Assembly (NCBI RefSeq): GCF_012910955.1
Contig: NZ_WTVQ01000051.1
Span: 1 to 32,893, forward strand
DNA length: 32,893 nucleotides
DNA from: Aromatoleum diolicum
Lineage (GTDB): Bacteria; Pseudomonadota; Gammaproteobacteria; Burkholderiales; Rhodocyclaceae
Direction: 5' to 3'
Of the stretch, positions 1-32,893 are shown one piece after another (position 1 is the stretch's first letter; every line of letters begins with the position of its first letter). The notes below the pieces were generated by a model. That model did not search any database, had not been told where the DNA came from, and worked only from the letters and a program-made list of their open reading frames with translations. A program made the translations under genes and the position numbers.

Positions 1-573
1 CCCCAGCCGCGACCCCACCCAGCGCCGGCAGCACAGCCACGCCAACCCCAGCGCCACCAGGCTCACCGCCGCCTGCGCCGGCGCCGCATCGGCCACCCAG
101 CCGCCCAGCCCCAGGGCCGGCACCGTCAGGCCGGCCGCGCCGCGGGTCAGCGACTCCCAGCGCCCCAGGCCTTCCTCGACGATCAGCGCGAAGGCCAGCG
201 TGCTCATCGCGAAGTACAGCCCGCCGAGACGCCGCGCCGGCAGGCTCGCCAGCCAGCCACCGGCAGCGCCGAGCGCGATCGCCAGCGGCACGGACAGCGG
301 CGCCGGCACGCCGCGCAGGTTCAACACCGTCTGCGCATACGCCCCGAGCGCCAGCAGCGCGCCCTGACCGAGCGAAATCTGGCCGCACTGGCCGACGATC
401 ACGATCAGGCCGAGGCCGGCGATCGCATAGGTCATCACGAAGGCCGCCTGTGCCAGTGCGTAATCCAGGCCCAGCGCCCACACCGCGAGCGCCGCCGCGC
501 CGGCGAGCACGAGTGCCGGCGGCAGGCGGCTGTGCCTTGCGTCCCCCGCGCTCGCACCGCCGCCACGCCTCAT
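1..573 (-). CDS. livM: Branched-chain amino acid ABC transporter permease LivM, partial (C-terminus off the window)
   Basis: The reverse strand from an ATG at 573 stays open to the window edge, giving the first 191 residues of a hydrophobic permease. A short basic N-terminus (MRRGGG...) is followed by several membrane helices. The stretch GQCGQISLGQGALLALGAYA (about residues 61-80) is the characteristic LivM segment, and GGLYFAMSTLAFALI follows it. LivM pairs with LivH to form the inner-membrane channel of HAAT-family importers for leucine, isoleucine and valine, or for related substrates such as urea and short amides. Its start overlaps the livH stop by four bases (ATGA, 573-570), so the two are translationally coupled. 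The ATPases and binding protein would lie beyond the left edge. Substrate cannot be told from the permease alone. Confidence 0.9.
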   Translation of the reverse strand, partial: MRRGGGASAGDARHSRLPPALVLAGAAALAVWALGLDYALAQAAFVMTYAIAGLGLIVIVGQCGQISLGQGALLALGAYAQTVLNLRGVPAPLSVPLAIALGAAGGWLASLPARRLGGLYFAMSTLAFALIVEEGLGRWESLTRGAAGLTVPALGLGGWVADAAPAQAAVSLVALGLAWLCCRRWVGSRLG

Positions 574-1451
574 GGCCGTCCCCGCAAGCCGCCGGCCAGG
601 CCGCCCGGAAACAGCAGCAGCGCGAGCATCAGCAACACGTAGGGAACGACGTCCTTGACGCCCTCCGGCAACGCCAGCCCGGCCAGCGCCTCGACCACGC
701 CCAGGAACACGCCGCCGGCGAGCGCCCCCGGCAGGCTCGTCATACCCCCCAGCACCGCCGCCGGAAACGCCTTCAAGGCCACCAGCCCCATGTTCGTATG
801 CACGAAAGTGATCGGTGCGAGCATCAGCCCCGCGATTGCCGCCAGCCCCGCGCCGAGCGCCCATGCCAGCGTGTGCATGCCGGCCACCGACACGCCCATC
901 AGCGCTGCCACCGGGGCGTTCTCCGAGCAGGCGCGCAAGGCCAGCCCCGCCCGCGTGAAGCGGAAAAACAGCGTCAGCCCCAGCGCCAGCGCCGCCGTCG
1001 CGACGATCACCGCGACATGCTCGGCCGCCAGCACCAGTGCGCCCCATTGCAGACTTTCACCGGCAAACGGCAGCGGCAGACGGTGCATCGAATGGCTCGC
1101 GGCGGGCACCGAGCCCACCGCCCCGCGCAGCAGCATGCCGAGGCCGAAAGTCAGCAGCAGCGCCGTCAGATGCGCCTGCCCGAGCGCGCGGCGCAGCACC
1201 GTGCGCTCGAGCAGCGCGCCGAGGGCCACCATGCCCGCCACGCCCCCCGCCGCCGCCATCGGCAGGGGCCAGCCGGCCGCGCGATGCAGCGCCAGCACCG
1301 CGAACGCACCGGCCATCAGCAGTTCGCCCTGCATGAAGCTGACGGTCTCGGTGGCCTTGTAGATCAGCACGAAGGACAGCGCCACGAGCCCATACACGCA
1401 GCCGATGGCAAGGCCGCTGGCGAGCACCTGCACCAGGGCTAGCGCGGACAT
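570..1451 (-). CDS. livH: Branched-chain amino acid ABC transporter permease LivH
   Basis: This is a 293-residue polytopic membrane protein beginning MSALALVQVLASGLAIGCVY. It carries the LivH-type pattern GLVALSFVLIYKATETVSFMQG (about residues 21-42), where N-terminal helices lead to the 'F.QGE' turn seen throughout the HAAT permease family. Near the C-terminus, AFPAAVLGGMTSLPGALAGG (about 229-248) matches the conserved 'KAF.AAVLGG..S.PGA..GG' motif. The reading frame is open further upstream to 1571, but that extension is arginine- and cysteine-rich and not LivH-like, so the ATG at 1451 is chosen. A GTG two codons upstream is an alternative, and no strong Shine-Dalgarno sequence marks either. 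It is the first gene of the operon visible here and overlaps livM by four bases. Confidence 0.9.
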   Translation of the reverse strand: MSALALVQVLASGLAIGCVYGLVALSFVLIYKATETVSFMQGELLMAGAFAVLALHRAAGWPLPMAAAGGVAGMVALGALLERTVLRRALGQAHLTALLLTFGLGMLLRGAVGSVPAASHSMHRLPLPFAGESLQWGALVLAAEHVAVIVATAALALGLTLFFRFTRAGLALRACSENAPVAALMGVSVAGMHTLAWALGAGLAAIAGLMLAPITFVHTNMGLVALKAFPAAVLGGMTSLPGALAGGVFLGVVEALAGLALPEGVKDVVPYVLLMLALLLFPGGLAGGLRGRP

Positions 1452-1627
1452 CGCCACGCACCGGAGGAAGCGCCGGCGCTTGCAGCGTGCCGCATGCCGG
1501 CAGTGGGGAAAATCATGCGCGTCCTCATGGGGGTCGTCCGCGGCACGACAGCGGCGGACCGAAGCGCGCATTATGCCAAGCTGCGCCCGGCCGCGACCGC
1601 CGGCCGCCAGTGCTATCCTCGCGCCCC

Positions 1628-2248
1628 ATGATCGCCATCGACACCCTCATCTACAGCATCGGCCTCGCCGGCGTTGCGGCCCAGGCCGCGGCCGGCGTGC
1701 TGGAGGCCGGGCGCAAGCCCTTCGACATGTTCGGCATGGTCGTCGTCGCGCTTGCCGCGGCCCTCGGCGGCGGCTCGCTGCGCGACCTGCTGCTCGACCG
1801 CAAGGTGTTCTGGATCGCCGACCAGAGCTACCTGATCACCGCGCTGGCGGCGGGCGTCGCGGCCTTCGCGCTGGCGCGCGTGGTGCGCCTGCCGGCGCGG
1901 CTGTTCCTGCTGCCCGATGCGGTGGGGCTGGCGCTCTTCACCGTCAGCGGCACGCAGGCGGCGCTGGCGCTCGACGCGCCGTGGCTGGTCGCGAGCCTGA
2001 TGGGGGTCGTCACCGGCGTGTTCGGCGGCATCGTGCGCGACGTGCTGTGCAACGAGGTGCCACTGGTGTTCACCGGCGAGCTCTACGCCACCGCCTCGTG
2101 GGCCGGCGCCTTGCTGCTGGTGGCGCTGGGCACGCTGGAGGTCTCGCACGGCTGGGCAGCCCTGCTCGCCGGCGCCCTGGTGCTGTTGATCCGGCTGGGC
2201 GCGATGCGTTTCGGCTGGCGTCTGCCGGTGTTCAGCGCACGCCTCTAG
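1628..2248 (+). CDS. TRIC-family trimeric cation channel (UPF0126 type) membrane protein
   Basis: The 206-residue product MIAIDTLIYSIGLAG... is almost entirely membrane-spanning. It contains two related halves, each with the family hallmark: GGGSLRDLLL at about residues 40-49 and GGIVRDVL at about 136-143. Between them lies the second-repeat start, DAVGLALFTVSG. These duplicated three-helix UPF0126 repeats define bacterial homologues of the TRIC trimeric intracellular cation channels, which conduct K+ and Na+. The open frame extends upstream to 1487, but the ATG at 1628 starts the conserved domain directly. The gene diverges from livH across a 176-base gap and converges on the CHASE2 kinase, leaving 21 bases between stops. 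The physiological role of bacterial TRIC proteins is not well established. Confidence 0.88.
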   Translation: MIAIDTLIYSIGLAGVAAQAAAGVLEAGRKPFDMFGMVVVALAAALGGGSLRDLLLDRKVFWIADQSYLITALAAGVAAFALARVVRLPARLFLLPDAVGLALFTVSGTQAALALDAPWLVASLMGVVTGVFGGIVRDVLCNEVPLVFTGELYATASWAGALLLVALGTLEVSHGWAALLAGALVLLIRLGAMRFGWRLPVFSARL

Positions 2249-2269
2249 GCTCCGGCCCCTGCAGGCGAC

Positions 2270-4912
2270 TCAGGCGGCCGGCAGGGACAGCGTGAACACG
2301 CTGCCTTCACCGGGTCGGCTGCTGACACTGACCGAGCCACCGTGACGTTCGGCGACCGTGCGCACCATCAGCAGGCCCAGACCGACACCGCTGAGGCGAC
2401 GGTTTTCCGCGGTGTTCAGGCGCGAAAAGCGCTGGAACAGCCGCATCTGCTGCTCGGGCGGGATGCCGATGCCGGTGTCCCCCACCGTCACCGCCCAGCC
2501 GCTTGGGCAGGCCGCCAGCGACAGCGTGATGCGGCCGCCCTGCGGCGTGTATTTCACCGCATTGGTCAGCAGATTGACGATCGCACGGCACAGCAGATCG
2601 CCGTCGCCGCGCACCCGGCGCAGCGCGTCGTCGTCGGCCAGCGCGATGTCGGTCGCCAGCGTCACGCCCTTGGCGCGCGCCAGCGCCCACACCTGATCGG
2701 CCGCGTCCTGCACCAGCATGTCGAGCGACAGTTCGCTGAAACTCGCCGGATCGACCCCCTCCGCGCGCACCAGGCGGAACAGGTCATCGGCCAGCGTCAG
2801 CGCGGCGCGCGCATAGCGCTCGACCCAGCCGAGGCGTTCCGCTTCGGGCGACCCGGGCGGCGGCGCCGTCACAGCGCCGCGGGCAGCCCCGACCAGCGTC
2901 AGGATCGACGCCAGCGGCGCGCGCATGTCGTGCGACAGGAAGTGCATCGTATCCTCGCGACTGCGCTGCGCCTCGTGCAGGGCGCTGATGTCGGCCAGCC
3001 CCACCACCGCGCCCAGCGGCTGCCCGGTCTCGTCGAACAATCCCGCGAGCGAGGCCAGGACGACGCGGCCGTTGTCGAGTTCCACTTCGATCTGCTGCGG
3101 TGCGACGGCACGGTCGGTCGCCACGCGTTCGAGCGGCGCCCCCGCCTCCGGCCACGGCATTGCCCCGAGCGTCGCCCGCAGCGCCCACGGCTCGGACACG
3201 CCGAGGAGTTCCGTTGCGCGCCGATTGACGAGACGCACCTGGCCCGTGTGATCGATCACCACGGCCCCGACCGGCAGGCCGTCGAGCGCATCGGAGATGA
3301 AGCGCTGCAGGTCGCGCTGACGCCGCGCCGCGTCGCGCACCACCGCGATGCGGGCGCCGAAGCGGTCGAGCGCCGGGGCGGCCGCCGCAGATGGCAGGAT
3401 CATCGCGAGGTGTTCGCCGGTTTCGCGCAGGGCCGCCAGTTCGTTGTCGAGATAGTGCTGCGTGGCCTCCAGCCGGCGCCAGCTCCACAGCGGATAGGCG
3501 AGCAGGCACGCGAGCACCGCGCCGGCCGGCGGCACCCAGGTCTGCCACGCCAGCAGGGCCACCCACGCAGCCGCCAGTGCGCCGAGCGCGAAGCCGAAGG
3601 CGGCCAGCAGCGCCAGCCGCGGGCCGCTGCGCAGCATCACCAGCATCAGCCCGCCCAGCAGCAGGCTTGCCAGCGCGCCATCCAGCGCATTGGGCAGCGA
3701 GTGGATCGCATCGCCGCGACGCAGCGCGCTGAACACCGTCGCGTGCAGCTCCACGCCCGGCATCGGACGCGCATGGCCGGAGGTCGGCGTCGGCACGATG
3801 TCGCCCATGCCGACCGCCGAGGCACCGACGAACACGACCGCCCCGCGCAGCGCCCCGTCGGCTAGCGCACCGCGCAGCACATCGACGTAGGAAATGTAGC
3901 GGTAGGTACCGGGCGGGCCGGCGAAGGGGATGCGCATCCAGTCGGCGCGCCGCCATCCGGGTGCGTCGATCGGCGGTGGCTCCGGGTAGCGCAGCGCCAA
4001 CTGCGGCGCCGCCAGCGACAGCGCCGCCAGCGCGAGCTGCGGGTAACGCGGCGCGTTCATGCCTTCCCACAAGTACACGCTGCGCGCGATGCCGTCGGGG
4101 TCGAGTTCGATGTGGATGTGCCCCAACGCCGCCGCAGCCTCGGCAAACATCGGCGCCGGCAGTGCTTCGCCGTCGCTGCGCGCGGCATGGGTCGCGTGCG
4201 TCACCGGCAACACCACCCGGCCGTGCGCGGCAATCGCGCGTGCCAGCGCGGCGTCGCCGGCACTTTCGCGCCGCCATCCGGGTGCGTCGATCGGCGGTGG
4301 CTCCGGGTAGCGCAGCGCCAACTGCGGCGCCGCCAGCGACAGCGCCGCCAGCGCGAGCTGCGGGTAACGCGGCGCGTTCATGCCTTCCCACAAGTACACG
4401 CTGCGCGCGATGCCGTCGGGGTCGAGTTCGATGTGGATGTGCCCCAACGCCGCCGCAGCCTCGGCAAACATCGGCGCCGGCAGTGCTTCGCCGTCGCTGC
4501 GCGCGGCATGGGTCGCGTGCGTCACCGGCAACACCACCCGGCCGTGCGCGGCAATCGCGCGTGCCAGCGCGGCGTCGCCGGCACTTTCCTCGGGTGCCGG
4601 CTCATGGAACATCACGTCCATCGCCACCACCTGCGCGCCGAGCGCCTTCAACCGCTCGAGCAGCGCCGCATGCACCGCGCGGCGCCACGGCCAGCGGCCG
4701 ATTTCGGCGAGGCTGCGGTCGTCGATGGCGACCACGACCACGTCCGGATCCGCCGGAATCCGCCGCGTGACCATCGCCGCATCGTAGAACACCCCGTCGA
4801 TGCGCCACAGCCAGCCCTGCCCGGTCACCAGGCCGGCGAACCCCATGCACAGCACCGTCACGACCAGCCATTCGACGAGCGTGCGGCTGAACGGCGATCC
4901 TGCGCGCGTCAC
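2270..4912 (-). CDS. CHASE2-domain membrane sensor histidine kinase with internally duplicated sensor segment
   Basis: This is an 880-residue kinase if started at the GTG at 4912, which overlaps the stop of the upstream FecR gene as GTGA. Another in-frame GTG lies at 4948. Order of parts: TM1 (about 12-32); periplasmic CHASE2 domain opening with DVVVVAIDDRSL; three further TM helices (about 413-431, 434-457, 463-478); a PAS region (about 530-640, GAVVIDHTGQVRLVNRRATELLG core); HisKA with phospho-acceptor His661 in SHDMRAPL; and a HATPase domain with N box NLLTNAVKYTP, G1 GDTGIGIP and G2 GVGLGLL. All catalytic motifs are intact. Residues of about 109-216 are repeated exactly as about 216-323, so the sensor is some 107 residues longer than expected. 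It sits directly behind a FecR/LysM gene, a common partner of CHASE2 proteins. The likely response regulator is at 7239-7955. Confidence 0.88.
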   Translation of the reverse strand: MTRAGSPFSRTLVEWLVVTVLCMGFAGLVTGQGWLWRIDGVFYDAAMVTRRIPADPDVVVVAIDDRSLAEIGRWPWRRAVHAALLERLKALGAQVVAMDVMFHEPAPEESAGDAALARAIAAHGRVVLPVTHATHAARSDGEALPAPMFAEAAAALGHIHIELDPDGIARSVYLWEGMNAPRYPQLALAALSLAAPQLALRYPEPPPIDAPGWRRESAGDAALARAIAAHGRVVLPVTHATHAARSDGEALPAPMFAEAAAALGHIHIELDPDGIARSVYLWEGMNAPRYPQLALAALSLAAPQLALRYPEPPPIDAPGWRRADWMRIPFAGPPGTYRYISYVDVLRGALADGALRGAVVFVGASAVGMGDIVPTPTSGHARPMPGVELHATVFSALRRGDAIHSLPNALDGALASLLLGGLMLVMLRSGPRLALLAAFGFALGALAAAWVALLAWQTWVPPAGAVLACLLAYPLWSWRRLEATQHYLDNELAALRETGEHLAMILPSAAAAPALDRFGARIAVVRDAARRQRDLQRFISDALDGLPVGAVVIDHTGQVRLVNRRATELLGVSEPWALRATLGAMPWPEAGAPLERVATDRAVAPQQIEVELDNGRVVLASLAGLFDETGQPLGAVVGLADISALHEAQRSREDTMHFLSHDMRAPLASILTLVGAARGAVTAPPPGSPEAERLGWVERYARAALTLADDLFRLVRAEGVDPASFSELSLDMLVQDAADQVWALARAKGVTLATDIALADDDALRRVRGDGDLLCRAIVNLLTNAVKYTPQGGRITLSLAACPSGWAVTVGDTGIGIPPEQQMRLFQRFSRLNTAENRRLSGVGLGLLMVRTVAERHGGSVSVSSRPGEGSVFTLSLPAA
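3946..4588. repeat. Perfect 321-bp in-frame tandem duplication inside the CHASE2 kinase gene
   Basis: Bases 3946-4266 and 4267-4587 are identical as far as I can see by direct comparison. The match runs one base further, so the same C is found at 3946, 4267 and 4588. Left flanks (G at 3945 versus T at 4266) and right flanks (G at 4268 versus C at 4589) differ. The unit is 107 codons, so the reading frame is preserved. It spans the CHASE2 segment from GDAALARAIAAHGR through the PEPPPIDAPGWRR sequence. Lack of any divergence implies a very recent event or an assembly artefact. Confidence 0.95.
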
Positions 4913-6537
4913 AGCACGAACAGCAGCGGCAGGGCCAGGAGCCACCACGGGAACTGCGCCGGCACGACGACTTTCTGCGCGCCGGTCCAGGGGCTGATGA
5001 AACCGTCGGGATCGATCGCGCGCACGCGCATCCAGTAACTGCCGGCGCCCGGACGCGGCAGGCTCGCATGCGGCTCGGGCACCGCGCCCTCGTGCAGCGG
5101 CGCGGCGAAGCTTTCATCGGCGGCGAACTGATAGTCGAAGCGCTGTTCCGGCTCGCCCTTCCAGCGGAATTCCAGCGTGTCGCTGCCGATCGCCGGCGGC
5201 TCCGGCGCCTGCGGCAGCGGGCGCACGACAAAGCGCGCGGCGGCGCTCCACGGGCCGCGGTCGCCATCGGCACGCACGCTGGCAAGACGCCAGCGGTAAT
5301 TGCCGGGCGCCAGCTCGGCACGGTAAGCCGTCTCGCCCAGGCCTTCGACATCGGCGAGCGGCGCCGCGAAATCCTCGCCGGCGCTGAGCTGCAGGCGATA
5401 CGTCGTCGCCTGCGGCGCCTGCGTCCAGCTGAAGGCGACGCCACCGGCACTGGCCTTGCCGCCATCCCCCGGTGCCCCGAGGAATGGCGGCTCCGGGCGC
5501 GCCTTCAGCCGGAACGCGTGGGTGGTGTCGCGACCTTCGAGGCCCTGCGCGTCGATCGCGCGCAGCACCAGGCGGTAGTCGCCGTCGGCGAGTCCCGCAA
5601 TGCGTGCCGGGCCGCTCGCCAGCTGCTGGCTTGCCAGCACCGGCGCATCGGGCCGGTCCTCGGCGACCTCCAGACGCCAGCCGTGCGCGCCTGCCATCGC
5701 CGGCAGCGGGATGCGCAGCAGCGGCTCCTCGAACAGCGTCGGCAGGCCCGCGGCCGACGGCGCCGGCAAGAGCGGCACGGCCTGCGGCAGCCCGGCCCCG
5801 ACACGCGCAACGAGCCCGAAACCGGCCGCCAGCTCGCGCACGGCCGCGCGACGGCCGCGCTCCCCCGCGCGGCTCACGGCGACGCGCCCTGCGGTGACCT
5901 CGGCGCGGCTCGCACCGTCATCGACGCCGACACGGAATTCGGTGCCCCGCACGCCGATCACCGCCGTCGGCGTATCGACGCGGTAACGCGCCGCCGGCCC
6001 GCGCTGCGGCGCGACGCGCGATTCGACACGCCCCTTGTCGAGCCGCACACGCACGTCCTGGGCCGCGGTGCCGGCATAGCCCTTGAGCGTATCGACACGC
6101 AACGAGGAGCGCGCCGGCAGCACCAGCCGCGAACCGTCAGGCAGGCGCAGCACGACATGGCCATCGTCCCCGGTATCGAGTGCCGAGCCCGCGCCCAGCG
6201 TCTCGCCGGCGGCCAGCGCCCGCCCGTTGGCGCGCGCCTCGCCGACGACCGCGACGACTTCGGCACTGCGCGGCTGGGCCCGCAACAGCGCGACCGGAAT
6301 GCGCAGTTGGGTACCGACGGGAATGCGGTAGGGATCGGCGACGGCGTTGAGCTTCTGCAAGCGCGACCAGTGCGCAGGATTGGCGAGCAGGGTTTGCCCA
6401 AGACCGATCAGGGTGTCGCCGGCACGCACGCGGTAGCGGATTTCGTCACCCGGCGCGGCGGCGGCCGCGCCGCAGAAACTCGCCAACGCCAGCACGGCCA
6501 GGCCCGGCAGCAGCGGCCGGCATGCAGGATGCACCAT
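4909..6537 (-). CDS. LysM and FecR domain exported protein with fibronectin-like repeats
   Basis: The 542-residue protein begins with a Sec signal peptide (MVHPACRPLLPGLAVLALAS, cleavage probably after the AAAAA run near residue 28). A LysM peptidoglycan-binding motif follows at about 34-82 (YRVRAGDTLIGLGQTLL ... IPVGTQLRIP). Next is a FecR domain (about 92-220) with the signature DTPTAVIGVRGTEFRV. The C-terminal half has repeated beta-sandwich, fibronectin-like units (YRLQLSAGEDF, YRWRLASVRADGDRGPW, WMRVRAIDPDGFISPW), and the protein ends in a hydrophobic helix (WWLLALPLLFVL). An AAGGGG ribosome site lies just before the ATG. The stop overlaps the kinase start, so the two are co-expressed. 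FecR domains are envelope signal transmitters; here the partner is plausibly the CHASE2 kinase rather than a sigma factor, since none is nearby. Confidence 0.85.
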   Translation of the reverse strand: MVHPACRPLLPGLAVLALASFCGAAAAAPGDEIRYRVRAGDTLIGLGQTLLANPAHWSRLQKLNAVADPYRIPVGTQLRIPVALLRAQPRSAEVVAVVGEARANGRALAAGETLGAGSALDTGDDGHVVLRLPDGSRLVLPARSSLRVDTLKGYAGTAAQDVRVRLDKGRVESRVAPQRGPAARYRVDTPTAVIGVRGTEFRVGVDDGASRAEVTAGRVAVSRAGERGRRAAVRELAAGFGLVARVGAGLPQAVPLLPAPSAAGLPTLFEEPLLRIPLPAMAGAHGWRLEVAEDRPDAPVLASQQLASGPARIAGLADGDYRLVLRAIDAQGLEGRDTTHAFRLKARPEPPFLGAPGDGGKASAGGVAFSWTQAPQATTYRLQLSAGEDFAAPLADVEGLGETAYRAELAPGNYRWRLASVRADGDRGPWSAAARFVVRPLPQAPEPPAIGSDTLEFRWKGEPEQRFDYQFAADESFAAPLHEGAVPEPHASLPRPGAGSYWMRVRAIDPDGFISPWTGAQKVVVPAQFPWWLLALPLLFVL

Positions 6538-6714
6538 ATTCGCCCCTTACCAAGGTCCGAGCGCCGCAGCTGCTCGCTCGTCAGAATGCGAGTTTAGCGA
6601 CTCCGGGCGATCAGCGGCACGGGATATCCTGCCGCCATCCGACGAATGCGCGCCGAAATATGCAAAGAATGGCAAACTGGCCGCGCCAGACTGCGGTGCA
6701 TGCCGGTTTCGTCA

Positions 6715-6744
6715 TTGAGCCGCATCGTGTACAAGGGCTAAGAT
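6715..6744 (+). promoter_or_regulatory. Possible sigma-70 promoter of mscL
   Basis: TTGAGC (6715-6720) and TAAGAT (6739-6744) are separated by 18 bases and lie about 64 bases before the mscL start, in the 270-base divergent gap with the FecR gene. Each hexamer matches four of six consensus bases, so this is only a candidate. Confidence 0.3.
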
Positions 6745-6807
6745 CCGGCAATCGCGGCACGTCCGTGGATGCGAGCGTCAATCACTCACTGAGGGAGGTT
6801 ATTGAGA

Positions 6808-7227
6808 ATGAGTTTCCTGCGCGAGTTCAAAGAGTTCGCCATGCGCGGCAACGTCGTCGACCTGGCGGTCGGCGTGATCATCGGCGGTGCGTTCGGAAAG
6901 ATCGTCGATTCCCTGGTCAAGGACATCGTGATGCCCGTAGTGGGCCGCCTGCTCGGCGGGGTGGATTTCCGTCACCTCTACGTGAACCTCGGCGACAATA
7001 CCTTCGAAACGATGGAAGCAGCCGAGAAGGCCGGCGCACCCCTGGTGAAATACGGCGCATTCATCAACACGACGATCGATTTCATCATCGTCGCCTTGGC
7101 AATCTTCGTCGCCATCAAGGTGATGAACCGCCTCAAGCGCGCCGAGCCGCCGCCCGCACCGCCGGCGCCCGATTCCGACGAAGTGAAACTGCTGCGCGAG
7201 ATCCGCGACGCACTCAAGCGCAGCTGA
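6808..7227 (+). CDS. mscL: Large-conductance mechanosensitive channel MscL
   Basis: The 139-residue protein [43 protein letters not shown] is an unmistakable MscL: amphipathic N-terminal helix, pore helix TM1 with the small-residue gate, a periplasmic loop, TM2 ([22 protein letters not shown]) and a C-terminal cytoplasmic helix (LLREIRDAL). MscL opens under extreme membrane tension to release solutes during hypo-osmotic shock. The ATG at 6808 is chosen because GGGAGG (6793-6798) stands nine bases ahead; a TTG two codons earlier is in frame but sits too close. Length is normal for the family. It is a single-gene unit placed between the FecR/CHASE2 genes and the response regulator, both of which read the other way. 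Confidence 0.97.
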
Positions 7228-7231
7228 GCGC

Positions 7232-7249
7232 CGCCCGTTCAGTCGGGCG
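7232..7249. terminator. Stem-loop between convergent mscL and response regulator genes
   Basis: CGCCCG (7232-7237) pairs with CGGGCG (7244-7249) around a six-base loop, just after the mscL stop and covering the response regulator stop. There is no T-tract, so termination in either direction is plausible but unproven. Confidence 0.35.
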
Positions 7250-7955
7250 TGGCAAGATCCTCGCCCGCCTCGGCTTCCATCCGCTCCAGGCGGTAGCCGA
7301 AGTTGTATGCCGGCGCCAGGCGGAAACCCCGCTCGGGGCGCAGTTCGAGCTTGGTGCGCACGCGGCTGATGTGGGTGTCGACGGTGCGCGTCGCCACCAT
7401 CGGGTTGCGCCCCCACACGGCTTCCAGCAGATGGCCGCGCGACACCAGGCGACCGATGTTGCGGAACAGGAACGCCGCGAGATCGAATTCCTTTTCGGTC
7501 AGATCGAGCGGCAGCCCGTCCATCTGCGCCTGCTTGTGGGCGAGGTCGAAACGGTAAGGCCCGACCTCGATCAGCGGCTCGCCGCCGACGGTGCGCCCCC
7601 GCCGCGTCACGGCCTCGACACGTGCCAGCAGTTCGCGGTGCCGCAAGGGTTTGACGATGTAGTCGTCGGCACCGCCATTCAGTGCGGCAACGACATCCTC
7701 TTCGGCATCGCGCGCGGTGACAAACACCACCGGGGCGTCGTTGTTGCGGTCCTTGCGCAGCCACTCCAGCACGTCCTGCCCGCTCAGTTCGGGCAGGACG
7801 CTGTCGAGCAGGAAGAAATCGAAGCTCTCGCGCGCGACGATACGCATGAAATCGCGCGCATCCGGAAAACAGTGCACATCGTGCCCGGCGTCGCGCAGCC
7901 AGATCGCCAGCATCTCGCTTTGCAGCAAGTCGTCTTCAAGTATCGCGAATCTCAA
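7239..7955 (-). CDS. OmpR/PhoB-family response regulator
   Basis: From a TTG at 7955 the product is 238 residues. The receiver domain (about 1-120) has acidic-pocket residues in ILEDD, phospho-acceptor Asp51 in FFLLDSVLPELSG, the TAR motif (VTARDAEED) and the conserved Lys in DDYIVKPLR. The C-terminal winged helix (about 135-230) has LTEKEFDLAAFLF, the VWG turn and the recognition helix RTVDTHISRVRTKL. The TTG is preferred over an upstream GTG at 7982 because GGGAGG is five bases ahead of it and the receiver fold starts there. It acts as a phosphorylation-controlled DNA-binding transcription factor. The nearest orphan kinase is the CHASE2 protein at 2270-4912; mscL lies between them. A separate upstream hydrolase gene is on the same strand, 71 bases away. 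Confidence 0.9.
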   Translation of the reverse strand: MRFAILEDDLLQSEMLAIWLRDAGHDVHCFPDARDFMRIVARESFDFFLLDSVLPELSGQDVLEWLRKDRNNDAPVVFVTARDAEEDVVAALNGGADDYIVKPLRHRELLARVEAVTRRGRTVGGEPLIEVGPYRFDLAHKQAQMDGLPLDLTEKEFDLAAFLFRNIGRLVSRGHLLEAVWGRNPMVATRTVDTHISRVRTKLELRPERGFRLAPAYNFGYRLERMEAEAGEDLATPD

Positions 7956-7960
7956 GCTTG

Positions 7961-7966
7961 CCTCCC
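7961..7966 (-). promoter_or_regulatory. Ribosome binding site that decides the TTG start of the response regulator
   Basis: GGGAGG on the minus strand ends five bases before the TTG at 7955. No comparable site precedes the upstream in-frame GTG at 7982. Confidence 0.65.
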
Positions 7967-8026
7967 GGCTTTGGCCAGCCACCCGCGGCCCCGACGGGCC
8001 GGTGCTGCGGACTGCGGGGGATGCGC

Positions 8027-8668
8027 TCAGGCGTAATCGCCGACATACGGATTGTGCGCGCGCTCGTCGCCGAAGGTGGACGTCGGGCCGTGGCCCGGGA
8101 TGAAGCTCACGTCGTCACCGAGCGGGAAGAGCTTTTCGCGGATCGAGCGGATCAGCGTCCCGTGATCGCCCTTGGGGAAATCGGTGCGGCCGATCGAGCC
8201 GGCGAACAGCACGTCGCCGACGATCGCCAGACGCGCATCGGCATGGAAGAACACGACGTGGCCCGGCGTGTGACCCGGCGTGTGGATCACCCTGAAGCTT
8301 TCGTCGCCCACGGTGACGGTATCGCCCTCATGCAGCCAGCGGTCCGGCTCGAAGACCTCGACATCGGGGAAGCCGAACATCTTGCTTTGCTCGGGCATGC
8401 CGGCGATCCAGAAACGGTCCTCCTCCTGCGGCCCCTCGACCGGCACGCCCAACTCGCGCGCGAGTTTCGCAGTGCCGCCGGCGTGGTCGATGTGGCCGTG
8501 GGTGATGAGGATCTTCTCGATCGTCACACCCAGCTTGTCGGCCGCGGCGCGGATGCGTTCGAGATCACCACCGGGGTCCACCACCGCCGCCTTCATTGTC
8601 TTGTCGCACCACACGATGCTGCAGTTCTGTTCGAAGGGGGTCACGGGAACAATGCGCAACTGGATCAT
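8027..8668 (-). CDS. Metallo-beta-lactamase-fold hydrolase, glyoxalase II-like (YcbL type)
   Basis: This compact 213-residue single-domain enzyme contains the full metal site of the glyoxalase II group: THGHIDHAGG (HxHxDH, about residues 55-64), the third-site His in IHTPGHTPGHVVFF, the bridging Asp in IVGDVLFAGSIGR, and a final His in FIPGHGPTS. Length and the GSIGRTDFP segment match the YcbL/short glyoxalase-II-like branch, which lacks the C-terminal glutathione-binding helical domain of GloB. A thioester hydrolase acting on hydroxyacylglutathione or a similar metabolite is therefore likely but the substrate is not fixed. The cytoplasmic protein starts at the ATG at 8668; no clear Shine-Dalgarno sequence precedes it. 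It lies between the response regulator and modC on the same strand, with gaps on both sides suggesting its own transcript. Confidence 0.87.
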   Translation of the reverse strand: MIQLRIVPVTPFEQNCSIVWCDKTMKAAVVDPGGDLERIRAAADKLGVTIEKILITHGHIDHAGGTAKLARELGVPVEGPQEEDRFWIAGMPEQSKMFGFPDVEVFEPDRWLHEGDTVTVGDESFRVIHTPGHTPGHVVFFHADARLAIVGDVLFAGSIGRTDFPKGDHGTLIRSIREKLFPLGDDVSFIPGHGPTSTFGDERAHNPYVGDYA

Positions 8669-8688
8669 GGTGGGGAAATCCGTTTGGG

Positions 8689-8698
8689 TAGCATGCTA
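8689..8698. promoter_or_regulatory. Ten-base perfect palindrome upstream of the hydrolase gene
   Basis: TAGCATGCTA lies about 20 bases before the hydrolase start codon, in a gap between modC and the hydrolase. It could be part of an operator or promoter. It does not extend further symmetrically, so chance is possible. Confidence 0.2.
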
Positions 8699-8760
8699 GT
8701 TTAGCGTGCATCGCAGGGGCGCGCAGGCTCCCGGCGAACAAAGACCGGCGCGGCACGCCC

Positions 8761-9894
8761 TCAGCGCAACAGCGCCACGCCTTTCACCTGCGCGAACACC
8801 TCCATGCCCGGCGCGATGCCGAGCTGCACCGCCGAGCGCCGCGTGATGCGCGCGAGCATCGCGCTGCCGCCGAGCTCCAGGCGCACCAGCGTGCGCCCCG
8901 CATCGGCCTCGTCGAGCGACACGACGCGCGCCGGCAGCACGTTGAGAATGCTCGATTCGTGGCGTTCGGACAGCGCAAGGCTGACGTCGCGCGCCAGCAC
9001 GCGCGCGCGCACCTGCGCGCCAATGCGCGTATCGAGACCGGTGATCCACAACGGCAGGCCGCCGAACTCCAGTCGCGTCAGCGCGTAGGCCTCGTCGTGC
9101 GCGGCGACCCGCGCGTCGATCACGACGAAGGCGTCCTCGCCATGCGCCAGCGGCAGGTCGAGGCGCGGCATCACCTCGTGGATGGGGCCCGCCGCGAGTA
9201 CCCGGCCGCCGTCCAGCAGCACGAGGTGGTCGGCGAGCCGCGCGACTTCCTCCGGCGCGTGGCTGACATACACGAGCGGGATGTCGAGTTCGTCGTGCAG
9301 GCGTTCGAGATAGGGCAGGATCTCCGCCTTGCGCCGCGCATCCAGCGCCGCCAGCGGCTCGTCCATCAGCAGCAGGCGCGGGCTGGTCGCGAGCGCGCGG
9401 GCGATCGCGACGCGCTGGCGCTCGCCGCCCGAGAGTTTTTCCGGCATGCGCTCGAGCAGCGGCTCGATGCCGAGCAGCGCGATCGCGTGCTCCAGCGACA
9501 CGCGCCGCGCCGCGGCCGCCACCCGCTTCATGCCGAACTCCAGGTTGCGCCGGACCGACAGGTGCGCGAACAGGCTGGCCTCCTGGAACACGTAGCCGAG
9601 CGGGCGCTGGTGCGTCGGCAGGAACACGCCGCGCGCGTCGTCCTGCCACACCTCGCCGCGCACCGACAGGTAACCGCCGGGCGCGCGCTCGAGCCCGGCA
9701 AGGCAGCGCAGCAGCGTGGTCTTGCCCGAGCCGGACTGGCCGAACAGCGCGCTGACGCCGCGACCGGGCAGCTGCACGTCGGCGTCCAGCGCAAAGCCGG
9801 GCCACGCGACGCGAAAGCGGGCGTGGATCGCCGTAGCGGCGGCGGACACAGACGTGCTTGGCATCACCGTCGCGGCAGCGCCCGCGCTGGTCAT
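8761..9894 (-). CDS. modC: Molybdate ABC transporter ATP-binding protein ModC
   Basis: The 377-residue ATPase has Walker [10 protein letters not shown] (about 52-60), the Q-loop in YVFQEASLF, the ABC signature [15 protein letters not shown], Walker [14 protein letters not shown] and the switch His in YVSHAPEEV. The C-terminal region (about 300-377) is the TOBE/Mop molybdate-sensing domain ([12 protein letters not shown] ... [16 protein letters not shown]-like) that distinguishes ModC from other ABC ATPases. It drives MoO4(2-) import from the cytoplasmic face of ModB. The ATG at 9894 overlaps the modB stop by four bases (ATGA). A second Met at residue 11 is a possible start, since the first 25 residues are alanine-rich and not part of the conserved fold. 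It is the last gene of the modABC operon. Confidence 0.93.
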
Positions 9895-10562
9895 CGCGTG
9901 ACCCCGCGCTTGCGGCTGTATAGCGCGAACAGCACAAGGAAGCTGAACACCAGCATGCCGGCCGACAGCCAGTGCGCCTCGGCGTATTCGAACGCCTCGA
10001 CATGGTCGTAGATCTGGACCGACACCACGCGCGTCTTGTCCGGGATGTTGCCGCCGATCATCAGCACCACGCCGAACTCGCCCACCGTATGGGCGAAACC
10101 GAGCACCGCGGCGGTCACGAAACCGGGACGCGCGAGCGGCACGACAACGCTGAAGAAGGTGTCGAGCGCGCCGGCGCGCAAGGTTGCCGCGACCTCCAGC
10201 GGCCGCTCGCCGATGGCCTCGAAGGCCTGTTGCAGCGGCTGCACGACGAAGGGCAGCGAATACACGACCGAACCGACGACCAGGCCGGCGAAGGTGAAGG
10301 GCAACACACCCAGGCCCAGCGCCTGCGTGAGCTGGCCGACCGGCCCGTGCGGCCCCAGCGCGACCAGCAGGTAGAAGCCGATCACCGTCGGCGGCAGGAC
10401 CAGGGGCAACGCGACCACCGCGCCGATCACGCCTTTCAGGCGCGAGTGCGTGCGCGCGAGCCACCACGCGAGCGGCGTGCCGACGACGAGCAGGATCGCG
10501 GTCGTCACCGCCGCGAGTTCCAGCGTCAGGCGGATCGCCGCGAAGTCGGCCGCACTCATCAT
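9891..10562 (-). CDS. modB: Molybdate ABC transporter permease ModB
   Basis: This 223-residue membrane protein has about five to six transmembrane helices and the cytoplasmic coupling loop [18 protein letters not shown] (about 120-137), which is the EAA motif that docks on the ATPase. The segment [15 protein letters not shown] is typical of ModB, as is [20 protein letters not shown] near the end. It forms the homodimeric inner-membrane pore for molybdate. Two consecutive ATG codons (10562 and 10559) start the frame. It follows modA by 13 bases and overlaps modC by four, so all three genes should be on one message. Length is normal. Confidence 0.95.
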
Positions 10563-10575
10563 CGCTCAGTACGCT

Positions 10576-11454
<879 letters not shown>

Positions 11455-11559
11455 TCACGGCCGCGGGGCCGCCAATTTTCAAGGGGTTTCGAACAGGGCG
11501 CAGACCTCGCCATGTCACGATTGGCACAATTCCCGCCAAACCCGACAAGCGCGCACCAT

Positions 11560-11629
11560 CCCGCAGAAGCGGCTTCAGCCGCGAACAATCCGGGGCACGA
11601 CGTTTCGCGGCTGAAGCCGCTCCCGCGGG
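11560..11629. repeat. REPIN-like pair of inverted extragenic palindromes
   Basis: AGCGGCTTCAGCCGCGA (11568-11584) and its exact reverse complement (11605-11621) face each other across 20 bases. Flanking CCCGC/GCGGG (11560-11564, 11625-11629) extends the symmetry with a few mismatches. Each arm is itself a hairpin (GCGGCT-TC-AGCCGC). The arm closely resembles the REP sequences of Pseudomonas and related genera, which are mobilised by RAYT transposases. Confidence 0.8.
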
Positions 11630-11742
11630 GCCAATCAAGCTCCGTGGCGTCGGTCACGTCCCGCCAGGTCTGCGCGGCCGGCGGCCAGGCGAGGCGTGAA
11701 CGCGGGCGGTGCCCGGTTCACGCTGCAGCGCAGGCAGGCTTT

Positions 11743-11760
11743 CCCGGGGGTCACCCCGGG
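11743..11760. terminator. GC-rich stem-loop after the OB-fold gene
   Basis: CCCGGGG (11743-11749) and CCCCGGG (11754-11760) form a seven-pair stem with a GTCA loop, starting nine bases beyond the stop of the minus-strand gene at 11770. No T-run follows on the minus strand, so it is a weak terminator candidate. Confidence 0.4.
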
Positions 11761-11769
11761 CGCTGCGGC

Positions 11770-12141
11770 TTACTTCTTGACGCTGATGCTGGCTTCTTCG
11801 ACCAGCAGCGGATACGTGTAGCCCGAACCGAAATCGCGGTCGAGCTTGACGAGGCCGGTGACGACGACCTGGTCGCCCACGGCCGCGGTGTCCTTGCTGG
11901 TGACGATCAGGTTGTTGCTGTTCTGGTCGCCGGAGCCGTCGCGCACGTGCACGAAGTTGCGCCCCATGATGCCGTTGTTGACCTTTGCGACCTTGCCTTC
12001 CACCTGCACCGATTTGCCGGCCAGTTCCGCCTTTTCCTGGTGCACGGCGGCGACGGTCTTGACTGCCGCATCGGCGGCAAACACCGCGGGCGCGCCCAGG
12101 CCGACCAGCCCGGCAAATACGAGAGCGAGAACTTTCTTCAC
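11770..12141 (-). CDS. Small periplasmic OB-fold protein (NrfJ-like/DNA-binding-protein-like)
   Basis: This is a 123-residue protein starting at a GTG (12141) with AGGAG seven bases ahead. The N-terminus KKVLALVFAGLVGLGAPAVFA is a signal peptide. The mature part contains GKSVQVEGKVAKVNNGIMGRNFVHVRDGSG and VGDQVVVTGLVKLDRDFGSGYTYPLLVEEA, a single OB-fold of the bacterial type often annotated as nucleic-acid-binding but exported, and found beside nitrite reductase genes as NrfJ. What it binds in the periplasm is unknown. It is on the same strand as the chemoreceptor upstream, separated by about 210 bases, and probably stands alone. Confidence 0.75.
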   Translation of the reverse strand: MKKVLALVFAGLVGLGAPAVFAADAAVKTVAAVHQEKAELAGKSVQVEGKVAKVNNGIMGRNFVHVRDGSGDQNSNNLIVTSKDTAAVGDQVVVTGLVKLDRDFGSGYTYPLLVEEASISVKK

Positions 12142-12325
12142 AAACAATCTCCTGCTATTGGGTCCGCTTGCGGACAAGTGAGCGATGAATGCAGCGCGGC
12201 CATTGTATACCGCCCGCGCGGCCGACGGCCCGCCGAAGCATGCTGCATGAATTGCGCGAGGAGCGAACGCACCCCGCGCAGGAGGCTGGCGGCAGTGCGG
12301 CCGGCCCACGGACGGGCCCGGCCGC

Positions 12326-12342
12326 GGCTCCATCGCGGAGCC
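12326..12342. terminator. Stem-loop after the chemoreceptor gene
   Basis: GGCTCC (12326-12331) and GGAGCC (12337-12342) pair around ATCGC, with further interrupted GC pairing outside. The structure begins about a dozen bases after the chemoreceptor stop on the minus strand. There is no T-tract. Confidence 0.4.
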
Positions 12343-12353
12343 GGCGCCCGGGT

Positions 12354-13961
12354 TCAGGCCAGGCGGAAGCGGTTCGCCGTGACCTGCAGTTGCCCGGCGA
12401 CGGCTTCGAGCTGGTGCGCCGCCGACGCCGTTTCCTTCACCGCGGCGCTGTTTTCCTCGCTCATCTGCGCGGTCTGCTCGACGCGCCGCGCGATCTCGTT
12501 GCTCGCCGTGGACTGTTCGTGCAGCGCGCTGGTGATGTCCTCGACCGCGGACATGACGTGACGCGACTGCTCGGTGAGCGAATTGATCGCACTGCCCGCC
12601 TCTTTCGACAGCGAGTCAACGCTGTCCATGTGCGCCACCACCTTCTCCATGCTGGCGACCGCGTCACGCGTGACGCCCTGGACCTGTCCGATCATCGCCG
12701 TGATTTCCTGCGTCGACTTGCCGGTGCGCTCGGCCAGCTTGCGCACTTCGTCGGCCACGACGGCGAAGCCGCGGCCCTGCTCGCCAGCGCGTGCGGCTTC
12801 GATCGCGGCATTCAGCGCGAGCAGGTTGGTCTGGTCGGCAATGTCGCGGATCACGGCGACGATCGACGAAATCTGGTCGGAGAAGCCGCCCAGCTGCCGG
12901 ATCTGCTCCGCCGTGCGCCCCACCGCCCCGGCGGTGATGCGGCCGTTGTCGACCATGCGCGTGACGATCGCATGGCCTTCGGCGGATTTCCGGCCGGATT
13001 CGGAGGCTGCGGAGCGCACCTCTTGCGCATGATCGGAAACCTGCGAAATGCTGACCGACATTTCCTCGACCGAAGCCGCCATCGACGAGGCGGCCTGCGC
13101 CTGCTGTTCGGTGGCATCGGACAATTGCGAGGTCGTCGCGGCGAGTTCTTCGCTCATCGAGCCGAGACCTTCGGCATGGTCCTGCAGGTGCTTGGCGATG
13201 TCGCGCAGACTGCGCTGCATCGCGTCACAGGATGTGAGCAGCTGGGCGAATTCGTCCTTGCCCGAGACATCGACCGCTTGCGACAGATCACCGGCTGCGA
13301 TGCGTCGCGTCACTTCCTGGGCCTTCGCGAGCGGCCCAAGGATCGAGCGCACGACGAATGCCGCATAGATCGCCAGCGCCGCCGCGGTGACCAGCGCGAT
13401 GATCGCCACTTCGAACAGGGTCTTCGAACGCATCTCGTCGAACGCCGTGTCGGCGTCGGTCGCCTCGCGTCCCATCGATACCGCAACCGTCGCAAGCTGA
13501 TCGCGGATGCCGCGCACCGCGGCGTCGGCCTCGTCGTCGATCGCGCGGATCTCGGCATTCACTTCATTCTCGCTATTCAGAATCGGCAGCAAACGCTTCT
13601 CGAACAGCACAATCATTGCCTCGACACCTTTTTTGGCCTCGGCAACCGCCCGCCGCTCGTCGGCGGTGTCCGCCTCGGTCGCGAGGCGATCCAGATCGGC
13701 CGTCGCCTCGCTGCGCAAGGCCGCGAAATCCTTCTTCGCCTCATCCAGATCGCGATTGATGATCGTATCGGCGAAGATCTGGTAGAACTGCGCCCCGAGC
13801 CAGGAGGCTTCGGCCGCGTGGGTCTGGGTCTGGGTCTTCACGAAGCCCTCGTCCTGCAGACCGGCGAGGTGACTCATCCGGTACAGGGCCATCCCCATCA
13901 GCGCGCTCAGCGTGACGAGCGCGATCGCAACCATGGCGAACAAACGGTATTTGACACTCAT
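12354..13961 (-). CDS. Methyl-accepting chemotaxis protein
   Basis: The 535-residue chemoreceptor starts [21 protein letters not shown], with TM1 at about 7-29. A helical periplasmic domain (about 30-185, four-helix-bundle type, rich in Ala, Glu and Lys) precedes TM2 (about 188-212, [20 protein letters not shown]). A HAMP domain follows (about 212-265), then the long cytoplasmic coiled coil. The highly conserved hairpin tip that contacts CheA and CheW is present: [26 protein letters not shown]-type sequence read in two parts, ending KSTQEI. There is no C-terminal CheR-tethering pentapeptide. Two adjacent ATG codons exist; the second (13961) has better spacing to AAGGGA. A sigma-28 promoter at 14042-14068 places it in the motility regulon. 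The ligand cannot be predicted. Confidence 0.93.
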
Positions 13962-14041
13962 CATGTATCCCTTGCTGTTAGCTAAGTTTGGCTGTCGCAG
14001 GCGAGCGCCCGTGCAACGTGAATCGATGCGTTCCGATAACC

Positions 14042-14068
14042 TTATCGTCCTCGCGGGATAAGACTTGA
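14042..14068 (-). promoter_or_regulatory. Sigma-28 (FliA) promoter of the chemoreceptor gene
   Basis: On the minus strand TCAAGTCT (14068-14061) is followed by exactly 11 bases and GACGATAA (14049-14042). The FliA consensus is TAAAGTTT-N11-GCCGATAA, so the -10 box has one mismatch and the spacer is ideal. It lies about 80 bases before the chemoreceptor start and points at it. Confidence 0.75.
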
Positions 14069-14148
14069 ATCTTTTTCGCGGCCGACTACCCGAATTGGGG
14101 CGTCCGCTTCCGGCACCAGCAGCAATGACCGTGCCCACGCTGCCCGCT

Positions 14149-14168
14149 TCATGATATTCGCATCATGA
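14149..14168. promoter_or_regulatory. Inverted repeat, possible operator
   Basis: TCATGAT (14149-14155) and ATCATGA (14162-14168) flank six bases in the divergent region. It differs from an FNR box, whose half-sites are TTGAT/ATCAA with a four-base spacer. The regulator is unknown. Confidence 0.35.
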
Positions 14169-14472
14169 CATTCTTTGCGATCCTTGGGGCAGTGCGCCCG
14201 CCGCGGTCCGCCCCACGACCAGAAAATCCGGGTCATCGCCCGTTCTCCGTGTCGGATCCCGGCATTCGGGCCCTGAAATCCATTGCCGCCCCACTCATGC
14301 ACCTGCGCACGAAACCGACACAGCGAGGTCGCGACGAGCGCCGCATCACCGGTCGCCGCCGCCGTCCGGCATCCCGCCCGCAGTCGCGGGCGTGCGAGCA
14401 CGTGCGACACGGATCACGGCGTACACGCCCGCGGTCGTGTAATCTTAAACATCTAGAAACAGAATCGCGGGT

Positions 14473-14485
14473 CGTCACGGTGACG
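14473..14485. promoter_or_regulatory. 13-base palindrome just upstream of the binding-protein operon
   Basis: CGTCACGGTGACG is perfectly symmetric around its central G and ends 30 bases before the first start codon. It could be an operator for the five-gene operon; chance is possible at this length in GC-rich DNA. Confidence 0.35.
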
Positions 14486-14515
14486 GCCTAGTCGATCGGC
14501 AGGGAGACAACAAGA

Positions 14516-15463
14516 ATGACCGATGTAACGAACGGCGTGGCGGCTGTCAGGCGGCTGCGGTCCGATGAGCATTGCGCGGGCGGGGATCCCGTTCGCCGTC
14601 GCGTCGTGCTCGGACTGCTGGCGACGCTCGGCCTGACGCTGGCCGAACAGTCGATTCCCGCCGCCCGGGCCGCCGACGCACCGCTGGTGATGGGGATCTT
14701 CCCGCGGCGTCAGGCGACGCTGACCACTGAACTCTACGCGCCGCTGGCCGCGTATCTCACCCGCGAGCTTGGCCGCGAGGTCCGGCTCGTCACCGCGAAG
14801 GATTTCGACGCGTTCTGGGACGGCGTCGAGCAGCGGCGCTTCGATATCGTCCACTACAACCAGTTCCACTACGTCCGCTCCGCCGACAAGTACCGCGTCA
14901 TTGCGCACAACGAGGAGTTCGGCACCGGTACCGTGGCCGGGGCGCTGTATGTCAGAAAGGACAGCGGCATCAACTCGATCGCGCAGCTGCGCGGGCGCAA
15001 GATCGTGTTCGGCGGTGGCACGGACGCGATGATGAGTTACATCCTGCCGAGCTACCTGCTGCTGCAGGCCGGCCTGCAACCCGCCGACTACGAGACCGTG
15101 TTCTCGAAGAATCCGCCGAATTCGCTGATTTCGCTGTATCACGGCCAAGCCGATGCGAGCGGAGCCGGCGACATCCTGATCGATCTGCCGGTCGTGCGCG
15201 ACGCGATGGACACCAGCACCGTCACGCACCTCGGCATGACCGAGCGGGTGCTGCACCTGCCCTGGGCGGTGCGCAAGGACATGCCCCAGGCGCTCGGCGC
15301 GCGCATCCAGACGCTGCTGGTGGGACTGCAGGCGCGCGAGGACGGCCGTGCGATTCTCGCCCGCGCGGAGATGACCGGCTTCGGCGCGGCGCGCGACGCC
15401 GACTACGATCCGCACCGCCGCATCATCCACAAGGTCATGCCGGCAATCGACATTCCGCGCTGA
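14516..15463 (+). CDS. PhnD-family periplasmic substrate-binding protein, first gene of a c-di-GMP/cytochrome/SulP operon
   Basis: The 315-residue protein has an extended N-terminus with arginines before a hydrophobic stretch (VRRRVVLGLLATLGL, about 26-40) and cleavage near AARA-ADA (about 51-55), compatible with Tat or Sec export. The mature part begins LVMGIFPRRQATLTTELYAPLAAYL, the usual opening of the phosphate/phosphite/phosphonate-binding (PhnD/PtxB/AioX) family. It continues with FDIVHYNQFHYV, GRKIVFGGGTDAMMSYILPSYLLLQAGL and the C-terminal VMPAIDIPR. No ABC permease or ATPase is adjacent. Instead a membrane GGDEF-EAL gene starts 15 bases downstream. PhnD-like proteins can serve as ligand receptors for membrane signalling proteins (AioX with the AioS kinase is the known case), so a receptor role is inferred. 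The ligand is unknown. GGGAG lies about ten bases ahead of the ATG. Confidence 0.85.
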   Translation: MTDVTNGVAAVRRLRSDEHCAGGDPVRRRVVLGLLATLGLTLAEQSIPAARAADAPLVMGIFPRRQATLTTELYAPLAAYLTRELGREVRLVTAKDFDAFWDGVEQRRFDIVHYNQFHYVRSADKYRVIAHNEEFGTGTVAGALYVRKDSGINSIAQLRGRKIVFGGGTDAMMSYILPSYLLLQAGLQPADYETVFSKNPPNSLISLYHGQADASGAGDILIDLPVVRDAMDTSTVTHLGMTERVLHLPWAVRKDMPQALGARIQTLLVGLQAREDGRAILARAEMTGFGAARDADYDPHRRIIHKVMPAIDIPR

Positions 15464-15478
15464 GTACGGAGAGCGCCG

Positions 15479-17551
15479 TTGCGCCTTGCGACCAAGTTCA
15501 TCCTGATCGTGGCCGGAATCCTGTCGGTCACGCTGGCACTGAACGCCTATTTCTTCCTGCACAGCCAGAACCGCATTCTGGAGCAGCAGCTCACCGAGCG
15601 CGGCCGTGTGCTGGGCCATCTGATCGCGCTGATCAGCCCCGAGGCGATCCTCGGGCTCGACTTTCTGACGCTCAACGAATACGCGCGAGAGGTCAGCCGG
15701 CAGCGTGACGTCGTCTATGGCGTGATTGTCGACAACGACGACAGGCCGCTGACGTCGTATGTGAATGGCAACGACCCGCTCATCCGTACCAGCCTCGGCG
15801 TGGACGGGCCGGCGCCGGACCATCTGCCGCCGCCCCGCCTGCAGACGCTGATACAGCAGCTCGCACACCTGCCCGACGTGATCCCGACCGAGTTTCCGAT
15901 CCTCCACGACGGGCGCCTGCTCGGCCGCCTGCGGGTCGGCATCAGCCGCGAGGTGCTGGCGACCCAGGCGCGCGAGCAGTTGGTGCAGCAGTTCGGCATC
16001 TATGCGGCGATCATCCTGTTCCTGAGCGCCGCGATCTATCTGGTGTTCAAGTACAGCGTGATGCGTCCGGTGCAGCGCCTGATGGAGGTCTCGCAGGATC
16101 TCGGCCGCGGAGAATTCACACTCATTCCGGTGACGTCCGGCGACGAACTCGGCCGACTCGGCGAAACCTTCAATGCGATGACCCACGCGATCCAGCGCGA
16201 ACAGGCGAAGCTGCACTATCAGGCCAATTACGACGCGCTGACGGCACAGCCGAACCGGATGCTGGCGGTCGAGCGACTGCAGCAGGAGATCCGCTCGGCG
16301 CACCGCCAGCAGCAGCGCTTCGCATTGATGTTCATTGATCTGGACGACTTCAAGATCGTCAACGACACGATGGGACACGCCGTCGGCGACCGGCTGCTGG
16401 CGCATGTCAGCACGCACATCCGCGCGCGCCTGCGCGACGAGGACACGCTGGCGCGCCTCGGCGGAGACGAGTTCCTGGTGCTGTTGCCGCGGATCGGTCA
16501 GGCCAGCGATGCGCGGGACGTCGCCGGCCGGTTGCTCGAGGCTGTCTCGGAACCGGTCGCCCTGGACGGGCGCGAAGTGGTCGTGCATTGCAGCATCGGC
16601 ATCGCGCTGTACCCGGAGGACGGCGAAACGGTGGAGGCGCTGATGGCCAATGCCGACAACGCGATGTACCAGGCGAAGAAGCCCGGGCGGACGCCGGTCT
16701 GTTTCTTCACCGCGGAGATGAACGCGCAGGTGCGCGAGCGCCTGCAGCTCGAACAGGATCTGAACAAGGTCCTCGCGCGCGGCGAGCTGCAGCTCGCGTT
16801 CCAGCCGATCTTCCGCGCCGACGACGGCGCCTACGTCGGTGCCGAGGCGCTGCTGCGCTGGCGCCATCCGGAACAGGGTTTCATCAGCCCGGCGACCTTC
16901 ATCCCGCTCGCGGAGAGCACCGGCCAGATCGTCGCGATCGGCGAATGGGTGCTGCGCGAGGCGGGCCGGCAGCTGCGCCGTTGGCTGGACGCGGGACTCG
17001 CCCCGGGCTATGTCGCGGTCAACCTCTCGCGCGTGCAACTGCGCGAGGACCTCGAGCAGCTGATCGGCGCCGTGCTCGACGACAATGCGCTGCCGCCGCA
17101 TGCGCTCGAGCTGGAGATCACCGAGAACATCCTGCTCGACGACCACCAGCAGATCAACGCGGTGCTGGGGCGGTTGCATGCACAGGGGTTGCGCTTCAGC
17201 CTCGACGACTTCGGCACCGGCTATTCGTCGCTCAGCTACCTGCGCCGCTTTTCGTTCGACACGTTGAAGATCGACCGCAGCTTCGTCGCGCCGTTGTGCG
17301 AGGACGCCGAAGCGGCCGCGCTGGTCCGCGCGATCGTCGCGATGGCGCATAGCCTTTCGCTGAAGGTCATCGCCGAGGGCGTCGAGACCCGCGCGCAGCT
17401 CGGATTTCTGCAGGGTTTGGGCTGCGACTATCTGCAGGGCTATCTGCTGTCGCGCCCGCTCGACACCGATCACTTCACCGCGTTCCTGACCCGGCTCGCG
17501 TGCGAATCGGCACCGTGGGGCGACTGCCCGCTCGCGCTCACCGATGGATAG
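15479..17551 (+). CDS. Membrane HAMP-GGDEF-EAL cyclic-di-GMP enzyme
   Basis: The 690-residue protein starts at TTG 15479 with GGAGAG six bases ahead. Layout: TM1 (about 7-28), periplasmic sensor region (about 29-175), TM2 (about 178-200), HAMP (about 198-250), GGDEF domain (about 250-415) and EAL domain (about 430-675). The diguanylate cyclase motif GGDEF is at 328-332, with an intact inhibitory RxxD site (RDED) five residues before it. The phosphodiesterase motif EAL is at 456-458, and NLSRVQL, LEITENIL, DDFGTGYSS, KIDRSF, EGVE and QGYLLSRPL supply the metal and catalytic residues. Both activities look competent, so the balance is probably set from the periplasm, perhaps by the upstream binding protein. 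This resembles the NspS-MbaA arrangement, in which a periplasmic binding protein controls a GGDEF-EAL partner. Its stop overlaps the next gene by eight bases. Confidence 0.92.
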   Translation: MRLATKFILIVAGILSVTLALNAYFFLHSQNRILEQQLTERGRVLGHLIALISPEAILGLDFLTLNEYAREVSRQRDVVYGVIVDNDDRPLTSYVNGNDPLIRTSLGVDGPAPDHLPPPRLQTLIQQLAHLPDVIPTEFPILHDGRLLGRLRVGISREVLATQAREQLVQQFGIYAAIILFLSAAIYLVFKYSVMRPVQRLMEVSQDLGRGEFTLIPVTSGDELGRLGETFNAMTHAIQREQAKLHYQANYDALTAQPNRMLAVERLQQEIRSAHRQQQRFALMFIDLDDFKIVNDTMGHAVGDRLLAHVSTHIRARLRDEDTLARLGGDEFLVLLPRIGQASDARDVAGRLLEAVSEPVALDGREVVVHCSIGIALYPEDGETVEALMANADNAMYQAKKPGRTPVCFFTAEMNAQVRERLQLEQDLNKVLARGELQLAFQPIFRADDGAYVGAEALLRWRHPEQGFISPATFIPLAESTGQIVAIGEWVLREAGRQLRRWLDAGLAPGYVAVNLSRVQLREDLEQLIGAVLDDNALPPHALELEITENILLDDHQQINAVLGRLHAQGLRFSLDDFGTGYSSLSYLRRFSFDTLKIDRSFVAPLCEDAEAAALVRAIVAMAHSLSLKVIAEGVETRAQLGFLQGLGCDYLQGYLLSRPLDTDHFTAFLTRLACESAPWGDCPLALTDG

Positions 17552-18122
17552 GCTCCCGGACGCCGCCCTCGCCGCCGTGCATGACCGGCGGCGCGCCGCG
17601 CGGCAGGCTCGCCGCATCGTCTTGCTGCGCGGCGCGCTCGCCGCCGGGCTCGTGATCGGTTTCGCGCTGTGGGCGCATTTCGGTTCGGGCCGTCCCGGAT
17701 TCTCACCGCGCGTGAGCCCCGAGCCCGGCTGGGGTGCGTTTCGCGCCGCGTACGGCGTCGACACGTTCGGCCACGACGGCTACTTCGTGCGTGCGGTGCA
17801 GAACGGCTACAACCTCGTGCACCACACGCACAAGTATGCGTGGCGCTTCACGCGCAAGGGCGCGCTCGACCGTCCGAATGCGTGCATCGATTGCCACAGC
17901 GCCGAGTCGCTGGCGTACGCGTTCGCAACCGGCGACCGCTTCGAGGCGCGGCTCGACCGGCGCGTGTCCTTCGAGGAGCGCGTGATACGCTGCTACGCCG
18001 GGCACCTCGACGGCTTCATCCCGACGATCTACGATCCGGCAGTGCGCGACATCCGCATCTTTGCGCGCATGGTCGCCCACCATCTGCAACTCGGCGAGGG
18101 CGCACCGGAGCGTGCGCCGTGA
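17544..18122 (+). CDS. Membrane-anchored monoheme c-type cytochrome
   Basis: The 192-residue product has a basic N-terminus, one uncleaved-type transmembrane helix (about 25-46, IVLLRGALAAGLVIGFALWAHF) and a periplasmic domain with a single CxxCH heme site, CIDCH at 114-118. A second Cys...His (CYAGH) does not have heme-binding spacing. His-rich VHHTHKY (about 92-98) precedes the heme site. It is not a class I cytochrome I can name. The pairing of this monoheme protein with the downstream diheme one recalls the SoxX-SoxA and TsdB-TsdA pairs, so it may pass electrons between the diheme enzyme and the respiratory chain; this is inference. The ATG overlaps the GGDEF-EAL stop, and the stop overlaps the next gene's GTG (GTGA). 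Confidence 0.82.
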   Translation: MDRLPDAALAAVHDRRRAARQARRIVLLRGALAAGLVIGFALWAHFGSGRPGFSPRVSPEPGWGAFRAAYGVDTFGHDGYFVRAVQNGYNLVHHTHKYAWRFTRKGALDRPNACIDCHSAESLAYAFATGDRFEARLDRRVSFEERVIRCYAGHLDGFIPTIYDPAVRDIRIFARMVAHHLQLGEGAPERAP

Positions 18123-19216
18123 AACCGCTCGCTCCAGGGTGGAAAAAGGCCGCGCGACTCGCGCTGCTGGTCGGCGTACTGCTTGGGCTGTACGCCGTCG
18201 CGGTCGCGCGCCACGACGAACGCGCACGGATCCGGCAGCAGCCGGTGCGGCTGACCCCGGGCTGCGCCGAAAAACTCTCGCGCTACGGCCTCGAGGCCGG
18301 TCGCCACTACGTCTCGCCGTACGCGCTCGCACGCACCGGGCAGGCGGGCGTCCGGCAGGGCTACAGCGACGAGGACGTGCGCGCGATCCAGCGCGGCTGC
18401 AACATCATCGACGACCTGCAGGGGCAGCAGGCGGCGGACCCCGCGCGCGAACGCTGGAACGCGGCCCGCTTCGTGCGCGGCACGCATACCAGCTGCGACC
18501 ACTGCCACCAGGGCATCGGCGACAAGCAGACGGCCGCCGGCGAGCCGCAGTCCGGTTCACTGAGCCTCGCCGCGTCGTGGGTCATGGCCGACATGTACGA
18601 CCAGTTCACCGGCATCCTGTTGCCCTACGAGCTGCGCCAGATGCAGTGCTACATCAACTCGTCGAACGGCTACAAGCCGAACGTCGCCGACGACCTGATC
18701 CGCGACGTCACCGCGTACAGCCGCTTCCTCGCCGCGGCGCTCGACCTGCGCTTCGGCAACCGCTATGCGGAACAGGGGATCGACGAGGTGACCGCGTCGT
18801 CGACGCTCAAACGCGGCGACGACTATGTGCGCGGCGCCGCGCTGTTCCAGGAAAAGTGCGCGCGCTGCCACGGCCCGCAAGGACTCGGCACGGTCGTCGA
18901 CGGCCGCGTGCTGTTCCCGGCGGTGGCCGGTCCGAACGCCTTCAACCTGCAGTCGCGCAACAACTTCTCGTTCGTCTCGACGATCCTGCCGGGTTTCATC
19001 TGCCGCAACATGCCGCCCGGCGAGGAAGGCACGCTGAGCAGTCAGGACTGCCGCGACATCGGCTTCTACATCAGCAACCTGCCGCGGCCGGCCGGCGACA
19101 AGCAGGGGCCGCTCGCGGCACTGTGGCAGCAGCTGATGATGCGCGTGATGCCGACGCTGGTCCGCAGCGTCGAGGCCTGGCAGCGGCCGCAGGAATCGGG
19201 AAGAGCCGGAACATGA
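18119..19216 (+). CDS. Diheme cytochrome c, TsdA (thiosulfate dehydrogenase)-like
   Basis: The 365-residue protein starts at a GTG in a four-base overlap with the previous stop. It has an N-terminal membrane anchor or signal (about 10-29) and two heme sites: CDHCH (126-130) and CARCH (247-251). The first domain has the TsdA/SoxA-like feature RQMQCYINSSNGYKP (about 173-187), matching the 'R..QC....NG..P' pattern after heme 1. The second domain reads RGAALFQEKCARCHGPQGLG ... FICRNMPPGEEGTLSSQDCRDIGFYI, the usual cytochrome c fold whose NMP Met is the expected axial ligand. Five further cysteines (about 49, 94, 177, and in FICRN and SQDC) lie outside the heme sites. TsdA joins two thiosulfates to tetrathionate in the periplasm; substrate here is inferred, not shown. 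The next gene is a SulP anion transporter. Confidence 0.8.
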   Translation: MKPLAPGWKKAARLALLVGVLLGLYAVAVARHDERARIRQQPVRLTPGCAEKLSRYGLEAGRHYVSPYALARTGQAGVRQGYSDEDVRAIQRGCNIIDDLQGQQAADPARERWNAARFVRGTHTSCDHCHQGIGDKQTAAGEPQSGSLSLAASWVMADMYDQFTGILLPYELRQMQCYINSSNGYKPNVADDLIRDVTAYSRFLAAALDLRFGNRYAEQGIDEVTASSTLKRGDDYVRGAALFQEKCARCHGPQGLGTVVDGRVLFPAVAGPNAFNLQSRNNFSFVSTILPGFICRNMPPGEEGTLSSQDCRDIGFYISNLPRPAGDKQGPLAALWQQLMMRVMPTLVRSVEAWQRPQESGRAGT

Positions 19217-20793
19217 AGAGCGCCGCGCTGACCTGGATGGCGCCGCGCGCAGGGGCCTTCGGCAACGAGGTGCTGATCGGGCTGACGCTCGCGATCGTCG
19301 TGCTGCCGCAGGCGATCGCGTTCTCGACGACGCTCGCCGGGCTGCCGTCGTATTTCGGCCTGTACTGCGCGACCTGGGGCGTGCTGTTCACCGCGCTGCT
19401 GAACCCCTCGCGGGTGTTCCACGGCGGCCCGAACAGCACGCTGTCGGCGGTCGTCGGCGTGACCCTGCTGCCGGTCGCGCCACAGTTCGGGGCCGACTAC
19501 ATCGGCTACGCGCTGACACTGTTCCTGCTCGCCGGGCTGATCCAGCTCGTGTTCCTCGCCGTCCCGCCGCTCGGCCGCATCCTCGACTTCGTCAGCGAGC
19601 CGGTCGCCAACGGCATGATCTGCGGCATCGGCCTGTACATGGTGTTCAAGTCGTTCCCGGCGTTCGCCGGCCTGCCGATCAACACACAGGTCGAATGGCG
19701 GCTGTGGATCGCCTGGCAGAGCTTTCTGGCGATGCTCGAGATTGGCAACATGCACGCGATCCATATCGGCCTGATCACGCTGCTGGTCACCGTCGTGCTG
19801 CGCCAGTTCGAGGCTTTCCGCAATTGGGCGATCCTGCTCGGCATCGTCACCGGCACGCTGTATTCGGAGTTCCTCAACGCGCGCCTGGGCCTCGCCGAGA
19901 CGCTGATCGAACAGACCGCGAACGTCTCCGCGACCGGCTTCGTGTATCCGTCGCTGCCGCTGTTTGCGCAGGAGGCGATGCCCGACATCATCAGCATCAT
20001 CCCCGGCGCGGTCACGCTCGCGCTGCTGGGCCTGTTCCAGACGGTCGCGGCGATGCGGCGCATGAACCGCAAGAGCGGCCAGTTCGTCGACGCCCGCCAC
20101 GGCATTTTCGCCGACGCTCTGAGCAACTGCGTGCTGCCCTTCCTGTCGGCGCTGCCGACCTGCGCGTCGTTCAACCGCATGTCGCTGATGCACGCGATGC
20201 ACACCGGCAGCCGGCTCGCCGCGGTGTCGTCGGCGCTGATCCTGCTCGCGCTGGTGAGCTTCTTCGGCGAGTACATCGCGATCATCCCGGTGCCGGCGAT
20301 GGCCGCGATCATCATGGTGGTCGGCGCCAACATGATCGACTGGGCGGACATCAAGGCGCACTTCCAGCACCGCCCCGAGGCGATCGTGTTCAGCGCGTCG
20401 TTCCTGTCGGTGCATGTCTTCGGCCTGTTCGGCGCGGTGATCTGCGGTTCGCTGCTGGCGCTGGCGTACGCGAAGTGGGAGAAAGCGCACCCCAACGTCA
20501 CCCTCGAACGCAACGTGCTGCGCATCCGCGGCAACATCTACTACGGTTCGCTGCCGGTCATCGAGTCGCTGTACCACCGCGCCAACAGCGACAAGCGGTA
20601 CGCCGAGCTGATCGTCGACTTCTCCGCCGTCCATCACATCGACCCGGAAGGCATCCGCTGGCTCGCCGAGATCGGCAAGAACGGCAAGGTTCGTTTCGCC
20701 GACCGGCGCAGCGGGCAGGACCGGCGCACCGGCTCCGCCGATCGGCCTGCCGAGCGCAAGCGCAAGGACAGGCGCCGCCGGCAGACGCTGTAA
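19213..20793 (+). CDS. SulP-family inorganic anion transporter with STAS domain
   Basis: The 526-residue carrier has 10-12 membrane helices and the SulP signature in the first helices: PQAIAFSTTLAGLPSYFGLY (about 32-51), then FHGGPNSTLSAVVG. The C-terminal cytoplasmic STAS domain (about 425-500) contains IVDFSAVHHIDPEGIRWLAEIG, followed by an unusually basic tail of about 30 residues (DRRSGQDRR, KRKDRRRRQ). Family members move sulfate, bicarbonate, or other oxyanions. The ATG overlaps the diheme cytochrome stop by four bases, so it is the fifth gene of the coupled operon. The pairing with a TsdA-like enzyme points to a sulfur oxyanion, but bicarbonate or another anion is not excluded. Confidence 0.9.
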   Translation: MKSAALTWMAPRAGAFGNEVLIGLTLAIVVLPQAIAFSTTLAGLPSYFGLYCATWGVLFTALLNPSRVFHGGPNSTLSAVVGVTLLPVAPQFGADYIGYALTLFLLAGLIQLVFLAVPPLGRILDFVSEPVANGMICGIGLYMVFKSFPAFAGLPINTQVEWRLWIAWQSFLAMLEIGNMHAIHIGLITLLVTVVLRQFEAFRNWAILLGIVTGTLYSEFLNARLGLAETLIEQTANVSATGFVYPSLPLFAQEAMPDIISIIPGAVTLALLGLFQTVAAMRRMNRKSGQFVDARHGIFADALSNCVLPFLSALPTCASFNRMSLMHAMHTGSRLAAVSSALILLALVSFFGEYIAIIPVPAMAAIIMVVGANMIDWADIKAHFQHRPEAIVFSASFLSVHVFGLFGAVICGSLLALAYAKWEKAHPNVTLERNVLRIRGNIYYGSLPVIESLYHRANSDKRYAELIVDFSAVHHIDPEGIRWLAEIGKNGKVRFADRRSGQDRRTGSADRPAERKRKDRRRRQTL

Positions 20794-20875
20794 CCGCCGC
20801 GGCCGGCATACGCCCGCCGCCACGGCGCCGCGCTGCGGGTTAACATGCCGGTCGTCAGGACTCCCGGCGCTCACG

Positions 20876-22513
20876 ATGGCACGCATACACCCCGAAGGAT
20901 GGCGTCAGATTCCCGCCAGCGGTGCGCTGGCGCGCGAACTCGAGACGCTGGCAACGCTCGCCGAAAGCTTGCCCGACGACCACGCGGTGTATCACGGCAT
21001 CCACTGGACGCGGATCAATCGCGACCATGCGCTGTTCGGCGAGATCGACTTCATCGTCGTCGGCCCGAGCGGCAAGCTGCTGCTGATCGAACAGAAATCC
21101 GGTTTCCTCGACGAAACGCCGGACGGCCTGGTCAAGACCTACGCGAAGGCGAAGAAGAACGTCAGCGTGCAGATGGCGCGCAGTGCCGATCACCTGCGCG
21201 AGCGCCTGACCGTCTTCCTGAAGGGCCATGCGGCCAGGCTCGACACCCTGCTCTACTGCCCCGACTACACCGTGCGCCAGCCCGGCAGCGCCGGCCTCGA
21301 CCCGGCACGCATCGTCGATGCCAGCCGCCGCGAACATCTCGCCGCGATCGTGCAGAGCCTGTTGCGCGACGAGGTGCGCGACCGCGTCGTGCTGGACAAC
21401 ATCGAGCGTTTCCTCGCCGACCAGCTGGAGCTGGTGCCGGAAGTGAATGCCATCGTCGGCCAGGCCGAGGCGCTGTACACGCGACTCGCCGGCGGACTGG
21501 CCGAATGGGCGCGGCGCATCGAGATGACGCCGTTCCGCCTGCGCGTCACCGGCACCGCCGGCAGCGGCAAGACACAACTGGCGATGGCGGTGCTGCGCGA
21601 TGCGCTCAAGGCTGGGCGCCGACCGCTATACGTCTGCTACAACCGCCCGCTCGCCGACCACATCGCGCTGATCGCGCCACCCGGCGGCGAAGTCGCGACC
21701 TATCACCAGTTGTGCGACCGTGTGTTGCGCGCGCACGGCGAGATCCCGGATTTCTCGCGGCCGGATGCCTTCGCGCGGCTTGAAGCGGCATTCCGCGAAC
21801 TCGATCCCGGCGATGCGTGGCGTTTCGACGAGCTGATCGTCGATGAAGGCCAGGATTTCCGCGAAGAATGGCGCGACGCGCTGCTGCGCCTGCTAAGGCC
21901 CGACGGTCGCGCGTGGTGGCTGGAAGACCCGTTGCAGAATCTCTACGGCCGGCCCGAGGTCGCGCTGCCGGGCTGGGTGCGCATCACCAGCGAACGCAAC
22001 TACCGCAGCCCGGGCGACATCGTCGCGGCGCTGAACCGCATGCTGCCGCTGGCGCAGCCGCTCGAGGCGGGCAGCCCGCTCACGGGTTCCGACGTCGAGA
22101 TCCTGAGGTGGAAGGATGCGACGGAGCTGATCGATCAGACCAAGCGCGCGATGACCCGCGCGATCGGCCTCGGATTCCGCCGCGAGATGATCGCGACGAT
22201 CACCTTCCGCGGTCGCGAGCATTCGCTGTTCACGCCCTTCGACCACCTCGGCCCGCACCGGCTCAAGGCCTTCACCGGCACCTACGACCTGCTCGGCAAT
22301 CCGGTGTATACGGACGGCGACTTCCTGATCGACTCGGTCTACCGCTTCAAGGGCCAGGCCGCGCCCTGCGTGATCTTCACCGAGATCGATTTCGCCCAGC
22401 TCGACCCGCTGACGGTGCGCAAACTCTTCGTCGGCGCAACGCGTGCGGGCATGAAGCTGATCCTGGTGGTGTCGGAACAGGCGGCACGCCTGCTCGCGGA
22501 CTCTGTCGATTAG
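20876..22513 (+). CDS. NERD nuclease-domain and SF1 (UvrD-type) helicase-like ATPase protein
   Basis: The 545-residue protein has an N-terminal NERD domain (about 15-130) with the nuclease-like core GEIDFIVV (about 55-62) and IEQKSG (about 71-76), the D-x(n)-(E/Q)xK arrangement of restriction-type nucleases. A superfamily-1 ATPase follows: Walker A GTAGSGKT (about 226-233), a QLCDR-type helical motif, Walker B VDEGQD (about 322-327), an arginine motif in SERNYRSPGDI, and C-terminal RKLFVGATRAGMKL (about 512-525) like UvrD motif VI. NERD-helicase proteins are generally assumed to act in DNA repair or defence; its substrate is unknown. It begins 83 bases after the SulP stop. Its stop (TAG, 22511-22513) overlaps the stop of convergent proQ. 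Confidence 0.85.
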   Translation: MARIHPEGWRQIPASGALARELETLATLAESLPDDHAVYHGIHWTRINRDHALFGEIDFIVVGPSGKLLLIEQKSGFLDETPDGLVKTYAKAKKNVSVQMARSADHLRERLTVFLKGHAARLDTLLYCPDYTVRQPGSAGLDPARIVDASRREHLAAIVQSLLRDEVRDRVVLDNIERFLADQLELVPEVNAIVGQAEALYTRLAGGLAEWARRIEMTPFRLRVTGTAGSGKTQLAMAVLRDALKAGRRPLYVCYNRPLADHIALIAPPGGEVATYHQLCDRVLRAHGEIPDFSRPDAFARLEAAFRELDPGDAWRFDELIVDEGQDFREEWRDALLRLLRPDGRAWWLEDPLQNLYGRPEVALPGWVRITSERNYRSPGDIVAALNRMLPLAQPLEAGSPLTGSDVEILRWKDATELIDQTKRAMTRAIGLGFRREMIATITFRGREHSLFTPFDHLGPHRLKAFTGTYDLLGNPVYTDGDFLIDSVYRFKGQAAPCVIFTEIDFAQLDPLTVRKLFVGATRAGMKLILVVSEQAARLLADSVD

Positions 22514-23058
22514 CCCTTGGAGAACTTGCCGAGCAGCTGCTGCAGCTTCTCGGCCTTGCGGCGTTCGGCTTCTTCGGCCTCGCGCTTGGCCTTTTCGGCG
22601 TCGAGCACGGCCTTCTTGCGCTTGGCGGCTTCGGCGAAGCGGTCCTTCAGCGTCTGCCTGGCGTGGGCGCGCTGTTCCTCAGTGACTTCGCCGTCTTCCT
22701 TGCCGTCGAGGTCGAAGCGCGCGGTAGCCTTTTCCATCGCCTTCATGTAGCGCGTCGAGGCGGTGTGCATGCGCATCGCGCTGCGGATCACCTTGCGGTC
22801 GAGTTCGGGGAAGCGCTCGGCGATGGCCTTGTCGATGCGCAGCGCCAGCGGCCTGACCTCGCGGAAGGTCGGCGAGGCTTCCTGCAAGATCTGCAGCAGG
22901 CCGCGCGCGTCGATCTGCGACTTGCCTGCAGCCGGCTCGCCGGGCTGCTGGTCGGCTTCGGCAGTTTGCGATTCGGCGGTTTGTGATTCGGCTTGCTGCT
23001 CAAGCTGCTCGTCGACTGGCGGGTCGAGCTGCTCTTCGGAATGGATGTCGGTATTCAT
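22510..23058 (-). CDS. proQ: ProQ/FinO-family RNA chaperone
   Basis: The 182-residue protein has an acidic, Gln-rich N-terminus (about 1-45, with the direct repeat ESQTAESQTAE), a FinO/ProQ RNA-binding domain (about 50-130) and a charged coiled-coil tail (about 135-178, KREAEEAERRKAEKLQ). The domain signature is LALRIDKAIAERFPELDRKVIRSAMRMHTASTRYMKAM in two halves: helix LALRID and RSAMRMHTASTRYMKAM, the basic concave face that binds the 3' end and terminator hairpin of small RNAs and mRNAs. It should act as a global RNA chaperone in the cytoplasm. The ATG at 23058 is chosen since the upstream in-frame residues are not conserved-looking. No Shine-Dalgarno sequence is evident. The gene converges on the NERD helicase gene with overlapping stops. 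Confidence 0.88.
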   Translation of the reverse strand: MNTDIHSEEQLDPPVDEQLEQQAESQTAESQTAEADQQPGEPAAGKSQIDARGLLQILQEASPTFREVRPLALRIDKAIAERFPELDRKVIRSAMRMHTASTRYMKAMEKATARFDLDGKEDGEVTEEQRAHARQTLKDRFAEAAKRKKAVLDAEKAKREAEEAERRKAEKLQQLLGKFSKG

Positions 23059-23111
23059 TGAAGGAACGGGCGTGGGCGACGGACGGAATTTTGCATGATC
23101 GCATGAAATGC

Positions 23112-23148
23112 CGGGTGATAACCGCAGTTGCCCCGCGGCGATCACCCG
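23112..23148. terminator. Stem-loop between fdsA and proQ
   Basis: CGGGTGAT (23112-23119) pairs with ATCACCCG (23141-23148); inside, after a 2x2 internal loop, CCGC pairs with GCGG. The structure starts three bases past the fdsA stop on the minus strand and is followed by CATTTCATG. It probably ends the fds transcript or attenuates read-through into proQ. Confidence 0.45.
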
Positions 23149-23151
23149 CTT

Positions 23152-26016
23152 TCAGATTTCGATGGCAGTTTCCGCTGCCAGCCGCACCGCGCAGTACTTG
23201 AATTCCGGTATCTTGCCGAAGGGGTCGAGCGCCGGTTGCGTGAGCAGGTTCGCCGCGGCCTCGACGTAGCAGAATGGCATGAACACCGAGCCACGCTGCA
23301 TCGCGCGGTCGGCGCGGGCTTCGAGCACGATCGCGCCACGGCGGGTTTCCAGCGTCACGCGCGCGCCGGAGGCGATGCCGTGCGCGGCGAGGTCGTCGGG
23401 ATGGACCGTACACCACGGCTGCGGTTCGAGCGCGTCGAGGACGTTGGCGCGGCGCGTCATCGAGCCGGTGTGCCAGTGTTCGAGCACGCGGCCGGTGGTG
23501 AGCACCAGCGGGTAAGCGGTGTCGGGCAGCTCCGCGGCCGGCAGCGGGGCGACGGCGACGAAGCGGGCGCGACCGCTGGCGGTGGGGAAATCCTGCTCGA
23601 ACAGCACCGGCCACGACGGGCCGTCTTCGGTGAATTTCGGCGCGACGACGGCCCCTTCCGCTTCCAGTTGCTGCCACGTGATGCCGGCGTAGCTCGGCAA
23701 TGCCTGACGCAGCTCGTCGAAGATCTCGGCCGGGCCGGCGTAATCCCACGCGAGGCCCAGGCGCTGCGCGATCTGCTGGATGATCCACCAGTCGGCGCGC
23801 GTGTCGCCGGGCAGCGGCAGCACCGGCTGCGTGAGCTGCACGAGGCGGTCGGTGTTGGTGAAGCTGCCGGTCTTCTCCATCAGGCTGGACGCCGGCAGGA
23901 TCACGTCGGCGAGCATCGCCGTCTCGGTGAGGAAGAGGTCCTGCACGACGAGGTGCTCGAGCCCGCCGAGCGCGGCGCGGGCGTGCGCGAGGTCGGGGTC
24001 GGACATCGCAGGGTTTTCGCCCTCGATGTACATGCCGCGGATCTGGCCGGCGAGCGCGGCGTCCATGATCTCGACGACGGTGAGGCCGGGCACGTCGGAC
24101 AGGGGCGTGTCCCACAGCGACTCGAACTTCGCGCGGATCGCGGGATCGGCGACGCGCTGGTAGTCGGGGAACATCATCGGGATGAGGCCGGCGTCGGACG
24201 CCCCCTGCACGTTGTTCTGGCCGCGCAGCGGATGCAGGCCGGTGCCGCGGCGGCCGATCTGGCCGGTCATCAGCGCGAGCGCGATCAGGCAGCGCGAGTT
24301 GTCGGTGCCGTGGATGTGCTGCGAGATGCCCATGCCCCAGAAGATCATGCTGTTGGGGCCCTGCGCATACAGGCGCGCGACTTCGCGCACGGTCTCGGCC
24401 GGGATGCCGGTGATCGCCTCGACGCGCTCGGGCGGGAACGCGAGCGCCGCGGCGCGGAAGGCGTCGAAGCCGTCGGTGCGCGCGGCGATGAAGGCCTCGT
24501 CGGTGAGCCCCTCCTCGATGATCACGCAGGCGAGCGACAGCAGCAGCGTGACGTCGGCGTCGGGGCGGAACTGCAGGTAGCGGTGCGCGTGGCGTGCGAG
24601 CGGGGTTTCGCGCGGGTCCATCAGGATCAGCTTGGCGCCCCGTTCGACAGCGTTCTTCATGAAGGACGCGGCGACCGGATGGTTCGCCGCCGGGTTGGCG
24701 CCGATGACGATCATGACGTCGGCGAATTCGACGTCGCGCACCGGGTTCGACACCGCGCCGGAGCCGATGCCTTCGAGGAGTGCGGCGACCGAAGAGGCAT
24801 GGCACAGGCGCGTGCAGTGGTCCACGTTGTGCGTGCCGAAGCCCGTGCGGACGAGCTTCTGGAAGAGATAGGCCTCCTCGTTGCTGCCCTTGGCCGAGCC
24901 GAAGCCGGCGAGCGCGTGCGGGCCGTGCTGGCCCTTGATGCGCGCGAGGCCGGCGGCGGCGGCATCGAGCGCCTCTTCCCAGCTCGCTTCGCGGAAGGCG
25001 GCGAGCGGGTTCGCGGGGTCGAGATCGACCGATTTCGGGATGCCCGGTCGGCGGATCAGCGGCGTCGTCAGCCGGTGCGCGTGGCGCGGGTAGCCGAAGC
25101 CGTAGCGCCCTTTCACGCACAGGCGGCCGGCGTTGGCGGGGCCGTCGCGGCCGTCGACGTGGATGATCTTCGCCTGCGGGCCGTCGCCGGCGACGTGGTA
25201 GGTCGTCTGGCAGCCGACGCCGCAGTAGGGGCACAGCGAGTCGATGGCGCGGGTCGCGGGTATGGCGGGCGCTTCGGCCGGCGTCGCAGTTGCGGGAATG
25301 GGAGCAGGTGCCGGTGCGAGCGCGGGCTGTTCGGCGAAGGCGCCACGTACCGCGACCGGTTCGGAGACGGTCTGGCCCAGCAGATCGGCGAGCGCCGCGG
25401 GCAGCAGCGCGCCGGTCGGGCAGGCCTGCACGCATTCGCCGCAACCGACGCAGGAGGACGTGCCCATCGGATCATTGAAATCGAACACGATCGCGGTGTC
25501 GGCGCCGCGCTGCGCGAGGCCGATGACGTCGTTGACCTGCACTTCGCGGCAGGCGCGCAGGCAGCGCGTGCACTGGATGCAGGCGGCGAGGTTCACGGCG
25601 ATGCCGGGGTGGCTGCGGTCGGGTGCGGGTTGATCGCGCGGGGCGAAGCGCGATTCGGTAACGCCGAGTTCCTCGCACCAGTGCGCGAGTTCGGAATCGG
25701 GTTTTTCGGCCGCGGCCGGTACGTCGGCGCGCAGCAGTTCCAGCACCATGCGCTGCGAGGCGCGGGCGCGCTCGCTCTCGGCCTTGACCTTCATGCCGGC
25801 CTTCGGCGCGCGGCAGCACGAGGGCGCGAGCACGCGCTCGCCGTCGATCTCGACGACGCAGGCGCGGCAGTTGCCGTCGGCACGCAGGCCGTCGGTGTAG
25901 CACAGGTGCGGAATGTCGGTGCCGGCGCGGCGCGCCGCCTGCAGGATCGATTCGCCGGGCGCGGCGTCGATCTCGCGACCGTCGAGTTCGAAGCGGATCA
26001 TATCGGCGGCGTTCAT
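23152..26016 (-). CDS. fdsA: NAD-dependent formate dehydrogenase, molybdopterin subunit FdsA
   Basis: The 954-residue subunit starts at ATG 26016, with GAGGAGGG eight bases ahead and a four-base overlap (ATGA) with the fdsB stop. N-terminal NuoG-like [2Fe-2S] domain: CYTDGLRADGNCRACVVE plus SCC (about 39-72). Two ferredoxin [4Fe-4S] motifs follow, CIQCTRCLRAC (about 144-154) and CVGCGECVQACP. Then comes the FdhF-type catalytic region: CPYCGVGCQ...GRLCVKG cluster and molybdenum ligand Cys in DHCTRLCHASSV (Cys, not selenocysteine). The C-terminal molybdopterin-binding domain includes VLTTGRVLEHWHTGSMTRR. It oxidises formate to CO2 in the cytoplasm, passing electrons through its clusters to the diaphorase subunit. 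The usual accessory genes fdsC (fdhD) and fdsD do not follow it; proQ does. Confidence 0.93.
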   Translation of the reverse strand: MNAADMIRFELDGREIDAAPGESILQAARRAGTDIPHLCYTDGLRADGNCRACVVEIDGERVLAPSCCRAPKAGMKVKAESERARASQRMVLELLRADVPAAAEKPDSELAHWCEELGVTESRFAPRDQPAPDRSHPGIAVNLAACIQCTRCLRACREVQVNDVIGLAQRGADTAIVFDFNDPMGTSSCVGCGECVQACPTGALLPAALADLLGQTVSEPVAVRGAFAEQPALAPAPAPIPATATPAEAPAIPATRAIDSLCPYCGVGCQTTYHVAGDGPQAKIIHVDGRDGPANAGRLCVKGRYGFGYPRHAHRLTTPLIRRPGIPKSVDLDPANPLAAFREASWEEALDAAAAGLARIKGQHGPHALAGFGSAKGSNEEAYLFQKLVRTGFGTHNVDHCTRLCHASSVAALLEGIGSGAVSNPVRDVEFADVMIVIGANPAANHPVAASFMKNAVERGAKLILMDPRETPLARHAHRYLQFRPDADVTLLLSLACVIIEEGLTDEAFIAARTDGFDAFRAAALAFPPERVEAITGIPAETVREVARLYAQGPNSMIFWGMGISQHIHGTDNSRCLIALALMTGQIGRRGTGLHPLRGQNNVQGASDAGLIPMMFPDYQRVADPAIRAKFESLWDTPLSDVPGLTVVEIMDAALAGQIRGMYIEGENPAMSDPDLAHARAALGGLEHLVVQDLFLTETAMLADVILPASSLMEKTGSFTNTDRLVQLTQPVLPLPGDTRADWWIIQQIAQRLGLAWDYAGPAEIFDELRQALPSYAGITWQQLEAEGAVVAPKFTEDGPSWPVLFEQDFPTASGRARFVAVAPLPAAELPDTAYPLVLTTGRVLEHWHTGSMTRRANVLDALEPQPWCTVHPDDLAAHGIASGARVTLETRRGAIVLEARADRAMQRGSVFMPFCYVEAAANLLTQPALDPFGKIPEFKYCAVRLAAETAIEI

Positions 26017-27812
26017 GCGGCACCCTCCTCTTTCGCGGCGCCGACTTCCTGCGGGAAGAAGCGCAGCACCGATTGCATCGGGTTCGGCGCGGCCTGGCCG
26101 AGGCCGCAGATCGAGGCGTCCATCATCGTCGTTCCGAGTTCGGTCAGGAGTTCGGCGTCCCACACCGGCTGTTTCATCAGTTCGGCCGCCTTCGCGGTGC
26201 CGACGCGGCAGGGCGTGCATTGACCACAGGATTCGTGAGCGAAGAATTCCATCGCGTTCTCCGCGAGGAGGCGCGCCTTGTCGTGCTGCGAGAACACGAC
26301 GATCGCCGCCGAGCCGATGAAGCAGCCGTAGGGCGCGAGGGTGTCGAAATCGAGCGGCACGTCGGCAAGGCTGGCCGGCAGCATGCCGCCCGAGGCGCCG
26401 CCGGGGAAATAGCCATACAGCTCGTGGCCGGGCAACATGCCGCCGCAGTGCTCGTCGACAAGTTCGCGCAGCGTGACGCCGGCGTCGGTCACGACGACGC
26501 CGGGTTTGGCGACGCGGCCGCTGACCGAGAAACTGCGCAGGCCCTTGCGGCCATTGCGGCCGTGGCGCGCGAACCAGTCGGCGCCGCGTTCAACGATGTC
26601 CCGGACCCACCACAGCGTTTCGAGGTTGTGCTCCAGCGTCGGGCGGCCGAAGAGGCCGACCTCCGCGACATAGGGCGGGCGCAGCCGCGGCATGCCGCGC
26701 TTGCCTTCGATCGATTCGATCATCGCCGACTCTTCGCCGCACACGTAGGCACCGGCGCCGCGGCGCAGTTCGATCGGCGGCAGGTCCGGCCATTCGGCGC
26801 GCACGCGGTCGAGTTCTTCCGCGAGGAGGCGCCGCAGCGCGGGGTACTCATCGCGGATGTAGATCCAGATGCCCGCGATGCCGACGACGCGCGCGGCGAT
26901 CAGCATGCCTTCAATGAAACGGTGCGGATCGGTGGCGAGGTAGTGGCGATCCTTGAAAGTGCCGGGCTCGCCTTCGTCGATGTTCACCGCCATGTTGCGC
27001 GGCGCGGGCTGGGCGGCGACGGTGCGCCACTTGCGCGCGGCGGGGAAGCCCGCGCCGCCGAGGCCGCGCAGACCGGCGCCGTCGAGCGCCTGGACGATAG
27101 CTTCGGGATCGCATTCGCCGCTGCGGATCGCTTCCCATAGTTTGTAGCCACCGGCCGCACGGTAGGCGTCGAAGCGGATCGCGACCGGTGCCGCCTCCTC
27201 GCGCTCACCGCTCGCGACGACCGCCGCGACCTTGTCGGCATCCGCATTGAGCACCGGCTGCTGGCCGACAACCGCGACCGGCGCGCTGTCGCAGCGACCG
27301 ACGCAGGGCACGCGCTGCACGCGCACGTCCGCGCCGAGGCGGCTCGCGAGCGTCGCGGCCAGTTCCGCGCCACCCGCCATCGCGCAGCCGAGCGAATCGC
27401 ACACACGCACGGTGAGCGCGGGCGGTGCCGCTTCGCCGGCCGGCACGAAATCGAAGTGGTGGTAGAAGGTCGCGACCTCGAACACCTCGGCGCGCGCGAG
27501 CTTGAGCGCTTCGGCGAGCGCGGCGAGGTGGTCGGCGTGCAGCGCGCCGTGGGCATCCTGCAGACGATGCAGGTATTCGATCAGGCGGTCGGCGCGCGGA
27601 ATGATGCCGGCGTCGAGATCGGGCGCGAGTGCCGCAGCGGCCGCGGCGTGCGCGGATTCGGGCAGCGGTTCGCGCTTGCGACCGCGCTCCCCGCCACCCT
27701 TTCCGACTTTTCCACCACGTCCTCCTTCTGCCCCGTCGCGCCGGGCATCGGACCGGGCACCCTGCCCTGCCAGTCCGTTGCCCCTGCCTTCCTGTTCCAC
27801 GATGTTCGCCAT
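26013..27812 (-). CDS. fdsB: Formate dehydrogenase diaphorase subunit, NuoE-NuoF (FdsG-FdsB) fusion
   Basis: The 599-residue protein joins two parts that are separate genes (fdsG and fdsB) in the well-studied fds operons. After a Gly/Arg-rich N-terminus (about 1-60), a NuoE-like thioredoxin-fold [2Fe-2S] domain (about 65-215) carries Cx4C (CDSLGC) and Cx3C (CVGRC). The NuoF part (about 230-590) has the FMN loop GLRGLGGAGFPAARKW, NADH-binding GAGAYVCGEESAMI and SIEGKRGMPRLRPPYVAE, and a [4Fe-4S] site ESCGQCTPCRVG plus ICGLGQ. The fused layout recalls HoxF of NAD-reducing hydrogenases. It transfers electrons from FdsA to NAD+. The ATG at 27812 has only a weak ribosome site, and the low-complexity N-terminus makes a later start possible. 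A LysR gene lies upstream on the same strand. Confidence 0.9.
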   Translation of the reverse strand: MANIVEQEGRGNGLAGQGARSDARRDGAEGGRGGKVGKGGGERGRKREPLPESAHAAAAAALAPDLDAGIIPRADRLIEYLHRLQDAHGALHADHLAALAEALKLARAEVFEVATFYHHFDFVPAGEAAPPALTVRVCDSLGCAMAGGAELAATLASRLGADVRVQRVPCVGRCDSAPVAVVGQQPVLNADADKVAAVVASGEREEAAPVAIRFDAYRAAGGYKLWEAIRSGECDPEAIVQALDGAGLRGLGGAGFPAARKWRTVAAQPAPRNMAVNIDEGEPGTFKDRHYLATDPHRFIEGMLIAARVVGIAGIWIYIRDEYPALRRLLAEELDRVRAEWPDLPPIELRRGAGAYVCGEESAMIESIEGKRGMPRLRPPYVAEVGLFGRPTLEHNLETLWWVRDIVERGADWFARHGRNGRKGLRSFSVSGRVAKPGVVVTDAGVTLRELVDEHCGGMLPGHELYGYFPGGASGGMLPASLADVPLDFDTLAPYGCFIGSAAIVVFSQHDKARLLAENAMEFFAHESCGQCTPCRVGTAKAAELMKQPVWDAELLTELGTTMMDASICGLGQAAPNPMQSVLRFFPQEVGAAKEEGAA

Positions 27813-27939
27813 GCTGTCCGCCGTCTGTACGATTGGGTCATGCGACAGGACGGGATGACCCTCCGCCCCGAGAAGGTCCTTCCCCGCCGAGATTGAACCG
27901 GGTCCGACCGCAGGCCCGTGCCGCAGCCAAGTCGGGGGA

Positions 27940-27968
27940 ACAATAGTGCAGCTTCGCAGCCGCGCAAA
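27940..27968 (-). promoter_or_regulatory. Possible promoter of the fds operon
   Basis: On the minus strand TATTGT (27945-27940) is preceded at 17 bases by TTTGCG (27968-27963). The -10 box matches four of six and the -35 only three of six. The sequence GCAGCTTCGCAGC between them is partly symmetric and could be a LysR-type contact. It overlaps the very end of the LysR gene region's downstream side, about 130 bases before the fdsB start. Confidence 0.25.
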
Positions 27969-27986
27969 GCGGATTCTGCCGAAGGG

Positions 27987-28886
27987 CTATTCGCTTTTTC
28001 CGAATGGCCCCGAAAGCGCGCGCGCCGCGGCGATCACGGCATCGACGAGGGGCGAGTTGGGCTCGCGCTTCAGCGTCACGAGGCCGGTCTCCCACGCGAC
28101 GGAGGGCTTCACCAGCGGCAGCACGCGCAGCTCCGACGGCGTGCCGACGAGCTTGAGCACGCTGCGCGGCAGAATCGTAGACCAGCGTCCGGAACGAACG
28201 TGCGCGAGCAGGCTGAGGATGGAGTTCGTCTCGAGCCCGACGTGCGGCGTGCATTCCAGGCTGTCGAATACGCGGTCTATCGTCTGGCGGTTCTGCATGT
28301 CGCGCGACAGCAGGCACAGCGGCTGGCGCGCCGCGGCTACCCACTCGATTTCGCCGTCCGCCGCGGGCGCCGACGCGGCGGTGAGGAACACGAGCTTCTC
28401 GCGCCAAAGCGAAAGATATTGCAGATCGGCCGCGTCGCAGGACTGCGCATAGACGACGCCCGCTTCCAGTTCGAAGTTGCGCAGCTGCGTGAGGATGGCC
28501 TGCGTGCTCGCCGAGCGCACCTCGATCGCGACCGACGGATGTGCGTCGGCGAAGACTTCGGTCAGCGATGCGACGACCGGCAGCGCGGTCGGAATCACGC
28601 CGATGCGCAGCGGCCCGCGCAGCCCGTCGCGCAGCAGACCGAGCTCGTGGCGCAGGTCGTCCGCGCCGGCGACGACACGCTTGGCGTGGCTGACGACGCA
28701 TTCGCCCTCCGCCGTGAGACCGGCGAAGCGCTGCCCGCGCACGACCAGCGCGACGCCCAATTCGTCCTCGAGGTCGCGGATCGCCGCCGACAGCGTCGAT
28801 GGCGAAACGTGGCAGCTCTCGGCAGCCTTGCCGAAATGCCGCTCGCGCGCGAGGGCCAGGAGGTAGAGGTATTTGCGGGCGATCAC
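27987..28886 (-). CDS. LysR-family transcriptional regulator, probable regulator of the fds operon
   Basis: The 299-residue protein, from a GTG at 28886, begins MIARKYLYLLALARERHFGKAAESCHVSPSTLSAAIRDLE in two motifs: the winged helix-turn-helix (LALARERHFGKAAE and VSPSTLSAAIRDLEDELG). The effector domain starts near GPLRIGVIPTALPVVASL (about 91-108), the normal LysR position. The open frame continues to 28958 but the extra residues are arginine-rich and outside the fold. It is co-directional with and 174 bases upstream of fdsB, instead of divergent as LysR genes usually are. A LysR regulator (FdsR) heads fds operons in Cupriavidus and relatives, so control of formate dehydrogenase by formate or a linked metabolite is likely. 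No unequivocal T-N11-A box was located. Confidence 0.85.
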   Translation of the reverse strand: MIARKYLYLLALARERHFGKAAESCHVSPSTLSAAIRDLEDELGVALVVRGQRFAGLTAEGECVVSHAKRVVAGADDLRHELGLLRDGLRGPLRIGVIPTALPVVASLTEVFADAHPSVAIEVRSASTQAILTQLRNFELEAGVVYAQSCDAADLQYLSLWREKLVFLTAASAPAADGEIEWVAAARQPLCLLSRDMQNRQTIDRVFDSLECTPHVGLETNSILSLLAHVRSGRWSTILPRSVLKLVGTPSELRVLPLVKPSVAWETGLVTLKREPNSPLVDAVIAAARALSGPFGKSE

Positions 28887-29028
28887 GGCTAGCAGAATAC
28901 GTTCTCCGCCGGCGCCTGGCCAGAAGCCGCACCTCCGAACCACAAGCCCGCGCCGCACCGCTGCGCCCGGTGCCGCTGATCCTCTATTTCATCCACTTGA
29001 TGACGGCGCACCATTCCCGAGCGGGGTC

Positions 29029-29142
29029 CAACACCTCGCGCTAGAGAAACAGAATCGCCGACAAGGCCCGCCCCTGCGTTGCGGCGCTCACGTCGCGCTC
29101 CAAAGCCAATGTGGTCAAAAAGGCCTCGACCTCGCCTTTGCC
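29029..29142 (-). pseudogene. Remnant of a tyrosine recombinase (integron-integrase-like N-terminal region)
   Basis: The minus strand encodes GEVEAFLTTLALERD, then VSAATQGRALSAILFL, an in-frame TAG at the position of a conserved Tyr, then REVL. This matches the SAM-like core-binding segment of integron integrases (IntI1 has EVEAFLSWLANERKVS...ALAALLFFYGKVL). Residues before and after are gone: the N-terminal side is replaced by IS91-type sequence at about 29136, and the C-terminal catalytic domain with R-H-R-Y residues is absent to the left. The remnant reads away from the cassette array, the usual orientation of intI. A recombinase carried by the IS91-type element itself is the alternative. 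Confidence 0.7.
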
Positions 29143-29934
29143 AGCGTCGCCACGACGCTCACCGAGTTCGCTGCCAGCCCCCGGCATCTCGGGGGCACGC
29201 CGGCATTCTCGCTCGTGCTGCATACCTGGACACAGGATCTGCGCCGCCACGTTCACGTTCATGCGCTCGTCGCCGGCGGCGCGCTGAGTTCAAGCGGCGA
29301 ATGGCTCCGACCGAAGAAGGGATTCCTGTTTCCGGTGCGCGCGCTCTCGCGCGTCTTCCGGGGCAAGTTCGTCGCCGGCCTCGATCAGTTGGCCCGCAGC
29401 GAGCGCTGGCCGGGAGGCGCCGACTGGACGCGCCTCAAGCCACGGCTCTACGACCACGACTGGGTCGTCTACGCCAAACAACCGCTCGGCGGGCCCGAAG
29501 CGGTCCTTGAGTATCTGGGACGCTACACGCATCGGGTCGCGATCTCGAACGAGCGCATCCTCGGCATCGACGGCGACCAGATCGCCTTCCGCGTGCGTGC
29601 CGACGCCGGTATCGGCAGGAAGCGCACTTTGCGCCTGCCGGGCGTCGAGTTCATCGGCCGCTTCCTGCTGCATGTGCTGCCTGCCGGCTTCAAACGCATC
29701 CGCCACTACGGCCTGCTCTCGCCGGCGCGCAAGCGGTCCGCCCTGGCCGCCGCGCGGGCCGCGCTCGACGTGCCGGCCCCTTCTGCGGCCACCCTCGAAT
29801 CGGTCGCCGACTTCCTGCGCCGCGTGGCGCGGATCGAGCATCAGCGCTGCCCCTGTTGCGGGAGCGGACAGATGCACGTGGTGGCCATCCTCCCGCCGGC
29901 GCCGCGGGCGCATCACCTGCGAGGATCGCCATGA
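29136..29934 (+). pseudogene. IS91-family (Y2, HUH) transposase, 5'-truncated
   Basis: From about 29136 the plus strand encodes about 265 residues of an IS91-type rolling-circle transposase: FASVATTLTEFAASPRHLGG, SLVLHTWTQDLRRHVHVHALVAGG with the HUH metal motif (HVHVH), PVRALSRVFRGKFV, and the two catalytic tyrosines in YLGRYTHRVAIS (Y-x3-Y). The C-terminal CPCCGSGQMHVVAI is intact and the frame ends at 29934. Intact proteins are roughly 380-430 residues; the N-terminal zinc-binding domain is missing and the open frame before 29136 is not transposase-like. It is therefore inactive alone although its catalytic residues survive. It abuts the recombinase remnant head-on. Confidence 0.85.
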
Positions 29935-30163
29935 CCGCGGCGGCGCCACCGACGATTCCACTTCCGCGTGCCGCACCGTGCGCTCGCGGCCGCACTCGCG
30001 CCCAACTCGGCGCCGTACTCCCGTTCGCCCTTTCCGTCACGATGACCCTTCGAAGATTGCCGCTCCCGGACTGCGAATTGCCCGTTTCGCACGTCCGAAA
30101 AATCGCTCGCCTCATGCCAAAGGATTGACGCCGCAGCTTCGCCGCTTACAATCCCCATAGCAT

Positions 30164-30181
30164 CCGCCGTCGCGGCGGTTC
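30164..30181 (+). other. Hairpin next to GTTC, possible oriIS end of the IS91-type element
   Basis: CCGCCG (30164-30169) and CGGCGG (30173-30178) form a perfect stem with a TCG loop, immediately overlapping GTTC (30178-30181). IS91-family elements end at an oriIS hairpin beside a GTTC or CTTG target. This would put the right end of the element two bases from the first attC core site. The family-specific end sequence cannot be confirmed by eye. Confidence 0.35.
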
Positions 30182-30182
30182 A

Positions 30183-30265
30183 GTCCAACGAGGTTTATCC
30201 GCCGCCATGCCGCCTTGCCTTCCTCCCACTTTGCCGCTGCGGCGGATAAACGCTATTCGTTAGCC
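30183..30265 (+). other. attC site (first, of a cassette that has lost its body)
   Basis: R'' GTCCAAC (30183-30189) and R' GTTAGCC (30259-30265) bound an 83-base site. Inside, GTTTATCCGCCGC (30193-30205) and GCGGCGGATAAAC (30239-30251) are perfect inverted repeats. R'' predicts a cassette left end of GTTGGAC, which is absent upstream. Confidence 0.85.
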
Positions 30266-30273
30266 CACAAACA

Positions 30274-30837
30274 ATGAAGCGCATCCGCTATTGTCAATTG
30301 CCTGCTCCGATGAGCGTCACGGGACGTTCTTCAAGTATTACAAACGCCTTTATCAACGCAATCATCCCAGTCATCGAACCAACAGAAGCCGAGGAACTTG
30401 AGGCGCTACAAATCCTTGGAATGAGTCCGGATGACATTCGTTGCTGCTACTGCGGAGACAAGTCCACTGAGTGGGACCACCTCAGGGCAATCATAAGCAA
30501 CCAAGAGCCAACGGGTTACATCACTGAAATCGCAAACCTTGTTCCGGCTTGCGGGAAGTGCAATCAATCAAAAGGCAAGTCATATTGGCGCACATGGATG
30601 GAGGGCAACGCAAAGCTGTCACCCAAAAGTCGTGGCATCACCGATATCGAGGAGCGAATAGCTCGGCTGTCAGCATATGAGGCGTGGCGTGAGCCAAAGA
30701 AGATAGATTTTGCTGCTGTTGTTGGTCCGGAAATGTGGCAACGCCACAGAACAAATTGGCGTAGCGTTCTGGATCTTCTAAAAGCAAGTCAGGAGTTGGC
30801 AAGTGAAATTCGAAATCTCGTCGCAAAGGCGGGCTAA
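30274..30837 (+). CDS. Cassette gene: HNH endonuclease-family protein
   Basis: The 187-residue protein contains a zinc-ribbon-type HNH fold: CCYCGDKSTEWDHLRAI (about 66-82) with the first Cys pair and the Asp-His of the catalytic site, then NLVPACGKCNQSKGK (about 101-115) with the Asn, second Cys pair and the NQSKG turn. The rest is helical. HNH proteins cut DNA in restriction, defence, homing or repair; no specific role can be assigned. The ATG at 30274 is nine bases inside the cassette and has no Shine-Dalgarno sequence, as in many cassettes; Met13 is a possible internal start. The stop codon TAA is formed by the attC R'' core site itself. It is the only gene of cassette 1. Confidence 0.8.
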   Translation: MKRIRYCQLPAPMSVTGRSSSITNAFINAIIPVIEPTEAEELEALQILGMSPDDIRCCYCGDKSTEWDHLRAIISNQEPTGYITEIANLVPACGKCNQSKGKSYWRTWMEGNAKLSPKSRGITDIEERIARLSAYEAWREPKKIDFAAVVGPEMWQRHRTNWRSVLDLLKASQELASEIRNLVAKAG

Positions 30838-30900
30838 CCCTACGCTCAAGGGGATGCTCCGCCGCTACGCGGGAACGCGCCCCTTAGCACCACGTTAGGT
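30832..30900 (+). other. attC site of the HNH cassette
   Basis: R'' GGCTAAC (30832-30838) and R' GTTAGGT (30894-30900) bound 69 bases. AAGGGG (30848-30853) and CCCCTT (30880-30885) are the inner complementary arms. R'' is the exact complement of the cassette's left end at 30259-30265. Confidence 0.9.
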
Positions 30901-30905
30901 TGCTT

Positions 30906-31580
30906 ATGCCGCTCACCGACATACCTCTTCCATTGCTTGTTCCAATTGGCGCGGTCCTCGCAGCCTGTATTACAGGTGCAATTTCTTTCGTCAGCCTAGT
31001 CACGTCGAAAGAACAAAAGATCTCCGAGTTTCGCCAAGCATGGATTGATGCATTCCGTAGCGAACTCGCAGACTTTTCAAGTCAGGCCCGGCGCGTGTCC
31101 CTTGAGCGCATACCCGTCAACATCAAGGCACTTACGGCTCCGCTCTTGGAGCAACTTGAAATGACCGACCGTGAAGCCGAAAAACCTGATCCATTTCATG
31201 AAAATCGGCAACGTATGGCTCAGGCCTACTACGCATTGAGGTTGCGTTTGAACCCAGAAGAGGCTGACCACAAGCAACTCCTGGCGCATCTGGACAACGT
31301 TTACGAAATCCTAAACTCGCACTCAGATCGCTATGGCAAGTGCGTTACCGAATTGAATAACTTAGCCAAAGTCGCACAAGTAGTCCTCAAGCGCGAGTGG
31401 GTACGTGTCAAGGATGGAGAAGGTAGTTACCGCGCTACTGTCCGGGCAGCAAAGTGGGGGGCACTTATTCTGGCTGTGGTGCTTGTCGCTTTGCTTGGCA
31501 AGTCACTTGTTGTACCCGAACAGCAACCTAACCCTGCGGTGCAGGGGACGCTGCGCGATAAAGCCGCGCAGCGTCCCTGA
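30906..31580 (+). CDS. Cassette gene: membrane protein of unknown function with two terminal TM helices
   Basis: The 224-residue product has an N-terminal TM helix (about 9-32, LLVPIGAVLAACITGAISFV), then a long helical soluble region (SKEQKISEFRQAWIDAFRSEL ... AQAYYALRLRLNPEEADHKQLLAHLDNVYEIL), and a second TM helix near the C-terminus (about 186-205, WGALILAVVLVALLGKSLVV). I recognise the 'SEFRQ.WID..R.EL' segment as recurring in uncharacterised bacterial membrane proteins but know no function. The last 18 residues (QPNPAVQG...) are encoded by the attC site, so the natural C-terminus may have been longer before cassette formation. The start is six bases after the R' core, without a ribosome site. 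It could be a stress or defence sensor; that is speculation. Confidence 0.7.
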   Translation: MPLTDIPLPLLVPIGAVLAACITGAISFVSLVTSKEQKISEFRQAWIDAFRSELADFSSQARRVSLERIPVNIKALTAPLLEQLEMTDREAEKPDPFHENRQRMAQAYYALRLRLNPEEADHKQLLAHLDNVYEILNSHSDRYGKCVTELNNLAKVAQVVLKREWVRVKDGEGSYRATVRAAKWGALILAVVLVALLGKSLVVPEQQPNPAVQGTLRDKAAQRP

Positions 31581-31595
31581 CCTTGAACGTTAGCT
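31526..31595 (+). other. attC site of the two-TM cassette
   Basis: R'' ACCTAAC (31526-31532) and R' GTTAGCT (31589-31595) bound 70 bases. CAGGGGACGCTGCGCG (31542-31557) pairs with CGCGCAGCGTCCCTG (31565-31579), leaving one extrahelical G of the type that sets strand choice. R'' complements the cassette left end at 30894-30900. Confidence 0.92.
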
Positions 31596-31625
31596 CTTTC
31601 TGTGATCAGAGTTGGAGGTGGATAA

Positions 31626-32303
31626 ATGAATGCTGTCGAAAAATACACCACCATGGTTGTTGCAATAATTGGTGCAGTAGCCGGACTATGGGGTGCATAT
31701 ACCGCCTACGACGCTTCCAAGTTCAAGCAACCATTTGATGAACATGGTCAAGCTGCAAAAAGCTTCCACTCACAAATAGCCTCAGCCGAGGCGCGTAGGG
31801 ACAGTAAAGAAATTATTCGAGTTCGTCTCCTTTATGAGAAGTTTGAAGAAGGTTGGAGGGATGCTCGTAAGATCGCAGAGTTAGTCTCGCCGTTGGAAAG
31901 TTTAGCAAGCGCCAACCTTAATATTGGAGACGTGGCCGCAGTCAAGGCGCTACTGGCATCTGCCTCGGCAGAAAATAGCCTACAGCTCTCATCCAAGACG
32001 CTTGGTGCCGCATATTTTGCAGCGGGTGATTACGAAAATGCGGTACGCCACCTTAAGGATGCTTCCGCACGTGCGGACGATCCGCAGGCTTTGGCTCTCC
32101 AGTCAGCCGCGTTCGGAGAACTCGCAAAGAATGCATCAACAGAGAACATGAAGGTTGGCTACGAAAATTCGGCTGTGGCGAGCTTTCGTGCAGCGCTGGC
32201 CTCACCATCGGGCAAGCCTGTTGAGCTATCGGGGTTTGCGAAGGGGAATGCTGATCTCAAAGCGATTCTCACCTCAAAGGGTGTAGAGCTAACCCGGCAG
32301 TGA
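31626..32303 (+). CDS. Cassette gene: membrane-anchored protein with TPR-like helices, unknown function
   Basis: The 225-residue protein has a single N-terminal TM helix (about 9-27, MVVAIIGAVAGLWGAYTAY), then a helical domain with TPR-like spacing (SLASANLNIGDVAAVKALL, TLGAAYFAAGDYENAVRHLKDA, QSAAFGELAKN, about 85-180). Its topology suggests a protein-interaction scaffold on one face of the membrane. It is the one cassette gene with a strong ribosome site: GGAGGT (31613-31618) seven bases before the ATG. The final codons and TGA stop fall inside the attC site (32287-32303). No homologous family is recognised. Codon use is markedly more A+T-rich than in the chromosomal genes. Confidence 0.72.
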   Translation: MNAVEKYTTMVVAIIGAVAGLWGAYTAYDASKFKQPFDEHGQAAKSFHSQIASAEARRDSKEIIRVRLLYEKFEEGWRDARKIAELVSPLESLASANLNIGDVAAVKALLASASAENSLQLSSKTLGAAYFAAGDYENAVRHLKDASARADDPQALALQSAAFGELAKNASTENMKVGYENSAVASFRAALASPSGKPVELSGFAKGNADLKAILTSKGVELTRQ

Positions 32304-32352
32304 ACCGGACCTGCGCGAAAAGCCGCGCAGGCCTGTTACTTCTACGTTAGCC
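32287..32352 (+). other. attC site of the TPR-like cassette
   Basis: R'' AGCTAAC (32287-32293) and R' GTTAGCC (32346-32352) bound 66 bases. CCTGCGCG (32310-32317) and CGCGCAGG (32324-32331) are the inner arms. R'' complements the cassette left end at 31589-31595. Confidence 0.9.
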
Positions 32353-32366
32353 AGCAGGAAAAGCGC

Positions 32367-32893
32367 ATGGCACGCAAACCACCGATAGAAGAAAGGCGGA
32401 TCATTCTCGCGAACGACCAGCGCCGGCGCTATGGGGCGCGGCTGGTTTTCCGGGTCTTGCACGCGCTCCACATCGGAGCGTTGGCGAACGTCACGTTCTT
32501 TCTGCCTGACGGCACCTACGGGCGCATCCGCCCGCGGAATTCGCGAAGCTCTGAGTTCGGAGTCGCGTACGAGTTGGACGTCGAAGCTTTTCCCTCAGCG
32601 GCTGAGGCGGAGCAGGCAGGGATGAGGGCAGCGCAGGCACTGCTACTGACTGCGATCAACTTGGATTTCGGAATTCGGCTGGACTACACCGGACATGAGC
32701 CTCCGACGGTGTTTGACCGGACGGTTTCAACCGGAATGGTCATGAGTGGGGAGGGAATCGGTTCTTGGCCGAGGCCGTGTAAAAACGGTCGCGGATGCGC
32801 CAGGAATCGGTCGTTCCGGCGCCCTGCGGCGGAAGCGAACGAATTTGAAGGCGGCAAATCAGCTCAGTTGAGCTTCAAGAAGGCCTTTTCAGG
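32367..32893 (+). CDS. Cassette gene: hypothetical protein, partial (runs off the window)
   Basis: An ATG at 32367, with AGGAA about nine bases ahead, opens a frame without stops to the window edge (175 codons). It begins MARKPPIEERRIILANDQRR and contains THFGRIR-like basic and acidic stretches (FFLPDGTYGRIRPRN, YELDVEAFPSAAEAEQAGMRAAQALL), with no membrane helix or motif I recognise. From about 32771 the DNA changes character (GAGGCCGTGTAAAAAC) and the encoded residues become Arg/Cys-rich, so the original cassette protein may end near GSWP and the remainder may be another inserted sequence read in frame. No attC with the expected R'' GGCTAAC is seen before the edge. Confidence 0.55.
   Translation, partial: MARKPPIEERRIILANDQRRRYGARLVFRVLHALHIGALANVTFFLPDGTYGRIRPRNSRSSEFGVAYELDVEAFPSAAEAEQAGMRAAQALLLTAINLDFGIRLDYTGHEPPTVFDRTVSTGMVMSGEGIGSWPRPCKNGRGCARNRSFRRPAAEANEFEGGKSAQLSFKKAFS

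Follow-up and report, generated by a model that had tools for sequence, protein, structure and literature searches.

Aromatoleum diolicum carries a five-gene cassette (14516..20793, forward strand; contig NZ_WTVQ01000051.1 of assembly GCF_012910955.1) in which a periplasmic receptor, a membrane GGDEF-EAL enzyme, two c-type cytochromes and an anion carrier form a conserved unit with one common history. The cassette may well consist of two modules, a receptor–transducer module for a small sulfur oxyanion and a TsdA-like redox pair with its SulP carrier, although the case for this reading, built from sequence comparison, is evenly balanced. The ligand class is probably thiosulfate/polythionate. 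The window, meaning the whole stretch of DNA analysed, spans 32,893 nucleotides.

The unity of the cassette is evident in its distribution. All five genes are present at 27 of 37 related loci; six loci, all gammaproteobacterial, hold only the cytochrome–cytochrome–SulP triplet, four are cut by contig ends, and the triplet occurs at every locus with enough contig. Within the order, all 12 other genomes that have the small cytochrome have the complete cassette. The arrangement is therefore not unique to this genome; uniqueness was the outcome that the sequence-only reading had named as fatal to its proposal. The ten pairwise distance correlations among the cassette genes range from 0.67 to 0.93 in 23 genomes, with none of 999 permutations as high. 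Gene order tracks three clades with two changes, the genes remaining adjacent, and the cassette is kept across beta- and gammaproteobacteria while its flanks differ. Moreover, the Aromatoleum copies cluster with those of Oceanospirillaceae and not with Burkholderiales (AU p = 0.00026), and the cassette was therefore probably transferred whole between distant bacteria. Retention and transfer as a unit suggest a link between the sensing of one compound, its chemistry and its transport.

As had been read from the letters alone, the five frames share one strand, with a 15-base gap followed by overlaps of 8, 4 and 4 bases. The gap separates the stop codon of the receptor gene from the TTG start of the GGDEF-EAL gene, and locus L017 has a GTG at equal spacing. 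Between the cassette and a divergent MCP gene lies a presumed promoter region of 377 bases (14139..14515), in which no sigma-70-like site was found. Spacing in relatives was measured from the start nearest the preceding stop, a choice biased toward tight spacing: the small cytochrome and TsdA-like genes are −11 to +10 bases apart in 33 of 34 measured relatives (L036 left out), the outlier of 585 bases at L040 arising because the alignment there begins before the gene, and the TsdA-like and SulP genes are −14 to +39 bases apart in 36 of 36.

The PhnD-type receptor (14516..15463, +; 315 aa; PF12974, E 6.7e-49) has a Tat-like signal at about residues 27–53, placed by eye, and no cysteine after residue 20, hence none in its mature part. 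Its AF2 model (pLDDT 85, pTM 0.77) has a PhnD fold; the phosphite-binding PtxB is the best match in both sequence and fold (Foldseek 6e-23), and among solved receptors the nearest have phosphite or methylphosphonate as ligand. In place of the S-T-S phosphonate anion motif, however, the receptor has D-A-M, which is invariant in 27 aligned cassette receptors; outside the cassette only AM is shared. TtrS-like kinases likewise lack STS, with a loose likeness to DAM (DAF, NAF, HAL, NAF, EGF and ESL in six kinases, all below their curated cut-off). Assignment as a PhnD/PtxB-type phosphonate/phosphite ABC receptor was rejected: the fold agrees, but S-T-S is lost and no ABC permease or ATPase adjoins. 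An AioX-type arsenic receptor was likewise set aside, as the pocket Cys106 is missing. The claim that the binding protein has no ABC partner holds: none is in the cassette, and its relatives adjoin signal transducers, not ABC genes. Positions 9000–26000 of the window, read gene by gene, showed no ABC genes other than modABC (modB and modC by eye).

The adjoining GGDEF-EAL enzyme (15479..17551, +; 690 aa, TTG start) has, in order, a transmembrane segment, a periplasmic sCache-like sensor (~29–170), a second transmembrane segment, HAMP, a GGDEF domain with an RxxD I-site (1.7e-49) and an EAL domain (3.3e-72), the transmembrane segments being placed by eye and the sensor matching sCache_3_2 at E 8.8e-4, below its curated cut-off. 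Both c-di-GMP domains, earlier called intact, are predicted to be so, as catalytic motifs are kept in 25 aligned copies; in 21 of these, EVL stands in place of the EAL triplet. Receptor and transducer are adjacent at the 27 full cassette loci. Furthermore, 369 genomes of the class hold 26 non-cassette loci, all outside the window, with a member of the receptor subfamily, and at 20 of these a homologous periplasmic sensor domain adjoins, with outputs (by motif or Pfam) that are GGDEF at seven, kinase at six, chemoreceptor at five and unassigned at two. By sequence, the subfamily thus belongs beside membrane transducers that have one common periplasmic domain, and conserved linkage together with homologous pairs of other output establishes the predicted pairing of receptor and GGDEF-EAL enzyme. 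The pair stands apart from the other genes as a signalling module of its own, which some loci do without. Two of the six triplet-only genomes have receptor pairs elsewhere (one PhnD with GGDEF-EAL; the other PhnD with a chemoreceptor and PhnD with a kinase), and the other four have no strong receptor match genome-wide (best E 2e-15 to 9e-27). Within the cassette, the receptor–transducer pair is the sole regulator.

Two c-type cytochromes had been noted and both are present, with the correction that the first has a single CxxCH and only the second is diheme. The first (17544..18122, +; 192 aa) has an N-terminal membrane anchor (by eye), CxxCH at 114–118 and Cys150 as candidate heme ligand; CxxCH and the ligand-position Cys are present in 35 of 35 sequences. 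At thresholds of E 0.001 for Pfam and 0.01 for NCBIfam it matches no family; it is best described, from profiles and a predicted fold, as a single-domain, one-heme homologue of the TsdA/SoxA catalytic domain. Its profile matches the catalytic domain of its neighbour (E 1.1e-8; hhalign probability 98.6), and the best 13 Foldseek matches of its AF2 model (pLDDT 90) are all TsdA, TsdBA or SoxA. The top match (E 8.5e-4, probability 1.00, TM 0.50) is the sole one below E 0.001, and the SoxA chains match weakly (E 0.1 to 1.9). The protein shares its Cys-ligated catalytic-domain fold with SoxA of SoxAX. Unlike SoxA, it has one heme domain, the cassette includes no SoxX, SoxYZ or SoxB (SoxB being absent from the genome as well), and the equivalent of Arg119, described as conserved without exception in TsdA and SoxA, is Arg in 27 of 35 sequences including the window, Ser in four, His in two and Lys in two; a different arginine, R140, is invariant. 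On account of this variable Arg119 equivalent, identity as SoxA was rejected in favor of a superfamily homologue, which may not be catalytic.

The diheme cytochrome (18119..19216, +; 365 aa, GTG start) also has an N-terminal membrane anchor (by eye), and two CxxCH motifs in 36 of 36 sequences. Its earlier description as TsdA-like is borne out by matches to TsdA structures (best phmmer 4.7e-21 to 4wqc) and by retained heme residues, the roles of TsdA residues being taken from PMC4423706 and PMC5146829. As in TsdA and TsdBA of Allochromatium, Campylobacter and Marichromatium, there are two c-hemes, a Cys ligand to the active-site heme (Cys177, TsdA Cys123; 36 of 36), Arg173 (Arg119; 36 of 36), Ser181 (Ser127; 35 of 36, one Ala) and the heme 2 ligand Met298 (36 of 36) (PMC4423706, PMC5146829). 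Asn297 precedes Met298 in all 36, as in the Campylobacter enzyme. Every TsdA has Ser127 and SoxA lacks it, according to PMC4423706. Unlike in TsdA, the position of Arg109 (an Arg/Lys that contacts thiosulfate), taken from the alignment to the TsdA structure match, is Phe in 35 of 36 sequences and Val in one; the preceding position is Arg in 30 and Gln in six, including the window. Arg224 is replaced by Phe and Gly221 by Arg, four further cysteines (49, 94, 295 and 311) are invariant, and an anchor, a constant partner cytochrome and SulP are additional differences. As Arg109 is missing, the protein is named TsdA-like rather than TsdA.

The last gene encodes a SulP-family carrier (19213..20793, +; 526 aa; PF00916, 8.3e-44) with a charged C-terminal tail, a partial STAS domain (residues 435–489, PF01740 positions 12–66 of 106) and SLC26/SulP structure matches of 8.5e-20 and weaker. 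When trimmed to the alignment, most family sequences (30 of 37) are 507–533 residues long. SulP proteins transport many anions.

In the proposed mechanism, the periplasmic receptor would bind a small oxyanion and dock on the sCache-like domain of the GGDEF-EAL enzyme, altering c-di-GMP synthesis or breakdown in the cytoplasm. The two membrane-anchored, Cys-ligated cytochromes would perform sulfur–sulfur redox chemistry of the thiosulfate/tetrathionate type, with the respiratory chain receiving the electrons, and the SulP protein would carry the related anion across the inner membrane. For this redox and transport module, the fold and most active-site residues are observed, and we infer substrate, direction and cargo. 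The simplest way to connect the two modules is for the anion that is sensed to be consumed or made by the adjacent cytochromes; the cell would then adjust c-di-GMP, and hence attachment, motility or enzyme activity, according to whether that sulfur oxyanion is present. More tentatively, and with the balance tilting against it, the cassette may be a transferable means of sensing and acting on sulfur, in which a detached receptor specific for the oxyanion made or consumed by the cytochromes sets c-di-GMP and a dedicated SulP protein moves that anion. The receptor would come from a wider, apparently undescribed family that joins one sensor domain to diguanylate cyclase/phosphodiesterase, kinase or chemotaxis outputs, so that the same sulfur signal could reach biofilm, transcription or taxis.

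In favor of a sulfur compound are the retained TsdA residues (Cys123, Arg119, Ser127 and the heme 2 Met), the loss of STS from the receptor, the frequency of SoxB among genomes with the receptor subfamily, the PhnD-domain kinases for thiosulfate and tetrathionate, and the activation of TsdA by c-di-GMP in Erythrobacter flavus. Against the sulfur-oxyanion reading stand the PtxB match, the changes at Arg109, Arg224 and Gly221, the modest fold match and variable Arg119 equivalent of the small cytochrome, the looseness of the DAM likeness to TtrS-like kinases, a SoxB distribution not tied to the cassette, the lack of a PilZ gene and the six loci without a local receptor. Overlapping genes are common in bacteria, and there is a very slim chance that the five are mere neighbours on a common promoter with no joint function; conservation in changing flanks, adjacency through reordering, matching distances and the probable move of the whole cassette argue otherwise. 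It is unlikely that the ligand and substrate belong to a non-sulfur class (phosphite, selenite, arsenite or bicarbonate) with repurposed cytochromes. The ligands of the nearest solved receptors, the lost arginines and four extra cysteines of the diheme protein, and the breadth of SulP cargoes would fit, but D-A-M invariably replaces the STS of PhnD/PtxB, the mature receptor has no cysteine such as AioX needs, and the equivalents of Cys123, Arg119 and Ser127 are retained.

Tetrathionate respiration in place of thiosulfate oxidation, with a tetrathionate-sensing receptor and the cytochrome pair as tetrathionate reductase, has a low probability. The TtrS precedent points this way, as does the invariant Asn-Met at heme 2, found also in Campylobacter TsdA, which is biased toward tetrathionate reduction (PMC5146829). 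However, TsdA enzymes work in both directions (PMC6879331), and the residue alone gives no direction: Asn254Lys did not adapt the Campylobacter enzyme to thiosulfate oxidation, and Asn254Gly moved it further toward reduction (PMC5146829). Quite improbably, c-di-GMP could be a local switch rather than a lifestyle output, with the GGDEF-EAL enzyme tuning cytochrome or SulP activity in the same membrane patch. In Erythrobacter flavus, c-di-GMP activates TsdA via a PilZ protein (PMC12172448), and the cassette has no regulator besides the receptor–transducer pair; yet the Pfam matches of the other four proteins include neither PilZ nor any other domain known to bind c-di-GMP, and six triplet loci lack local sensor genes, two of these genomes having receptor pairs elsewhere.

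Precedents for parts of the cassette are known. NspS-MbaA, a polyamine receptor with a GGDEF-EAL protein, likewise pairs a solute-binding protein with a membrane c-di-GMP enzyme. To our knowledge, its binding-protein family and ligand differ from those of the cassette, and no redox or transport genes are attached. XAC2383-XAC2382 of Xanthomonas citri is closer, joining a PhnD-fold receptor (fold matches 5ub3/5ub7, 19–20% identity) to a c-di-GMP enzyme; we know of no cytochromes or SulP there. XAC2382 is titled a diguanylate cyclase in a reference of PMC10380989, and the cassette enzyme is GGDEF-EAL. Published PhnD-domain kinases for thiosulfate and tetrathionate, ThsS and TtrS, likewise have such a sensor domain and are encoded next to redox genes for sulfur oxyanions (PMC5408782). 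There, the domain is fused to a histidine kinase with transcriptional output, whereas the cassette receptor is a separate protein. AioX and ArrX have a kinase as partner. They are similarly PhnD-fold periplasmic receptors in signalling (PMC5908839), although AioX uses the Cys106 that the cassette receptor lacks. The pathway of E. flavus 21-3 from c-di-GMP through mPilZ-1753 to TsdA shares the tie to thiosulfate dehydrogenase but, in the excerpts available, has light sensors and a PilZ protein and no receptor–cytochrome–SulP cassette (PMC12172448). The sequence-only reading had rightly named NspS-MbaA and AioX as precedents for parts and had missed the closer XAC2383/XAC2382 pair, the E. flavus link, the kinship of the small cytochrome with the TsdA/SoxA catalytic domain and the separable nature of the receptor module; its interpretation is partly borne out. 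A literature search found no description of receptor, GGDEF-EAL, cytochrome pair and SulP combined.

SoxB is present in 18 of 21 genomes with the receptor subfamily versus 131 of 348 without it, and in 10 of 27 full-cassette hosts and none of the seven cassette carriers in the window's genus versus 149 of 369 genomes in the class. The association is one of lineages, and it is the receptor subfamily that goes with SoxB, not the cassette. If the sulfur-oxyanion reading is true, bacteria without a Sox system own a portable means to sense and act on a sulfur oxyanion and adjust c-di-GMP, and the cassette offers a direct test case for redox-substrate control of c-di-GMP. A ligand found for one receptor family member would aid joint annotation of kinases, chemoreceptors and c-di-GMP enzymes. 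The TsdA/SoxA-type pair includes, in its small cytochrome, a member outside existing Pfam and NCBIfam families.

In the window, five forward-strand genes (14516-20793) encode a PhnD-fold receptor (PF12974), a membrane HAMP-GGDEF-EAL enzyme, a 192-aa monoheme cytochrome, a 365-aa diheme TsdA-like cytochrome and a SulP carrier. The layout described in the sequence-only reading, a 15-base gap followed by overlaps of 8, 4 and 4 bases, was confirmed. With the TsdA-like alignment as query, a collection of 84,980 species genomes yielded 37 loci, and all five genes are present at 27 of them, a count that includes three loci (L026, L030 and L044) where the GGDEF-EAL gene runs off the contig. The arrangement, for which that reading had asked a genome-neighbourhood check, is hence not confined to the window's genome (5.1 Mb, 146 contigs). 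Six further loci, all gammaproteobacterial (L029, L038, L040, L041, L045 and L048), are triplet-only, having the two cytochromes and SulP without the receptor and GGDEF-EAL enzyme, and four (L025, L033, L051 and L053) are cut by contig ends. Within the order, the small cytochrome is present in 13 of 300 genomes, the window's own and 12 others, some of them possibly shared with the set of 37 loci. In each of the 12 others, the five genes sit close together and run GGDEF-EAL, PhnD, small cytochrome, TsdA-like, SulP. Moreover, in the 23 genomes where the copies are full-length, the protein distance matrices correlate in all ten pairings (r 0.67-0.93), a level reached by 0 of 999 permutations. On the two tallies and the correlated distances, a chance neighbourhood was rejected, and there is very little doubt that the five genes form a unit.

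Judged by the diheme protein, the closest relatives are Azoarcus sp. Aa7 and members of Aromatoleum, with a best-segment identity of 88%. The cassette's small cytochrome is present in 7 of the 17 genomes of the window's genus, the window's own among them. In a phylum sample of 398, the small-cytochrome profile matched strongly in the window's own genome only, with one additional weak match, and a plasmid search with this protein gave no match. Promoter and terminator scanning of the cassette region yielded signals no better than in shuffles. One stop lies within the GGDEF-EAL frame of locus L027 (5919) and one within the PhnD frame of L036 (8131), and SulP is seemingly split into two frames in L038 (10418-11927); either sequencing error or decay of the copy would account for these breaks. 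In L034 (12195-13556) and L035 (9191-10558), another SulP gene, only distantly related (23-25% identity), is found downstream in the opposite orientation.

Flanking genes vary by genus (by eye, 13 loci). The region is flanked in the window by modABC-like genes and the gene for a formate dehydrogenase alpha subunit (8761-11445 and 23152-26220); in Motiliproteus (L028), a formate-dehydrogenase-like operon, assigned by eye, is also upstream of the cassette. Genes for a chemoreceptor and, by eye, a small OB-fold-like secreted protein lie upstream at 11770-14138. The MCP adjoining the cassette does not have the receptor-linked sensor domain, for which the sole match among the window's frames is the GGDEF-EAL protein. 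A gene for a NERD-domain and UvrD-like helicase protein (20876-22513), likewise near the cassette in L017-L020, adjoins a minus-strand ProQ-family gene (22510-23145).

The receptor model (pLDDT 85, pTM 0.77) finds PtxB as its best fold match (6e-23), followed by ArrX, PhnD, XAC2383 and AioX. In place of the S-T-S motif found in PhnD and PtxB stands D-A-M, which does not vary across 27 cassette receptors. The same position reads DAF, NAF, HAL, NAF, EGF and ESL in six TtrS-like kinases, all scoring below the curated family cut-off, a loose likeness that is only suggestive. An arsenic receptor was rejected, as the protein has no Cys. An orphan ABC receptor was likewise discarded, given that the cassette has no ABC genes and homologues elsewhere are paired with signalling partners. 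The receptor subfamily is found in 21 of 369 genomes of the class, 20 of them besides the window's own, and its loci beyond the window number 26. At 20 of these loci, the adjacent gene codes for a membrane protein, one domain of which is homologous (E 1e-11 or better) to the periplasmic domain of the GGDEF-EAL enzyme in the window. Assigned by simple motifs, or by Pfam for four without a clear motif, the outputs of these partners are GGDEF (7), kinase (6) and chemoreceptor (5), with 2 left without assignment. Another membrane sensor adjoins the receptor at L100, L102 and L110 (one GGDEF by Pfam, two by eye), and the remaining three loci have no membrane sensor within the stretch examined. The cytochromes are absent from all 26 stretches, which span 2.3 to 3.8 kb each. 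Because its homologues stand beside transducers in stretches without cytochromes, the best interpretation is that the protein acts in signalling as a receptor and that the cassette unites a signalling module with a redox/transport module; that receptor and transducer work as a pair is highly probable. Among the six triplet-only genomes, one has a PhnD and GGDEF-EAL pair elsewhere, another has PhnD-chemoreceptor and PhnD-kinase pairs elsewhere, and the other four lack a strong match to the receptor. In 25 aligned GGDEF-EAL copies (window included; cut or broken copies excluded), GGDEF, the I-site Arg and Asp, and the EAL-domain Glu and DDFG are retained; the EAL triplet is EVL in 21.

Most subfamily members (L093-L118 and L089-L091) share the motif FGG[GD]xxAMxSY, and their partners share one sCache-like periplasmic domain with GGDEF(-EAL), histidine kinase or chemoreceptor outputs; this looks like a separate receptor family, so far without a name. 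In two betaproteobacterial MAGs, the cassette holds two PhnD receptor genes in tandem (L035, 3605-5523; L042, 6791-8622), perhaps so that one transducer serves two ligands. Upstream of triplet-only locus L041, the opposite strand carries a gene for a different PhnD-like protein, identified by eye (7089-8003). The window's genome (G000) also encodes a TtrS-like sensor kinase that contains a PhnD domain (L065, C146:7500-9137; E 4e-84, under the curated cut-off) and may be a second sensor of oxyanions. A long open frame in the same genome (L073, C113:12491-13237) combines a PhnD domain with PAS-like and GGDEF-like stretches (by eye), perhaps uniting receptor and cyclase in a single protein.

In the diheme protein, alignment with TsdA, whose residue roles follow extracts of PMC4423706 and PMC5146829, places conserved residues at Cys123 and Arg119 (both 36/36) and Ser127 (35/36). 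The heme-2 Met (36/36) directly follows an Asn, as it also does in Campylobacter TsdA according to the PMC5146829 extract. Unlike TsdA, the protein has Phe at Arg109 (35/36) and Arg224 (36/36) and Arg at Gly221 (36/36), plus four extra invariant cysteines that the Allochromatium enzyme lacks. Because of these differences, the protein is labelled TsdA-like rather than TsdA.

The small cytochrome could be placed in no Pfam family (E 0.001) or NCBIfam family (E 0.01). In the PDB, phmmer turned up a chance hit only, and the profile reaches SoxA at just E 0.029, behind an unrelated chance hit. Its assignment thus comes from the neighbour match, profile comparison and fold search. Its profile matches the catalytic half of its diheme neighbour in the same genome (E 1.1e-8), and profile comparison of the two cytochromes sets CxxCH on CxxCH and Cys150 on Cys177 (probability 98.6). 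The first 13 PDB fold matches of its AlphaFold model (pLDDT 90, pTM 0.73) are TsdA, TsdBA and SoxA only, the best at E 8.5e-4 and TM 0.50 and those to SoxA at E 0.1 to 1.9. Although CxxCH and Cys150 are invariant in 35 sequences, catalysis is uncertain because the Arg119 equivalent is kept in just 27.

A sulfur oxyanion is favored by the TsdA residues retained in the diheme protein and by the existence of PhnD-domain kinases for thiosulfate and tetrathionate (extract of PMC5408782). Also in its favor, SoxB is present in 18 of 21 genomes with the receptor subfamily, compared with 131 of the 348 remaining genomes (p 1.5e-5; p 3e-5 to 3e-4 when counted by genus), an association that follows lineages and whose p values are uncorrected for kinship; the three negatives are the window's own genome, G728 and G941. 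The nearest solved relatives of the receptor bind phosphite, which counts against a sulfur oxyanion or is neutral. For the cassette itself there is no enrichment of SoxB, which is found in 10 of 27 full-cassette hosts against a class background of 149/369, and SoxB as a cassette partner is accordingly unsupported. It occurs in 5 of 6 triplet-only hosts and in 0 of 7 carriers within the window's genus. This distribution fits an alternative to Sox equally as well as no thiosulfate link. Sulfur-oxyanion chemistry is considered somewhat favored, and the complete model, a signalling and redox/transport cassette for a sulfur oxyanion, an even prospect.

Every piece of the cassette has precedent. TsdA and SoxA are precedents for the cytochromes, NspS-MbaA is reportedly a precedent pair for the receptor and c-di-GMP enzyme, and XAC2383-XAC2382, cited in PMC10380989, is said to pair a PhnD-like receptor with a diguanylate cyclase. 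Extracts of the literature add TtrS/ThsS as a sensor precedent (PMC5408782), AioX (PMC5908839) and, in Erythrobacter flavus, activation of TsdA by c-di-GMP via a PilZ protein (PMC12172448). A literature search, with subscription journals largely outside its scope, brought up no account of the five-part combination in the papers examined.

The TsdA-like tree (36 rows, 34 labelled), for which the triplet-only group was chosen as root, has three groups set apart by whether the receptor and GGDEF-EAL genes are present and which of them leads (none, PhnD first, GGDEF-EAL first), and two changes are enough to explain them. In the five-protein tree of 23 genomes, the betaproteobacterial Aromatoleum group joins Marinobacterium and Motiliproteus (Oceanospirillaceae), apart from the Burkholderiales/betaproteobacterial MAG group. 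A tree uniting Aromatoleum with the latter was rejected (AU p 0.00026, on an unrooted tree and for a grouping already seen beforehand), and transfer of the whole cassette between lineages is therefore the simplest reading. The gene block also moved locally, since the chemoreceptor and OB-fold-like genes are downstream of SulP in four other Aromatoleum/Azoarcus genomes (L017-L020) vs upstream in the window. Two cassette-bearing MAG records titled Bordetella parapertussis (L026 and L036) group with the betaproteobacterial MAGs, and their titles look like mislabels.
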